Part shown: piece after piece, positions 1 through 45,835 of the stretch
How the letters are laid out: every line of letters begins with the position of its first letter
Numbering within the stretch: the first letter of the stretch is position 1
IMG/VR virus record: IMGVR_UViG_3300047334_000219
Location: 1-45,835 of that record
DNA from: a virus
Reading direction: 5' to 3' (one strand)
Length of the DNA stretch: 45,835 nt
Made by a program: the position numbers and the translations under genes
Notes under the pieces: generated by a model
The model's database searches: none
The model's input: the letters and a program-made list of their open reading frames with translations, nothing else
Told to the model about the DNA's origin: nothing

Positions 1-137
1 CAGTTGAGACCAAGTCGCACCATCTGCTGACGTAGAAAAGACAACATTTCCGGAGGGGACTGAAGCCAGCGGCCCCGATACTGGGGCAACAGCAGAAGCA
101 CTAGCGTTTAGCTGCATACGCAGCCATATTCCTGTGG
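1..137. repeat. Direct terminal repeat of the contig (left copy)
   Basis: Bases 1-137 match 45699-45835 in the same orientation with one difference (T at 127, G at 45825). The repeat lies inside a protein-coding frame that continues in phase from one end to the other, so it is best read as the overlap of a circular assembly and not as the physical ends of the virion DNA. The mismatch changes an isoleucine codon ATA to ATC, which is silent. True termini cannot be placed from this. Confidence 0.9.
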
Positions 138-2550
138 TCGCCGAGGGATTTAGTGAAGGTACCGTGACCGTGCTTGCAACGTACTGAGCAGTTCCAGCCG
201 CATTTTCCCAATAGCAGATAAGTTTACCGTTAGTGTCAAGATTGTATTGCCACTCGGAATTGGAAGCATTGCCGCCCGCGTCCAAGAACTTGGAAACAAG
301 GAACACGCCCCCAGAAACGCCGCTAACATAGCTGCTCAGGTTGACCCAGATTGATACATCAAGGTATCCGTCTGTGACATCATTGGTCGTAAACGAAGTA
401 CAAGATGAGTTATAATTTCTGGCTCCGGGCAGGTTAAGGTAATGGATTGGTCCAGTTCCAGCCGCGGCTGTCGTGGCACTAACTTCTGCACTCATCAAGC
501 TTATGCCTGGTGTCGCGCCATTCAGAGCGACTGCTTCAAAATAGTAGGTAGTTGCGGTGCTCAATCCTGTGATGAGATACGGAAACTTGACGTTAGTTGC
601 GATAAGAGCTTCAGCGCCCGAAGACAGGGAGCCGTAGATGTTATAGCCCGTGATGGCCGAACCATTATTTGATGGAGCAGCGCCGGCGAAGTTGATTAGG
701 ATAGAGGTCGACGAAATCGGCGTAGCAACGATCACCGGAGCGTCTGGAGCGGCTGCTGACGCTGGGTTCTTCCAGGTTACCGACCGCACTTCACCCGCCG
801 TTAGAGTGAGACTTGTCGTCGCGCCGGCCGACTGCTGATCCTTGATTGTGACTGTCTGAGAGGCGGAACTGGAGTTATATATCACAGTTACGACGGAGCT
901 GTCCGGGTTTAGGAAGCTGACCGTCTGCACATCAGATCCTCCACGGCCGACCACGCCGAAAGTGGTTGAATTCACGCGCACGGCTCCAGCTTTAACCAGG
1001 GAAGAGATTTGCGCGAGTGCGTAGTACTGCGGAGTCAAGCTAACCGCGCCTGTCGTGCTGATGTTAGCAACAGGCTGAAGGTTGTCCGCCGGCCCGGGCT
1101 GACCGCTGGAGTCGAGGGCCAAGTTCCACATTAGGAGGGAAGACGAGCCGTAATACGGGGACGCAATCATATCGTCGCCCATGAACGCGTGCCAGTTGGT
1201 GGCGAAGGCCGCAGACCCCACTGCTGCGCTGCCAGCGCAATGCTCGGTGTGCAGGATAAGCTTACCCGATGCGGCGTAGGGTGCCATCTCGGCCATCTGC
1301 GAAGCGTTTCCGTCGTACGCATGGTAGGCTGCGCCCGCGAAGGCGGCAGCACCAGCCGCGCCACCCGTGGTGAAGGGGTAAAGTGACAGAGACTCGCTAT
1401 TCTGAACTGTGTCTCCCCAGGAGGTGTCGCCAGACAAGAGCATTGTTGTAATACCAGCGGCGGAAAAAGCCGCAGCTACGGCCTCCCCTAAGGCATTGAT
1501 GTCGATGCCGTTGAAGCGGCAACCAGGATAACCAGTCGGGTTGAAATTAGGCTCGTTTTGCAGCGTAGAGTAGTCGGAATACCGCCCAATTTGCGCAAAC
1601 AAAAACTGCTGATACTTAACGAAATAATTAGCATACTCCGTATTGTTCGCTGAGTTTTGGATGTAGTATACGGAGTTTGTAGTGTTGACAAGCGTCTTGG
1701 TCGTCTTGAAGTATGGCGGAGGCGACCAAGGCGCAACAACGATCTTGAGTGAAGGATTAATCGAGAGAACCAGATTTAGAATTGGGATTATGTTGGTCAA
1801 ATCTTGTGAAAACGAGATCGACGCTAGGCCATCGTCTGTCGTAGAATTGTCGTAGACCGAAAAGGCGTTGTTCGCCGCGCCCGTGCCATTGACGTTTCGG
1901 ATGGTGTAATCACAGTCTCCCATCGGCAAGCGGACAAAGCCGAATCCATCGGCGCCGAAGCGGGCCTGCAGGAAGGCTGTCCTCTGGGCCAGCGTCATAT
2001 TGTTCATCAGGACGTAGCAGGCGGAGTCGGTTAGGGCCGCACCCGCGCCAAGCCAAGTCTGATGCTGCGTGGATGTGTCGACCAGTATTTCCTTAGCGCC
2101 TGTGGTGCCCGATCCAGCCGCAAAGGGCGTCACAGCAGTCGGGGCGAGAAGGGCCGTCGTGAAGTCTTGGGTTGTCCTTAAAGACGTGGGCGGGATTAGA
2201 CTAGAGGCGCCTACAGCCCCCGTCGTCGGCGCAGCGCTCGCCACGCTCCCGGAGGCGTTCGTCGCCGTCTCGATATACATGAGCGTGTGGCCCAGATCGG
2301 CTGAGACGGGCGTGTAAGACGTCGTCGTCGCCCCGCTGATCGGCGCGCCGGTGTCGGCGTAAAACCATTGGCGGGTGATCGTGGGTGAGCCGGTATAGGT
2401 TCCAGGCGTGGCGACGACCGGCGCGCCGACCACGGGAGACGACGCGCTTAAGGTCGGCGCGCTGACTACGGTCGGCGGCGGCAAAAGCGTACCGCCAACT
2501 GCGACAGCATCCCCCATGGCCAAGCCTTGTCCTGTTGAGATCGGGGGCAT
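1..2550 (-). CDS. Tailspike with GH30 glycoside hydrolase domain (N-terminal 850 codons; continues at 45698)
   Basis: ATG at 2550 opens a frame without stops to base 1; it resumes at 45698 and ends at the TAG at 45435-45437, giving 937 aa. Upstream GGTGAG is a plausible ribosome site, 5 bases after the previous stop. Visible domains: an Ig-like fold (about 27-115); a GH30-type TIM barrel (about 150-590) with LGAGAALTDS, VRLPMGDCDYTIR and APWSPPPYFKTT; a fibronectin III-like domain (about 601-690, starting PDAPVIV); then a LamG-like sandwich. Likely catalytic residues are Glu333 in LQNEPNF (acid/base) and Glu436 in LHTEHC (nucleophile). Their 103-residue spacing is close to the 105 of human glucocerebrosidase (E235/E340). 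The setting downstream of the capsid genes suggests a virion depolymerase for a surface or biofilm polysaccharide. The sugar specificity cannot be told; GH30 covers glucosyl, xylosyl, galactosyl and fucosyl linkages. Confidence 0.85.
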   Translation of the reverse strand, partial: MPPISTGQGLAMGDAVAVGGTLLPPPTVVSAPTLSASSPVVGAPVVATPGTYTGSPTITRQWFYADTGAPISGATTTSYTPVSADLGHTLMYIETATNASGSVASAAPTTGAVGASSLIPPTSLRTTQDFTTALLAPTAVTPFAAGSGTTGAKEILVDTSTQHQTWLGAGAALTDSACYVLMNNMTLAQRTAFLQARFGADGFGFVRLPMGDCDYTIRNVNGTGAANNAFSVYDNSTTDDGLASISFSQDLTNIIPILNLVLSINPSLKIVVAPWSPPPYFKTTKTLVNTTNSVYYIQNSANNTEYANYFVKYQQFLFAQIGRYSDYSTLQNEPNFNPTGYPGCRFNGIDINALGEAVAAAFSAAGITTMLLSGDTSWGDTVQNSESLSLYPFTTGGAAGAAAFAGAAYHAYDGNASQMAEMAPYAASGKLILHTEHCAGSAAVGSAAFATNWHAFMGDDMIASPYYGSSSLLMWNLALDSSGQPGPADNLQPVANISTTGAVSLTPQYYALAQISSLVKAGAVRVNSTTFGVVGRGGSDVQTVSFLNPDSSVVTVIYNSSSASQTVTIKDQQSAGATTSLTLTAGEVRSVTWKNPASAAAPDAPVIVATPISSTSILINFAGAAPSNNGSAITGYNIYGSLSSGAEALIATNVKFPYLITGLSTATTYYFEAVALNGATPGISLMSAEVSATTAAAGTGPIHYLNLPGARNYNSSCTSFTTNDVTDGYLDVSIWVNLSSYVSGVSGGVFLVSKFLDAGGNASNSEWQYNLDTNGKLICYWENAAGTAQYVASTVTVPSLNPSATTGIWLRMQLNASASAVAPVSGPLASVPSGNVVFSTSADGATWSQL

Positions 2551-2554
2551 CGGC

Positions 2555-3037
2555 TCAGCTCACCAGCTTGGAGGTTATCGTTACGGAGTTCGAACCGGAA
2601 TTCAGCAAACGCACGCTGGCGCCCGCTGCGCCAGCGAAGATCACGACTCCCTGCATACCAGAAGCCGTCACGGGCGAGCCCACGGTCTGCCATGTCGTCC
2701 CGTCCGGACCAAGCACTTGGAGCGTGACGCTCGGCGACGTGCCTGAGAGGATGTAGGACCAGCCGTAAGTGGCGGATATTGAAACGGTGACCGGCGTAGA
2801 GTTGCCACCGGCTGGAATAACTTGAGAAGTAGCTAAAGTGTATGTTTGCTGAAGTCCGCTGCTGCCACTTGTGCATAGATTTCCGTATTGATCTGTAACT
2901 AGCGGACTGTTAGGCCCGAGCGGAACAGTATTTGTTCCGCACTTTGTTTGCGAAACAGCAGACTGCGCCCTCACACCTTCATGGGGTAGAAGGGCTAAAG
3001 CCAAGATACCACATAAAAGTGCAAGGGCTTTTTTCAC
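2555..3037 (-). CDS. Exported-looking 160-aa protein before the tailspike
   Basis: GTG at 3037, preceded by AAAGG about 8 bases upstream, is the only good start. Residues 1-25 form a classical Sec signal peptide: MKK, a hydrophobic run of Leu/Ala, and a likely signal peptidase I site after VRA. Two cysteines follow (in TKCGT and GNLCTS). The rest is Ser/Thr/Gly/Val-rich and beta-strand-like, resembling carbohydrate-binding or decoration folds. It sits between two head-region genes and the GH30 tailspike with 4-base gaps, so it is probably co-translated with them. A signal peptide on a protein in a structural cluster is unusual; it might coat the cell envelope or be a virion protein with a hydrophobic N-terminus. 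I do not recognise a family. Confidence 0.75.
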   Translation of the reverse strand: MKKALALLCGILALALLPHEGVRAQSAVSQTKCGTNTVPLGPNSPLVTDQYGNLCTSGSSGLQQTYTLATSQVIPAGGNSTPVTVSISATYGWSYILSGTSPSVTLQVLGPDGTTWQTVGSPVTASGMQGVVIFAGAAGASVRLLNSGSNSVTITSKLVS

Positions 3038-3041
3038 AAGT

Positions 3042-3422
3042 CTAGCCTTTCTTCACGGTAGGAACGGATACGACTTTCACTTGCGGAACCGTTCCGCCGT
3101 CGGTCAGCCCGGCTTCCGGCCGATCCGCCGTAATCTCGGCGAGGGATTTACCTCGCCGATCTTCCGCGTCGGGAGAGGAAACCACAGTTGGCTGAGGCGA
3201 CTGCACAATCGCGTTGGCTTCGCCCACGGTTCTTGGAAGAAGATCCAGTGGAACTATTCCGGCATCGGGATTGTTTTTGTAGTAACTTTCCCGAGCCTCC
3301 ATTCCCGAATCATCCAGTGGGTCGAAGTGAGGGCCAAATGGCCCTTCGTAGTCGATCACCGTGCCGGCTTCGTAAAGCTTCGGGGCGATGAAAGTTGCAG
3401 TTAGAAGTCGATACCGAGGCAT
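3042..3422 (-). CDS. Hypothetical head-region protein, 126 aa
   Basis: Starts at the ATG at 3422 and lies 9 bases after the cement protein gene. The first half (MPRYRLLTATFIAPKLYEAG) looks folded and has a tidy Pro/Gly/Asp-rich loop with PFGPHFDPLDD; the second half is low-complexity and charged, ending in KKG. Short proteins with this kind of start accompany Bbp16/Bbp17-like capsid modules in other podoviruses, so a minor head or head-tail joining role is possible. No catalytic motif is visible. Confidence 0.7.
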   Translation of the reverse strand: MPRYRLLTATFIAPKLYEAGTVIDYEGPFGPHFDPLDDSGMEARESYYKNNPDAGIVPLDLLPRTVGEANAIVQSPQPTVVSSPDAEDRRGKSLAEITADRPEAGLTDGGTVPQVKVVSVPTVKKG

Positions 3423-3431
3423 GTAATTTCC

Positions 3432-3875
3432 CTACGCCGCTGTGTAGTTTTTGGGATACGGGTAACGAACTTCCCGATCGGCACTGAGGTAGGAGTACAG
3501 CGCGCCGGCAGTCATCGGGCCGGTAGCGATTGTGTAGTATAATCGAAGATACCGGCCGGGAACCGTGCCGTTCGCTAACTGATTCAACGGAACTGGATAG
3601 CGCATGATTGCCGCGCCAACAGTCAACGCGGCAACTGGATACGCCTCGGGGGAAGTTAAAATAGTATACCAGTTCACGTTGTCGGTTGAGGTTTGGAGAG
3701 AAATCGTCAGTGTTGCTGCACCCGCGGCCGTAAACGCGGTAGTTACATCGCAGTGAAGCTCGATAGGATACATCGCCCCGAGGTCGGTATTGGCGAGAAG
3801 ATCAATCGTGTTGGTACTGGCGGCACTAACCGTAAGTGCCACGTTCTGGTCAAAGATAAGTTGATTGTCGATCAT
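3432..3875 (-). CDS. Bbp16-like capsid cement (decoration) protein
   Basis: 147 aa from ATG 3875. The sequence is rich in Thr, Ala, Val and aromatic residues with the beta-sandwich look of the Bordetella phage Bbp16 family. The N-terminus MIDNQLIFDQNVALT and the centre (ISLQTSTDNVNWYTI) fit that family; the second half has a beta-rich LRLYYTIATGPMTAGALYSYL. It lies directly downstream of the major capsid gene, the usual position of capsid-stabilising proteins in BPP-1-like phages. It probably sits on the outer capsid surface. Assignment is from motif resemblance and gene order. Confidence 0.7.
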   Translation of the reverse strand: MIDNQLIFDQNVALTVSAASTNTIDLLANTDLGAMYPIELHCDVTTAFTAAGAATLTISLQTSTDNVNWYTILTSPEAYPVAALTVGAAIMRYPVPLNQLANGTVPGRYLRLYYTIATGPMTAGALYSYLSADREVRYPYPKNYTAA

Positions 3876-3888
3876 AGTTGCGCCCTCC

Positions 3889-4932
3889 TTAAACGACGCG
3901 AGATTCGGTTGTCAGAAGAGCGTCAACAATTCGGATAGGAATGCCGCGGAATGTAGTTACGGCTTCGCCATCCCATTCTTCCATCTTGAGCAAGACGTTA
4001 GTCTTGTTCATGGCTTGGAGATCGAGATAGGTTGCGATCGTGCGGTTGACGTAGATCGCACTTCGGCCCATGACGATCCGGTCGACCGAATCGGTAGAGT
4101 CCTGAACCGGACCAACGCCCGAGGGCTGCACGGGCATCCGCTGTGTCATGCGGACTAGCGTGTTGATCAAGTTCGCAGCCGATCCGCCGTTTAGCAACGT
4201 GACGTCGATGTTCGCGGCCCGAACCGCGAAACGCCAGTCGTGAATGGCCAGACCGATTTTCCACTCAAGCCAGGTACGATACGCAAGGAACTCGTATCCG
4301 TTTGCATCAGTTGCTGGGAGAATTCCCATGTCTTGGTGACGCATCCCGGCTTGAGTTCCCTTGGGGAATATAGCATGAATTTGCTTCGGCCCCCAAGTCA
4401 CAAGCCACATCGAGGCATTCGTAGAACCAGTTCCGCCGCAGTCAATCACGTTGTTGGCGATCGTACTCGTCGCCGGGTTCACAGTATTGTAGATGTTGGC
4501 GAAACCCGTGAACTGCGTCGGATCGGTAGCCTTATTTCCGTAGAACAGATCGCTGGCGACTTTCTGCGAAAGCCCTTCCATGTGCATCGCATCTTCTTGA
4601 TAGCGAAGTTCGGAAAGATTTCCGCCAAGTTCGGCCAGGGACTTGTCAAGCTTTGACCAGTCAGCGTACTCAACGCAAGTCGCGGTCTGCTTGACAACGC
4701 CGCCCTGGGTTGCAGGCACACCGGCGTTGTACAAGCGCCGAGTCGGGGTCGGAAGCTCAACAACTTGCGTGTATTCATACACGTTGCCAGCTTGACATTC
4801 CATCGTGAGGAGATCTTCGACGATGCCGTTTTTCTGGGAGAGAAGATCTACAAGAGTCGCAATCTTCCCAGTCGTGTCGTGGCGCAGGGCCCACTGCGCG
4901 TAGGTGAACAGGCCAGGAGTGATAGTTGCCAT
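3889..4932 (-). CDS. Major capsid protein
   Basis: 347 aa from ATG 4932. Length, position after a scaffold-like gene, and residues such as MATITPGLFTYAQWALRHD, ADWSKLDKSLAELGG and GNKATDPTQFTGF match the major capsid protein (Bbp17-like) of BPP-1-type podoviruses, which have an HK97-type fold. The C-terminal part has RFRGIPI-like strand logic (VTTFRGIPIRIVDALL) common to these coats. It forms the icosahedral shell together with the cement protein encoded next. No protease gene is evident nearby, so maturation cleavage is uncertain. Confidence 0.85.
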   Translation of the reverse strand: MATITPGLFTYAQWALRHDTTGKIATLVDLLSQKNGIVEDLLTMECQAGNVYEYTQVVELPTPTRRLYNAGVPATQGGVVKQTATCVEYADWSKLDKSLAELGGNLSELRYQEDAMHMEGLSQKVASDLFYGNKATDPTQFTGFANIYNTVNPATSTIANNVIDCGGTGSTNASMWLVTWGPKQIHAIFPKGTQAGMRHQDMGILPATDANGYEFLAYRTWLEWKIGLAIHDWRFAVRAANIDVTLLNGGSAANLINTLVRMTQRMPVQPSGVGPVQDSTDSVDRIVMGRSAIYVNRTIATYLDLQAMNKTNVLLKMEEWDGEAVTTFRGIPIRIVDALLTTESRVV

Positions 4933-4941
4933 AGATTATCC

Positions 4942-5601
4942 TTAGTTAACTGTGTCTGGGTATAGCGCTGAAGCGGGAGTCGCTGCGCGCCGCGGGCCAG
5001 GGCTGATTCCGGGTTTGATGCTTCCTTCGGAAAGGGCCTGAGCCATTTTGTAAATCATCTTAACAATAGCGGGATTATTCCCCGCCCCGGTGAGTTCGAA
5101 AGCGCTGCGCGCTTCCTTACTTCCGTACTCGTCTAGCGCCCGTCCGAGAGTTGTCTGCACTTCAGCCGAACGAGAACCGCCGATTTCAGGATCGGACTTT
5201 ATTTCGTCCCCCCACTTCGTGACCATCTCGTTAAAGGCTTTTGCGTTTGACTCTGCGAACGCGGCGACTGCCGCTTCGACTTGCTTTGTCCCAAGGTCAA
5301 AAAGAGCCTGAGCTTTGTCCGCGGGAAATCCTGCTTCAGCAAGTGTTCCTTTGAACGCATCGAGAAGTTCTTTGTTTTCGGCAAAGCCTTCAGGAATTTT
5401 AATTTCATACGATGCCGGATCGATCGGTGGCTTTGCCGCAGGTTCCGCGGCAGTAGCTTCGGCAGGGGCAGAATCTACCGAGGCTTCAACCGCAGGTGCT
5501 TCAGTCGAAACTACTGCCGCAGGCGCAGTGTCCGCAGGAAACAGTGCAGCAGCGCCCGAAGGCGCTTCACTCGAAGAGTTCGCCGTTGTCGTATCCGTCA
5601 T
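4942..5601 (-). CDS. Capsid scaffolding protein
   Basis: 219 aa from ATG 5601, overlapping the previous gene by 35 bases. The first 75 residues are Ala/Ser/Pro/Glu-rich and disordered. Next comes an acidic amphipathic segment (YEIKIPEGFAENKELLDAFK, then AGFPADKAQALFDLGTKQVE) typical of phage scaffolding proteins, and a long helical region. A basic C-terminus (GPRRAATPAS) could contact the coat protein. The position immediately before the major capsid gene supports an internal assembly scaffold lost or removed from mature heads. No protease motif is visible. Confidence 0.8.
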   Translation of the reverse strand: MTDTTTANSSSEAPSGAAALFPADTAPAAVVSTEAPAVEASVDSAPAEATAAEPAAKPPIDPASYEIKIPEGFAENKELLDAFKGTLAEAGFPADKAQALFDLGTKQVEAAVAAFAESNAKAFNEMVTKWGDEIKSDPEIGGSRSAEVQTTLGRALDEYGSKEARSAFELTGAGNNPAIVKMIYKMAQALSEGSIKPGISPGPRRAATPASALYPDTVN

Positions 5602-5920
5602 CTTTTTCTTCCTTAATCTCGACCGAAGCGTTCTCGGTCATTGCTTTAACAAATTGTTGAGCCGCCCAGCGCTGAATGTCGGAAAAAAGCCGGAGGCCGA
5701 AGCTTCGCTTTCCTTCCGAGAAGCACATAATTCCAAAGGCGCCTGGTGAGGTTGTGAAAGACTGGGAAAATATACCCGCATCGGCAAGTTCTAGCCAAAG
5801 GTATCTCCTCCCGTCTTTGGTAGACATCAATGACTGAATGACGACCCTTCGGGTTGTCTCGTCCTGCTTCGCCTGGCGTTCGGCTTTTTCAACGTCTTTC
5901 CTCGAACCAGCGTTTGCCAT
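5567..5920 (-). CDS. Bbp19-like protein between portal and scaffold
   Basis: 117 aa. ATG at 5920 overlaps the portal stop as ATGA, so translation is probably coupled. The segment RRVVIQSLMSTKDGRRYLW and the later SFGLRLFSDIQRW agree with the Bbp19-type family found next to portals in BPP-1-like phages. The C-terminus is very acidic (EIKEEKDDGYDNGELFE) and extends into the overlap with the scaffold gene. Its function is unknown; association with the portal or with packaging initiation is an inference from gene order. Confidence 0.7.
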   Translation of the reverse strand: MANAGSRKDVEKAERQAKQDETTRRVVIQSLMSTKDGRRYLWLELADAGIFSQSFTTSPGAFGIMCFSEGKRSFGLRLFSDIQRWAAQQFVKAMTENASVEIKEEKDDGYDNGELFE

Positions 5921-7629
5921 CAGGATGCTCCCAACATGGTTTCGAGGGCATTTTTCCCGCCGCCGACTTGTGTTTGGGACAGGCCTTGAGCCCCCTGTAC
6001 TGCGGCCATTGAGGCCTGTTGCATCGCTTGCGCCTGCTGCTGTTTCACTTTCGCAGCACGGATAGCTGCAACTTGCTTCGCGTTGCGGAGAATTCTCGGT
6101 GATACGTTGAGCAGGTCTGCGTACTCATCGACGGTTTCATCTTCGTCAAGGTTGTCAAGGACATCTGGAATAGCTCCCGCGATATTGCCAATGAAGGCGA
6201 CAAGGCGTTCAATTGCCGCTGTGCTTGCGGCGCGTTGCTGCTCGGCAAGCATGGAAACGTATTGCACGTTAATAGTCATGCGCTGAATTTCGGGCGGCGG
6301 GGGCGGAATTAATCCCCGACGAAGCATAATCGCGTAGGTCCGCTCGATGATGGGATCGAGGACTTCGTTTTCAAACCGCTCGATTACCGGACCAAGTTGG
6401 ATTAGCTTTTCTTCCCGCCGAGCGTCGATCTCGGTCGCGGTGCGTACAGTGTCGAGCTGGGAAATCATCATGAAGAGATCGACGAAGAGGACGGAATTAA
6501 CCCGAGCCTGGACTTCCTTGATATCTAAGGTAAGTTCTTGAATCTTGGGATCAACCTGAAACGCGGGTTTAAACCCAGCAGTGGATAGGTCCGAAACGTA
6601 GTTAATAGCGCCAGGGAGAATGGAATTAGGTTCATTCCGCATGTTAACCGAGGCGTTCATCGGCGGCCGAACCATCTTTTCAATGGCCTCGGCCTTGCGT
6701 CGTTGCTCTATCTGCAACTGCCGAACCGCCGGAAGCGCGTCCATGCCAGGGCTCCGGCCGTAGGGATCGTTAGAGGTAATGTCCCAACGTGCCCCGAAGA
6801 AGAACTTCTCGTGAAAACCGCTGACGCAGATAATGTTGCTTCCGGCAGATGTCTGTTCCCAATAGACTTCCCGAAAGGCGAACTTCCGCGGAACGGGCGT
6901 ACCGAGGTTATTCGTTCCGCCTTCCCAGACGTCCGTGTTAGGCTCCATGGCGTGGCAGATTACTACTTCCCGTTCGAGCGAACTTCCGCCGGACTTATAC
7001 GACTGCTGAATCGACTCAGAAAGGTTTTTAATCCCGAACTGTTCCACGGCCTGAGCTATGTTGAGAGTGTACTCCCGGTACATCGTGTTCACGTCCATTC
7101 GGGCTGAAGCTCCGAAGAAGAACTCGCCAAGGCATGGGTTGTAAAACCGGATTACCGTTTCGGAATCTTCGTACTCGATCAGTGCCGCGGAACCGAACAC
7201 TACGTTGTCGTGGTAGTGCACAGCGAGGGCCTGGTAGAAGTTCGAACCGGAAAATACCCGTTGCATTCGGCGTTCGACTTCGGCAAGCCAATTACGAACA
7301 GGGCCAAAGGACACATCCGGCATTCCCTCGATCCCGAGGCGGAACCAAGGCTTCGTTGGGGATGTGAGTCCCGACATCATCCCACTGGCGCATGTACGCG
7401 CGGCGACAACGCCAGTTTCGTCTACTATTGCCTGGTTGATCTGTGAACCACGGTTAAGTTGGTTCGGCGTGACAAACCACTTGTACCGCCGGGGAAGAAA
7501 CATCTCTGCAAGTTGCGCCCAATGCGCCCAGAAGGATATGCGGTAGCTCCGCATTCCGCCCATACGGGATTGGCAAGCCTGCGCCAGCGCAATCTGCATA
7601 GGTTTCGGAAGCGAAGCTCCTGATATCAT
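5920..7629 (-). CDS. Portal / head-tail connector protein
   Basis: 569 aa from ATG 7629. It fits the T7 gp8-type head-tail connecting family (PF12236-like): an N-terminal helical stretch with YRISFWAHWAQLAEMFLPRR, the region ASGMMSGLTSPTKPWFRL, the segment ALIEYEDSETVIRFYN, and a Gln/Ala-rich C-terminal tail. Twelve copies would form the DNA channel at the capsid vertex, binding terminase during packaging and tail tubular proteins afterwards. It follows the terminase genes with one small gene between, and overlaps that gene's stop as ATGA. Confidence 0.88.
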   Translation of the reverse strand: MISGASLPKPMQIALAQACQSRMGGMRSYRISFWAHWAQLAEMFLPRRYKWFVTPNQLNRGSQINQAIVDETGVVAARTCASGMMSGLTSPTKPWFRLGIEGMPDVSFGPVRNWLAEVERRMQRVFSGSNFYQALAVHYHDNVVFGSAALIEYEDSETVIRFYNPCLGEFFFGASARMDVNTMYREYTLNIAQAVEQFGIKNLSESIQQSYKSGGSSLEREVVICHAMEPNTDVWEGGTNNLGTPVPRKFAFREVYWEQTSAGSNIICVSGFHEKFFFGARWDITSNDPYGRSPGMDALPAVRQLQIEQRRKAEAIEKMVRPPMNASVNMRNEPNSILPGAINYVSDLSTAGFKPAFQVDPKIQELTLDIKEVQARVNSVLFVDLFMMISQLDTVRTATEIDARREEKLIQLGPVIERFENEVLDPIIERTYAIMLRRGLIPPPPPEIQRMTINVQYVSMLAEQQRAASTAAIERLVAFIGNIAGAIPDVLDNLDEDETVDEYADLLNVSPRILRNAKQVAAIRAAKVKQQQAQAMQQASMAAVQGAQGLSQTQVGGGKNALETMLGAS

Positions 7630-7814
7630 TGGCCGAGAAGCGTCTTCGGCGCGACAGTGGCCGGGGCCGCAGCCATCTTCGCGCCGGTGAGGAATGTTCC
7701 GCCGAGATTGCCTGTGCTGTTCGCTTTCATAGACATGTTGGTCTGGGAAAGCGTCGAAGACAGACTCGGCGGTGTCGGTGCGGCAGGAGCCGAAGGCGGT
7801 TTACCAAATCCCAT
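7626..7814 (-). CDS. Small hypothetical protein between terminase and portal, 62 aa
   Basis: ATG 7814 lies 3 bases after the terminase stop, and the stop overlaps the portal start as ATGA, so it is sandwiched in a tight operon and very likely translated. It is Pro/Ala/Ser/Thr-rich with an N-terminal PPSAPAAPTPPSLSS and is probably disordered. Short Pro-rich proteins at this position occur in other podoviruses, but I know no function. Confidence 0.65.
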   Translation of the reverse strand: MGFGKPPSAPAAPTPPSLSSTLSQTNMSMKANSTGNLGGTFLTGAKMAAAPATVAPKTLLGQ

Positions 7815-7817
7815 GAT

Positions 7818-9353
7818 TCACCATCCAGTGTAAGCATCGCCCTTCGCGGGCTCGGAAAAGTTCGGCAGAGCCGAATAGGAAAGCGGGTCGTAATCGACGA
7901 GGAGACTACGACCCGCTTTCCCAAATCGTCGCGATGCGACAGGGTAGGCAAAGGTGAGGGCTACGGCATCAGCCAAGTCGGGGGACTCCTTACCAGCCGC
8001 AGCCATGTCATCCTTTGAGACAAGGATCACCTCCTCTCTTTTGTTAAGGTAGTATTCGACCTCACAGAGCTGATCGTAGAGGTCGGAAGATTGGTCGATG
8101 GCGAGACCTTCCCGGATTGCGTCGCGGAGGAGGAGATACATCTCCGCCCGTTTGTTTGCGACGTGAATGCCGAGAGGGTTGGATGAAGGTTTCGAACCGA
8201 AGTTCACCCCGATTACGTGGTGGCCGAGGCTGCGAACAAAGTCCACAACCCCTCCGCCTACACCGCCTTCGTCGATGAACACTGCGTCTGGCTCGTAGGA
8301 CTTTATCCGAGCGGCAACGCGGGAACCTAGTTCGACAGTAGACAAGCCTCGGTAGCGTTCGATCGGAACGGTTCGCGCGTCCTTTCCCTGGCGGAAGGCG
8401 AGAACACTCTCGTTCGTACCGAACCGGGCTACGTCAACGCCGAGGACCTTCGGTTCCCAGTCGGTAACGATCACAGGGCGTGACTGAGCAATGGCTACGG
8501 ACTCCGGGGCGAACAGCGCCGATGCCTCGACGGAAGGAAATTCGCCCAGGTAGCGAACGCGAACGAAGTCCGAATCGAGTCCTTCCCGAGCTATCGCCCG
8601 GTTGATCTGTTCCTTATTCGTGAAGGAGACTTCGCGTGAATCTACCTTGTAGGTTATCCATTCATCACTGCGGGACTCAAAGCAATCGCGGAAACGGCCC
8701 GAGGCCTTTGTTGGGTTTCCAGCGACGAGCCAAACGATTTCCGTATCGGTGTCGAGGGTTGCCCCGTCGAGGGTTTCCCAGATTACATTTGGAATGGCGG
8801 ATGCCTCGTCGCAGATTACAAGGATTCGCTTTCCGTAGTTGTGAAGCCCGGCGAACGCCTCGGGATTGTCTTCCGACCAAGGAATGGCGTCGATTCGCCA
8901 GTTCTTCTCGTGCTCTGGGTCCGCCGCGACTACAGCGGTAGCGGTGACTTTGAAGAAGTCGCGAGCGATGAAGAGGCGGTGCCACTTCGCGACTTCAGGC
9001 CACAGAGTTCGGAGAAGCTGCTTCTCCGTGTTCGCCGTAACTCGACCCCGCGTGTCCACCGCCGTGGACATGGCCCACCAGATTATCCAGCAAACAAGTG
9101 CGGACTTACCAACACCGTGACCGGAGCGGATTGCGATTCGGATTGCTTCCGTCAGCGACATACCGGAAAGGAGATCAAGCTGAAGCTTTTGCAGAACTCG
9201 GGTTTGCCAAGGTTCCGGCCCGGAGCGAAGTTCCAGCGGAGTATTGGGCTCGCCCCACGGGAAGGCCCAGAGAACCCAGTCGTAAGGCCTCTGAGCTAGC
9301 GAAGCGAGGTCGTCGATGAGCTGGTCTTCGAGGGACTTAACTTTCGCCAGCAT
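7818..9353 (-). CDS. Terminase large subunit
   Basis: 511 aa from ATG 9353 (MLAKVKSLEDQ); longer upstream starts would extend into the small-subunit gene. It packages DNA into the prohead. ATPase: Walker A SGHGVGKSA, Walker B ILVICDEASAIPN. Nuclease: acidic residues in VLGVDVARFGTNES and VFIDEGGVGGGVVDFV, and DLADAVAL near the C-terminus, in an RNase H fold. The length and both domains are complete. It overlaps the small-subunit gene by 17 bases. The packaging type (headful, cos or direct repeat) cannot be judged from sequence alone. Confidence 0.92.
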   Translation of the reverse strand: MLAKVKSLEDQLIDDLASLAQRPYDWVLWAFPWGEPNTPLELRSGPEPWQTRVLQKLQLDLLSGMSLTEAIRIAIRSGHGVGKSALVCWIIWWAMSTAVDTRGRVTANTEKQLLRTLWPEVAKWHRLFIARDFFKVTATAVVAADPEHEKNWRIDAIPWSEDNPEAFAGLHNYGKRILVICDEASAIPNVIWETLDGATLDTDTEIVWLVAGNPTKASGRFRDCFESRSDEWITYKVDSREVSFTNKEQINRAIAREGLDSDFVRVRYLGEFPSVEASALFAPESVAIAQSRPVIVTDWEPKVLGVDVARFGTNESVLAFRQGKDARTVPIERYRGLSTVELGSRVAARIKSYEPDAVFIDEGGVGGGVVDFVRSLGHHVIGVNFGSKPSSNPLGIHVANKRAEMYLLLRDAIREGLAIDQSSDLYDQLCEVEYYLNKREEVILVSKDDMAAAGKESPDLADAVALTFAYPVASRRFGKAGRSLLVDYDPLSYSALPNFSEPAKGDAYTGW

Positions 9354-9891
9354 CTCTGAGCCTCCGCGTTGCGGCTTGGAGGCGGGAACCGAGGTCGGCG
9401 GATACGGATACGGAGACGCTGCGGGAGACCGGCGCATGGCCGGTGCGGTCTGCGGTGAGTTTCACGATCTCGATCACGGTTGAGGTCGAAATCGGATCAT
9501 CTTCGTTTTCCAGTCGATCATGAAGCTCCGTAACCGCGGCGATAGAAAGAAGCGCAGCGCGTTCTTGGAACTCAGCAAACGCGGCGTCTTTAACGTCGCG
9601 GTAGTGGGAAAGGAGTTCCTTGAACGCCGGGTCGGACTGGAGAATCGACACGGTACTTGGTGTATACCCGGTGAAAGCCGAAGCCTCGCCCGGAGTCATC
9701 CCGTTGGCCAGGGCTCTTGCCAGTGCGTGATGCCGGTCCCGGAGTTTGACTCGGGAAGGAGCCTTCGTCCCGCGCTCGCTTGCCAAAAGCGCGAGGTCTG
9801 ACTCTTCCATATCGCGGACAACCTCGACCGCGAGCGCCGCCGAGCGCCTACCGACAAGCCGCGTTCCGCCGATGTCAAGCTCCGGGACCAT
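9337..9891 (-). CDS. Terminase small subunit-like protein
   Basis: 184 aa from ATG 9891; a GTG at 9915 is an alternative start. A helix-turn-helix region (HALARALANGMTPGEASAFT, then GYTPSTVSIL) covers roughly residues 55-90. A long helical oligomerisation segment follows (VKDAAFAEFQERAALLSIAAV), and the C-terminal tail is basic (RLQAATRRLRD). This is the usual plan of terminase small subunits, which recognise the packaging site. It is the first gene of the late minus-strand arm and overlaps the large subunit by 17 bases. Residue-level family assignment is not certain. Confidence 0.8.
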   Translation of the reverse strand: MVPELDIGGTRLVGRRSAALAVEVVRDMEESDLALLASERGTKAPSRVKLRDRHHALARALANGMTPGEASAFTGYTPSTVSILQSDPAFKELLSHYRDVKDAAFAEFQERAALLSIAAVTELHDRLENEDDPISTSTVIEIVKLTADRTGHAPVSRSVSVSVSADLGSRLQAATRRLRDAGES

Positions 9892-9943
9892 GCTTCGCAA
9901 CGTACACCAGCTCACCGCCGTCGCAAAGTTCGCCGCGAACCCG

Positions 9944-9973
9944 CCATCTCAATCACGATGCTATCGAGCCATG
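9944..9973 (+). promoter_or_regulatory. CCATC-25-CCAT element, copy R1
   Basis: Fits the pattern CCATCTYRATC, 8 variable bases, ATCGAKCCAT, with exactly 25 bases between the two CCAT starts (9944 and 9969). It lies in the gap before the first early gene and upstream of the late arm. Confidence 0.55.
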
Positions 9974-10220
9974 CCGCAGCGCTTCGCGCTTCGTGCGAGA
10001 GGATGAGATGGGTCTTAGCCCCAGGGCGTGTATGGCTGGTTTGTTTCCCCGCGCGAGGGGGTACCCGGTCGTCGGGACGGGGGCGGCGAAGACTGGCTAA
10101 GGAAAATTTTCGACCACGGTCGGAGGGGCGGCAGGACGATCCCGAAGTTGTGATGAAAGGGGTTGAGATGGTCCATTTTCTGGGTTGACTTTGGTTTGGG
10201 ACTGGAGGATGGTGTGGATA

Positions 10221-10235
10221 CCGGAATGGTTCCGG
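10221..10235 (+). promoter_or_regulatory. Leader hairpin upstream of gene at 10250
   Basis: CCGGAA, loop TGG, TTCCGG: a perfect 6-bp stem ending 3 bases before the GGAG ribosome site (10239-10242). It could mark the 5' end of a stable message or modulate ribosome access. Confidence 0.45.
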
Positions 10236-10249
10236 GATGGAGTCACACC

Positions 10250-10669
10250 ATGTTACGTCAAATCACCATTGCGAAGTCTAAGACCGTTTCCGTCGACGAC
10301 GGGAAGTTCTCGAAGGCGGTGAATGAGTACATCTTCGCCTACGGTTTGAAGCAAGTTCTAAACGATGCCGGAAGTCAGGGGAAATCCGCGGAAGACAAGC
10401 TCGCGCTTGCGGAGAAGAAACTGGCGAAGCTTTACTCAGGGGATCTTGCAATCCATCGAACGACCGACCCAGTCGCGGCCGAGGCGAAGAAGATCGCAAT
10501 CGCCAAGGTCAACGCCGCGATTGCGAAGAAAGGGAAAAAGCCGGAGGACGTGGAGAACATTGGCGAACTTGTCGCCAAGGTCATGACGCAGACGGATGTT
10601 CAGGCAGAGGCTAAGCGCCGCGTTGATGCCGCGAACGCGGTGGAAATTGACCTAGACGATCTGCTTTAG
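10250..10669 (+). CDS. Early protein A, paralogue of the 19726 gene, 139 aa
   Basis: ATG 10250 is chosen because GGAG lies 7 bases upstream; longer starts run through the control region. The protein is helical and charged, with no catalytic motif. It aligns with the protein at 19726: both have a conserved block starting DPVA-EA, then a Lys/Ala-rich helix, then KKG, and both end in an acidic region (here EIDLDDLL). It is first in the early arm and is followed by its own terminator, so it forms a one-gene unit. An abundant early DNA- or protein-binding factor is plausible but unproven. Confidence 0.75.
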   Translation: MLRQITIAKSKTVSVDDGKFSKAVNEYIFAYGLKQVLNDAGSQGKSAEDKLALAEKKLAKLYSGDLAIHRTTDPVAAEAKKIAIAKVNAAIAKKGKKPEDVENIGELVAKVMTQTDVQAEAKRRVDAANAVEIDLDDLL

Positions 10670-10690
10670 TTCCTAGTGTAAAGACGGTTC

Positions 10691-10723
10691 GGCCGGGACG
10701 GGGCAACCTTCCCCGGCCTTTTT
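10691..10723 (+). terminator. Rho-independent terminator after early protein A
   Basis: GGCCGGG (10691-10697) pairs with CCCGGCC (10712-10718), followed by TTTTT (10719-10723). It lies 22 bases after the stop codon at 10669 and ends the single-gene unit. Confidence 0.85.
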
Positions 10724-10814
10724 GTGTCTGATTTCCCCGGATAAGCCGGTCCGTGGCGGGCGGAACGCGGTGCGTCGCACACGACACGCGGAACGCGGCG
10801 AAGCCCGTGCACGA

Positions 10815-10845
10815 CCATCCCACGGCGATTGTGAACCGCCATCTC
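10815..10845 (+). promoter_or_regulatory. CCATC element, weak copy R2
   Basis: CCATC at 10815 and CCATCTC at 10839, spaced 24 bases rather than 25, with a diverged centre. The second half continues CAATGG, as in other half-sites of this family. Less certain than the other copies. Confidence 0.3.
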
Positions 10846-10954
10846 AATGGCGTCGCCATGCCCGGCATGATCCCGGCGTTTCACTTGGGCGATTCCTGAT
10901 TCCCCCTCGTGATTCCGGGGTACCGTAAAACCCATGCTTTGGGGGGGTGTCGAG

Positions 10955-10984
10955 CCATCTCGATCGTCGTGTGATCGAGCCATC
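10955..10984 (+). promoter_or_regulatory. CCATC-25-CCAT element, copy R3
   Basis: CCATCTCGATC at 10955 and ATCGAGCCATC ending at 10984, with 25 bases between CCAT starts (10955 and 10980). It lies in the left arm of the dyad. Both this and R4 read the CCATCT motif in plus orientation, although the arms around them are inverted. Confidence 0.6.
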
Positions 10985-10989
10985 TCGGT

Positions 10990-11020
10990 GTCTCCCCGTA
11001 TAAATAAGTTGCGGGGAGAC
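10990..11020. repeat. Hairpin GTCTCCCCG/CGGGGAGAC
   Basis: Perfect 9-bp inverted repeat (10990-10998 with 11012-11020). The 13-base loop is A/T-rich and contains TATAAATAA. No T-run follows it directly on the plus strand, so it is not a clear terminator. Confidence 0.7.
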
Positions 11021-11054
11021 CCCCACTAAAAAAGTGTTCACGTTTTGTTCTTGA

Positions 11055-11078
11055 TTTTTTTTTTTTTTTTTTTTTTTT
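11055..11078 (+). repeat. Run of 24 T
   Basis: Uninterrupted T24 close to the centre of the 378-bp dyad. Its exact length may suffer from sequencing error. Such tracts are easily melted or intrinsically bent and can be hypervariable. Confidence 0.85.
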
Positions 11079-11113
11079 AACTCTCTCAGAGAAAAACGGG
11101 GGGAGGGTATCAG

Positions 11114-11143
11114 CCATCTTGATCACACGACGATCGAGCCATC
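11114..11143 (+). promoter_or_regulatory. CCATC-25-CCAT element, copy R4
   Basis: CCATCTTGATC at 11114, then ATCGAGCCATC; CCAT starts are at 11114 and 11139 (25 bases apart). It lies in the right arm of the dyad, 246 bases before the early gene at 11389. Confidence 0.6.
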
Positions 11144-11265
11144 TCGACACCCCCCAAAATACCCCTCTTTACGGCAGCCTGGAATCATCAGGAAGAATCA
11201 GGAATCGTACGGGGGAAACGCCGGGATCATGCCGGGCGCATGCATTGCATCGGCATGGGCCGAAA

Positions 11266-11287
11266 CGGGACGCATCCGGGACGCATC
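11266..11287 (+). repeat. Tandem 11-bp repeat
   Basis: CGGGACGCATC occurs twice head to tail at 11266-11276 and 11277-11287, about 100 bases before the gene at 11389. Confidence 0.75.
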
Positions 11288-11388
11288 CGGGGAAAAGGTT
11301 GAAGATAATCGTTGCGAGCTGCATCGGCATGGCGCATAATCAACGGGTCGCGGCGGAATTCGTCCCGCGGAACAGAAGGAGTCACAAC

Positions 11389-11580
11389 ATGGATGAATAC
11401 GAGCTTCCTTCAGGCGAAGTCTGCGCCGTTGAATTAAACAGCAAGGGCGAATTTGAAGTGTCTATGTGGAGCCCCGAAGGGGAAAACAGATGGTTGAAGA
11501 CATTCAGGGCCGATCAAGAGGAAGAAGCTTACAAGGAATTTGAAAGGTGGCGAAAATTGATCTATAGTAATTGCAGTTAG
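11389..11580 (+). CDS. Small early protein, 63 aa
   Basis: ATG 11389 has a strong AAGGAG ribosome site; upstream in-frame codons run through repeats and are not used. The protein MDEYELPSGEVCAVEL... is acidic (mainly Glu) with several Trp residues, including MWSPEGENRWLKTF and FERWRKL. No family is recognised. A hairpin (CGCGG/CCGCG, 11349-11369) lies just before the ribosome site. Small acidic early proteins often bind host enzymes, but that is only a suggestion here. Confidence 0.7.
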   Translation: MDEYELPSGEVCAVELNSKGEFEVSMWSPEGENRWLKTFRADQEEEAYKEFERWRKLIYSNCS

Positions 11581-11586
11581 AGCCAA

Positions 11587-11625
11587 CGGGCGAAGCCCGA
11601 AAGCGCCCCAAAGCGCCGTCGGCGC
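11587..11625 (+). other. Two leader hairpins between early genes
   Basis: CGGGC-GAA-GCCCG (11587-11599) and GCGCC-GTC-GGCGC (11613-11625), each a perfect 5-bp stem with a 3-base loop, fill the 64-base gap before the gene at 11645. They could block degradation, stabilise the message end, or affect ribosome binding. Confidence 0.5.
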
Positions 11626-11644
11626 AAAATTAGGAGACACACTA

Positions 11645-11935
11645 ATGGCTAACATTCATGCAGTAGAATACACAGACACATTTGGCGGAGAAGCTAACTA
11701 TTCATGGGTCCGCCGCGCTAAGGTGACAATGCCAGAGCTAACCCACTACGGTTACGACGGGTCGAGCAACTACAGCAAGGCGAACCGGGTCTATGAGCGC
11801 GAGCTTATGAAGCGGGCGAAGGCTGAAATGGGCTTAACTGGAGTTCGGGGAGTTCGCACAGACTTTGGGGATTCCATAGAGTTTCGCCCATATGGCTCCT
11901 GCACCGTCATGTTTATTACGGACTGCCCTGATTAA
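11645..11935 (+). CDS. Hypothetical early protein, 96 aa
   Basis: ATG 11645 with TAGGAG 9 bases upstream. The sequence MANIHAVEYTDTFGGEANYS, a conserved-looking HYGYDGSSNYSKANRVYERE, and a basic helix (LMKRAKAEMGLTG) suggest a small folded protein. No enzyme motif is visible. It belongs to the cluster of single small early genes with hairpin leaders. Confidence 0.7.
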   Translation: MANIHAVEYTDTFGGEANYSWVRRAKVTMPELTHYGYDGSSNYSKANRVYERELMKRAKAEMGLTGVRGVRTDFGDSIEFRPYGSCTVMFITDCPD

Positions 11936-12024
11936 CCTTTCGTTATGAGCCTTATGGGCAACTAAACCGCTAGGGAGCATTCCCAAGGGCTAATCCTTGA
12001 TCACTTAACGGAGCGCGAAACCTA

Positions 12025-12579
12025 ATGCTAATCCACGGGATCGAGTGGGAAATTAAACCCTATGTTGACCTCAAGGGAGCCGATCTTAGGGAAGCCAACC
12101 TCAGAGAAACCGACCTCAGAGAAACCGACCTCAGCGGAGCAAACCTCAGAGGAGCAAACCTCAGAGGAGCAAACCTCTTCAGAGCAAACCTAAGCGAAAC
12201 CGACCTAAGCGAAACCGACCTCAGAGGAGCAAACCTCTTCAGAGCCAGCCTCTTCAGAGCAAACCTCAGCGGAGCCACCCTCAGAGGAGAAAACCTCAGA
12301 GGAGCCAGCCTCTTCGGAGCCAAAATAGGCCCATACATCATTGCTAGCCTCTGTGGCCGCGCATTTCGGTCTGACGGCCACGAGTTTCTGCAATTCAAGC
12401 TACAGCCCTCAAAGGATCAACCCGAACAGTATCTCATACGGGCGGGATGCCGGACGTACACGCCTCTGGAGTTCTGTGACCATGTCGCAGGGAATTATCC
12501 CAATACGCCTAAAGCAACGGAGACGCTACTAATCCTCAATTACCTCGCGGAGTATCGGACCTTGGAGGCTTGGAGCTAA
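12025..12579 (+). CDS. Pentapeptide repeat protein, 184 aa
   Basis: ATG 12025. Residues about 15-100 are an almost perfect run of pentapeptides A(D/N)LXX (for example ADLRE, ANLRE, TDLRE, SGANL, RGANL), which fold into a right-handed quadrilateral beta-helix. The C-terminal 80 residues form a separate domain (CGRAFRSDGHEF, PEQYLIRAGCRTYT). Some pentapeptide proteins (Qnr, MfpA) mimic DNA and bind gyrase; a similar anti-host or DNA-protection role is possible but not shown. The DNA is a 15-bp tandem repeat, so copy number may vary. A long minus-strand frame over it is only a shadow of the repeats. Confidence 0.88.
   Translation: MLIHGIEWEIKPYVDLKGADLREANLRETDLRETDLSGANLRGANLRGANLFRANLSETDLSETDLRGANLFRASLFRANLSGATLRGENLRGASLFGAKIGPYIIASLCGRAFRSDGHEFLQFKLQPSKDQPEQYLIRAGCRTYTPLEFCDHVAGNYPNTPKATETLLILNYLAEYRTLEAWS
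12070..12315 (+). repeat. 15-bp tandem repeats encoding pentapeptides
   Basis: Near-identical 15-base units (GAAACCGACCTCAGA and GGAGCAAACCTCAGA types) repeat along the pentapeptide gene. Recombination could add or remove coils of the beta-helix. Confidence 0.8.
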
Positions 12580-12602
12580 TGGTCACTCAGAACATAATCG
12601 TT

Positions 12603-12657
12603 TACGGCGCTCCAGCCGTAGCACGGTGTGTGCCGTGCCTGAAGAGCGGAAAACCGC
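12603..12657 (+). ncRNA. Three consecutive hairpins in the leader of the 12678 gene
   Basis: TACGGC/GCCGTA (12603-12620), GCACGG/CCGTGC (12621-12638) and GCGG-AAAA-CCGC (12646-12657) stack one after another in the 98-base gap before the next gene. The first two have 6-bp stems and 6-base loops. This favours a structured leader over the alternative that translation starts at ATG 12579. Function is unknown; no known riboswitch is recognised. Confidence 0.45.
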
Positions 12658-12677
12658 GAAACGATGGAGAGTCACAA

Positions 12678-12992
12678 ATGACAGTTGAGCAATGGACAGC
12701 GGCCCTGCGGTCGGGGAACTTCCTTCAATGCAGGGGATTTATGTCGTCAGGAAAGGGTTTCTGTTGCCTCGGCCTCGGCCAGGAACTCCTGCGGAACGAA
12801 GAAACATACCAGTCGATATTCTCATTCTGCGACAGGGAGTTTCTTCCGGTAAACGGTTTATCCTTCACCTCGCAATTGGTATCGATGAATGACCTTGAGA
12901 TGAAGTCCTTCTCCGAAATCGCAGACTTCATCGAGTCCGCGCCTCGGCGGAAGCCTGGTCAACTTGTCATCGTGGAGCACGCAAATGGTTGA
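12678..12992 (+). CDS. Hypothetical early protein with WTAALRSG...GFCCLG motif, 104 aa
   Basis: ATG 12678 is preferred for its GGAG at the right distance and because the upstream frame is hairpin-rich; ATG 12579 overlaps the previous stop and is an alternative. The start MTVEQWTAALRSGNFLQC and the motif GKGFCCLGLGQ occur in a recurrent family of phage proteins of unknown function. The middle has several aromatic and acidic residues. Its stop overlaps the next start. Confidence 0.65.
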   Translation: MTVEQWTAALRSGNFLQCRGFMSSGKGFCCLGLGQELLRNEETYQSIFSFCDREFLPVNGLSFTSQLVSMNDLEMKSFSEIADFIESAPRRKPGQLVIVEHANG

Positions 12993-13188
12993 GGATTACA
13001 TCACAGCCCGGCTGCGGCCGCAGGTGTACAACGTTGCCAGGATTAAAACCCTAGCAGATCGCCTGGCACAGAGTCAGGAACTCGAAGACCTTTATCAAGC
13101 TTCGAAGCTCACAGGTCATATCTATCGCCGCGGCGAGTTTGGCAAGGCCCTTTTCGATCTTTCGCAACTGATAAGGATTGAACCGTGA
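12985..13188 (+). CDS. Hypothetical small early protein, 67 aa
   Basis: ATG 12985 overlaps the previous stop by 8 bases, indicating coupled translation. The sequence is helical and balanced in charge (MVEDYITARLRPQVYNVARI, LADRLAQSQELEDLYQA). No family is recognised. The stop overlaps the next gene's GTG as GTGA. Confidence 0.6.
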   Translation: MVEDYITARLRPQVYNVARIKTLADRLAQSQELEDLYQASKLTGHIYRRGEFGKALFDLSQLIRIEP

Positions 13189-13283
13189 AAAGGAAGCTGA
13201 GCTTACTCGAGTCCCTATTCATCTGCGCCGCGGTGATGATTTTCATAGTCATTTGCGGCGCGGTTTATCAAATTCGAACCTGA
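13185..13283 (+). CDS. Membrane microprotein, 32 aa
   Basis: GTG 13185 overlaps the preceding stop (GTGA). It encodes VKRKLSLLESLFICAAVMIF followed by IVICGAVYQIRT: a basic N-terminus, one transmembrane helix (about residues 10-28) and a short tail. Single-helix phage microproteins may act on host membrane proteins. Support is gene overlap plus the hydrophobic pattern; it is short enough to be missed by ORF callers. Confidence 0.5.
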   Translation: MKRKLSLLESLFICAAVMIFIVICGAVYQIRT

Positions 13284-13301
13284 GCGGCGGAGCACACAGA
13301 C

Positions 13302-13613
13302 ATGTACTGGACACAACTTCACCCAGCGTGCGGGCAGGACGACTTAGGCGAACTGCCTTCCATGCTCTGCGAAAGCGATCCGCACAGCGCCAAGGAACAG
13401 CTTGACGAGGCTTACAGCTTCGCCGGCGGTTGGCGGAAATTCGAAGGCTTCGTGATGAACGAGAAAGGAGATATTCTATACCCCGGCGATCCTCCAATCC
13501 CGGCTTTAGCCGAGTGTCTTCTCCACGACGAGGAAGTCATCCGACTTTACGTCCATTCATGGGTTGCGATAATCCAGCCATCTGGCGAATTTGAAGTGGC
13601 TAGAATGTATTAG
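13302..13613 (+). CDS. Hypothetical early protein, 103 aa
   Basis: ATG 13302, 18 bases after the membrane microprotein. The protein is strongly acidic, with several Trp, His and Cys residues (MYWTQLHPACGQDDLGELPS; AECLLHDEEVIRLYVHSW). No metal-binding spacing is clear. It sits in a run of overlapping or adjacent small genes of unknown function. Confidence 0.65.
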   Translation: MYWTQLHPACGQDDLGELPSMLCESDPHSAKEQLDEAYSFAGGWRKFEGFVMNEKGDILYPGDPPIPALAECLLHDEEVIRLYVHSWVAIIQPSGEFEVARMY

Positions 13614-13614
13614 A

Positions 13615-13905
13615 ATGAAACCCGAACTTCACTTAACCATAACCTACGACTCCGTTTCCGACTTGTTCTCCGCCCGTCTTGCCTCCGGAGCGGAGTTCAC
13701 GTTTTCGCGAGAAAACATATCTGGAAAGCTGGAAAATAACCTTTCCCTCTTCCGACGGGCCGCCCTGCGTCAGGAAACGGGCCGATTCGTTCCGGAGCGG
13801 AAGACTAAGTCCCAGATCCAGGCGGAAATAGACGCCCTGTGTCCCTACGTTCCGCCGAAAACCCTTCTTAAACTCACACTGGAGGACCTTGACCTTGAAG
13901 ATTAG
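13615..13905 (+). CDS. Hypothetical protein with acidic C-terminal tail, 96 aa
   Basis: ATG 13615 lies 1 base after the previous stop; an in-frame start at 13591 would overlap that gene. The N-terminal half is beta-like (LHLTITYDSVSDLFSARLAS). The C-terminus, TLLKLTLEDLDLED, carries the L-x-L-(E/D)-D-L-D tail also seen on three other proteins here (ends at 10669, 16461, 20987). Such a tail could bind a common partner. The gene's 3' end overlaps the next start. Confidence 0.65.
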   Translation: MKPELHLTITYDSVSDLFSARLASGAEFTFSRENISGKLENNLSLFRRAALRQETGRFVPERKTKSQIQAEIDALCPYVPPKTLLKLTLEDLDLED

Positions 13906-14182
13906 AGCCGATCACACGGAAGAACTCACATTCCACCTCAGCGGAATATACTCCAAAGGCTATCCCCAGGGATATCTCGATCCAGGTTCACCAGATTCCG
14001 CCGAAATCGAAGACATCGAGGACATAACTGTCGAAATAAAGTCCAACGGAAAATGGATATCCCGATCCATCTTCGCCGGAATCGACAAGAAATCGCCAGA
14101 GATCAAGGCGCTAATCACCAACCTCTGCGAACTTCTCGAAACCGATTTCTGCGATGCGCTGCTTTCCGCGACGGAGGAATAG
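13895..14182 (+). CDS. Hypothetical protein, 95 aa
   Basis: TTG 13895 is favoured over TTG 13889 because GGAGGA (13881-13886) is then 8 bases upstream. The protein is acidic (AEIEDIEDITVEIKSNGKWI) and looks like a small alpha/beta domain. It overlaps the end of the preceding gene by 11 bases and is followed 2 bases later by the next ATG. No recognised family. Confidence 0.6.
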   Translation: MKIRADHTEELTFHLSGIYSKGYPQGYLDPGSPDSAEIEDIEDITVEIKSNGKWISRSIFAGIDKKSPEIKALITNLCELLETDFCDALLSATEE

Positions 14183-14184
14183 CT

Positions 14185-14421
14185 ATGAAACTTTGGAAAA
14201 TAAGAAGAACCGATCGCTTCGGTTACGATGACTACGACGCGATTGTCGTAGCGGCAGAAACGGAAGAAGAGGCATTACAAATTCAGCCGGATGGCTCTTG
14301 CCCAGAGCCAGAAGATGAATTTTTTTATCCATGGTCAATTTCTCTCTCTATCGAGTACCTCGGAGAAGCAAAGCCAGAACTTCCTTCCGGCCTAATCTTA
14401 TCCTCCTTCAACGAAGAATAA
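14185..14421 (+). CDS. Hypothetical protein, 78 aa
   Basis: ATG 14185 with GGAGG in the end of the previous gene as ribosome site. MKLWKIRRTDRFGYDDYDAI followed by VVAAETEEEAL is a compact alpha/beta start typical of small phage proteins that read as a single domain with conserved W and Y. It ends 2 bases before the helicase ATG. Function unknown. Confidence 0.65.
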   Translation: MKLWKIRRTDRFGYDDYDAIVVAAETEEEALQIQPDGSCPEPEDEFFYPWSISLSIEYLGEAKPELPSGLILSSFNEE

Positions 14422-14423
14422 CC

Positions 14424-15911
14424 ATGACTTTCACCCCAACTCCAGAACAACTCGCCATCACTGGCGCAGCGCGAAACACGAAGGATTCCCTCCTCATCTC
14501 CGCTCTCGCGGGCGCGGCGAAGACCTCCACCCTAGTCCTCGTTTCACAGAAACTTCCCCTTGTTCCAACTCTCACCTGCGCCTTCAACAAACGCATCGCG
14601 GAGGAAATGGCGAAGCGCCTTCCTGGCCATATCACCTGCGCCACAATGAACAGCCTTGGCCACCGCGCGTGGCAGGCAAAGCTTGGCCGCAGGGCGATAC
14701 TCGACACAGGGAAGAACTTCGCCATCATCTCCGATATCCGTGACCGACATTCCGGCGAGGAGAAAAAGCTAATAGGGGAGAATTTATCCTCCTTCATGCG
14801 CAGCATAGGAATCGCTAAAACCTTCGGTTACATCCCGAAGAAGATGCTGGAGTTTGGAAAACCCATATGCACGAAGTCGGAACTCATTGAGAACCTTGTC
14901 CAGCACATCGACTGCGAAACCGACGACTTCTTCTTTTCCGTCCTCGACACGGCCCTCGAAAACGCCATCGCTCAGGGCTTCGACGGAAAGATAGACTTCG
15001 ACGATCAGATATACCTTTCCACGCTCTTCGGCGGAACTTACCAGAAATTCCCTATAATCATGGTTGACGAGGCTCAGGACCTTTCCCCCCTCAACCATGA
15101 AACACTGAAGCTCCAGTTCGGCGGACGCCTAATCGCCGTCGGGGACAAATACCAGTCAATCTACGGCTTCCGCGGCGCGCATGCGAGTTCAATGGAGGTT
15201 TTAAAAGAAACCTTCTCCATGACCGAGCTTACACTTTCCACTTCATTCCGTTGCCCCCGCAGCGTCGTCCGTAACGTAAACCCATTCGTGCCGCATATGC
15301 AGTTCCCTGAGTGGGCGGAAGAGGGCGAAGTGCTTCACCTTGACTTCTGGGAATGTGCGAAAATCCCCGATGGCGCCGCGATAATCTGCCGAAACAACGC
15401 TCCGCTATTTTCCTGCGCTTTGCGTCTCGTCCGCAGCGGACGCGGAGTTAAAATCCTCGGTGGGGACATTGAGAAATCCCTTCTCAAACTCATGGACAAG
15501 ATTTCGAAGGAGAACTGTCCGAGAGAGGACTTTCTCCGAAAAATAGACACTTGGGCTGAAAGCGAACTTGCGAAAGCGAGTGAAGCCCGAAAGGCCTCAA
15601 TCCGCGACCGAAAGGAATGCCTTCGGGTCTTTGCCGAGTTCGGCGAGGAAAAAGACACAGCTAAAGCCTACGCTTCGACAATCTTTTCCGCTTCCGGCCC
15701 TATCTCCCTCATGACCGGGCACAAGGCCAAAGGACTTGAGTTCGACGTCGTTTACTTCCTCGAGCCTGACCTAATCCCTTCCCGCTTTGCCAGACAAGCC
15801 GCGGAACGCGGCGATGATCGCCAGATGCAGCAGGAGTTGAACTTGAAATACGTCATAAACACTCGGGCGAAAAAGGCCCTTTACTACGTTTACCTTGAGG
15901 ATCTCACCTAA
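14424..15911 (+). CDS. UvrD/PcrA-like superfamily 1 helicase
   Basis: 495 aa from ATG 14424. Motifs in order: Q-motif (TPTPEQLAI, residues 4-12); Walker A (LAGAAKTST, about 28-36); Walker B (IIMVDEAQDLSPLN); motif III (VGDKYQSIYGFRGA); motif IV-like SFRCP; motif V (MTGHKAKGLEFDVVYF); motif VI (KYVINTRAKKALYYVY). It should unwind DNA 3'-5' in replication or repair. The Walker A Gly before Lys is replaced by Ala (AGAAKT), as in some phage helicases, so activity is expected but not assured. It is the first large replication gene of the early arm and its stop overlaps the next start as TAATG. Confidence 0.9.
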   Translation: MTFTPTPEQLAITGAARNTKDSLLISALAGAAKTSTLVLVSQKLPLVPTLTCAFNKRIAEEMAKRLPGHITCATMNSLGHRAWQAKLGRRAILDTGKNFAIISDIRDRHSGEEKKLIGENLSSFMRSIGIAKTFGYIPKKMLEFGKPICTKSELIENLVQHIDCETDDFFFSVLDTALENAIAQGFDGKIDFDDQIYLSTLFGGTYQKFPIIMVDEAQDLSPLNHETLKLQFGGRLIAVGDKYQSIYGFRGAHASSMEVLKETFSMTELTLSTSFRCPRSVVRNVNPFVPHMQFPEWAEEGEVLHLDFWECAKIPDGAAIICRNNAPLFSCALRLVRSGRGVKILGGDIEKSLLKLMDKISKENCPREDFLRKIDTWAESELAKASEARKASIRDRKECLRVFAEFGEEKDTAKAYASTIFSASGPISLMTGHKAKGLEFDVVYFLEPDLIPSRFARQAAERGDDRQMQQELNLKYVINTRAKKALYYVYLEDLT

Positions 15912-16198
15912 TGCCCATGTCTAAATCGCCCCAGGCCTACACCGACGTCCATGCAGTTCTTGAAACCGCACTTTCCGCGGAACGGGGAGTTCTTCTATCC
16001 TTCACCACCGCAGGAAAAGCGGTCAACTTCCGTCAGCGAAGCTACACCTACCTTGGTATGCTTCGGAAGCAAAACCTCGCAATCTACGGTGAAAGCCCAC
16101 AGGGGAACTCCTGCGAGTTCGACGAACTTCAAATCAAAGTCGAAGGAAACTCCGTCTTCATCAAAAAGCGGGAACTTCCGGAGATTAAAATCCTATGA
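15911..16198 (+). CDS. Hypothetical protein, 95 aa
   Basis: ATG 15911 overlaps the helicase stop (TAATG), so the two are probably translated together. The sequence HAVLETALSAERGVLLSFTT and FRQRSYTYLGMLRKQNLAIY looks like a small beta-rich nucleic-acid-binding fold with basic surface residues. A helicase accessory role is suggested only by coupling. Its stop overlaps the next start as ATGA. Confidence 0.65.
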   Translation: MPMSKSPQAYTDVHAVLETALSAERGVLLSFTTAGKAVNFRQRSYTYLGMLRKQNLAIYGESPQGNSCEFDELQIKVEGNSVFIKKRELPEIKIL

Positions 16199-16461
16199 TT
16201 CCACAGCCGCATTTTCCGAAGGAAACTCAGTCATTGAAGAAGTGTTGGACTTGCAACAACATGACCGACTACTCCTTCGGCTTTTGCCTTGACTGCTGGA
16301 CCGGAATTGATGATAATGTTAAAGCAATCTACGCCTTGACAGTGCCGATGACTTCTCCCCTCGGCGGAAAGCTTCGGCAAGTAATTGTTGATGAAATCAC
16401 CCGAGAAAAGTACGTTCCGAAGAAACGAGAAAAACTCAAGCTAGAGGATTTAGATCTATGA
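16195..16461 (+). CDS. Zinc-ribbon protein with acidic tail, 88 aa
   Basis: ATG 16195 overlaps the previous stop. Residues near 17-34 hold CWTCNNMTDYSFGFCLDCW, a C-x2-C...C-x2-C zinc-ribbon. The C-terminus KKREKLKLEDLDL is the shared acidic tail L-x-L-E-D-L-D-L. This pair of features suggests a small DNA- or protein-binding adaptor near the helicase. No enzymatic motif. Confidence 0.7.
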   Translation: MIPQPHFPKETQSLKKCWTCNNMTDYSFGFCLDCWTGIDDNVKAIYALTVPMTSPLGGKLRQVIVDEITREKYVPKKREKLKLEDLDL

Positions 16462-16769
16462 TTATCGCAATGATGATGGCTGCTGCGGTGAACGCTGGAT
16501 CGCTTCAACCGCCTGAATTTCCTATTCCCAGCAAGAGAAGCAACCAAGGGGACAATACCCAGATAATCTATTTTGGCCCTGCAAAACCCTATGCAGAAGG
16601 CCGAACCGAAGACTTGAGACTGTCGATTTATCCGACCGGGTGTTTGATCGGCATTCGTCACCACGGCTCGAAAGTCATGCACTGTCTTATAGCGAAGAAC
16701 GGTCATTACCCGGACAGTGAGCTCGGCGCGGCGACACTTGAGTTTAACGACGTGCCGATGAAGCCATGA
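16458..16769 (+). CDS. Hypothetical protein with hydrophobic N-terminus, 103 aa
   Basis: ATG 16458 overlaps the previous stop (ATGA). The first 13 residues, MIIAMMMAAAVNA, are hydrophobic and could be a very short signal or membrane anchor, without basic residues in front. The body is moderately basic (PAKPYAEGRTEDLRL, HHGSKVMHC). No recognised family. Confidence 0.6.
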   Translation: MIIAMMMAAAVNAGSLQPPEFPIPSKRSNQGDNTQIIYFGPAKPYAEGRTEDLRLSIYPTGCLIGIRHHGSKVMHCLIAKNGHYPDSELGAATLEFNDVPMKP

Positions 16770-16773
16770 CAAA

Positions 16774-16792
16774 CCCTCCTCGCTGCGGAGGG
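16774..16792 (+). promoter_or_regulatory. Hairpin covering the ribosome site of the 13-codon gene
   Basis: CCCTCC (16774-16779) pairs with GGAGGG (16787-16792) around a 7-base loop. The right arm is the ribosome-binding sequence of the ATG at 16799, so the stem could switch translation of the mini-gene. Confidence 0.5.
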
Positions 16793-16798
16793 GAAATA

Positions 16799-16840
16799 AT
16801 GCTGGAATGTCCCCATTGTCACGGAACGGGCAAGGTTTAA
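16799..16840 (+). CDS. 13-aa CxxC mini-protein
   Basis: ATG 16799, with GAGGGG just upstream, reads MLECPHCHGTGKV and stops at 16840. The motif CPHCHGTGKV is half of a DnaJ-type zinc module (C-x2-C-x-G-x-G). The peptide could bind zinc by dimerising or complete a zinc site in a partner. Too short for usual gene callers. Evidence is a strong ribosome site, the motif and the absence of any other use of the gap. Confidence 0.45.
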   Translation: MLECPHCHGTGKV

Positions 16841-16860
16841 CTTTCAGAAGGGATTACCCA

Positions 16861-17559
16861 ATGACCACTGTTACCACAGCCGCTGAAGCCTATCAGCGCT
16901 ATACCGAATACCTTCACGACAAACGCCTTATTCAGTCAAAATGGCATGACATTACCGATGACGGTCGCGCGCTTGCGTGTGGGCTTGGAGTTTTGGGCGA
17001 AAACGTATCGTCTCCGCAAGATTGCCCAGCCACCATCATGCCGAAATGGCTCGCTCAGATGGTTCCTTGGTTTTTTGATAACCAAGACGCCAAGCAAGCA
17101 AAATCTTGGGGCTTGGAGTTTTACGCCGAACTTGCTCGATTGAATGGCTTTGTTCCGTTCAGTGTCGTTTACGATTGGCAGGCTACTGTCGTGGGTCCAC
17201 TCGCAATTGAACAGGCTGAAGCGCGCAACGGTGATGTGAGCGCTCATCGCGCGTTAGCGGAAATGCAATTTGCCGCGTTAAACGGAAAAACGTTTTCGGC
17301 CGATGAGTGGCGGCCAATTCTTAAAGCGGCATTTTTGGATATCCACAAGTTCAGCTATCACTTCAAAGCCGACGCCGACTCCGACGCTAACGTTTACGCC
17401 GACGCCAACTCTTATGCTTACGCCGACGCTTATGCTTATGCTAACGTCAACGCTTATGCTTACGCCAACCCCGACGCCAACTCTTATGCTAAATACCGCG
17501 AGAAAATATCCTGTTTTGCAGCAGGTATGGTGGAATGTCTTAAGCGCGTGTCGGCATGA
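16861..17559 (+). CDS. 232-aa protein with (D/N/Y/S)-Ala dipeptide repeat
   Basis: ATG 16861 with AGAAGGG upstream; an in-frame start at 16807 lies in the mini-gene. The N-terminal domain (about 1-165: DDGRALACGLGVLG, MPKWLAQMVPWFFDN, WGLEFYAELARL) looks folded; residues about 170-212 are a chain of DA, NA, YA and SA dipeptides, followed by a short helix (ISCFAAGMVECLKRV). Ala-dipeptide tracts of this kind occur in a family of phage proteins of unknown function. The tract may vary in length by slippage of its 6-bp unit. Confidence 0.75.
   Translation: MTTVTTAAEAYQRYTEYLHDKRLIQSKWHDITDDGRALACGLGVLGENVSSPQDCPATIMPKWLAQMVPWFFDNQDAKQAKSWGLEFYAELARLNGFVPFSVVYDWQATVVGPLAIEQAEARNGDVSAHRALAEMQFAALNGKTFSADEWRPILKAAFLDIHKFSYHFKADADSDANVYADANSYAYADAYAYANVNAYAYANPDANSYAKYREKISCFAAGMVECLKRVSA
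17370..17493 (+). repeat. Degenerate 6-bp tandem repeat encoding Ala dipeptides
   Basis: Units such as GCCGAC, GCTTAT and GCCAAC alternate; the partner codon is nearly always (G/A/T)A(C/T) or TC(C/T). About 20 units, so slippage between copies is likely. Confidence 0.75.
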
Positions 17560-17581
17560 CCGCTGTGGAAGGGAAATAAAG

Positions 17582-17626
17582 ATGTACGATAATAATGATT
17601 ATGAATTCTTGAAGTGCTACGGTTAG
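17582..17626 (+). CDS. 14-aa mini-protein
   Basis: ATG 17582 reads MYDNNDYEFLKCYG. The leader GTGGAAGGGAAATAAAG resembles that of the 13-aa gene (GCGGAGGGGAAATA), giving a good ribosome site at the same distance. Both sit in the flanks of the dipeptide-repeat gene. Acidic and aromatic; function unknown. Could be a chance ORF. Confidence 0.35.
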   Translation: MYDNNDYEFLKCYG

Positions 17627-17672
17627 AGTCCTTTAAAAGCAGCGGAGATTGTTCGCAACGGAGTAAAAGCCT

Positions 17673-18095
17673 ATGACGATTGAGCCCAAGCTGCTGAGCG
17701 AGGAAGATATAAAGTTCATCGGCGATGATCTACCGTTTTCGCGTCAGGCATACGTGCCTGCGCTCCTCGCCCACATCGCCGCCATGGCCGAACAGATCGC
17801 CGCCAAAGATGCGGAGATAGAGCGGCTTTTGAGTAACGATGCAAGGCTTAACGATACTCAGGCGCTTATGAAGCTTGTACGAGAAGTGTTCTATGCAAGC
17901 CCTATTGCAGGAAGCACGGGTAATTTAGCTCGTGCTATTCAGAGGTATATTAGAGGGCTTCCACGCTTAAGCCGTGAAGAAGAACTATTGGAATACCTGA
18001 ATACATTATCAGCGGAAGAACGGGCAGAATACTGGCGTCAACGCAATTCAGACGCCGCCCTCACCCCACAACCAAAGGACCAGAGCCATGGATGA
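17673..18095 (+). CDS. Hypothetical coiled-coil protein, 140 aa
   Basis: ATG 17673, 46 bases after the mini-gene, without a strong ribosome site (GGAGTAAAAGCCT). A heptad-like segment (AHIAAMAEQIAAKDAEIERL) covers residues 32-52. This is the first gene of a block (17673-19665) with higher GC codon use and Ala/Glu-rich proteins, unlike the small genes before it. No known family. Confidence 0.65.
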   Translation: MTIEPKLLSEEDIKFIGDDLPFSRQAYVPALLAHIAAMAEQIAAKDAEIERLLSNDARLNDTQALMKLVREVFYASPIAGSTGNLARAIQRYIRGLPRLSREEELLEYLNTLSAEERAEYWRQRNSDAALTPQPKDQSHG

Positions 18096-18642
18096 TCTGA
18101 GCCTGTATAATGCACTATTAGCCGATCTCAACAAAGCAACCTCTGCATGGCTTGGCGATCTATCTACTGTTGAAAGCGCAAATTCATATAAAGCCAAAAC
18201 CTTGCTCGCCGCCGGCTGGACCAAGCGGCCGGAAGCCGCCCCCTCCACCCAGCAACCGCCATCCGAGGGCGTGCCGGAACCCGAAGATGCCGAAGGGGTC
18301 GCAGAGCGCCAAGTTGGCCGCTACGTCTACCGCCGCATCTCCAAACTCATGGACGCCGAGCCCGGCACGCCTGAAGGCGAGGAACTGCTATTCCTCGCGG
18401 ATATCGCTTCGCAAGTTGAGGATTATGGTGAAGAGGCTTGTGGCGATCACGATTTAGGCGTCCCCGCGCCAGCCGTACAGGAGCAAGAGCTTGATTCGAC
18501 CGCACTTGAAATGGCGGCCCTGGAAATAGTTGAATTGTATCGGGGAGACGGTGGTTTTTGTGGATTAAAAGCGGCGGAAGAACAAGCGCGACGCACATTG
18601 CGTGCTTATTTCGCCGCCCTCCGCACCCGGGGAGGCGAGTGA
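18088..18642 (+). CDS. Hypothetical protein, 184 aa
   Basis: ATG 18088 overlaps the preceding gene by 8 bases. The N-terminal region (DDLSLYNALLADLNKATSAW) is helical, the centre Pro/Glu-rich and disordered (APSTQQPPSEGVPEPED), and the C-terminal part has a helical EEQARRTLRAYFAAL. It looks like a modular accessory protein; similar Ala/Pro/Glu-rich genes flank it. The stop overlaps the next start (TGATG). Confidence 0.65.
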   Translation: MDDLSLYNALLADLNKATSAWLGDLSTVESANSYKAKTLLAAGWTKRPEAAPSTQQPPSEGVPEPEDAEGVAERQVGRYVYRRISKLMDAEPGTPEGEELLFLADIASQVEDYGEEACGDHDLGVPAPAVQEQELDSTALEMAALEIVELYRGDGGFCGLKAAEEQARRTLRAYFAALRTRGGE

Positions 18643-18983
18643 TGGCTGAGATCACGCGGGAGGAGATAGCCAAGATCATTAAGGCGAAAATTCAGGTTTA
18701 TTTTTCTAATTCAAGGGCTACCGGTTTAATTGGATTTAACGACGCCGCCGACGCCATCCTTGCCCGGCTGGGCGGCGGGTGGAGGTCCTGCCGAAATGAC
18801 CCGCCGGAAGTAGGCGTACATGTTTGGGCTTGTGATGGCCCCAGCAAGTGCCCTCAATCCCAATACGAAGCGTGGATAGAATACAATCCAATTCACGGGG
18901 AGGTTTGGACAGATTGGGCCGATAGCGAGCCTAATCCTGCCTACTGGCAACCTCTTCCCGCACCCCCAAAGGAGAGCGAGTGA
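18642..18983 (+). CDS. DUF551-like protein, 113 aa
   Basis: ATG 18642 follows GGAGGCGAG and overlaps the previous stop (TGATG). The C-terminal half has the DUF551 pattern: WRSCRNDPPEVGVHVWACD, a middle with Trp/Tyr (YEAWIEYNP), then an ending in YWQPLPAPP. In other phages this small domain is common and its role unknown. The N-terminal part is a helical segment (MAEITREEIAKIIKAKI). Confidence 0.7.
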   Translation: MAEITREEIAKIIKAKIQVYFSNSRATGLIGFNDAADAILARLGGGWRSCRNDPPEVGVHVWACDGPSKCPQSQYEAWIEYNPIHGEVWTDWADSEPNPAYWQPLPAPPKESE

Positions 18984-19405
18984 TGCAAGCTTTTTTCGGT
19001 GACCCAGGCCAAAACGTTGATCCTGAAGCTTCCGCCGAAATCCTCGAATCCGATTCTGCATGTCTAACTGATGCCCCCATTTCCCCAAATGGGCCTAACG
19101 CCGACCTGATCGCCCGGCTACAGGCCGCAGAGGCCAAAGTCGCCGACCTTGAGCGTGCGTTGGGATGTGAGCAGCGGGTGCTAGTCGCTGAGGCCGAAGC
19201 GCACCTTAAAGCGCTTTCCCGCGAAGCTGAAGCTGTCAAGCGGATAGCGGAGCTAGAGGAACAGGTCGCCGACCAAGTTTCCACCATAAAAGACAACATC
19301 CTAACCATCACGCGGCTCGCCCGTGAAGCTGGAGAGGCAAAGGGCAAGCTGGAGATGTCGGATGCCGGCGAGTCACCGAAAGCCATGACCGTGAAGGGTG
19401 ATTGA
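18983..19405 (+). CDS. Coiled-coil protein, 140 aa
   Basis: ATG 18983 overlaps the previous stop (TGATG) with AGGAGAG about 8 bases upstream. Residues about 40-130 form a long predicted coiled coil (RLQAAEAKVADLERAL; AVKRIAELEEQVADQ). Such coiled coils after DUF551-like genes are typical accessory phage proteins. Its stop overlaps the next start. Confidence 0.7.
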   Translation: MQAFFGDPGQNVDPEASAEILESDSACLTDAPISPNGPNADLIARLQAAEAKVADLERALGCEQRVLVAEAEAHLKALSREAEAVKRIAELEEQVADQVSTIKDNILTITRLAREAGEAKGKLEMSDAGESPKAMTVKGD

Positions 19406-19665
19406 TGGCATTAACCCAGCTATCTCCCTCAATCCCAATGTCAACCCCTCACGGTATCGGCTACGCTTTCGCAGTAATTGACTATTCTCAGGAACACCAT
19501 CTTCTCTGGGTAATTGCAATAGAGTCTTCAGGCGAAATTTGGTGCGTTCCGAATCCGCAATGCCGTGTCCTTCCCAACTATTCCCTTTCCCTAAAACCGC
19601 CAGCAACCGACCCATCTCAATCACACGGCAATCGATCCATCCCCGATCCTGGAAACCTTGCTTGA
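19405..19665 (+). CDS. Hypothetical protein whose 3' end contains the R5 element, 86 aa
   Basis: ATG 19405 overlaps the previous stop (TGATG). The first 60 residues look folded (GIGYAFAVIDYSQEHHLLWV, IWCVPNPQCRVLPNYS). The last 25 (from KPPATDPSQSHGNRS) are encoded by DNA that carries the CCATC-25-CCAT element and look like read-through of a regulatory site. The true protein may matter less than the DNA at its end. Confidence 0.55.
   Translation: MALTQLSPSIPMSTPHGIGYAFAVIDYSQEHHLLWVIAIESSGEIWCVPNPQCRVLPNYSLSLKPPATDPSQSHGNRSIPDPGNLA
19612..19641 (+). promoter_or_regulatory. CCATC-25-CCAT element, copy R5
   Basis: CCATCTCAATCACACG at 19612 and ATCGATCCATC, with CCAT starts at 19612 and 19637 (25 bases). 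It is the only copy far from the control region and lies 85 bases before the paralogue of the gene at 10250, matching the arrangement of R1 and that gene. Confidence 0.6.
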
Positions 19666-19725
19666 CAGCCCGGCCAAATGCGCCCATATTAAAAGTCGCC
19701 AACCGGCCCCAAAGGATAGATACCA

Positions 19726-20283
19726 ATGCCGCAGATTCACGATTCCACCCCGCGCGATGAAATAACCATTGCCGGACATATCCACACCGTTCCCCACCCG
19801 TACCACGAAGGGCACGTTCTCACCGCGAACGAGGCCAAGGCCTTAAACCAAACTTTCGGCGAGAATCTACGCAACAACCTCGCTTCAAAGCTCAAGGAGC
19901 TTCTCGAAGCCGGCAACTACGAAGCCGCTTCCTTCCAAGCCACTGTCGACGACTACGCGAAGACCTACGAGTTCGGTCAGCGTTCCAGCGGCAGCGCTCG
20001 TGGCCCACGCCTCGACCCTGTGGCGAAGGAAGCCCTGGACCTGGCTAAGGCAAAGCTCACCGAGGCTCTGCGCAAGAAGGGCAATTCCCCCTCGGACATG
20101 TCCGCAGCGGATTTCACTTCCCTGGCGAAGCAAATTCTCGAGAAGCATCCTGCGCTCATGGAACTCGCCCGCGAGCGTGTCGCAGCGGTGCAAGCCGTCG
20201 CCGATATCGAGATCGAAGGCCTTTCGGAAAATTCCCCTTCCGAAGAGTCTTCGAAGCCGCAGCGCAAAGCGAAAGCTGCGTAG
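19726..20283 (+). CDS. Early protein B, paralogue of the 10250 gene, 185 aa
   Basis: ATG 19726 after AAAGGATAG. Residues about 100-165 align with early protein A: DPVAKEALDLAKAKLTEAL and the following KKG, then a helical block ending in an acidic segment (ADIEIEGL). The N-terminal 40 residues (IHTVPHPYHEGHVLTANEA) are extra, and a basic tail (KPQRKAKAA) follows. Like protein A, it has a CCATC element upstream and a strong terminator just after. The two loci look like duplicated cassettes. Function unknown; a nucleic-acid-binding helical protein is plausible. Confidence 0.75.
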   Translation: MPQIHDSTPRDEITIAGHIHTVPHPYHEGHVLTANEAKALNQTFGENLRNNLASKLKELLEAGNYEAASFQATVDDYAKTYEFGQRSSGSARGPRLDPVAKEALDLAKAKLTEALRKKGNSPSDMSAADFTSLAKQILEKHPALMELARERVAAVQAVADIEIEGLSENSPSEESSKPQRKAKAA

Positions 20284-20291
20284 TGGCGATC

Positions 20292-20329
20292 CCCGCCGGG
20301 AGTGGTGACTCCTCCCGGCGGGATTTTTT
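20292..20329 (+). terminator. Rho-independent terminator after early protein B
   Basis: CCCGCCGGGAG (20292-20302) and CTCCCGGCGGG (20312-20322) form a perfect 11-bp stem with a 9-base loop, followed by A and TTTTTT. It lies 9 bases after the stop and separates the small-gene block from the recombination/replication operon. Confidence 0.92.
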
Positions 20330-20379
20330 AATTCCATAGACATTCCTGTGGAATTCAAAAATCCCTGAGGCTTGCCACC

Positions 20380-20592
20380 TTGCTCGAATATCTCTACCAA
20401 GCGCTCCGCGCCGATATCGGAATAGTTCTTCGTTCTGATAACGCCCAGCTTCTGCAACAGCGCCTATACCGCGCAAGGACAGAAGCTGGCGACGAAGCCC
20501 TCGCATGTCTGTCTTTCGTCCCATCGCCGACAGACCCTTCGCAACTCTTTATCCTTAAAAGGAGGCCTAATGGCAATTCGGAAGGAGTCTGA
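20380..20592 (+). CDS. Conserved phage protein of unknown function, 70 aa
   Basis: TTG 20380 (LEYLYQALRADIGIVL after it) is the best start; no ATG is available. The pattern ALRADIGIVLRSDN, QQRLYRARTEAGDEAL and SFVPSPTDPSQLFI-like ending is one I associate with a widespread small phage family (without a defined function), usually near replication genes. It overlaps the next start by 23 bases. A ribosome site is weak, so expression may depend on the TTG. Confidence 0.65.
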   Translation: MLEYLYQALRADIGIVLRSDNAQLLQQRLYRARTEAGDEALACLSFVPSPTDPSQLFILKRRPNGNSEGV

Positions 20593-20776
20593 GCCACTTC
20601 AACGGGTTACACTTTCGCTTTACAAGAAGGACTACCAGCGGATGCTGGACATATACCCTGTAGTCGGGGCAGCGAAAGTTATCCGAATGCTTGTTCACCA
20701 GCACGTTTCTAACCTTTCCCAGAAAATCGAAGATAAACTTGAACTGATAGAAGAACTGGAGCTTGAAATTGACTGA
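20570..20776 (+). CDS. Possible ribbon-helix-helix protein, 68 aa
   Basis: ATG 20570 with AAAAGGAGG 5-12 bases upstream, the strongest ribosome site nearby. Residues 10-50 (RVTLSLYKKDYQRMLDIY, then AAKVIRMLVHQHV) show a short strand followed by two helices, as in ribbon-helix-helix DNA-binding proteins. The C-terminus is an acidic Leu/Glu helix. It could regulate the replication operon it begins. Assignment is by pattern only. Confidence 0.6.
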   Translation: MAIRKESEPLQRVTLSLYKKDYQRMLDIYPVVGAAKVIRMLVHQHVSNLSQKIEDKLELIEELELEID

Positions 20777-20987
20777 AGAAGAACCTTCCCCAACATCCAT
20801 TTCCGACCTCATGGCCAAGGACCCTTTACATCTCACCAAAGCCGATAGGTCCAAGATCATCGCCTACTACCGCGAGAACCGAAAAAAATTCATCGCAGGG
20901 AATAAAGCCGCTGGTCAGCCGGAGAAACCGCCGAAGCCAACGAAACGGCCGAAGATCCAGCTTTCCCTAGACGACTTGGACATATAA
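20769..20987 (+). CDS. Small protein with acidic tail QLSLDDLDI, 72 aa
   Basis: TTG 20769 is preferred because GGAG (20758-20761) is 7 bases upstream; TTG 20763 is too close. It overlaps the end of the preceding gene. The centre is basic and Pro-rich (PEKPPKPTKRPKI), the end is the shared acidic tail LSLDDLDI. A linker plus a short terminal motif is typical of adaptor proteins such as those bound by clamps or SSB partners. It precedes the nuclease gene by 2 bases. Confidence 0.6.
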   Translation: MTEEEPSPTSISDLMAKDPLHLTKADRSKIIAYYRENRKKFIAGNKAAGQPEKPPKPTKRPKIQLSLDDLDI

Positions 20988-20989
20988 CC

Positions 20990-21943
20990 ATGAATCAGCT
21001 TGCCAAAGCTTCAGCCGAAAGAACAAACTTTGTCGAAGGAACCTGGCTTCAGCACTCCTGGGACAGCACGTCTCTTGGAGAACTTAAAACCTGTCCTCGA
21101 AAGTATGAATATACCATTATCCGAGGTCTTCGTCCGCGAGGGGAATCTGTGCATCTCCGGTTCGGCATTGTGTTCCACAGCGCACTGGAAACATACGACA
21201 AAGTCCTTGCCCTTGGAGCTGATGAAGAAGCTGCCCTGGACGAAGCGCTCGCGCACGCGCTGGAGAAGACGTGGGACCGGACGGAAGAGTACACCGGACC
21301 TTGGATTTCGGACCACAGTGCTAAAAACCGAGAGAACCTCATCCGCTCGGTCCTTTGGTATCTGTTCCACTACTCCCCCGATCCCGCAAACACCATTATC
21401 CTGTCTAACGGAAAGCCAGCGGTTGAGTTATCTTTCAAAATGGAGAGCGGATACAAATCCTTAGACGGAATAGACTTCATCCTTTCCGGGCACCTAGACC
21501 GCATGGTAACATACGCCGACGACACCTTTGTCATGGACAGGAAAACAACAGGTTCCGGTCTCACTCCCTACTACTTCTCCCAATTCAACCCAGATAATCA
21601 GATGTCTCTTTACTCCCTCGCCGGCCGGATAATTTTCGAAACTGCTGTTTCTGGCGTCATAATCGACGCGGCGAAGGTGATGGTCGGTTTCACAGAGTTC
21701 GGCCGCGGCATAACTACCAGAACCAAAGGGCAGCTAGACGAGTTTCTCGAAAACACATACTACTGGTTCGACCTCGCCCAGCGCTTTGCTGAACAAAACT
21801 TCTGGCCAATGAATGAGAAGTCCTGCGGAAACTATGGCGGATGCGCGTTCCGCGGAGTCTGCTCCAAGGACCCAGAGGTGCGAGAAATGTTCATCCGATC
21901 AGATTTTGAAGTTCATTTCTGGAACCCATTGGAGTCGAGATGA
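20990..21943 (+). CDS. PD-(D/E)XK nuclease with probable 4Fe-4S cluster (Cas4/RecB-like)
   Basis: 317 aa from ATG 20990. Nuclease residues: a conserved His in FGIVFHSALE, Asp in LSGHLDRMV, then FVMDRKTTGSG (D-x-K). A Cys in LKTCPRKYEY and three more in SCGNYGGCAFRGVCSKD match the Cys1...Cys3 arrangement of Fe-S exonucleases such as Cas4 and AddB. It likely resects DNA ends for recombination. Next to a Sak4-like ATPase and an SSB-like protein, it fits a phage recombination module. It overlaps the next gene (ATGA). Confidence 0.85.
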   Translation: MNQLAKASAERTNFVEGTWLQHSWDSTSLGELKTCPRKYEYTIIRGLRPRGESVHLRFGIVFHSALETYDKVLALGADEEAALDEALAHALEKTWDRTEEYTGPWISDHSAKNRENLIRSVLWYLFHYSPDPANTIILSNGKPAVELSFKMESGYKSLDGIDFILSGHLDRMVTYADDTFVMDRKTTGSGLTPYYFSQFNPDNQMSLYSLAGRIIFETAVSGVIIDAAKVMVGFTEFGRGITTRTKGQLDEFLENTYYWFDLAQRFAEQNFWPMNEKSCGNYGGCAFRGVCSKDPEVREMFIRSDFEVHFWNPLESR

Positions 21944-22191
21944 CAGAACAAGTTCCTATTTCTGTAGCTCACCAAAACCAATCTATCCAAATGGAGGTGA
22001 AATCAACAACAGCGACAAAGGCTCATCTTGAGTCCCTCGACGGAGAAGTTAAAGCCATTCTTCCTCTTCAAGCCTACGGCTTTCTTTCGACCGGGGATCG
22101 AGCTTTGGTATCGATCGTCGTAACCTGTATTAAAGTCCAGGAAAAGAAACCCAGCGGACTTATCATTCCAGATTCTAAACTTCTAATGTAG
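21940..22191 (+). CDS. Hypothetical protein, 83 aa
   Basis: ATG 21940 overlaps the nuclease stop. The middle (ESLDGEVKAILPLQAYGFLS) and the beta-like end (LVSIVVTCIKVQEKKPSGLI) suggest a small beta domain. It sits between the nuclease and the Sak4-like ATPase, so a recombination accessory role is possible. No motif. Confidence 0.6.
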   Translation: MTEQVPISVAHQNQSIQMEVKSTTATKAHLESLDGEVKAILPLQAYGFLSTGDRALVSIVVTCIKVQEKKPSGLIIPDSKLLM

Positions 22192-22263
22192 GAGATAGAT
22201 GTGAAAACAGTGCAACCTCATCCAGTACGTGCCTGAGCCACTTGACGACGAGATCCCCTTATA

Positions 22264-23079
22264 ATGCCCTCCCTTTCCCAGCTCAAAACATCTACCCTCG
22301 TAAAGGGCCTTTACCTCGGCGATCCAGGTTCCGGCAAAACCGGTTCCCTCGTTTCCCTCCTCAAGGCCGGATACAAACTCCGAATATACGACTTCGACAA
22401 TCTTCTCGGTTCTCTAATCCAGTTTGCAGCGAAGGAATGTCCTGACAAAATGGACAACGCTCTTGCTCAGACATTCACAGACAAGATGAAAGGAAACGCA
22501 AATCCTGTTATGATGGTCGGCGGAACTATGAAAGTAATGCCTTTCGTAGACGGACAGCCGAAAGCTTTCATCAACGCTATGAAGCAACTAACCCACTGGA
22601 AAACAGACACGGAAGACCTCGGCGAGCCTTCTTCCTTCGGACCCGACACTGTTGTCGTCATCGACACGCTTACTACTCTTTCGGCAGCGGCTTTTCGCTA
22701 CGTCCAAGCTATGAACCCAGCGGCAAAGGACCAGCAAGCGTATTTCTATTCCGCTCAGCAACTCGTTATCGAGGTACTTTCCCTTCTATTTTCCGAACAG
22801 TTCTCCACCAACGTCCTCGTTCTTGCCCACGTGGACTACACAACAAACCATCTCAGCATCCAAAAAGGATTCCCCCGCAGCATCGGTAGTGCGCTCAACT
22901 CGAAGATAGGTTCCTACTTCAACTGCGTTATTCTAGCCGAAACTGTAGGGAATAAGAGGTTAATCAGAACCAATTCCAACGGCCTGATTGACCTCAAATG
23001 CCCGGTGAGTTTCAAACTCCCCGAAACCCTGCCTCTGGAATCTGGCTTAGCCACGTTCTTCGAGGCAATCCGCAACTAA
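22264..23079 (+). CDS. Sak4-like RecA-fold ATPase (single-strand annealing/recombination)
   Basis: 271 aa from ATG 22264. Walker A GDPGSGKTGS at residues 19-28; a Walker B-like strand TVVVIDTLTTL; and a later strand (NVLVLAHVDY) with a polar residue typical of the sensor position. The single-domain plan and neighbours match phage Sak4 recombinases, which work with an SSB to anneal or exchange strands. The next gene is SSB-like, supporting this. Length is normal for the family. Confidence 0.8.
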   Translation: MPSLSQLKTSTLVKGLYLGDPGSGKTGSLVSLLKAGYKLRIYDFDNLLGSLIQFAAKECPDKMDNALAQTFTDKMKGNANPVMMVGGTMKVMPFVDGQPKAFINAMKQLTHWKTDTEDLGEPSSFGPDTVVVIDTLTTLSAAAFRYVQAMNPAAKDQQAYFYSAQQLVIEVLSLLFSEQFSTNVLVLAHVDYTTNHLSIQKGFPRSIGSALNSKIGSYFNCVILAETVGNKRLIRTNSNGLIDLKCPVSFKLPETLPLESGLATFFEAIRN

Positions 23080-23091
23080 CAGGAAAAACAA

Positions 23092-23556
23092 ATGGCTGAC
23101 TTCTCTGCAATACTTTCCAAAAAAGCCGACGAAATTGTAAAACCTCCGGTTCGTCCAGCAGGAACATACCTTTCCGTCGTACAAGGCGCTCCTTCTTTCA
23201 ACACGGTGAACACGAAAGACGGGGAGAAGCCCGTTATCCAGTTCAAGATCAAGCTTATCTCCCCCCAAGCCGACGTCGATCCCGATCAGCTTTCTGAACC
23301 GGGTCTCGGCGAAGTTACTTCCTGGGCCCCGCTCAATAAGGACTTCTGGGTAGATTCTCCCGCCGGCGAATACGCTTTGACAGAGTTTCTCGAAAACGTC
23401 CTCGACATTCCTAAGAAAGGAAAGTCTGTCGCAGAGATGCTTGCCGAGTCTCCCGGAAAACAACTCATGGCCACGGTGATCCACAAGCCGGGGCAAAATC
23501 GCCAAACCGGAGAAGCCGAAATCTACGCTAATCTCGGCGCCTGCGCTCGGGCATAG
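23092..23556 (+). CDS. SSB-like protein, 154 aa
   Basis: ATG 23092, 12 bases after the ATPase stop. Beta-rich sequence with strands compatible with an OB fold (AGTYLSVVQGAPSFNTV; VIQFKIKLISPQAD; LMATVIHKPGQNRQTGEAEI). It does not end in the acidic SSB tail; the C-terminus is NLGACARA. In phages, Sak4 genes commonly lie next to an SSB, so ssDNA binding is inferred from context plus secondary-structure pattern. Confidence 0.6.
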   Translation: MADFSAILSKKADEIVKPPVRPAGTYLSVVQGAPSFNTVNTKDGEKPVIQFKIKLISPQADVDPDQLSEPGLGEVTSWAPLNKDFWVDSPAGEYALTEFLENVLDIPKKGKSVAEMLAESPGKQLMATVIHKPGQNRQTGEAEIYANLGACARA

Positions 23557-23623
23557 CCCGTCTGCGCAACCTGCATAGTGGTTGGGTTGGCGGGCTACCG
23601 CTTTTATTTCGTCGGGGGGAACA

Positions 23624-24868
23624 ATGACTACCGGACAATTCGCTTCAGTTGAAATCTCTTCAATTCAAATCATTCGTTCTGAACGTACCCGCCGGGAACT
23701 TCGGCCGGAAGATATTCGATCTCTCGCAGATTCAATTCGCGATCGAGGTCTAATCCATCCACCTCTTGTCACACGCGATCTAGTCCTGATCGCCGGAGAA
23801 ACTCGACTTGAGGCCTGCCGCAGTCTCGGATGGACTTCCATATCCGTCCAGTACGCAGATACCGCCGACCCGAAGGAACTTCTCGCTCTTGAACTCGAAG
23901 AGAATGTGAAGCGGAAGGATATATCTTGGCAAGATCAGGCCATCGCTCTAAAGCGGTTCCACGATCTTCAAAAGGAACTCCACCCCGACGGATGGTCAAC
24001 CTATAAAACAGCCGAAGCTATAAACCTTTCCCAAGCCTTCGTGTCTCAGCACATCGCCGTAGCAGAGGAACTAGAGTCCGGCAATGAAAGAGTTATTTCA
24101 GCCCCAAAGTTCTCCGTCGCTTCCGGCATCACTTCTAGAGTTAGAGAACGCCGAGCGGCTGACGAGCTTGCTTCTTTGGGGACCGGTTTGGATAAAGGTT
24201 CGAGTTCAATCCTCACCGCAGATTTTCTTTCTTGGGTTGAGTCCTATTCAGGACCTTCGTTCAATCTTATCCACTGCGACTTTCCCTACGGAATAGGTGC
24301 GGATACTTTTAACCAGGCTTCGGCCGATCTCCGCGGAGGATATGATGATACTCCAGAGACGTACTTTACGCTTCTTGAAACTCTGTGTAGAAATAGAGAT
24401 AAACTCATGGGTGAATCAGGTCATCTTATCTTCTGGTTTTCCATGCAGCACTATTCAAAAACGCTCGACATACTCAACAACTATTTTCGAGTGGAAAGTT
24501 ACCCTCTTGTTTGGCATAAGTCGGACAATAAGGGCACTCTTCCAGACCCAACCAGGGGTCCCCGCCGTGTTTACGAAGTCGCCTTCTTTGCCTCGCATGG
24601 AGATAGAAAAATACTTCAGTCTGTCGCTAACACATTCTCAGGCCCGACAGTTAGGTCGGCGGATCACATGAGTGAAAAGTCTCAAGACATGCTTGAGCAC
24701 TTCTTCCGCATGGTCGTGGACAGTAAAACCAGAATTTTAGATCCGACCTGCGGAAGCGGTTCAGCAATCCGGGCAGCGAAGCGCCTCGGCGCCGAGTTCT
24801 TTCTTGGTCTAGAAAAGAATCCCGACTTCGCCTCCGCCGCGCAAAAGGCTTTGAAAGAAAATGTCTGA
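23624..24868 (+). CDS. ParB-like domain fused to DNA methyltransferase
   Basis: 414 aa from ATG 23624 (GGGGGAACA leader). Residues about 1-100 are ParB/Srx-like (LIAGETRLEACRSLGW; ELEENVKRKDISWQDQAIAL), followed by an HTH-like stretch (TAEAINLSQAFVSQHIAVAEE). The methyltransferase part has motif IV as IHCDFPYG and motif I as DPTCGSGSAIRAAKRL near the C-terminus: IV before I is the beta-class order of CcrM-like enzymes, modifying adenine N6 or cytosine N4. The DFPYG motif is a variant of DPPY. It may protect phage DNA or mark specific sites. Overlaps the next gene by 8 bases. Confidence 0.85.
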   Translation: MTTGQFASVEISSIQIIRSERTRRELRPEDIRSLADSIRDRGLIHPPLVTRDLVLIAGETRLEACRSLGWTSISVQYADTADPKELLALELEENVKRKDISWQDQAIALKRFHDLQKELHPDGWSTYKTAEAINLSQAFVSQHIAVAEELESGNERVISAPKFSVASGITSRVRERRAADELASLGTGLDKGSSSILTADFLSWVESYSGPSFNLIHCDFPYGIGADTFNQASADLRGGYDDTPETYFTLLETLCRNRDKLMGESGHLIFWFSMQHYSKTLDILNNYFRVESYPLVWHKSDNKGTLPDPTRGPRRVYEVAFFASHGDRKILQSVANTFSGPTVRSADHMSEKSQDMLEHFFRMVVDSKTRILDPTCGSGSAIRAAKRLGAEFFLGLEKNPDFASAAQKALKENV

Positions 24869-25892
24869 CACATTCCGCATAGCGATCATCGGAGAGGCCT
24901 ATGGCGAAACAGAAGAGCAATACAGACTCCCGTTCGTTGGACATGCCGGACAGGAACTCACCCGAATCCTTGCCGACGCCGGAATTTCTCGTTCCCATTG
25001 TTTCATCACTAACACATTTAACCTGCGACCTGCCCACAACGATATTGAAACTCTTTGCGTGCCGAAAAGTTCTCCTGATCGTATTCCGGGGAGAGGTCCG
25101 TTTGCTCCGGGCAAGTATTTCAGACAGGAGTATTATCCGGAGATTGCTCGTCTGTATAGCGAACTGGAAGCAGTCAGACCTAACGTTGCAGTGTTACTGG
25201 GAAACACAGCCTGTTGGGCTTTACTTGACAGAACCTCCATCTCTAAAATACGAGGAACAGTTTCGTATTCACCTATTCTTCCCTGGCTCAAATGTCTCCC
25301 AACCTACCACCCGGCAGCAATCCTTCGTCAATATGATCTGCGCCATGTTACAGTACTCGACTTCGTAAAAGCGAAGTTAGAGTCAGAGTTTCCCGAAGTC
25401 CGCCGTCCCAGACGGGAAATTTGGATAGAGCCGGAAGTCGAAGATATACACCTTTTCAAGAAAGATTATATAGATGGCTGTAAAGTCCTTTCCTTCGACA
25501 TCGAAACAGCTTTTGAAGAAATCACTTGCATTGGTTTTTCTCCTTCTATTGACCGCGCTTTGGTTGTTCCTTTTGTGGACGTCCGAAAACCTGGATGCAA
25601 TTATTTCCAAACTTTTGAAGAAGAGCTTTCCGCTTGGAGCGCTGTAGCAGATATCCTTTCCGGCCCCGAGCCGAAAGTCGGCCAGAATGGTCTTTACGAT
25701 ATCCAGTACCTTTGGATGAAATACGGAATCCCTGTTAATAACTATTGCGAAGATACCATGCTTCTTCACCATAGTTTATTTCCAGAGTCTCCAAAGGGAC
25801 TTGACTTCCTTGGCAGTGTTTACACAAATGAAGCTGCTTGGAAGACTGAGCGACCGAGAGGAAAGCACACTATTAAAAGGGAAGATGAATAA
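24861..25892 (+). CDS. Uracil-DNA glycosylase domain fused to the first half of a 3'-5' exonuclease
   Basis: 343 aa from ATG 24861. Residues 1-175: family 4-type UDG with IIGEAYGETEEQYRLPFVGHAG, TNTFNLRP and a C-terminal CLPTYHPAAILR. The cysteines of the Fe-S cluster in classical family 4 are not all present (NLRP replaces KCRPP), so activity is uncertain. Residues about 205-330: DnaQ-type exonuclease with Exo I (SFDIETAF) and Exo II (GQNGLYDIQYL). Exo III is not here; it begins the next-but-one gene (26146). In related phages these parts are one polypeptide with the polymerase. The stop overlaps the next start (TAATG). Confidence 0.85.
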   Translation: MSDTFRIAIIGEAYGETEEQYRLPFVGHAGQELTRILADAGISRSHCFITNTFNLRPAHNDIETLCVPKSSPDRIPGRGPFAPGKYFRQEYYPEIARLYSELEAVRPNVAVLLGNTACWALLDRTSISKIRGTVSYSPILPWLKCLPTYHPAAILRQYDLRHVTVLDFVKAKLESEFPEVRRPRREIWIEPEVEDIHLFKKDYIDGCKVLSFDIETAFEEITCIGFSPSIDRALVVPFVDVRKPGCNYFQTFEEELSAWSAVADILSGPEPKVGQNGLYDIQYLWMKYGIPVNNYCEDTMLLHHSLFPESPKGLDFLGSVYTNEAAWKTERPRGKHTIKREDE

Positions 25893-26149
25893 TGCCTGCA
25901 GGCCGCCCGTCAAACGTCTACGGAAGAGTTAATCCTGACAGCGGATTAACTACCTATGGGGAAATTCTCTACTTCATGGAAGCTGGTCGATGGTATAGCG
26001 CTACGGAATTGAAAGAGTGCGTTCCGCAGTTATCGACCGAAAGGGTTCTTTCTCTTTTAAGAGGCATGGCTTCAAAAGGAATGTTAGAAGAAATAAAAAA
26101 TACTTCTCCATATCCTCAAACTAGGGTATTCTGGAGAAAAATTGTATGA
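25892..26149 (+). CDS. Small winged-helix-like protein inserted between the two polymerase parts, 85 aa
   Basis: ATG 25892 overlaps the preceding stop (TAATG) and its own stop overlaps the polymerase start (ATGA). The sequence TYGEILYFMEAGRWYSATELK, followed by LSTERVLSLLRGMASKGMLEE, reads as a winged helix-turn-helix; the basic N-terminus (MPAGRPSNVYG) may contact DNA. No endonuclease (HNH, GIY-YIG) motif is visible, so it is not an obvious homing element. It may act as a bridging or regulatory subunit. Confidence 0.7.
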   Translation: MPAGRPSNVYGRVNPDSGLTTYGEILYFMEAGRWYSATELKECVPQLSTERVLSLLRGMASKGMLEEIKNTSPYPQTRVFWRKIV

Positions 26150-27645
26150 GAAAATACTTCACCGATGGAAGCGAGAATCTTCCAGCTTCTGGCGCAACGG
26201 AAAAGCTTTGGATCTACAACGGTTTAGACTGTTGCGTAACCCTTGAAGTTCTTAACGCAGTTAAACCCCAGCTTAACGAAGTCACTTCTAGAGTCTACGA
26301 CTTCGCCAGAGCCCTCCAGGCCCCGATCCTCGAAATGGAATGTCGGGGACTTCTTGTAGACAAAAGCAAAAGGAACGAAGTTTATGAGCAACTATCTTTA
26401 CAACTCAAGATCGTTCACGATTCGCTTGCTGAAATCCTGTCTGAAGGTCTTGGAGTTGAAAACCTTAACCCCTCTTCCCCAGCTCAACTCAAACAGCTCT
26501 TCTATGAAACACTTGGACTTCCTCCTGTCCGAAATAGAAAAGGAGTTACAACGGATAGAAAAGCTCTCGAACGACTCCGAGGATACTTCCAAGCCGAGTG
26601 CATCTGCAACCACATTCTCCTCATCCGAGATATCAATAAAAAGCTTGGAGTTCTACGTACAGGCATTGATTCCGATGGAAGGATCAGAACGTCATATAAC
26701 ATTGCTGGCACCGATACCGGAAGACTATCTTCCTACGCTTCAGCATTTGGCTCGGGAACAAATTTACAAAACATTACCGGAGAACTCCGCTACATCTTCG
26801 TCGCCGATCCAGGAAAAAAGCTCGCCTACATCGACCTCGAACAAGCCGAGTCGAGAGCAGTTGGAGCTATTATATGGAACCTCTTCCGCGACGGCCGATA
26901 CCTCGACGCCTGCGAAAGTGGAGACTTACACACAATGGTCTGCCAGCTTTGCTGGCAGGACCTCCCATGGACTTCCGATCCAAGCGAAAATAAACTCATT
27001 GCCAAACAACCGTTCTACCGCCATTTCGACTATCGCGATGCCGCTAAGCGTCTTGGGCACGCTACTAATTACTTTGGAAAACCACCGCACATCGCGAAAG
27101 AGGTTCATATTCCTCAGCCGCTCGTCGAGCAATTCCAGCAGAAATATCTTCCAGCTTTCGGGATTAGTACATGGCACAACTGGGTACGTAGTAAACTTTT
27201 TCGAGATGGATTCATCAACACTTTTATGGGACGCCATCGTTGGTTTTTTGGCAGAAGGACAGACAGCGAAACAATCCGGGCCGCAATTGCGTTTGAACCT
27301 CAAAGTGCTGTCGCAGATTATCTCAACCGAGGATTATTTCAAGTGTGGAGATCTAACCTTGTTGAACTTAATCTCCAGGTGCACGATGCAATAGTATTCC
27401 AATACCCGGAGGAAAAAGAAAATGAGATAATTCCTCAAGTCCAGAAGCTTCTCGAGATAGAAATCCCCCTCATGCACGGTCGATCTTTCCGCATACCTAC
27501 CGAAGCTTTTGTAGGTTGGAATTGGTCGTATTCCCGCAACGCGAAGAAAGAGTTAATCAATCCCGATGGCCTCGAGCTTTTCACAGGAAACGATACCAGG
27601 AAACGCTCAACGCCGACTTCATTCCTTCATCGACGGTTTTCTTGA
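26146..27645 (+). CDS. Family A DNA polymerase, with Exo III motif at its N-terminus
   Basis: 499 aa from ATG 26146. The start carries WIYNGLDCCVTLEV, the exonuclease Exo III motif (Y-x3-D) that completes the split 3'-5' domain of the 24861 gene. Polymerase motifs: DTGRLSSYASAFGSGTNLQN; motif A YIDLEQAESRAVG; motif B RDAAKRLGHATNYFGKP; motif C LQVHDAIVFQY (catalytic Asp kept, usual Glu is Ala). It replicates the phage DNA. The gene overlaps the next one by 80 bases. The residues between the Exo pieces are missing from both ORFs and lie at a loop. Confidence 0.9.
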   Translation: MRKYFTDGSENLPASGATEKLWIYNGLDCCVTLEVLNAVKPQLNEVTSRVYDFARALQAPILEMECRGLLVDKSKRNEVYEQLSLQLKIVHDSLAEILSEGLGVENLNPSSPAQLKQLFYETLGLPPVRNRKGVTTDRKALERLRGYFQAECICNHILLIRDINKKLGVLRTGIDSDGRIRTSYNIAGTDTGRLSSYASAFGSGTNLQNITGELRYIFVADPGKKLAYIDLEQAESRAVGAIIWNLFRDGRYLDACESGDLHTMVCQLCWQDLPWTSDPSENKLIAKQPFYRHFDYRDAAKRLGHATNYFGKPPHIAKEVHIPQPLVEQFQQKYLPAFGISTWHNWVRSKLFRDGFINTFMGRHRWFFGRRTDSETIRAAIAFEPQSAVADYLNRGLFQVWRSNLVELNLQVHDAIVFQYPEEKENEIIPQVQKLLEIEIPLMHGRSFRIPTEAFVGWNWSYSRNAKKELINPDGLELFTGNDTRKRSTPTSFLHRRFS

Positions 27646-28807
27646 ACTGACAGACGGTATCCAGTCGCCGCTTCTTTTTAGAAAGTGGGCTGCGATCTAC
27701 ACCGTCGCTTCTGTTCTTGAAAGAAAAGTCTGGATAAAAACTCGGCGTGGACCTATGTATCCAAACTTGTATGTCCTTCTCGTCGGAGGTCCAGGGATAG
27801 GTAAGTCTGAATCTCTTCACCAGGTAATGAAACTTCTAGACTCCGTCCCGGATATATTCCTTGCCCCAAGTTCTGTATCTCGAGCATCGCTTATCGATGA
27901 ACTTTCGGAGGCCCATCGGCAAATTCTTCGGCCGATGGACACGCCCCCGCTCACACAGTTTAACTCTCTCAGCGTCGTTGCCTCAGAGTTCGGAACATTC
28001 CTATCCGCTTACGATGGGGAGTTCATGTCTACCCTTAACCATCTATTCGACTGCGAACGCTATAAAGAAAAGAAGCGGTCGATGAAGAATAAGATAGAGA
28101 TGCCTAATCCCCAGCTCAATATAATTGCCGGAACAACTCCAGCTTGGCTCGGAGCATCCCTTCCTCCGACAGCTTGGTCAGAGGGTTTCGCTTCCCGCCT
28201 TATCATGATTTACTCGGGCGAGCGAGTTAGGATAGATATGTTTGCAGATGCGGAGTCTGACGAAGCAATTCGGTCCGCTTGTATAGAAGACTTAAAATCT
28301 ATTTTTGAAATGTTCGGCCAGTTTGTCTTCACCCCGGACGTTGCGGAAGCTTTCTATGCATGGCAGGAACTTGACTTCGCACCTGTGCCAGACCATCCAA
28401 AATTAGAACACTATATTCCTCGCCGCCACACACATTTTTTGAAAATCTGTATGGTAATGTCTGCGGCTAGATCTTCCGAACTTATAATCCGTATGGAAGA
28501 CTACCAAAAAGCTATGGACTTTTTTCTTGAAGCTGAGGCAGAAATGCCAGAAGTCTTCAAAGCGCTTCGGTATAACTCTGATGGAAACGTCATAGACGAA
28601 GCTTTTAATTTTGTATACACTACTTTCGCGAAAGAAAATAAACCTATTTCAGAACACAGAATAATGAACTTTCTTCTTCAGCGTATGCCCGCGCACAATG
28701 TCGCCAAGTGTCTCGACATAATGCTACAATCGGGGATCATTGAAGTAGCTGAAATCGGAAAAGGTCTTGGCGGGAGGAATACATATCGACCTCCCGCCAA
28801 GCGTTAG
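27566..28807 (+). CDS. DUF3987-like ATPase (replicative helicase/primase type)
   Basis: 413 aa from ATG 27566, which lies inside the 3' end of the polymerase gene; the frame is well supported downstream. Walker A VGGPGIGKSESL at about 73-84; a mixed-charge segment after it (VSRASLIDELSEAHRQ) and a region with NPQLNIIAGTTPAWL and FASRLIMIYSGERV resemble DUF3987/DnaB-like phage proteins that load or unwind DNA at the fork. C-terminal helices could bind primase. It ends the early arm; its stop overlaps the opposing spanin stop. Confidence 0.75.
   Translation: MASSFSQETIPGNAQRRLHSFIDGFLELTDGIQSPLLFRKWAAIYTVASVLERKVWIKTRRGPMYPNLYVLLVGGPGIGKSESLHQVMKLLDSVPDIFLAPSSVSRASLIDELSEAHRQILRPMDTPPLTQFNSLSVVASEFGTFLSAYDGEFMSTLNHLFDCERYKEKKRSMKNKIEMPNPQLNIIAGTTPAWLGASLPPTAWSEGFASRLIMIYSGERVRIDMFADAESDEAIRSACIEDLKSIFEMFGQFVFTPDVAEAFYAWQELDFAPVPDHPKLEHYIPRRHTHFLKICMVMSAARSSELIIRMEDYQKAMDFFLEAEAEMPEVFKALRYNSDGNVIDEAFNFVYTTFAKENKPISEHRIMNFLLQRMPAHNVAKCLDIMLQSGIIEVAEIGKGLGGRNTYRPPAKR
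28766..28801 (-). terminator. Terminator hairpin at the end of the late arm
   Basis: CTTGGCGGGAGG (28766-28777) and CCTCCCGCCAAG (28790-28801), a perfect 12-bp stem with a 12-base loop. On the minus strand it is 2 bases after the spanin stop and is followed by ACCTTTTCC; on the plus strand there is no T-run. It sits inside the 3' end of the opposing early gene, so it must end late transcripts without blocking that gene's coding. Confidence 0.7.
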
Positions 28808-29019
28808 TTACAGTACTTATTCCGTGCCGCGTTATTACTCAAGATTTGGTTAATCGTTTCTTGAGTATCATTCTTTCCCGAGTAACTCAAGTCTTTCCAG
28901 ACAAGACAAACTTCAGGAGTTGTCCCTGTTGTTTGGGTCGGTGGACTCGAAATTTGCGACGCGCACCCCGGAAGAAGGAATAGAAGAAGCAGCGGTAGAA
29001 GCAGCTTGGACACGAGCAT
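28804..29019 (-). CDS. Outer-membrane spanin lipoprotein (Rz1-like)
   Basis: 71 aa from ATG 29019 (a TTG at 29031 is possible). Signal LLLPLLLLFLLPGCAS with a lipobox LPGC, so mature protein starts at Cys with Ala at +2. The periplasmic part has PEVCLVWKDLSYSGKNDTQE and ends NNAARNKYCN, as in many phage o-spanins. It lies in another frame of the i-spanin gene, the classical overlapping Rz/Rz1 layout. It joins inner and outer membranes at lysis. The stop overlaps that of the opposite-strand gene. Confidence 0.85.
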   Translation of the reverse strand: MLVSKLLLPLLLLFLLPGCASQISSPPTQTTGTTPEVCLVWKDLSYSGKNDTQETINQILSNNAARNKYCN

Positions 29020-29149
29020 TATCCTCTTCAAAAGCTTCAGCCGTAGCTTTATTCAAACCAACTTGTTCTGCTTCAGTCACCGCCGCAGGTTTCCTGTTCA
29101 GGAATAAAGAAACTATTCCCAAAAAGAAGCTTACAACAGCGCTCCACAT
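28913..29149 (-). CDS. Inner-membrane spanin candidate (Rz-like)
   Basis: 78 aa from ATG 29149, directly after the previous stop. One N-terminal transmembrane segment (WSAVVSFFLGIVSLFLN), then a charged, Ala-rich helical segment (EAEQVGLNKATAEAFEED) and a Pro/Ser/Asp tail. It encloses the start of the Rz1-like gene in another frame. It is shorter than typical Rz proteins, and the coiled coil is brief, so the pairing rests on gene arrangement. Confidence 0.7.
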   Translation of the reverse strand: MWSAVVSFFLGIVSLFLNRKPAAVTEAEQVGLNKATAEAFEEDNARVQAASTAASSIPSSGVRVANFESTDPNNRDNS

Positions 29150-29410
29150 TCAAGAAGTCGCAGCAGGAGTTGAAGCTGGAGCGATCGTCGCAATGATCTG
29201 CGACTCGATGAGAGAGATCATAGTAGGAGAAAGAAACGAACACTTCGCTTCAACAAGCGCACCGAGTGCATCGACTGCCCAGGTTACCAGCGAAGTATAT
29301 CCTGGGATTTGTTCAAAGAAAGCAAGATCCGTCTTCAAGTCCTGCGAAGCTTGAGTTACAAACTGCGCGGGAGTGATCTTCTTTTCAGCAAGCTGAGTTA
29401 CAAGAGACAT
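29150..29410 (-). CDS. Hypothetical lysis-cassette protein, 86 aa
   Basis: ATG 29410. Helical protein with a polar N-terminal half (AEKKITPAQFVTQASQDLKT) and a more hydrophobic centre (YTSLVTWAVDALGALVEA), ending in an Ala/Pro/Thr tail. No clear transmembrane helix long enough to be certain. It lies between a holin candidate and the spanin genes, suggesting a lysis regulator or a membrane-associated protein. Confidence 0.6.
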   Translation of the reverse strand: MSLVTQLAEKKITPAQFVTQASQDLKTDLAFFEQIPGYTSLVTWAVDALGALVEAKCSFLSPTMISLIESQIIATIAPASTPAATS

Positions 29411-29413
29411 GTT

Positions 29414-29635
29414 TTAACCCTTAGCTGTTGTGGTGACTATTCCTTGTTTTCCTTCATCGGTAGTCACCGGAACCGAAGAAGAAACTCTACTTCCATTGCT
29501 CATCCAGCCGAGAATACCTACAGCGACAGCTTCTGGAAGATTAGCTTGTCTTGTCACAAAAAGAACTGCAATAGCAATAGCTGTGACGCAGATGAGTGCC
29601 AATGCATTGGCACTATTACCCCCGAAAAAATTCAT
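29414..29635 (-). CDS. Holin candidate, 73 aa
   Basis: ATG 29635 overlaps the endolysin end. One strong transmembrane helix (NALALICVTAIAIAVLFVT), followed by a shorter hydrophobic segment (AVAVGILGWM) that could be a second helix. The C-terminus is polar and contains Lys. The size and its neighbours (endolysin, spanins) fit a holin or pinholin. No signature family motif, so the call is contextual. Confidence 0.6.
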   Translation of the reverse strand: MNFFGGNSANALALICVTAIAIAVLFVTRQANLPEAVAVGILGWMSNGSRVSSSVPVTTDEGKQGIVTTTAKG

Positions 29636-30107
29636 GGTGTCCGATCCTCGCTACAAATTTAGACTGATTTGCCCAAGCGGGCGGTTCGGAAACTTCAGGA
29701 TTATAATATAAAACCGTATCGTTTGTCAACAGGTTATAAGAACTTCCACTATAAGTTCTGGAAGTAACAGCATTCCAAGAAGATAGGCAATCGTTCCATT
29801 GATCTGAATCCAAGGCTTGAGTGTATAGTTTCTGCGCCTCTTCCAAAGCTTCTTCAAAATTAAATACATTCTGTTCATATTTTCCATTTTCCATTGCAAA
29901 CCAAAAACCAGAGAACTGAAACTTTCGCAGTACTGTTCCTTGAACTGTTCCATCAGAAGAATATTTTAAAGTCATCCTGTTAAGTATTACTCGAGCAACT
30001 CCAGCTTTCCCGTCAATAGGTTCTCCTCTTGCTTCGTCCCAAATACAAGTTGCGGCTAGTTCTTCATCAGTCATAATGGTCATGGCTTGGCGCTCTTTAT
30101 CGGTCAC
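29616..30107 (-). CDS. Endolysin, SleB/Hydrolase_2-like
   Basis: 163 aa from GTG 30107 with GGAGG upstream; ATG at MTIMTDEEL is another possibility. The pattern AATCIWDEARGEPIDGKAGV with the catalytic Glu, VARVILNRM, and later KFQFSGFW matches cell-wall hydrolases of the SleB (PF07486) family, which cleave peptidoglycan glycan strands. The C-terminus (HHEFFRG) resembles the family's terminal His-Phe ending. It overlaps the tail fibre end and the holin candidate start, forming the lysis cassette. Confidence 0.85.
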   Translation of the reverse strand: MTDKERQAMTIMTDEELAATCIWDEARGEPIDGKAGVARVILNRMTLKYSSDGTVQGTVLRKFQFSGFWFAMENGKYEQNVFNFEEALEEAQKLYTQALDSDQWNDCLSSWNAVTSRTYSGSSYNLLTNDTVLYYNPEVSEPPAWANQSKFVARIGHHEFFRG

Positions 30108-33100
30108 GTTTGCCTCCGGAATGGAGCCTTCGCTTTTGTAGGGAGGCGATCAGCCGGGCGTCCCGTGCCTCGCGCTGTTTGAGATCAGCGATTTCGGCTT
30201 GCTGCTTTTTGACGATGTCATGAAGCTCCTGGATCGCCCGGGTGAGCTTCCAGATGTCTGGCTGATCGACGGACAACATGGTTCCGGCCGCGTTCTCTTT
30301 GTCGGCGGGAATCAAGTCGTCTTCGACCTCGTGAACCATCTCAGGATGAATCTTCTGAAGCTTTTGTGCGATCGGCCCCACCGTGATTTCGCCCGTCGCG
30401 TCGATCTTATAGCGGTCAATGGGCAAGCTGTTGATGTAGGCCAGCTCGTCGCCATCCAATCCGTAATCAGTTTTGAGCCGCGCATCCGAAGAGCACGACC
30501 AATTGAACCCCGACGTCGAAGGCGTGCCGTTGCAGACCGCGGCGGAATTGGTCGCCGACAGGATCGCTCCCGAAAGCGTGCTGTCACCTGCGGTGAAAGC
30601 GCTGTCCCACATCGTGCCGGAGTAGCTTGCTACCAAGCCCGTAGAGGTTTGCGGCGTGTAAAAGTGCGTGTGGGAGTTACCGACCCGGTACACCGTCGTG
30701 TCTTGGGTGTAGTCCGCTATCCCGGCGTCGCTTATGCTGGACGCGCCTCCGGGATTGTTACCCATCATAATGCCCGCATGATATATGGTGCCTGCGCTGG
30801 AGTTGACGAGGTACAAGGCAGCCAGGTTAGGGTATACCCCCGCGCTCGAATTGCCGACGCCGTCGATGAGGAAGCCGCTAACTTGCGTTGCGCAGCCAGT
30901 GTTGGGGGCCCAAGGGACGCCAGGATCGCAACTAGCGTTTCCGGCCACCATTTCCATAACTTGGCCGTTCTTCGCGCCCGGCTGGAACATCGTGGCCAGC
31001 GACATGCCCCAACAAGTCGGTGCGCCCGACAAGCAATTGTTGGCGACGTACAGCGATCCGCCCTCGGCCCCAGACGTGCTGTTGGCGTTGGTAGTCGTGC
31101 TTATCATCGAGCCCCATTGGGACTTATTCCCCCCGGCTACGGTCGACGATATCTGGCAAGAGGCCGCTGTCGGACTGTTGCTGTCAAAGTTGACGGGGCA
31201 GCTCAAAGTGTTTGTTGATCCTGTCTCGTAAATGGGCTCCGGAAAGGTGTCCTTGGTCGAGCCCAAATACGCAATTTGGGTTGGCGTCCCCGTGCCGCTA
31301 GGCTGTTGATAAAAAGCAAACCCAGAAGGGTCGCCCAGATTAGTCTCGTTGAGAAAATCCACCTCAGCCTGGCCGCCGGTTGCGTTCCAGGCAACGCCCA
31401 ATCCCCCTGCGGAAGTGCCCGCCGGAAAAGTGGAAGAGTTGCTTGAACCCAAATACTGCCAGCCGCTTCCGTAGAAGCTCTCCAACGTGCCGTTAACTGG
31501 GCCGATGAAATTAGCGCCTGCAAGCGCGGCATATCCGGTAGTAACGTTGCAAGAAGACTGCAGGCTGAAGACGGTGCCAGAAAGTTGAAGGCAACTTCCG
31601 GCCGAGTACGTAGCGCTGGAATTGGCTAATGGCGTTCCGTTTACCAGCGGCGTATAATTAAAGTTAGCCTGGCCGTTGAATATATAACCTCCGTTGCAGT
31701 TGAAAGTTAAAGAGCCTAAAAGGCCAGAAGTTGATCCGCCAGAAGGCGAAATAACGCAATCATTAACGCCGTTTCCAGAGGTGTAAAAAACAATAAAAGG
31801 ACTATTTACAGCGTTTTTATTTCCCAAATAAAGGGAAGCGCCAGATGCCTTTAACTGTATTGATCCATTTCCACCGATGATGTAATTATAATTAGGCGCA
31901 CCCGTTCCGGTACCAACTGGACCATTAATATTATTGGTCGATGAATTCGTAAAATACACCGTGTTATTAATTGATCCGCCGCTGACCGGCAAATAGTTGG
32001 CCGTTAAGCCACTGTAACTGGCTAAGCCGCCTCCCGAGTCCACGGAGTTTCCCAGAGCGGCCAAGACGCCCGAGCCCGTGGATGTGCCGGCTAATGCACC
32101 CCCACTATTGATTTGAATTTGGCCGTTAAGACCTGCGGCTCCGCTTCCACCGCAGCTTCCCCCTACCAAGCACGGCGTACCGCCGATCGCTGTGTCTACT
32201 TGAGAAGCCGTCAGCCCCGTAGCTGCTGAAATGTTTATGGTGGGCGTGCCGATTGCGCCCCCATAAGTCACCAAACCTCCAGCGGTGTTTACGGGGTTCG
32301 CCGCCGCTGTGAGCACGCCAGTTCCTGTGCCCATGAGGCCTGACAAGGGTGCTGCGCTGGCCGTTGTGGCCGTGGCCGCATTGCCTGTGACGTTGATGCC
32401 CCACGTACCGCTTGCGCCTGAGCCTGTGGGCGTCGGCGGCGTGTAGCCAAGAGCAGTTATTACTTCCGAAGACTGAAGTCCCGTTGCGTTAGTTAAATTA
32501 ATGGCCGAAGGTGTTCCCAGGTTAGGTGTAATTAAATTGGGACTGTTTAACGTGGCCCCAGAAGCTAGAACTGCATTTCCAGTTCCAGTTGTTCCAATCT
32601 CTCCCAGAAGCCCTCCAGCATTGACTTCAATATTTCCAGAAGTTCCTCCCTGAATACTTGTAGACCCTACAGAAATAGAACTTGCAGAAGCGGTTGAACC
32701 TTCGTATTGAAGTTGCTGAATTTGAAGTTCCAGCCAATCCGCAATTTGCTCTATCGTGTGCGGATAGAAGGATTGATTTAAAACCGCAGTTGGCTGTGTG
32801 TAAGGAACAGCTCGAGTTATAGTGATAGTGTTTCCGCTAGCCAAAGGCACACCAAGAGGTGCGTATGTTACAATTCCTCCCGTTGCGTTTCCAACACCAG
32901 AAATTGTGTAGGCTGTAGAAGATAGATTAGTAACTATGCCAGTTGCGGTATTTGTAACTTGAACAACTACTGCGGGAGTAGTTGTTCCTGCTTGATATGG
33001 AATCAAGAAATTATAAGAAAACGAAGTTGTAACTCCATTTCCTTGAAGGGTAGTTGTATACGCACTCGTGGCTACAGTTGCTTTCGCAGGTGCACAATAC

Positions 33101-33165
33101 CCCAAAACCAAATACACCAAAGCCAAAGCTGGACAGAGTAAAAAAGCTTTAAAAGATTTCTTCAT
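30097..33165 (-). CDS. Tail fibre with T7-like N-terminus and S74 intramolecular chaperone
   Basis: 1022 aa from ATG 33165, overlapping the previous stop (ATGA). After a hydrophobic start (MKKSFKAFLLCPALALVYLV; SPase-like site near AKA), residues about 35-160 resemble the T7 tail fibre N-terminal domain (LQGNGVTTSFSYNFLIPYQ, FYPHTIEQIADWLELQIQQL). A long Gly/Ser/Thr/Asn-rich shaft follows. The C-terminal 131 residues are an S74 peptidase-type chaperone; self-cleavage is expected at SSDARLK (Ser-Asp, near 893), and a coiled coil (IQELHDIVKKQQAEIADLKQ) ends it. The receptor-binding tip lies before the cut. The N-terminal signal-like helix is unusual for a fibre. Confidence 0.88.
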   Translation of the reverse strand: MKKSFKAFLLCPALALVYLVLGYCAPAKATVATSAYTTTLQGNGVTTSFSYNFLIPYQAGTTTPAVVVQVTNTATGIVTNLSSTAYTISGVGNATGGIVTYAPLGVPLASGNTITITRAVPYTQPTAVLNQSFYPHTIEQIADWLELQIQQLQYEGSTASASSISVGSTSIQGGTSGNIEVNAGGLLGEIGTTGTGNAVLASGATLNSPNLITPNLGTPSAINLTNATGLQSSEVITALGYTPPTPTGSGASGTWGINVTGNAATATTASAAPLSGLMGTGTGVLTAAANPVNTAGGLVTYGGAIGTPTINISAATGLTASQVDTAIGGTPCLVGGSCGGSGAAGLNGQIQINSGGALAGTSTGSGVLAALGNSVDSGGGLASYSGLTANYLPVSGGSINNTVYFTNSSTNNINGPVGTGTGAPNYNYIIGGNGSIQLKASGASLYLGNKNAVNSPFIVFYTSGNGVNDCVISPSGGSTSGLLGSLTFNCNGGYIFNGQANFNYTPLVNGTPLANSSATYSAGSCLQLSGTVFSLQSSCNVTTGYAALAGANFIGPVNGTLESFYGSGWQYLGSSNSSTFPAGTSAGGLGVAWNATGGQAEVDFLNETNLGDPSGFAFYQQPSGTGTPTQIAYLGSTKDTFPEPIYETGSTNTLSCPVNFDSNSPTAASCQISSTVAGGNKSQWGSMISTTTNANSTSGAEGGSLYVANNCLSGAPTCWGMSLATMFQPGAKNGQVMEMVAGNASCDPGVPWAPNTGCATQVSGFLIDGVGNSSAGVYPNLAALYLVNSSAGTIYHAGIMMGNNPGGASSISDAGIADYTQDTTVYRVGNSHTHFYTPQTSTGLVASYSGTMWDSAFTAGDSTLSGAILSATNSAAVCNGTPSTSGFNWSCSSDARLKTDYGLDGDELAYINSLPIDRYKIDATGEITVGPIAQKLQKIHPEMVHEVEDDLIPADKENAAGTMLSVDQPDIWKLTRAIQELHDIVKKQQAEIADLKQREARDARLIASLQKRRLHSGGKRDR

Positions 33166-36100
33166 TTCGAGTTCTCCATTTTAGCTTTTATCCTGTCTTG
33201 CCGACGAACAAGCATATCTTCCGCTTTAGCTTCAAGCGTTTCCTGATCCTTCTGCGGACCTCCTACAATTCCTGTTACAAAGCCCCAAGGCGAAGCTGGG
33301 CGTTCCCGACCTGTTGCAAAATCAGAAATATACTGTCCTGCTTTTCCTACCGTGTGTCCTGGAAATTTTCCAGCAGAAAACCAACCAACAGTATCTAGTG
33401 CGTGTTCAATAAATCTCGGCGGAACCTGTCCGTCGTGATCATGCCAATACGCAGTATCTTTGGCCGTTTGATAAACTGACTTACCTGCTTGCACAATTCC
33501 GGTTCCCGAGTCGTCTTCACCGAGCGCCGCGGCGACGAACTGGTGTAGAAGAGGAATACCAGAAAATGGCTGATAAATCAAGGCTTTTGCCAAACCAGCA
33601 ACCCAGGTCTCTGCTTTTTTCCTTTGGCCTTTAGTCACTTCTTCAATTATAGCTGTAATGAGAATGTAAGCAAAAGTATTTCCTGCCGCATAGGCAAAGT
33701 CTCTTCTTGCTCCAGCATAATCTCCTTCGCCGGCTTTCTTCGCGCCGGAGCCTATAGCTTGAGGAATTTCCCGTGTCCGATTATACATGTGGTTAAATAA
33801 AGTTAGAAACCGATTAGTCATTGCCCAAAGCTGCCCCGGCACATCGTTACTGGCCCGGAGTGCCGTTGGCTGATCTATCTTTCCGCCTGATCCGTGGGCT
33901 TGCCGGACTGCCTGGTCGGCAAGTCGAAACGCCCGTTCAGGATCAGGATTTTGTGCCAGGGCCCGTGCTTCCGCTGCAAGCCAAGTTGGAATTGCAGAGA
34001 ACTGATCCGACCAGCCAACAAGGTGGAAAGCATACTTTCCAACCAGGCTCATTACTCCCTGTTTCTCAAGAAGGTTCAGGTATGCTGTGCGGGCCTGTTC
34101 ATTTGCGTTGAGAAGGCGATGACGAATTTCTGGTGAGTTCTTACTTACATAGTCTATAAGCTTTAAATCTTTTGCCAATCGCTGATACTGAGAAAGAAGT
34201 GGAACCAATCCAACCTCATTCACACTTGCAGCAAATGCGCCGCTAGCGTGCTTCATCAGTGTTTTTACCGAGTACCCGATGAAGTTTGTCATAGTTGAAT
34301 TGTTTATATTATTCAACATGTTGGAGACAAAGTCGTTTTTGTTCAGACTCGTTCCTTCTGCCCCGGCAATGGCTCTTAGCCAACAGTCTATTTGAGGCAA
34401 GTATTCCGGGCCATACCTGAAAGCTATAGCTTTTCTAACCGCACTGTCAGTTAAAATTTTATTAGCGTTTATCAGCACATCTCGGTAAGCTAGATCATGA
34501 ATGACTTGATTAAGGCGGTAATGCACCCCATCTAAGTTCATCCGAACCGGAGAAGCAAATCCAGTTCTTTCCTTGGCGTAGCTGTTACTCGGCGTGGCCC
34601 GGATATAGTCCTTCTGTCCCAGAAACTCCATTGGGTCCATTTGATCCCGGACACTTTTCGGAAGCGACTCGTAGTCGTAAAGTACGGGGAAGTATCCTCC
34701 GGAGAATTTACCAAAGGAAGTTTTAACTTCCCGCGGAACAACAAAGCTCGGAGCAACTCCAGTTCTTGCCCTGTACTGCTGTTCAATTTCCGGCTGAAGT
34801 TTACCAAAGGCATCCCAAATTCCTTGGGCAAACTTCCACCCTTGCTCTGTCATCCGCGTCATAATCATTTTTTCAGTAGCAACCGGATCGAAATTAAACC
34901 CACGGTTAAACTTGTCCCAAGCTGCAGCGTCGCCGTAGTGCAGCGCGGCGATTAGAATATCCTTGTTTGTTCCGAACAACCTGTTTCCGTCACTGTCGAG
35001 GAATGCAGGTTCTTCAACCCGAACCTTCAACCAACTGTCAAAACCTTTTCCAAGTTCTTTATTCAAGTCGTGGAAGTGTTGCGCCAGTTCAACTCGTCTG
35101 TCATCTGACCAACCCTTCCGGGATTGGATATCCATGACGATGGAATTAGCAACACTGTCTGGATCTCTTCCGCCGAGGTCGAGAAACAATTGTTCCGCGC
35201 GGACTAACCAAGCGTCGGCGAATCTTCGGGAACTTTCAACTTTATTTAGCCAAGTTGGATTTTGAATTTCCTGCCGATCTATATACTTTTCCCTAAGCTC
35301 TAGCCGATGAACGAAATCGAAAATAGCCTTCTGCAGTTCTATTTCTTCTTCACCCTTTTTAAATAAACCTTCAAGTCTTCCCTGAGTCGCAAGAGAAGAA
35401 ATCATTTGTTGAAGACCAGTGAATTCTGAAACAAGCAGTTTCGAAGGTCCATCTGCAGGAAGAACCCGCGCATTTATCAAATCTGCGCCTTCAGTAATCT
35501 TACTGTTGATAAAGTCCGTTAGAGACTTTCCACCGAGACCTTTTTCTAGATCGACTCGGTTTCGATTTATTGGATAGCCTATTTGATTTAACGTGGCGTG
35601 AATGTGGTTTAGATATTCTTGGGACAGACCCTCGATAGTTGAATTTCTTGCAAAACGCGCCCACTGTTTTTCCGTTTTACTAAAAAGCTTATTCAAGTCG
35701 TGAGACATTTGAAGCATGTGACTGTTTATTAGCTGTTGCGTCTTAGCCTTAAACGCTTCGGGAACTTTACCTTTCAGCAAAGCTACTTCCGCATTCCGAC
35801 CTGTCCGCATAGCAGTACGTTCAAAGTCTTTAATCCGCAGCGCCGAGCGAACTTCCATTCCATCGAAAAGCTGCTGCGCGCGGTTCGTAATGTCTGCTTC
35901 TTCAAACGGCCGACCGATTTGTTTTGAAAGAGCTTTTAGTTCCTGGGCAAGAAAATCTGTAAGCTTCGGTGTGTTGAGCGCTTCACTCGCGGCTTGTTTA
36001 ATTTCCTCTGGAGTAATTCGATAACCGAGTTCATCCCGAACTCGGTTCGCAGTCTCTTCCTCGACAAGAGATTTGAAATGTCCCCGAGCATCATTCCCAG

Positions 36101-37934
36101 AAAAGGTTTGAGCCAGTTGTAATTCTTTTAACTGCCGAAGCATGTCCTCGCCGGAAGAGAAACCAAACTCATCCGCGATCGTATCTAGATCCGCTCCGTG
36201 GAAAGTTCCCCGAGCGTCCGCAATTTCACTTTTAGCGGTAAACCACTTCGCTGGAAGTTCCTTGACTACGTTTTCGCCAAAGGCGTCAACAGCGTCCTGC
36301 CTACCAAGGCGGACTTTTGAAGTTGGTTCTTCAAGCGGGGTTTTTGCGTAAGTAAGTGTGTGACGAGCAAGAAGGTCTGGACGCTGGGAAAGTTCCCGTT
36401 CAACTGTGGGTCGCAGCTGCGCCGCACGTTCTTTAAACGCAGGGGATAGTTCTCTTTTAACCGCTGCTTCGCCTCGAGCTTGAAGCCGATAAGTCGCGTC
36501 TTGTATCGCGGCTTCAAGCTTTGCGGAATAGCGAGAGAACTGATCTGTAGTCATTCCGGCAGATTCAGGATCTTTGAACAAAGCGGAAAGGTACTGTGCA
36601 CGAACTTGCTGCTCTATTTGTTGGCGAGGAATATCTGGAACAGTTTCTGCTGGCTGTTCCGAAGCAACAGCTTCGGCTTCTTCTTGAGGTTTAACCGAAA
36701 GTTCCCCTGCTTCATCTTTAGAAAACCCATCTTCTCGAAACCGTGTCGCCGCTCGAACCTCGTCCGCCCACGGCTGTCCAGCCGACTCCGAAAGATACTT
36801 TCCAAGAGGTATTTCTACATCGCCGCCGCGTTCCGCAGCAGACTGTATCTGTGGAGTAAGGTCAAGAAACGGACTTTCGCCTTTTGCTTGAAGGTTTGCA
36901 AGAACTTCACCGTTAACATGTACAGTGGAATCCGGTGCTTGCTGGTTTATAAACTCTTCAGTAAGTGAAGGAAGGCGAGCCTGCGTCTTTGACTGAGCAA
37001 TTGTATCTTGCGTATCAGCAATATGTGAATCATCCGCTTCGGCAAGAATGCTGCGGATACTATCTGTTTGCGGATCAGTGCCAGGTTCTGGAATAACTTC
37101 CGAAGGCGTAGATGTTTCCCTCGGACCTTCAAGACGGGCTGTCGGTTCCGGCGGAACTGTCTTCGCGTTGCGAAACGCTTCGGCGAAATCGCCTTCAAAC
37201 ATTGCTGCGCTTTTTGCAGCAACACTGTCTTTATTTCCGATAACAGTAAGAATCTGGTTAGCTAGATTCTGCCCTTCGGCGTAGCGCTGTTCTGGCGTAA
37301 GTTCTTCATACTTACCGCCTGGGTTGAAAATCGTAGGATCGTTAAACATCTTTAATGGAAGATCGGCGTAAGCCCTTGCCGCAGCGTTTACCGCAGGAGC
37401 AACCGCAGTGCTGAACGCCCCGGAAGGAATATCGTAGAGGGCTTTAGCTAGTGACCCAGCTTCGGTTACTCCTCCAACTGTAAGTTCCTTTGCAAAGTCG
37501 CCAATGTTCCTAACTGGTTTCGTTTTAGACGCATTGTAGTCCTGCGTGAACTGATCAACCGCAGCTTTCGCGGCCGATCCCCAATCTTCAACAGGTTTGA
37601 AATATCCGTCAATCTGCTGTCCGAGCTTTGCAAGACTTGGAAAGTCGTCTTTCGTTGCCGCGACTCTTGCGGGATCGCCAGCAGCCCACTGAGCTACTGC
37701 CGGGCTAGAAGATGTGATGGCTTGATTGCGTTGTAATTGAGATGCCTGTGTTACTGCTGTCGGATCAGCCATAGACGCTGCGGCAGGTACGCCCGTCACC
37801 GGTTCCGCAGCGATTGCCCGAGCGGCTTGATCTGGATCTATGCTTTGCGTTCCGACGGAGTTTCGTGAGGCAGTAATTTGCTGACGATTGATATCATCTT
37901 CGATGATATTAGCATAAGGGTTATCGTCCGCCAT
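33162..37934 (-). CDS. Large internal virion protein (T7 gp16-like), 1590 aa
   Basis: ATG 37934 overlaps the preceding gene by 14 bases. It is a long, mostly helical protein of the size and position of T7 gp16, which is ejected into the host to form the DNA-translocation channel. The N-terminal 400 residues are disordered with Thr/Ala/Pro-rich stretches; the rest is dense with charged helices, and a hydrophobic region occurs near the C-terminus (GNTFAYILITAIIEEVT). The T7 gp16 transglycosylase motif at the N-terminus is not seen here; the lysozyme-like domain is in the neighbour 37921. No enzymatic motif recognised. Confidence 0.75.
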   Translation of the reverse strand: MADDNPYANIIEDDINRQQITASRNSVGTQSIDPDQAARAIAAEPVTGVPAAASMADPTAVTQASQLQRNQAITSSSPAVAQWAAGDPARVAATKDDFPSLAKLGQQIDGYFKPVEDWGSAAKAAVDQFTQDYNASKTKPVRNIGDFAKELTVGGVTEAGSLAKALYDIPSGAFSTAVAPAVNAAARAYADLPLKMFNDPTIFNPGGKYEELTPEQRYAEGQNLANQILTVIGNKDSVAAKSAAMFEGDFAEAFRNAKTVPPEPTARLEGPRETSTPSEVIPEPGTDPQTDSIRSILAEADDSHIADTQDTIAQSKTQARLPSLTEEFINQQAPDSTVHVNGEVLANLQAKGESPFLDLTPQIQSAAERGGDVEIPLGKYLSESAGQPWADEVRAATRFREDGFSKDEAGELSVKPQEEAEAVASEQPAETVPDIPRQQIEQQVRAQYLSALFKDPESAGMTTDQFSRYSAKLEAAIQDATYRLQARGEAAVKRELSPAFKERAAQLRPTVERELSQRPDLLARHTLTYAKTPLEEPTSKVRLGRQDAVDAFGENVVKELPAKWFTAKSEIADARGTFHGADLDTIADEFGFSSGEDMLRQLKELQLAQTFSGNDARGHFKSLVEEETANRVRDELGYRITPEEIKQAASEALNTPKLTDFLAQELKALSKQIGRPFEEADITNRAQQLFDGMEVRSALRIKDFERTAMRTGRNAEVALLKGKVPEAFKAKTQQLINSHMLQMSHDLNKLFSKTEKQWARFARNSTIEGLSQEYLNHIHATLNQIGYPINRNRVDLEKGLGGKSLTDFINSKITEGADLINARVLPADGPSKLLVSEFTGLQQMISSLATQGRLEGLFKKGEEEIELQKAIFDFVHRLELREKYIDRQEIQNPTWLNKVESSRRFADAWLVRAEQLFLDLGGRDPDSVANSIVMDIQSRKGWSDDRRVELAQHFHDLNKELGKGFDSWLKVRVEEPAFLDSDGNRLFGTNKDILIAALHYGDAAAWDKFNRGFNFDPVATEKMIMTRMTEQGWKFAQGIWDAFGKLQPEIEQQYRARTGVAPSFVVPREVKTSFGKFSGGYFPVLYDYESLPKSVRDQMDPMEFLGQKDYIRATPSNSYAKERTGFASPVRMNLDGVHYRLNQVIHDLAYRDVLINANKILTDSAVRKAIAFRYGPEYLPQIDCWLRAIAGAEGTSLNKNDFVSNMLNNINNSTMTNFIGYSVKTLMKHASGAFAASVNEVGLVPLLSQYQRLAKDLKLIDYVSKNSPEIRHRLLNANEQARTAYLNLLEKQGVMSLVGKYAFHLVGWSDQFSAIPTWLAAEARALAQNPDPERAFRLADQAVRQAHGSGGKIDQPTALRASNDVPGQLWAMTNRFLTLFNHMYNRTREIPQAIGSGAKKAGEGDYAGARRDFAYAAGNTFAYILITAIIEEVTKGQRKKAETWVAGLAKALIYQPFSGIPLLHQFVAAALGEDDSGTGIVQAGKSVYQTAKDTAYWHDHDGQVPPRFIEHALDTVGWFSAGKFPGHTVGKAGQYISDFATGRERPASPWGFVTGIVGGPQKDQETLEAKAEDMLVRRQDRIKAKMENSK

Positions 37935-40017
37935 TTCGCCTCCAGTAAATCTCTGCTATTTTCGCTGCGGAAGGAATCTGCGGCGGAAGTCCTCGAGAAG
38001 TATATTTTTCAACATAGCCTTGGATAATCCTCGTCTGTTCCGCCTGCGGAATAGCTTTGAAAGCCGCGGTAGGTTTACTCGGATTGTTCTTATCCGAAAG
38101 CGTAAGCCGCTGTACCATATCGGATATATCCGCATCTCCGGGTTGCTTCCCAGCATGGACCGCGGAAAAGTTTTCCATCTCGCCCATGAGCGCCCCGGCG
38201 AATTGATTATAGTCTGAAGTTCCAGGAACAAGTGCCAACGCGTTCATCGCCGAGACAGTCATCGGGTTTCGCATAGCCCGAGACATTTCTGGATTGACTT
38301 GCTGTTCCCTCGACTTAATCTCACTTTGCTTTTTAAGAATATCTGCCATTTGGCCCTGGGAAAGGTCGCCAAGTTGCTCCGGAGTCATCTTGTCGAAACC
38401 TGTAGGTATTCCAAGATTCTTCTCGGAAAGATACAAGTTGTACAGTTTAGTGTAATTTTCTTGCCGCTCGGGAGTTATCTCCTTAGCATTGGCGTTCATC
38501 TTTGAGTCTATTTCAGCTCTATACTGCGCCGGAAGCGAAGCATAAGCCGCGGAAGTTTGGGGATCAAATTGCCCTGGCGATTGGACATTGTTCTTGATGA
38601 GTTGATCTAGAACTCCTGAAAACTGCTCAACTTCATTATCCCTCTGCGCCGCAGCCATTTGGTTTACACGGGATTGGACAGTCCTAGTTGTATTGTCGAT
38701 ATATTCAGCCTGCAAGTCAGCCTGCCCAGGAAACCTTTGCTGCGCCATCAGCGGAATTTGTGCTTCAATACTTTGGAGGTTAGCGCGGATTTGCGTCGAA
38801 GAGTTCGGCGTTGTCGGCGTTTCGTGCGGACGGGTAGCGTTGAGTATCAACGATCGAACATTTGGGTCGTCTAGATTCTTAATGCGTCCATCAACCCCAA
38901 CGCCTGCGGCATCAGCAATAGCTTTAATGTAATCTGGAGAAGCAGAACCTCCAGTCCACCTTTCGGCAATAGCCCTAGGGGTATCTATGCCTTCTTTTCC
39001 ATACGCAGCAAGATTTTTATCTGCGGCATTAAACCCAGCTTCGGGACTTGCGAACTTTGCAAATGGCGCTTGGCCTGGAGGCAAGTTAGAAGAATCGACA
39101 CCAACCTGCCCTTCCCAGGGAGTTTTACCGACAGTTACATTCCAAGGATTGTTATTAACAGTTCCCCGAGGACCTGAAGTTCCTGTAGCCATGTTTTGAG
39201 AAATAAGCGTATTCGCGTCAATCGCTGCGTAGGCGGGAAGTGCCTGTTTCTGCAGTTGTTGAATAACTACAGGCGCCTGCGGCCCAATCATGTCTTGATG
39301 GGACTTGGCCCAGTCTACAGCCTGCACCGGCGAGGCTTTAGCCAAATTATCAAGAATGCCGAGTGTGTTCTTCATAACTGCAGATTTAACATAGTCGCTG
39401 CGCACGTCAGCTTGGTCAGGGCTTGAACCGTAGAGTTGAATAGCGCGATTATTTGCCTCGTTAACCGTTGTATGAACCATGAGGTTAACTGAATTTTCAT
39501 CAAGCGGATTTGTTGCCGAAACCGCGGCATGTTCTTTTGCTTCAGAGTTTTGAAGAACTCCAGTCTTAAACTGTTCATCAGCATGACTACGAAGTTGCAT
39601 TTCCATAGAAGCTTGGTAACGACGAGTCTGTTCATCGTAGTAGCTTCTCTCTTGCGGATTCATTTCCGTGGCGTAGGAATCCCGGATATCCCCGATCTTT
39701 TGGACGTAACTTGGGAGTTGTTTTAGAGCATCAGTTCCTTTAACATTTGTAGTAAAATCCGAAACTACCTGGGACATTGCAGGAGTAGCTTGGCTAAACG
39801 CTTGGTCACTAGCGGACTTATTCGCCATTTCTTGGACGGCCAAAGCGTGCTGAAATAACTGCCCGCCGGCTTGTTGTAAAGCTCCGCCGACTTCCTGTCC
39901 AGCCTGCCCAAGAACATTTGCCGCAAACGAGCCTGGGTTTATATTAGGGGAAAGCTGCGGGGTTCCAGCAACTTGATCTTCAACATGCGGTCCGCCATAT
40001 GTAGGAACTTGTGCCAT
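37921..40017 (-). CDS. Internal virion protein (gp15-like) with lysozyme-like domain
   Basis: 698 aa from ATG 40017. The N-terminal third is helical and Gln-rich. Roughly residues 285-395 resemble a virion-associated peptidoglycan hydrolase: NNPWNVTV, WEGQVGVDS, APFAKFASPEAGFNAADKNL, RAIAERWTGGSASPDYIKAI, AGVGVDGRI. This is the pattern of lysozyme-like domains in phage structural proteins (NPGN-type). It would open the cell wall locally during entry, a job done in T7 by gp16. The C-terminal third is helical. It overlaps its neighbours, forming a tight block. Confidence 0.8.
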   Translation of the reverse strand: MAQVPTYGGPHVEDQVAGTPQLSPNINPGSFAANVLGQAGQEVGGALQQAGGQLFQHALAVQEMANKSASDQAFSQATPAMSQVVSDFTTNVKGTDALKQLPSYVQKIGDIRDSYATEMNPQERSYYDEQTRRYQASMEMQLRSHADEQFKTGVLQNSEAKEHAAVSATNPLDENSVNLMVHTTVNEANNRAIQLYGSSPDQADVRSDYVKSAVMKNTLGILDNLAKASPVQAVDWAKSHQDMIGPQAPVVIQQLQKQALPAYAAIDANTLISQNMATGTSGPRGTVNNNPWNVTVGKTPWEGQVGVDSSNLPPGQAPFAKFASPEAGFNAADKNLAAYGKEGIDTPRAIAERWTGGSASPDYIKAIADAAGVGVDGRIKNLDDPNVRSLILNATRPHETPTTPNSSTQIRANLQSIEAQIPLMAQQRFPGQADLQAEYIDNTTRTVQSRVNQMAAAQRDNEVEQFSGVLDQLIKNNVQSPGQFDPQTSAAYASLPAQYRAEIDSKMNANAKEITPERQENYTKLYNLYLSEKNLGIPTGFDKMTPEQLGDLSQGQMADILKKQSEIKSREQQVNPEMSRAMRNPMTVSAMNALALVPGTSDYNQFAGALMGEMENFSAVHAGKQPGDADISDMVQRLTLSDKNNPSKPTAAFKAIPQAEQTRIIQGYVEKYTSRGLPPQIPSAAKIAEIYWRRNGGR

Positions 40018-40703
40018 CAGCTAAGTCCTGCAAGAGCGCCAGCTTGTTGCTGCCCAAGTAGCGATGAAGCTCCGGAGATGAATGTGCTTCCGGCTTTTCC
40101 GATCCCACTAATCAAGGATAAATCTCCTGCGGCTCCAGCCATTCGGCTCTGGGCAACATCACTCGCTGCCGTAACCTGATACCCGAAAGCTTGCTGCGCT
40201 GCATTGTACCGAACCGCAAGCGCGTCTGACTCCCCTTGAAGTGCGGTAGAGTTCCTAACATCAACAGCAGATCCCGAATTCACGTCAATGTTATTCGCGC
40301 CTTGAGAAGCTTTTTGAAGTCCGATAAGTTCTCCCGTTTTAATCCTTTGTTCAGACTCTGCGTTTTGTCCAGCGGCAAGAGCGTTTTGCTGTTGTTGAGA
40401 AGCGATCTTGGCATTATTGGCGTATACCGCAGACTGATACTGCCCTTGCATAAATCCGCCAATTCCGCCGGCTGTTCCCGCAGCGGTAGATATTCCAGTA
40501 CCAATAGCGGTGAGCCCGCTTGCTGCCGATGCCCCTGTTTCGGCCGCTGCGCCAAATCCTGTAACAAGACCGCCTGCGGCAGAAACATCAGCGGCCCCTG
40601 CCGCAGTTCCGCCGACCGCACCGGCAACAGTCCCTCCTATACTGGCTACTGCCGAGCCGACAGAAGATATTGCAGCAATAGCCGCAGGTATTACGAAAGC
40701 CAT
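40017..40703 (-). CDS. Internal virion protein (gp14-like), 228 aa
   Basis: ATG 40703 overlaps the previous stop (TAATG). The N-terminal 80 residues are Ala/Gly/Ser/Thr-rich and hydrophobic (MAFVIPAAIAAISSVGSAVA), then a helical region (NAKIASQQQQNALAAGQNAE; ASQGANNIDVNSGSAVDV) typical of T7 gp14-like proteins that insert in the outer membrane on ejection. The C-terminus is again Ala/Gly-rich. Order in the cluster (TTPB, gp13-like, gp14-like, gp15-like, gp16-like) supports it. Confidence 0.8.
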   Translation of the reverse strand: MAFVIPAAIAAISSVGSAVASIGGTVAGAVGGTAAGAADVSAAGGLVTGFGAAAETGASAASGLTAIGTGISTAAGTAGGIGGFMQGQYQSAVYANNAKIASQQQQNALAAGQNAESEQRIKTGELIGLQKASQGANNIDVNSGSAVDVRNSTALQGESDALAVRYNAAQQAFGYQVTAASDVAQSRMAGAAGDLSLISGIGKAGSTFISGASSLLGQQQAGALAGLS

Positions 40704-41158
40704 TATTCGCCCCTCTCAATTTTCATGTACTGAAATATAACTCCTGTCGGCCCTTGAAATCCCATTTGAGTTACTGAAAAACCCAGCCACCGAAGCCACT
40801 TGATTGAAAGAGAATAACGACTGTCAACAAGAACCAGAACGGAGGGAAAACACTCAAGCATTATGTTGAGTATTCTTGCTGATTCCCTAGCAACAAATAC
40901 CTTATGCTTATTTGCGGCTTCCCCTGTAAGCATCCAGATATGGCAAACACCACTAAGATGAGAAGTAGGAAACCAGCCCCAAGAACAGACAACTTCTTCT
41001 TCAATAATAATCTGATAGCACTCTGTAGAATAAGCAATGGATGAACTAATTGCCTCTTCTCCTGTCATCCCCGCAGCGATACACTCGCGCAGTTCTGCTT
41101 CCCGAAGGGTATACCCAAGAGGAAGTTGCTTTTTCAAATTTCTAACGACCTGTGTCAC
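40703..41158 (-). CDS. T7 gp13-like protein with GNAT-like fold, 151 aa
   Basis: GTG 41158 is chosen: GGAG lies about 10 bases upstream and the start overlaps the tail tubular B stop by 17 bases. The pattern (GYTLREAELRECIAAGMTGE, VCHIWMLTGEAANKH, FVARESARILNIML, SIKWLRWLGF) fits the acyltransferase-like internal virion protein found at this position in T7-like phages. It is needed for particle assembly rather than known for enzymatic activity. Family assignment is by position and motif. Confidence 0.7.
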   Translation of the reverse strand: MTQVVRNLKKQLPLGYTLREAELRECIAAGMTGEEAISSSIAYSTECYQIIIEEEVVCSWGWFPTSHLSGVCHIWMLTGEAANKHKVFVARESARILNIMLECFPSVLVLVDSRYSLSIKWLRWLGFSVTQMGFQGPTGVIFQYMKIERGE

Positions 41159-43721
41159 CAAGCATAAACTCCGGCACGATTCCAAGAATGTTAGAGGGAA
41201 CAGGGTAATCTACTTGAATACACATTTGGCCTTCAACAGTCCACTGGGAAGCTATGTTTGTTCTAAGTTCTCCAGAATACAATGGGTTTGGTGTAGTGTA
41301 CGGAACTTGAGTAAAGCCTTTCATTTCAGTCAGTGTGTTGAAATTCGGACCTATTTTGAGGCCGAGAGTTTTATCTACAGCTACAGTCATTGCAACTATA
41401 CTTTTTCTCTTCCCTTGGATCGTAGGTTCGCCCGCGTCAAGTTTCAAAGTTTGTAGTTGACACTGGTACGGAAGGCCCACAATTATTTTAGTTCCACTTT
41501 GCGGAAAAGCAACAACCCCGTTTAAAGGAACAACTTGATTTGGTTGTGGAACGCCATCGACTATAGCTGAAACTGTAAGTCCGGCAAGCCACAGGACAGT
41601 TGCTGTGTTTGTTGGAGTCCCGTAGCACCAGCTTCCAGAGTACTGTGGGATCGGAAGATTATTCGGATCGTTTGGCGTTGTTTCTAAAATTGGACTTAAA
41701 ACTATTCCTTCCGCTTTGAAGGCAGAATTAAACGCAGTTATTTGAATTTGCCCACCACCGGTCCAAATTATGTCGCCAACTAAAGCTGAAGAAAATAACG
41801 CAGCAACAGAAAGCATTGTTACATTTCCTGTTGCTGCGGAAACAAGCAGTGTTGTATCTGGATAAGTTAATGGAGCTTGATAGGCGCAGTCAAGGCACCA
41901 TGCGTCTTGAATATAGTTCACCAATCGATTAGCAAACCGCTCTACGTAGTAAATAAAGTTTCCATTAACTAAGCGTTGAACAAGTAAGTAAACTGCGTTT
42001 ACATTGCCCTCGGGAATTGTGCAGATAGATATAAACTGACCATTTGTGTCGTGATGAGCCCAGCCGAATACTTCTTGCTCGGGGACATACGTGAGAGAAA
42101 GAAGTATTCCATCGTTGCGGATAGCCCAGATAATTCTGTGAGGTTCTTCTGCGTAGGCCCATTCGTTTATTTGATAATTTATGAAAAGGTGAGAGGACAG
42201 TGTACTCCTGTCGTAACCATAGTAATTTTGCAGATAGAAGTTATACGACAGGTCCCGAACGATATTTCCACGGGCTTGGATGTATAGAATATCGTAGTTG
42301 ACGACAATCGGCGGGACGTCATTTGCCCCACTCGACGCTTGGGGAAGGGCTGATATGGATGCAGGGGTGATCGCAGCAACTTGGTTTCCTCCCGAGATCA
42401 AAAATGCTCCACCAGAAGTAAAAGCAACAAGGCCTGTGGACATTGGAACAAGAGCTTTTATATAGTTGACCTGTCTTCCGGCAAGAGAAGCAGTTATTGC
42501 ATCTGAGTCAAGAACGACTAGGGAAGTATCGAAATTGTTAAAGTTTCCAGTCTGGGAAAAGAATAATGACTCCGGTGCGTTTTCTGTAGCGCCATAAACA
42601 AGACGCTGCTGGAAGTAGGTGCAAACGGCCGGATTATTTCCGCTTATCGGGGACAGAGTTGCAGCGAAAGTACCGGTAGGTGCAGTTACATTTACATTGG
42701 TATAGCCAGATCCTCCAGTCAACAACACTGCGCCTGAAGCTTGGTTATTAGATCTGTTTATCAATGCGTACCCGGAAGCCCCGCTGCCATCTCCGGTAAA
42801 GGTGAAATACTCTTGATAACCGCTGCCTCCAGCTCCTGGAGTAAGAACACTTATTGAAGTCACTGCTCCCGAAGCAAAAGGGTTTTGGAAAGTCGGAGGA
42901 GTCTGACTAAAATCAGGACCAATATTATTATCTGTAAATGTCGTAGATATGCTTTGGCCGATATATCCAAAAACAGTTCCGAGTGTACCAGAAGTACTGG
43001 GCGTCGGGCCATTTTTGTAAATGTTGTAGTAACTTACTGCCTCGCTTGGAGCTGTCCAAGTCAGGTTAATAACCTTGTTGTTAGTTGCGTCAAGAATAGC
43101 ACTTCCGGTATAACCTTGATTGGAAGGAATACTTTCTTCTGTACCGTCGAGACTCACGGCGGTTACTACGTAACCATATATGTACAAAGGCGAACCGCTT
43201 GTGTTTGTAGGAACACAAGTTACGTTTGTCGGAGCATCTATTTTTGCACCAAACGTAACCGGCGTGATTTGAAATTGATTCGCTGAAATTCTTGAAAGAT
43301 TATACGGAGGATAGTTCGGATGCGTCAGCGTCATTACATCGGCCGACTGTACAAATTTTAAAAGAGGAAGATCCGCAGCAGCGTAAGGCGAAGCAAGCTG
43401 GTACACACCTCCACTGTTGTTTGCTACAGCGGCGCCTTCGTAATAGAACTGAATAAAGTTATTTCCAAAAAGCATAGCGTATGCGGCAACTGTTGAAACA
43501 ATAAATGGAATGAGCCTTGGGGGAGTTCCTGCAGTTACTAGCGAAGAAGGTGTGTCCACATATTCCGTCCCAGGCCGCGACATAGCCCCGCCGCGAAAAT
43601 CAACGAAATAGTTACGGAGAAGCGCCGCTCCTGTCTTGTACTGCGCAAGATCAACTCGCGCGTACAGCGTCGGTGCAAGTTCCCCGGAAGCAAAACTTGT
43701 CTGGTTAAGCCGTTCGGCCAT
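41142..43721 (-). CDS. Tail tubular protein B (gp12-like)
   Basis: 859 aa. ATG 43721 (MAERLNQTSFASGELAPTLY) is chosen because it overlaps the tail tubular A stop as TAATG; longer starts lie inside that gene. The first 60 residues (ARVDLAQYKTGAALLRNYFV, GGAMSRPGTEYV) are the family's highly conserved start. It forms the tail nozzle. The middle carries an FnIII-like segment (NLTWTAPSEAVSYYNIYKN), and Ser/Gly/Thr-rich loops. The length is normal for large gp12 homologues. Confidence 0.88.
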   Translation of the reverse strand: MAERLNQTSFASGELAPTLYARVDLAQYKTGAALLRNYFVDFRGGAMSRPGTEYVDTPSSLVTAGTPPRLIPFIVSTVAAYAMLFGNNFIQFYYEGAAVANNSGGVYQLASPYAAADLPLLKFVQSADVMTLTHPNYPPYNLSRISANQFQITPVTFGAKIDAPTNVTCVPTNTSGSPLYIYGYVVTAVSLDGTEESIPSNQGYTGSAILDATNNKVINLTWTAPSEAVSYYNIYKNGPTPSTSGTLGTVFGYIGQSISTTFTDNNIGPDFSQTPPTFQNPFASGAVTSISVLTPGAGGSGYQEYFTFTGDGSGASGYALINRSNNQASGAVLLTGGSGYTNVNVTAPTGTFAATLSPISGNNPAVCTYFQQRLVYGATENAPESLFFSQTGNFNNFDTSLVVLDSDAITASLAGRQVNYIKALVPMSTGLVAFTSGGAFLISGGNQVAAITPASISALPQASSGANDVPPIVVNYDILYIQARGNIVRDLSYNFYLQNYYGYDRSTLSSHLFINYQINEWAYAEEPHRIIWAIRNDGILLSLTYVPEQEVFGWAHHDTNGQFISICTIPEGNVNAVYLLVQRLVNGNFIYYVERFANRLVNYIQDAWCLDCAYQAPLTYPDTTLLVSAATGNVTMLSVAALFSSALVGDIIWTGGGQIQITAFNSAFKAEGIVLSPILETTPNDPNNLPIPQYSGSWCYGTPTNTATVLWLAGLTVSAIVDGVPQPNQVVPLNGVVAFPQSGTKIIVGLPYQCQLQTLKLDAGEPTIQGKRKSIVAMTVAVDKTLGLKIGPNFNTLTEMKGFTQVPYTTPNPLYSGELRTNIASQWTVEGQMCIQVDYPVPSNILGIVPEFMLGDTGR

Positions 43722-44476
43722 TAGTCGCCCCAGGAAGAGTTGTCGTAACCGGAATACCAATCGCCGAAGCCGGACCATGGGCCGCCGAGGCCGTAAGTTG
43801 CGCTGGCTGGATCGCCGCGAGTTGCTATCCAGTCAGGAACATGATCGACAGTTGGCCGGGCTTCGTTCCCGTCCATGGCCCGAGCATCGGTAATGTACTG
43901 CATAGCGACTTGTTCAAGACTCGTCTTCATTCCCACGTTACCAGTAAGGGGAATTACAAGCCTTGCCGCAAGCGCAGCGACCAAAGCTTCATAGAAAGCA
44001 TCATCGAACTGATCTACGTTTTGAATATCGGCAGTGTATACTCCAAGAGCATTCCATACGTTTGTAAGAAGAACTATAGTTCCGTTAGGCACATCGTTTG
44101 CTTTTAGAAATCTGTTCTTCCGGGAAGGCATCCAACCTCGGTCGAAGGGCCAGTCGGAAACATTCGGTTGTCCCGTGTTAGTAGCAAATACTGGTTGGTG
44201 TAGAACATATCGAAATTTAAGACAGTCAGAAGGGTACTGATACTTAAATGGCCAAGGGTAGATAGACGTGTTTTCGAAAAGAGTGCCAAGGAGGGAAAGG
44301 GATACTTGCTCCCGGGCGAAGCCCCAAGGCGCAGCTCGAAGAAGTTTCTTTCTAATCCGATCGTAATGTATCGTACATTGCGCAACTTCTACTGACGCTT
44401 CATCAGTACTTTGCACAGTTGCACGAGCACCACATTCACTTAGCGCTCCATTCCAAATGTCTATTACCGAGGCCAT
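43721..44476 (-). CDS. Tail tubular protein A (gp11-like)
   Basis: 251 aa from ATG 44476. The start (VIDIWNGALSECGARATVQS), with RIRKKLLRAAPWGFAREQVS and a Trp/Pro-rich segment (IYPWPFKYQYPSDCLKFRYV), fits gp11-type proteins that join portal and nozzle. Slightly larger than T7 gp11. Translation is coupled to the next gene by a TAATG overlap. Confidence 0.88.
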   Translation of the reverse strand: MASVIDIWNGALSECGARATVQSTDEASVEVAQCTIHYDRIRKKLLRAAPWGFAREQVSLSLLGTLFENTSIYPWPFKYQYPSDCLKFRYVLHQPVFATNTGQPNVSDWPFDRGWMPSRKNRFLKANDVPNGTIVLLTNVWNALGVYTADIQNVDQFDDAFYEALVAALAARLVIPLTGNVGMKTSLEQVAMQYITDARAMDGNEARPTVDHVPDWIATRGDPASATYGLGGPWSGFGDWYSGYDNSSWGD

Positions 44477-44479
44477 AGG

Positions 44480-44641
44480 CTATCCCATTTGGTAAAGCTT
44501 CGAGGCTTTACTCCGCTTATCGCCAGCGACTTTATCTGAAGACTTGCCGTCGCCGTGCAGCCCTTGTTTCACAAACTCTTCTTTCGCCTTTTTCGGGGAA
44601 AGCTTTTCTTTACTTAGTTTATTAAACAGCTTATTTGCCAT
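44480..44641 (-). CDS. Small basic protein, 53 aa
   Basis: ATG 44641 overlaps the preceding stop (TAATG). The sequence MANKLFNKLSKEKLSPKKAK, then GDGKSSDKVAGDKRSKAS, is strongly basic and Lys/Ser-rich, with no hydrophobic core, so probably disordered and nucleic-acid- or membrane-binding. It ends 3 bases before the next start. It may ride in the head or regulate; unknown. Confidence 0.6.
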   Translation of the reverse strand: MANKLFNKLSKEKLSPKKAKEEFVKQGLHGDGKSSDKVAGDKRSKASKLYQMG

Positions 44642-45033
44642 TACTTATTTCCTTTCCAAGCGTTAGCTACAGCTAAAAATGCTGCACCCATTCCGATAAG
44701 CCATGGTCCTATCTTACTACACCATTCAAGAAAAAGATGAACTCCATCCCGCTTATCCTTGTCGGCTTGTAGCCGATCAATTTGAATACGCATAGACTCC
44801 ATGTCTGTTTCTAGTTTTTCAAATTTCTTCCCAAGGTCCATTCCTTCAATGTGAGAAAGGCGGCCGGTAATTGTATCTAGTTTATTATTTTGAGACTCCA
44901 CCATACGCGCCACTGCACCAAGCTGATCATTATTCTGGCGAATGGCCAAGATGAAAGACTGAGCTATAATCTCGATAGAAGAAGATGGCTCAAACATATT
45001 TTTAGCTTGCTGAATTGGCTCTGATGTATTCAT
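44641..45033 (-). CDS. XhlA-like coiled-coil protein with C-terminal membrane helix, 130 aa
   Basis: ATG 45033 (MNTSEPIQQAKNMF) is preferred; longer starts lie in the preceding gene. Residues about 30-100 form an amphipathic coiled coil (VARMVESQNNKLDTITGRLS; KLETDMESMRIQIDRLQADK), followed by a transmembrane helix (IGPWLIGMGAAFLAVANAW). This plan resembles hemolysin XhlA/holin-like proteins and some tail-associated membrane proteins. It sits among tail genes, far from the lysis cassette, so its role may be in ejection. Confidence 0.65.
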   Translation of the reverse strand: MNTSEPIQQAKNMFEPSSSIEIIAQSFILAIRQNNDQLGAVARMVESQNNKLDTITGRLSHIEGMDLGKKFEKLETDMESMRIQIDRLQADKDKRDGVHLFLEWCSKIGPWLIGMGAAFLAVANAWKGNK

Positions 45034-45038
45034 CGAGG

Positions 45039-45194
45039 TTACAAACGGCCGATGAACAACAATATAATTAAGATTAAAAGAATTAAACCTAATCCTCCAG
45101 CAGGAGCAAAGCCCCAAGATCTACTGTATCCCCAAGATGGGACAGCTCCAATTAAAGCTAAGATTAAGAGTATGATTAAAACTGTACCTATCAT
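45039..45194 (-). CDS. DUF3309-like membrane microprotein, 51 aa
   Basis: ATG 45194 with AGGAG about 7 bases upstream. Two hydrophobic helices flank a conserved centre: MIGTVLIILLILALIGAVP, SWGYSRSWGFAPAGGLG, then LILLILIILLFIG. This is the DUF3309 pattern, known mainly as a bacterial (often alphaproteobacterial) small hydrophobic protein, so the gene may be of host origin. Function unknown; a membrane role near the tail genes is likely. Confidence 0.8.
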   Translation of the reverse strand: MIGTVLIILLILALIGAVPSWGYSRSWGFAPAGGLGLILLILIILLFIGRL

Positions 45195-45204
45195 TTTATT
45201 ACTC

Positions 45205-45435
45205 CTATTGCGCAACTGCAATTACTATGGATTGGTTGGGTGTCAGCACACCGGTCCAGCTTGATGTCTCGCTGAGCGCCTTGACGGGTGTCGTGGGGCT
45301 GGCGCCTGCGGGATTGTAGACGTTGGAGTTTATGTTCTTGCCCGACCACGAGACGGTCGGTGGCGCGGGCGATGCAGCGAAGCATGGTGGGTTCCTAAGT
45401 TGCTTATGGAATAGGCCGCTGAATTGCCTACGCAC
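45205..45435 (-). CDS. Small protein between tailspike and DUF3309-like gene, 76 aa
   Basis: The frame is supported by GC-rich third codon positions. GTG 45435 overlaps the tailspike stop (TAGTG), suggesting coupled translation; TTG 45463 is another start. The sequence PAPPTVSWSGKNINSNVYNP and ALSETSSWTGVLTPNQSIVI looks like a short beta-rich tail or cement protein fragment. It has no recognised family and could be a remnant of a longer fibre gene. Confidence 0.45.
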   Translation of the reverse strand: MRRQFSGLFHKQLRNPPCFAASPAPPTVSWSGKNINSNVYNPAGASPTTPVKALSETSSWTGVLTPNQSIVIAVAQ

Positions 45436-45835
45436 TATGCAATCGTAGCTTGATATTGGTACCAACTGTTCGGAGTCGCCGCTGTGTCTTTGAATGAGGT
45501 GCCTGATGGTGAGGTGGGTTGAAGAGTGTAATCTGGGTTTGCCAAAATTACCCCTGCGCTGTTAAGCAATATCATCTTATACACTTTACCCGTCAGGAAC
45601 CCATTGGATGTGCTTGTGCCATTGGAGCCAATGGTAAGCGACGGAGCAGACGTGCCGAGCGCCTTTATACCGCCGGCAGTGAAGGCGACCGACGCCCCCA
45701 GTTGAGACCAAGTCGCACCATCTGCTGACGTAGAAAAGACAACATTTCCGGAGGGGACTGAAGCCAGCGGCCCCGATACTGGGGCAACAGCAGAAGCACT
45801 AGCGTTTAGCTGCATACGCAGCCAGATTCCTGTGG
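45435..45835 (-). CDS. GH30 tailspike, C-terminal part (continues from base 1; 45699-45835 duplicates 1-137)
   Basis: Continuation in phase of the frame from 2550-1 through the contig join, ending with TAG at 45435-45437. It encodes the end of a LamG-like beta-sandwich (VFSTSADGATWSQLGASVAF, LTGKVYKMILLNSAGVIL). LamG-like folds often bind glycans or trimerise spikes. Only the 45435-45698 part is unique; the remainder duplicates the window's start. Confidence 0.8.
   Translation of the reverse strand, partial: TGIWLRMQLNASASAVAPVSGPLASVPSGNVVFSTSADGATWSQLGASVAFTAGGIKALGTSAPSLTIGSNGTSTSNGFLTGKVYKMILLNSAGVILANPDYTLQPTSPSGTSFKDTAATPNSWYQYQATIA
45699..45835. repeat. Direct terminal repeat of the contig (right copy)
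   Basis: Matches 1-137 except G at 45825 (T at 127). The reading frame of the tailspike crosses it in phase. Best explained as circular-assembly overlap with one variable site. Confidence 0.9.

Follow-up and report, generated by a model that had tools for sequence, protein, structure and literature searches.

A joined reading frame between head and tail genes

The window, by which we mean the whole 45,835-nucleotide stretch of IMG/VR record IMGVR_UViG_3300047334_000219 analysed here, comes from a podovirus of the BPP-1/epsilon15 type, whose tail tubular protein B is 32-37% identical to its counterparts in phages of that type (tblastn against annotated phages); a search of viral contigs with the window's tail tubular protein gave no match. 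The genes of interest lie on the minus strand in the order terminase, portal (phrog_332), protease, major capsid protein (3889..4932; phrog_212, E=1e-58), a Bbp16-like protein in a capsid cement context (3432..3875; Pfam PF21190, E=3e-24), a phrog_590 protein, a protein of 160 aa that starts with a Sec-type signal peptide (2555..3037) and, directly downstream of the latter, a gene for a protein of glycoside hydrolase family 30 (GH30). This is followed on the same strand by small genes, the tail adaptor or tail tubular A-like protein (43721..44476; phrog_394, E=7e-42), tail tubular B, internal virion proteins, a tail fibre and a cell-wall hydrolase. The GH30 gene sits between the capsid and cement genes on one side and the tail adaptor on the other. 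In BPP-1 only about 75 bp separate the last head gene from tail tubular A, and in Ab31 about 45 bp; given this narrow gap, the GH30 cassette is an insertion into the structural module. Some relatives of the window phage carry one or a few small genes in the same gap.

The GH30 frame opens with an ATG and runs in reverse without a stop through 850 codons (2550..1, minus strand) off the left end of the contig. Positions 1-137 of the window are a second copy of 45699..45835, identical at 136 of 137 positions, and the sole mismatch, at position 127 and 11 bp from the contig end, exchanges ATA for ATC, both of which encode isoleucine. When the ends are joined at this overlap, the frame continues at 45698 with residues 851-937 and a stop codon at 45435 (45435..45698, minus strand), so that a single ORF of 937 aa results with either copy of the overlap, as the sequence-only reading had proposed. 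The circular join, which that reading had named as a point on which its claim could fall, holds when examined by homology, as two independent homologues from Sphingomonadaceae cross the junction at residue 850/851 intact: a 1106-aa relative in Sphingomonas genome G987 spans residues 93-910 unbroken (39.7% over 841, E=2e-164), and a 942-aa relative in Sphingomonadaceae genome G371 matches residues 698-929 continuously (E=2e-27). As these alignments are unbroken, the join is real so far as the protein product is concerned. An assembly artefact, with the real left-end gene stopping elsewhere, might be suspected from the shortness of the overlap and from a mismatch near its end, but collinearity with both homologues through the junction and the synonymous nature of the mismatch make this scarcely credible. 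The further suggestion that neither half alone would be called as a gene is overstated, because the open-ended 850-aa ORF contains the whole catalytic domain with both of its GH30 Pfam domains.

The canonical last structural position is occupied by another gene, which encodes a tail fibre or spike of 1022 aa (30097..33165, minus strand) with a docking domain of the epsilon15-tailspike/T7 type at residues 30-153 and a Peptidase_S74 chaperone. The GH30 protein lacks this N-terminal docking domain, and its gene does not follow the internal virion proteins as a tailspike gene would. Given the docking domain and the S74 chaperone on the 1022-aa protein, the GH30 protein is not the canonical tailspike of this phage. 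Ahead of the docking domain, the tail fibre begins with a textbook Sec signal peptide, MKKSFKAFLLCPALALVYLVLGYCAPAKA (33075-33165, minus strand), which was unexpected; the extension looks genuine, because its start codon overlaps the upstream stop. A similar signal-like extension in the tailspike homologues of Salmonella phage SPC32H was discarded, as the match runs into non-coding DNA.

Several other features of the region were recorded. The interval between GH30 and the tail adaptor (44641-45200, minus strand) holds a very hydrophobic short ORF that resembles DUF3309 by eye, and a protein with a coiled coil and a transmembrane segment that resembles a holin by eye. The GC content is about 0.54-0.59 in the part from terminase to GH30 (1-12000) and falls to mostly 0.45-0.50 over the tail region (28500-45000), with the shift lying just downstream of the GH30 gene, and a mosaic genome is suspected. 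Limnohabitans phage DC33 (L007, PQ492659.1) is filed under Inoviridae, yet it has the structural genes of a tailed podovirus.

Catalytic domain and flanking modules

Both GH30 domains of Pfam, the barrel (PF02055, E=9.5e-12) and GH30C (PF17189, E=3.8e-13), score above their cut-offs on the 937-aa protein, and all motifs quoted in the sequence-only reading are present. A sequence search of the PDB returned BT3312 as the best match (5ngk, 1.4e-33), followed by human glucocerebrosidase, GBA (1e-17 to 1e-18). The structure prediction that had been called for bears out the family assignment: AlphaFold, run with 42 sequences, gives a confident (beta/alpha)8 barrel with a beta-sandwich over residues ~150-598 (757..2103, minus strand), with 10-residue means of pLDDT mostly at 80-98 and weaker loops, while the overall mean is only 62 because the N-terminus and the C-terminal third are poorly predicted. 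Foldseek with the predicted structure placed 5ngl/5ngk first (E about 1e-31) and GBA next. The two glutamates that GH30 enzymes carry after strands 4 and 7 are present as Glu333 in QNEP (1552..1554, minus strand), the predicted acid/base, and Glu436 in HTEH (1243..1245, minus strand), the predicted nucleophile; they lie 103 residues apart and align with Glu238 and Glu339 of BT3312 (PMC5481569). The protein is most likely a retaining beta-glycosidase of GH30 (clan GH-A), as predicted from these matches.

The -1 subsite of BT3312, formed by Asp131, Trp179, Asn237, Glu238, Glu339 and Trp377 (PMC5481569), is kept in the window protein as D214, W275, N332, E333, E436 and W475. In the phmmer alignment the -2 subsite is not conserved, with Ala442 opposite Trp345 of BT3312, and no Cys pair matching the Cys393-Cys396 disulphide was found; the NCBIfam equivalog model for BT3312 (NF053856) scores 155.7 bits against a cut-off of 700. 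Given the lost -2 subsite and the score below the cut-off, the name of GH30 subfamily 3 (endo-beta-1,6-glucanase) is withheld, and the window protein is, as far as its sequence can tell, a GH30 enzyme whose chemistry is conserved and whose substrate is unpredictable. Glucosylceramide was considered as a substrate on account of the kinship with GBA and the glycolipids of sphingomonads, and put aside: sphingomonad glycolipids are alpha-linked, whereas GH30 enzymes cleave beta bonds.

Of the domains that had been read around the barrel, the Ig-like and the fibronectin type III-like ones stand, whereas the LamG-like one does not. The Ig-like domain at residues about 30-113 (2212..2463, minus strand) is 40-45% identical to standalone 113-aa ORFs from Sinorhizobium phage NV1.1.1 and Ochrobactrum phage vB_OspP_OH, which in both genomes come immediately after the major capsid gene, and is on this homology a candidate virion anchor; AlphaFold models residues 50-100 with a pLDDT of about 60-80. 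Its best profile match is the major tail protein family phrog_1407 and its best PDB match is a tail protein, and a weak Hoc-like match (E=0.0024) was seen for one of its homologues. The fibronectin type III-like domain at residues about 606-697 (460..735, minus strand) matches Pfam fn3 with E=1.2e-4, its 22.6 bits falling just below the cut-off of 25. For the C-terminal domain, neither Pfam nor a sequence search of the PDB gave a match, and the LamG-like label was dropped. Neither a signal peptide nor a beta-helix or S74 chaperone was found in the GH30 protein.

The 160-aa protein encoded directly upstream has a C-terminal beta domain homologous to a 143-aa ORF of contig L003 (E=3e-8), which lies upstream of an Ig-bearing protein of 1249 aa; this pair hints at other cargoes for the combination of a small upstream partner and an Ig protein. 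A GDS...HPS motif pair, possibly from an SGNH esterase, was read by eye in the 1249-aa protein (L003:5080-8829), and a profile search of that protein gave no match backing this reading. Genes for signal-peptide proteins are a recurrent neighbour immediately upstream of GH30 in phages (window 2555-3037, minus strand; L011:3816-4538 and 4526-5017; L108:2031-2639).

Relatives in phages and prophages

Profile searches covered 399 Sphingomonadaceae, 385 alphaproteobacterial and 295 Sphingomonas genomes, in samples that overlap, and GH30 genes of the phage type were found in genomes G001, G371, G987, G989, G1015 and G1033, the last of which has an E-value (2.7e-71) within the range of chromosomal hits and was assigned by its context and by the tree. 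A search of genome contigs with the single GH30 sequence gave no match; the same contigs queried with an alignment yielded 497 relatives, the closest of which, L043, is a prophage. Among viral contigs, scans with GH30 alignments returned only L011, an IMG/VR contig of another morphogenetic type, in which an 881-aa GH30 protein is encoded at the equivalent place, flanked by an SU10-type major capsid protein and an SU10-type adaptor, and is preceded by two signal-peptide proteins. A record that had looked like a further phage GH30 (MT836348.1, L004, 'Bacteriophage sp.') proved to be a Bacteroides-type chromosome fragment with SusC/D-like and dnaX-like genes.

In a maximum-likelihood tree, the window enzyme and those of L011, G371, G987, G989, G1015 and G1033 form one clade (100/100), apart from the sampled chromosomal GH30s of Sphingomonadaceae and from those of other bacteria; the copy of G001 (Sphingomonas sp. 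PAMC 26621), which is frameshifted and lies beside a transposase-like ORF, groups with the window, L011 and G371 in an earlier tree of 83 rows (99/87). Chromosomal GH30s of the sampled Sphingomonadaceae were rejected as donors, as they form a separate clade. Judging from this phylogeny, the window GH30 is one of a group of Sphingomonas phage enzymes that had not been recognised before, and the host of the window phage is probably a member of the Sphingomonadaceae, as every bacterial genome in which the clade was found comes from that family.

The closest relative, that of G987, carries at its N-terminus the spike-base domain of the gene transfer agent RcGTA (NF048002, E=2e-22, above cut-off; PDB 6tb9, chain of Rcc01079, E=6.8e-9), a domain that PHROGs labels 'tail fiber'. 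In RcGTA, Rcc01079 forms pentamers seated on the pentamers of the capsid, and it is through the spikes that the particle binds and attaches to the capsule (PMC7296036, PMC10218006). The window protein has no domain of the Rcc01079 family, and the GH30 proteins of L011, G371, G989 and G1015 have neither an Ig nor a spike-base domain. Given the Ig domain of the window protein and the spike base of G987, the same enzyme stands behind different N-terminal modules. In two siphovirus-type prophages, Ig-repeat proteins of 506 and 316 aa that begin with ALAPLSQTL are encoded immediately upstream of GH30 (L134:17078-18598 and L106:16928-17878) and may be separate anchors.

In G001, G989, G987, G1015 and G1033, genes for tape measure, tail hub and lysis accompany GH30 in the late region of a prophage, while the GH30 gene of G371 lies at a contig end in an apparent prophage remnant. 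This placement bears on whether the enzyme could instead be soluble, freed at lysis, or the product of an auxiliary metabolic gene, and in either case never part of the virion; it would then break down exopolysaccharide near the burst or provide nourishment for the host. Glycoside hydrolase genes, GH30 among them, have been reported as putative auxiliary metabolic genes of prophages (PMC10508911), the cassette neighbours encode signal-peptide proteins, including a GH5 in G371 and in G987, and the members without an Ig domain or spike base have no obvious anchor. However, no signal peptide is present on the GH30 protein, the gene lies in structural or late modules of the phages and prophages examined, and in one member the enzyme is fused to a spike base of the virion, all of which renders a soluble or metabolic role distinctly unlikely. 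The prophages of G371 and G987 both encode GH5 glycanases, and that of G987 (contig 34, L138) has three glycanases in all, namely an 883-aa GH5 after the tail hub, the spike-base GH30 and a signal-peptide GH5, together with an acyltransferase. The company of GH5 and acyltransferase fits exopolysaccharide as the target.

The sequence-only reading had taken the GH30 protein for a tailspike, that is, for a tail-borne spike or side fibre; it would then cut polysaccharide from the tail and be docked by protein contacts at the neck or tail. The gene adjoins the central tail hub in G1033, where it lies directly after the hub and before the endolysin, and it closes the late cluster in G001, G1015 and G989; because several siphovirus-type prophages place the gene at the end of the tail module, a tail location is conceivable for the family. 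In addition, Ig-like domains are frequent in tail proteins, being found in tail tubes, baseplates and fibres, and heads carry them too. Against a tail location for the window protein stand the recognised docking domain on another protein, the capsid-proximal gene, the lack of a beta-helix or S74 chaperone and the head-spike base of G987. We therefore do not retain the tailspike label, with the docking domain elsewhere and an Ig domain as candidate anchor, and regard attachment to the tail as unlikely, if well worth bearing in mind; the window GH30 protein is probably located on the head rather than the tail.

Proposed role and known counterparts

We infer that the GH30 protein is a virion-borne glycanase of exopolysaccharide or capsule, anchored by its Ig-like and most likely head-decoration module, and give this reading slightly better than even odds (a probability of about 0.52); the earlier idea of a virion-borne depolymerase is thus supported, with incorporation into the virion and activity as its inferred parts. 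This module, at the N-terminus, would hold the protein on the virion exterior, where the GH30 barrel, with E333 as acid/base and E436 as nucleophile, would cut a beta-linked polysaccharide of the host surface. The fibronectin type III-like and C-terminal beta domains may serve as a spacer and a probable glycan-binding module, and the loosened matrix would let the separate tail fibre (30097-33165) reach the outer membrane for final attachment. Head anchoring is proposed for the window phage and for G987. Here we speculate, more tentatively and at somewhat less than even odds, that sphingomonad phages carry a GH30 glycanase on the capsid by means of interchangeable head anchors, either an Ig decoration or a vertex spike base of the gene transfer agent type. 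If so, the head and not the tail would start the cutting of exopolysaccharide, and the arrangement would amount to an RcGTA head spike with enzymatic activity.

Phage depolymerases are usually sought among beta-helix tail proteins. In the literature searched, which took in only a minority of subscription papers, neither a phage depolymerase of family GH30 nor a glycanase mounted on a phage head turned up; nearest is the report of GH30 among putative prophage auxiliary metabolic genes cited above, and a GH30-like Foldseek match has been described for a middle domain in the adhesion devices of Ceduovirus, a lactococcal phage (PMC12474359). A GH30 clade specific to phages, whose virion anchors are exchangeable and include a head-spike base defined by cryo-EM, makes it a testable proposition that some phages bear glycanases on the head, and the clade may serve as a pointer to new enzymes against Sphingomonas exopolysaccharides. 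It also advises caution, in that an enzyme encoded in a structural module should not by default be called a 'tailspike' or an 'auxiliary metabolic gene'.

Among characterised enzymes, BT3312 (GH30_3, 5ngk/5ngl) is the best PDB match by both sequence and fold and shares the barrel, the beta-sandwich and the -1 subsite, whereas the window protein adds the Ig, fibronectin type III-like and C-terminal domains and a phage structural context. GBA (GH30_1) has the same fold and catalytic glutamate pair at a similar spacing, but its identity is about 20% and its lysosomal lipid substrate context is not transferable to the window protein. The enzymatic tailspikes of T7-like and epsilon15-like phages share the virion-borne depolymerization of polysaccharide, as proposed here for the window protein; theirs is a beta-helix with a docking domain, in contrast to a GH30 barrel that lacks such a domain and is encoded at another gene position. 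No enzymatic activity is known for the fibre of RcGTA. The head spike formed by the Rcc01079 base and the Rcc01080 fibre is a functional analogue, as its base domain recurs in G987 and as the spikes are head-mounted and interact with capsule; it differs in that its fibre binds the capsule, and in that the window protein has an Ig domain in place of the spike base. Hoc-type Ig modules on capsids, such as T4 Hoc, T5 pb10 and N4 gp17, are thought to mediate adhesion (PMC7602432) and share the Ig-like fold module with the window protein, the 113-aa homologues of which are encoded next to capsid genes; the Hoc-type decorations are, however, without a described enzymatic domain, whereas the Ig domain of the window protein, by homology a candidate capsid binder, precedes a GH30 enzyme.

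Follow-up and report, generated by a model that had tools for sequence, protein, structure and literature searches.

Iteron origins, such as those of the lambda O system, the Stx phages and plasmids, consist of repeated sites next to replication genes and a tract rich in AT. In the omega/parS system of plasmid pSM19035, each dimer of the small ribbon-helix-helix (RHH) protein omega binds one 7-bp repeat, and a pair of dimers binds repeats in direct or inverted order. According to parts of PMC9499535, the omega sites are 7–10 contiguous 7-bp repeats that overlap promoters, site order may be direct or inverted, and the sites at promoters serve transcription as well as plasmid maintenance. The stoperators of cluster A mycobacteriophages, as described in sections of PMC6550527, are asymmetric 13-bp sites dispersed over the genome, mostly in one orientation and mostly away from promoters, with a consensus that drifts between related phages. 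Papillomavirus E2 is a single viral protein that binds palindromic sites near the origin and the early promoter; the spacer of these sites is fixed in length and free in sequence (parts of PMC3161962).

The element analysed here appears, from comparison across a podophage family, to be a real, family-specific regulatory element. Repeat sites for a phage regulator or initiator are a known theme, of which this is a new variant in its architecture and in its double placement. The open-access literature (subscription papers lying outside the search) does not describe it under iteron or inverted-repeat phage origins or poly-T long inverted repeats, and holds no match for dispersed palindromic operators combined with an origin. 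Searching with the consensus letters returned, among the matches listed, macrophage and mammalian immunology and no bacteriophage.

The window is the whole virus record, a podophage genome of 45,835 bases (IMG/VR IMGVR_UViG_3300047334_000219). Its minus strand encodes a podophage-type head-tail connector, the capsid, the large terminase (terL) and tubular tail proteins. The replication block lies on the plus strand and comprises a UvrD-type helicase (14331), a PD-(D/E)XK nuclease (20990), a Sak4-like protein (22264), a ParB N-terminal domain fused to an N6/N4 DNA methyltransferase (ParB_N-methyltransferase, 23582–24868), a UDG-like protein (24861), DNA polymerase A (26146) and a DUF3987 P-loop protein (27566–28807). 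Between 24861 and 27645 the polymerase-linked module is present as separate genes for the UDG-family protein, an 85-aa ORF and DNA polymerase A. Tandem 15-bp repeats occupy 12068–12323 within ORF 12025–12579, whose product presumably resembles a pentapeptide-repeat protein; low-complexity 18/24-bp repeats lie at 17372–17492 in ORF 16807–17559, and a 1590-aa virion-region protein (33162–37934) has an LPD22 domain close to its N-terminus. Megablast of 24 kb of the window against phage records gave no match. Relatives were gathered through terL and helicase searches, the latter with an alignment as query, since the helicase as single query returned one locus. The closest named phage by terL, UFJF_PfDIW6, was dropped as a relative in layout: it is temperate, its arrangement differs and its strongest inverted repeat scores just 30.

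The sequence-only reading had reported a CCATCTC-type pattern with 25 bases between CCAT starts at four places. All four copies are present without mismatch on the plus strand (9944–9972, 10955–10983, 11114–11142 and 19612–19640), against 0.01 matches expected from 100 shuffles of the window; a copy with three mismatches lies at 37717 on the minus strand. Because that pattern was built from the copies themselves, a fairer test used a consensus drawn from relatives only (GAGCCATACC boxes). This consensus finds exactly four direct pairs at spacing 25, the same four copies, compared with a mean of 0.14 and a maximum of 1 in 100 dinucleotide shuffles. The top count in any orientation at spacings 12–24 and 26–40 was 3. 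The four copies are real and more frequent than chance would give, and the 25-bp element is kept across the family. A CCAT pair at 10815 with spacing 24, put forward as a weaker copy, does exist; it scores below threshold and is probably no element. Minus-strand CCATCTC half-sites had been placed near 10005 and 10165, where both are found. Two ATGG boxes 24 bp apart on the minus strand (10008–10035) form a weak or degenerate pair below the standard of the other copies. Over the whole window CCATCTC occurs 13 times on the plus and three times on the minus strand (shuffle mean ∼ 2.6 each), an excess that the elements account for in part only.

The relatives' boxes have the sequence GGTATGGC or GCCATACC, and the family element is a pair of boxes, each reading CCATAY or the reverse, at a distance of exactly 25 bp and in either orientation. 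TATGGC...GCCATA pairs number 17 at box spacing 25 and one in total over the other tested spacings. A scored search at spacing 25 gave 45 inverted and 28 direct pairs, compared with 2–12 and 5–18, respectively, at 19 other spacings. Divergent pairs show no such excess (10 at spacing 25 versus 2–11 elsewhere). Boxes that occur in either orientation at a fixed spacing are what an RHH operator would be expected to show. The fixed spacing from which a protein binding two half-sites had been suggested is kept, at 25 bp, across the family; the boxes differ from ordinary oriented half-sites in that they may be direct or inverted without a change of spacing.

Between the boxes lies an inner dyad centred exactly midway (57.7 per cent Watson–Crick, z 14.6), with none of 16 alternative centres above z 2.4. 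Five inner pairs that lie outside the scoring are Watson–Crick in 157 of 235 cells. At the best inner pair, 42 of 47 are Watson–Crick and none is G–T. For this analysis and that of promoter offsets, elements scoring below 24.5 were dropped, except the window's four, as was a weak match in the window at 44448, and duplicates were collapsed. The dyad sequence varies between genomes and is often alike inside one genome: the window has CTCRATC...ATCGAG, L187 has CCTTTA... and the related L158, L159 and L166 have ATAAA...TTTAT. Outside the left arm (see below) and with the window excluded, all nine direct copies scoring at least 24.5 lie on the early-coding strand; three weaker direct copies (24.0) do not. 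Dispersal, a prevailing orientation and a drifting consensus recall the stoperators. In contrast to their asymmetric 13-bp sites, which sections of PMC6550527 place mostly off promoters, the element is 29 bp long, has a central dyad and takes a fixed place before promoters.

In IMG/VR, an exact scan for inverted pairs returned 13 contigs (control spacing, one). Nine are known family contigs or carry homologues of the window's packaging, capsid or replication proteins; two have tail homologues alone and two have none. The original CCATCTC-type pattern had no exact match in IMG/VR, because relatives use CCATAC, not CCATCTC. The same kind of exact scan, run over 84,980 bacterial and archaeal genomes, found 31 hits, scattered and near the estimated chance number, one of which (L254) is in a contig with family phage proteins.

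The copy at 19612 has the best-defined setting. It lies 22 bp upstream of a sigma-70 type promoter, TTGACA-N17-CATATT (19662–19690, plus strand), with the −35 starting 50 nt past the opening base of box 1; downstream, the replication operon begins with a gene of an uncharacterised family (19726–20283, plus strand, 185 aa). Among 64 distinct homologues of this gene with enough upstream sequence, 18 have the element at spacing 25 within 300 bp upstream, compared with 0–5 of 64 at 14 other spacings and 17 of 1280 random windows; the remaining 46 genomes have no recognizable element there. Promoters were inspected at 20 loci picked for having a match; 18 of 64 is the unselected count. A −35 hexamer starts 46–52 nt, typically 48–51, from the first base of box 1 in nine cases, against 0.47 expected over 112 sides, in a set that includes nine elements from the IMG/VR and the bacterial and archaeal pattern scans. 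Single cases at offsets 60, 61 and 70 correspond to one and two helical turns further. A fixed position upstream of the −35 is the arrangement of a Class I type activator. Given the usual distance from −10 to start, the centre of the element would fall near −71 of the replication-operon promoter. No promoter at offset 46–52 was found for the window copies at 9944, 10955 and 11114. The L254 element stands ahead of the small terminase gene (terS) with a promoter at offset 48; the 9944 copy is likewise ahead of terS, ∼ 51 bp upstream of its start codon, without a good promoter. Other copies lie in short spacers, immediately before the ribosome-binding sites of early genes.

Two further copies belong to a long imperfect inverted repeat, the strongest of the genome, located between terS (9337–9893, minus strand, assigned by its position adjoining terL and by synteny) and the early genes; the terminase genes run left of this region and the early genes right. 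Its arms span 10860–10979 and 11118–11237, with 83% complementarity over 10860–10929 and 86% over 10938–10979. Near the centre is a T24 tract (11055–11078, plus strand), the window's sole homopolymer of 9 or more. The copies at 10955 and 11114 sit in opposite arms and bracket T24. Mirroring between the arms is good apart from the CCAT boxes, whose plus-strand reading is CCAT in both. Adjoining the repeat is a gene for a 139-aa paralogue of the 19726 product (10250–10669, plus strand), separated from it by a terminator-like hairpin (10699–10715, plus strand); such hairpins are weak evidence, two being found against 3.3 expected from shuffles.

Relatives keep the order of terS, an inverted repeat around a homopolymer tract, and early genes. 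A tract of at least 10 is present in 38 of 80 helicase loci, reads T on the helicase strand in all 38 and sits at the locus's strongest inverted repeat in 29; in five of the other nine it lies at the locus edge. G014 has an AT repeat, (AT)n, at the centre instead. The arm repeats differ between clades. AGCCATA, the box word, is the most enriched 7-mer of the origin-like regions (26 of 55 versus 3.7 expected, P 5e-14), and in several genomes two box pairs flank the tract. The word is absent from 29 of the 55 regions, some of which have other repeats (G019/G017, G014, L020). Close to the T tract of L151 and L159 we noted TTATCCACA, which we take to be the DnaA-box word. Contigs begin or end in or beside the tract, from either side, in L085/L087 (G005), L005, L006, L009, L019, L125, L146 and L168. 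In the isolated Caulobacter phage Kuura (L123), 43037–43330 holds an A12 tract flanked on one side by GGGCAGTT repeats and on the opposite side by AACTGCCC; no CCATAC box is found at this tract.

We put the odds that the inverted repeat is a replication origin at about even, with a terminal-repeat or packaging role as the less probable alternative. An origin is favoured by the repeated sites, the AT tract, the place before the replication genes and the element shared with the operon promoter. As in iteron origins, several copies crowd a short intergenic region (two pairs, 10955–11142, with similar arrangements in relatives) beside an AT-rich tract that could unwind, namely T24 here, the homopolymer of 38 of the 80 helicase loci, and (AT)n in G014. 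Unlike the iterons, these sites have an inverted arrangement about a homopolymer tract and form part of a long imperfect inverted repeat, the same element also stands at a promoter, and the initiator is putative. GC skew has an extremum within 1.7 kb of the tract in five of nine genomes, with the sign usual for a terminus and not for an origin; a skew switch is a supporting sign of iteron origins rather than part of their strict definition. Sharing of 9-mers between the origin region and the operon promoter is weak and mixed, the window having no shared words and Kuura being negative (the rows for L146 and L168, with the tract at a contig edge, are meaningless). The DUF3987 protein shows a weak match to a winged-helix domain at its C-terminus (PF07106, E 8e-4) and is a possible initiator or helicase; a role as an initiator like P4-alpha was considered and is kept as a lead only.

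The leading candidate for the binding protein is the 68-aa product of 20570–20776 (plus strand), which has an RHH pattern by eye. It is favoured because symmetric dimers would explain orientation-free boxes and because it is encoded in the replication operon itself. Homologues were matched in 41 of 80 helicase loci, many of which are too short to reach the gene. The AlphaFold model (pLDDT 89) has an extended stretch at residues 11–18 and helices at 19–28 and 34–67. Foldseek gave no significant match with this model (best E 9.6); among three chains compared with VIA-align, the best match was the omega repressor (1irq), with a weak Z of 4.5 over 46 residues (rmsd 2.5). The likeness to omega lies in a small RHH-like protein as candidate, in sites that tolerate either order and in their place at promoters, with family membership resting on this weak structural match. 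The sites differ in build: in place of contiguous 7-bp repeats overlapping a promoter, as parts of PMC9499535 describe them, a dyad lies between two boxes set 25 bp apart, and the element stands upstream of the −35 and again at an origin-like repeat. A distance of ∼ 8–8.5 bp separates the centres of box, inner arm, inner arm and box, as would fit four dimers side by side. The sequence-only reading had named both this protein and a wHTH-like protein (25892) as possible binders; of the two we consider the RHH-like protein, whose family was the one compared, the better candidate. The 19726 family was considered as an alternative binder, because G017 (a partial contig) and G019 lack both gene and box. 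It has homologues in most relatives and a confident AlphaFold model (pLDDT 89), is without a known DNA-binding fold and had no PDB match by sequence or fold search.

The conserved 25-bp spacing, the exact dyad, the origin-like inverted repeat and the fixed promoter distance all favour the original suggestion of a phage regulator or origin-binding protein. In our reading, to which we assign a probability of about 0.5 on these sequence data, the element is the DNA site of a phage-encoded regulator acting at the replication-operon promoter and at the origin-like repeat. Each copy would present two outer CCAT boxes, in either direction and 25 bp apart around the inner dyad, and each box would be covered by a two-fold symmetric dimer, probably of the RHH type, which would account for orientation-free boxes at fixed spacing. 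Bound at 19612, near −71, the regulator would most likely activate, or otherwise set, transcription of the replication operon; an activating rather than a repressing role is suggested by this position. The copies in the arms (10860–11237) that bracket T24 would most likely mark a replication origin and help to open it. More specifically, we speculate, tentatively and with some doubt, that a symmetric-dimer RHH protein reads the outer boxes together with the phage-private inner dyad, sets the promoter from about −71 and organizes the origin, in an E2-like coupling.

It is also conceivable, though rather unlikely, that the element is purely a transcriptional operator and that the T-tract repeat is either a divergent control region or a structure unrelated to it, the copies there being operators too. 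The best-defined place of the element is indeed its promoter position, and the copies before early-gene ribosome-binding sites resemble dispersed operators, but no word is more enriched around the T tract than the box word, several genomes have two pairs flanking the tract, and no promoter is found there at the usual offset. If instead the inverted repeat and its boxes served packaging or terminal repeats, as a terminase recognition site or as a hairpin that primes repeat duplication, this would explain why the region abuts terS in those fetched relatives that show both, and why the L254 copy lies ahead of terS. Kuura has a 606-bp direct terminal repeat determined by PhageTerm (parts of PMC9959647), which starts ∼ 53 bp from its A12 tract, and the copies at 9944 and 10955 would flank such a repeat in the window. 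A packaging role is nevertheless improbable: the replication-promoter copy (19612 and its homologues) would have no part in it, the Kuura tract lacks the CCATAC box, and contig ends approach the tract from both sides while several contigs, the window included, run across it, a pattern that suits assembly trouble more than a fixed end.

That the element acts as a nucleic-acid hairpin, either a cruciform or RNA, rather than as a protein-bound dyad is very unlikely. The inner arms stay self-complementary in spite of sequence differences from genome to genome, and start codons closely follow some copies; yet the complete absence of G–T at the best inner pair argues against RNA, which would tolerate G–U, outer boxes in direct repeat cannot pair mutually, the 19612 copy is upstream of its own promoter, and an Rfam search gave no match. 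Outer boxes common to many phages, with variable inner arms, could in principle reflect a host transcription factor. To this we give only the slightest chance, since the matches in bacterial and archaeal genomes are scattered and close to their estimated chance number, the one with family phage proteins apart.

The phage-encoded regulator remains our preferred reading. Since the element stands both at the probable origin and ahead of the operon promoter, a single viral protein may control the start of DNA copying and the promoter of the replication genes. If true, this would be a bacterial-virus counterpart of papillomavirus E2, one factor coupling gene expression to origin firing; there is no homology between the two, and host domain, protein fold and site all differ. 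Orientation-free boxes at a fixed spacing around a drifting dyad form an unusual code, which bears on how symmetric dimers read DNA and on how the regulators of related phages stay distinct. The T-tract repeat predicts where assemblies break and where an origin or genome ends should be sought. A large, almost wholly uncultured podophage family thereby gains a testable control circuit, made up of a site, a promoter, a probable origin and candidate proteins.

Follow-up and report, generated by a model that had tools for sequence, protein, structure and literature searches.

A family A phage DNA polymerase split between Exo II and Exo III throughout a viral clade, with a slot for replaceable genes at the junction

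The window we analysed is the whole of a 45.8-kb virus contig (IMG/VR record IMGVR_UViG_3300047334_000219; 45,835 nucleotides), on which head, terminase, adaptor, tail, helicase and primase genes are found. Its DNA polymerase is encoded in two pieces, which we call the N and C halves, and an 85-aa ORF lies between them. The features of this locus are the following.

24861..25892, + strand: predicted N subunit, 343 aa, with a UDG-like domain (aa 4-159) and the front of the 3'-5' exonuclease; ends in TIKREDE and a stop, as gapless relatives do
25497..25508, + strand: Exo I DIET (D213, E215; D213-T216); invariant alignment columns, with D-x-E in all N halves that are long enough
25686..25700, + strand: Exo II NGLYD (N276, D280); D in 115/115 split loci
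25878..25884, + strand: putative Shine-Dalgarno-like AGGGAAG upstream of the 85-aa ORF, from reading the sequence
25892..26149, + strand: 85-aa ORF exactly at the N/C junction; lineage-specific cargo and, very tentatively, a winged helix
26133..26136, + strand: putative Shine-Dalgarno-like GGAG upstream of the C subunit, likewise read by eye
26146..27645, + strand: predicted C subunit, 499 aa, with a conserved start segment, the Exo III helix and the polymerase domain
26215..26229, + strand: Exo III YNGLD (Y24, D28); Y and D in 115/115 split loci
26833..26856, + strand: polymerase motif A, DLEQAESR (catalytic D230)
27034..27072, + strand: polymerase motif B, R297...K301...H305...Y309, with His at the E. 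coli 762 position
27382..27390, + strand: polymerase motif C, HDA (catalytic D414; Ala replaces Glu of the usual HDE)

The start codon of the 85-aa ORF falls within the TAA of the N ORF (TAATG), and the C ORF starts in an ATGA overlap with the stop of the 85-aa ORF, exactly as the initial annotation had described. These codon overlaps, together with the Shine-Dalgarno-like sites, suggest that the cistrons are translationally coupled. Immediately upstream, an ORF at 23582-24868 fuses a ParB-like N-terminal domain (PF02195) to a DNA N6/N4 methyltransferase (PF01555) and runs 8 bases into the polymerase N half; several relatives also have annotated ParB-like or methyltransferase genes upstream of the polymerase.

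In regard to domain content, the PHROG 17 profile (phage DNA polymerase) matches the first ORF over profile positions 480-789 and the third over 804-1243. Because the two matches follow in series, both ORFs are pieces of one protein. The DnaQ-like DEDDy set of the exonuclease (Exo I D-x-E, Exo II D, Exo III Y-x3-D) is complete only when both chains are counted, with D213, E215 and D280 on N and Y24 and D28 on C. The proposal that the polymerase is split inside its exonuclease domain thus holds, with Exo I and Exo II (DIET at D213-T216 and N276GLYD280) in the first ORF and Exo III (Y24NGLD28) near the start of the third.

The N ORF also matches the Pfam UDG family (PF03167, residues 4-159, E 3.5e-20) and TIGR00758 (E 8e-25, below the curated cutoff), and its GExxGE and HP motifs, which are mostly conserved, place the domain, at window positions 24861-25337, in the UDG superfamily. 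Family 4 UDGs hold a four-Cys iron-sulphur cluster with an N-terminal CxxC. We found no N-terminal CxxC in the N ORF, which begins about 10 residues ahead of GEAYGE, and we therefore call the domain UDG-like rather than filing it under family 4. Judging from these motifs, it may serve in uracil sensing or binding rather than excision.

The C ORF carries a DNA_pol_A domain (PF00476, E 4.1e-32). When C halves are aligned to Taq/Klenow, D230 of motif A and D414 of motif C are conserved across the split loci, and this domain and these catalytic aspartates identify a family A polymerase. At the position of E. coli Pol I Phe762, 113/113 readable split loci and 16/17 unsplit relatives have His. A virioplankton survey describes Phe, Tyr and Leu types at this position, and the portion of it covered by a term search gives no histidine there (PMC6302109). 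Motif C reads HDA in the window and HDS in other members, where Pol I usually has HDE, and this is consistent clade-wide.

Relatives are numerous and almost all metagenomic. With the C half as query, 80 loci were found in IMG/VR, and an alignment search gave at least 588 confirmed relatives; the corresponding search of viral contigs with the N half returned none, its patterns being too specific, and a plasmid search returned distant Pol I matches only. We fetched 177 loci, of which 135 had both halves after removal of duplicates; 18 of these are fused and 117 split. Two of the split loci, L088 and L105, are independent cases, and without them 115 distinct loci remain, the window included. In all 115 the cut falls at one and the same place, with Exo II before it and Exo III after it, and no fused polymerase gene was found among them. 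The split loci also group together: the 31 sampled split rows form one clade in a 43-row tree (UFBoot/SH-aLRT 95/87; 96% of 200 bootstrap trees), as do 67 split rows in an 84-row tree (SH-aLRT 98). Unsplit polymerases, including that of MW202489, fall outside this clade. The unsplit polymerases of MW202489, Microcystis phage Mel-JY34 and Desulfofustis phage LS06-2018-MD01 share the domain order and exonuclease residues of the window, whereas each is a single ORF of about 780-830 aa. As in the window, a DUF3987/primase gene comes next after the polymerase in Mel-JY34 and the Desulfofustis phage.

The one isolate in the clade, Caulobacter phage Kuura, was the sole member found among annotated phage records and has the same split. 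Kuura is plaque-forming both at room temperature and at 4 C, with a titre as high as about 2e10 pfu/mL (PMC9959647), so the split is compatible with a productive phage. The Kuura N protein is WCD44107.1 and its C protein WCD44104.1; the N half is annotated as a 'hypothetical protein', which illustrates how the exonuclease may be overlooked in phages of this kind. Furthermore, both halves are under strong purifying selection, with dN/dS of about 0.02-0.25 in pairs of near relatives for which dS is not saturated. Conservation of the split across the clade and constraint on both halves are thus shown by computation. The locus presents one ancestral enzyme as two conserved parts that, as read from the ORFs, are separately translated, in the manner of genes in pieces.

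The explanation we favour, with considerable confidence, is a two-subunit family A replicative polymerase whose proofreading site is formed in trans and whose junction is an insertion slot. N, with the UDG-like domain, Exo I and Exo II, and C, with the Exo III helix and polymerase domain, would be made from adjacent, translationally coupled cistrons, and the two chains would fold together. The Exo I Asp/Glu and Exo II Asp would come from N and the Exo III Tyr/Asp from C. The cut would lie in a flexible surface loop and, once the gene was split, the boundary would have tolerated added genes and become a slot.

A structure model agrees with the placement of the cut. In one relative, L038, the halves share a frame with a single TGA between them, which we read as a residue for AF2, using 73 aligned rows that included the window halves and left out rows from annotated phage records. 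The read-through model has a pLDDT of 93.3 and a pTM of 0.89, and its only stretch below pLDDT 50 is residues 325-342, bracketing the stop at 336. VIA-align superimposes it on Bst Pol I with Z 31 and an rmsd of about 3.2 over about 540 residues; the alignment spans model residues 177-825, across the cut, and so identifies the Pol I fold for L038 rather than for the window itself. Because low confidence is confined to the junction, the cut would sit in a flexible loop, the remainder of the protein being a typical exonuclease-polymerase. This one-chain model shows that the halves are compatible; association of the separate chains, and activity of the resulting enzyme, we infer as a further step.

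Alternatively, the halves may work apart, C as a stand-alone polymerase devoid of proofreading and N as a stand-alone UDG/exonuclease. The presence of separate ORFs in every member is what such an arrangement would look like, but it leaves the pattern of constraint unaccounted for: the Exo III Tyr and Asp on C are invariant in the 115 loci, as are the Exo I and Exo II residues on N (for Exo I, in every N half long enough to include the site), and each set is useless alone. The N and C genes also remain adjacent, and the predicted L038 structure is a single exonuclease-polymerase fold. We consider separate action distinctly unlikely.

The junction itself is variable. In 25 loci the N-C gap is shorter than 60 bp and the junction is usually an ATGA or TAATG overlap; in such gapless loci the N half ends like TIKRDE and the C half begins like MKIINT. 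The window halves end and start alike (TIKREDE and stop; MRKYFT), and the 85-aa ORF therefore occupies precisely the space between two intact cistrons. In other loci the gap extends to about 2.3 kb and is filled by unrelated genes, among them DUF7768 proteins, HNH or LAGLIDADG-like endonucleases, methyltransferases, and HAD, MazG and HTH proteins. The commonest occupant is DUF7768 (nucleoside 2-deoxyribosyltransferase-like), present in 27 loci (L016, L020, L021, L022 and 23 others). An HNH-endonuclease cluster occupies the slot in seven loci, HNH_3 is found in that of L032, L035, L036, L054, L058 and L064, and L066 has a LAGLIDADG-like endonuclease (phrog_5046). Profile searches found no endonuclease gene at the split in the window, so the remark that its insert lacks a homing-nuclease motif is true of this phage, while such endonucleases do occur in the slot of relatives. 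The tree implies at least 12 switches between occupied and empty junctions, and nearly identical phages can differ in this alone: an insert of roughly 220 bp in L163 is absent in L164, and one of roughly 310 bp in L150 is absent in L165. The L163 insert has the C-terminal sequence VKRDE, an echo of the N-half end. Our computations thus show that the N/C boundary is a slot accepting replaceable genes.

The 85-aa ORF is the present occupant of this slot, not a conserved subunit. It has no family match in Pfam, PHROG or other profile searches and no homologues, viral contigs included. It was seen only in this phage, and its AF2 model (pLDDT 52.6) is too poor for structure search. In the nearest relatives, L005 and L006, this gap contains a winged helix of TrmB/MarR type, 68 aa long (PF01978, E 2e-6 for L005). 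MAFFT aligns the window ORF to this protein at 24-27% identity, but phmmer finds nothing in either direction, and we therefore claim no homology. For the 85-aa ORF itself, the earlier label 'winged-helix-like' is weak.

It had also been proposed that the neat overlaps reflect a working three-subunit arrangement. The 85-aa ORF would then be a genuine third subunit, such as a winged helix that binds DNA and bridges the halves. The exact overlaps on both sides of the ORF and the winged helix of the nearest relatives suit this proposal. However, the 25 gapless relatives have no insert, others have unrelated genes in its place, the 85-aa ORF has no detectable homology to the L005/L006 protein, and inserts have been gained and lost repeatedly. 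Since relatives lack the insert or have something else in its place, we reject a three-subunit complex as very unlikely. The word 'working' fares better, given the clade-fixed split, the retained catalytic residues and the low dN/dS.

The gapless loci also bear on whether a full-length polymerase could be restored by intron splicing, programmed frameshifting, ribosome hopping or protein splicing, which we judge extremely unlikely. Phage DNA polymerase genes can hold introns (literature cited in PMC10580990), and 19 of the 25 gapless junctions are in the -1 relative frame (ATGA/TAATG), which a frameshift could bridge. Yet all three relative frames occur, gaps run from 0 to 2.4 kb and many contain complete genes, the ORFs have proper starts and stops, and gapless ends carry no additional intein-like sequence. 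Rfam searches gave no intron match in window positions 24000-28000 up to E 1 and, at gathering score, none in a set of 25 loci; a gapless junction is too short to contain an intron, and we rejected a group I or II intron on these grounds. Finally, gene decay or a sequencing or assembly error deserves practically no credence, as the initial annotation had argued: the contig is metagenomic and L057, L060, L072 and L077 have stops or a frame break within the C half, but the split recurs in 115 distinct loci from many samples and in the isolate Kuura, with low dN/dS and invariant catalytic residues.

How the two-subunit polymerase could have arisen is suggested by L105. At the same loop, L105 has a 142-aa ORF matching HNH endonuclease phrog_3377 (E 8e-28), which starts directly after the N stop and whose end is overlapped by the GTG start of the C half. 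L105 lies within the unsplit clade (100/94 with L102) and is 76% identical to unsplit L100. Here a mobile endonuclease has probably split a polymerase gene, which suggests how the main-clade split could have arisen. The ancestral event would have been either an endonuclease insertion as in L105 or a plain fission followed by invasion, and the gapless members could represent the original state or have since lost an endonuclease.

Split phage polymerases as such are already known; the cut site, its fixation across a clade and the insertion slot look new, and we found no description of this clade's split in the open-licence literature. The closest parallel is in the OM43 phages MEP401 and MEP402, where, as in most of their phage group, a family A polymerase occupies two ORFs with a small ORF of unknown function between them (PMC10580990). 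In those phages the exonuclease and a portion of the polymerase domain are together in the first ORF, and the authors considered an intron as a possibility (PMC10580990). That arrangement resembles the window clade in its two ORFs and small intervening ORF, but the cut lies inside the polymerase domain rather than between Exo II and Exo III; in the window clade, moreover, the N half has a UDG-like domain, an intron is ruled out by the gapless members and the inserted gene can be exchanged. In the T4-related Aeromonas phages 25 and 44RR, gp43 is made as 43A and 43B, which co-purify with activity and whose genes are separated by a homing endonuclease (seg) or an untranslated spacer (reviewed in PMC2988022). 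Here too a phage replicative polymerase would consist of two polypeptides, although gp43 is a family B, T4-like enzyme and the window clade has a family A enzyme with another cut site, fixation in a large clade and many cargo types. In Aeh1 NrdA, the HNH endonuclease mobE interrupts an essential gene and the two chains form a working enzyme (reviewed in PMC2988022). L105 is the polymerase counterpart of this system; NrdA is a ribonucleotide reductase, and the window slot differs in having no endonuclease.

Earlier split phage polymerases were described one phage group at a time, whereas here a divided proofreading site is fixed in a large, mostly uncultured clade, with Kuura as a plaque-forming isolate to work on. 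The pairs of occupied and empty junctions, together with L105, offer a direct test of how a mobile endonuclease might convert a single essential gene into a lasting two-subunit enzyme with a cargo slot. The split could even be adaptive and not just a scar that is tolerated: in the manner of DnaQ with DnaE, the UDG-exonuclease chain would be a dissociable proofreading subunit of a family A phage replicase, and the slot gene would adjust its proportion to the polymerase chain. We think this unlikely; if true, a cargo swap could change proofreading or uracil handling.

Two further loci look like independent splits at other points and were left out of the clade. In L088 (MW202554, about 2500-3000) the cut lies just past Exo III and the gap has a possible NrdR-like zinc-ribbon frame, and in L085 (Vibrio phage VS-ABTNL-3, MF497422, 3300-4400) the polymerase domain is interrupted by a 184-aa ORF.
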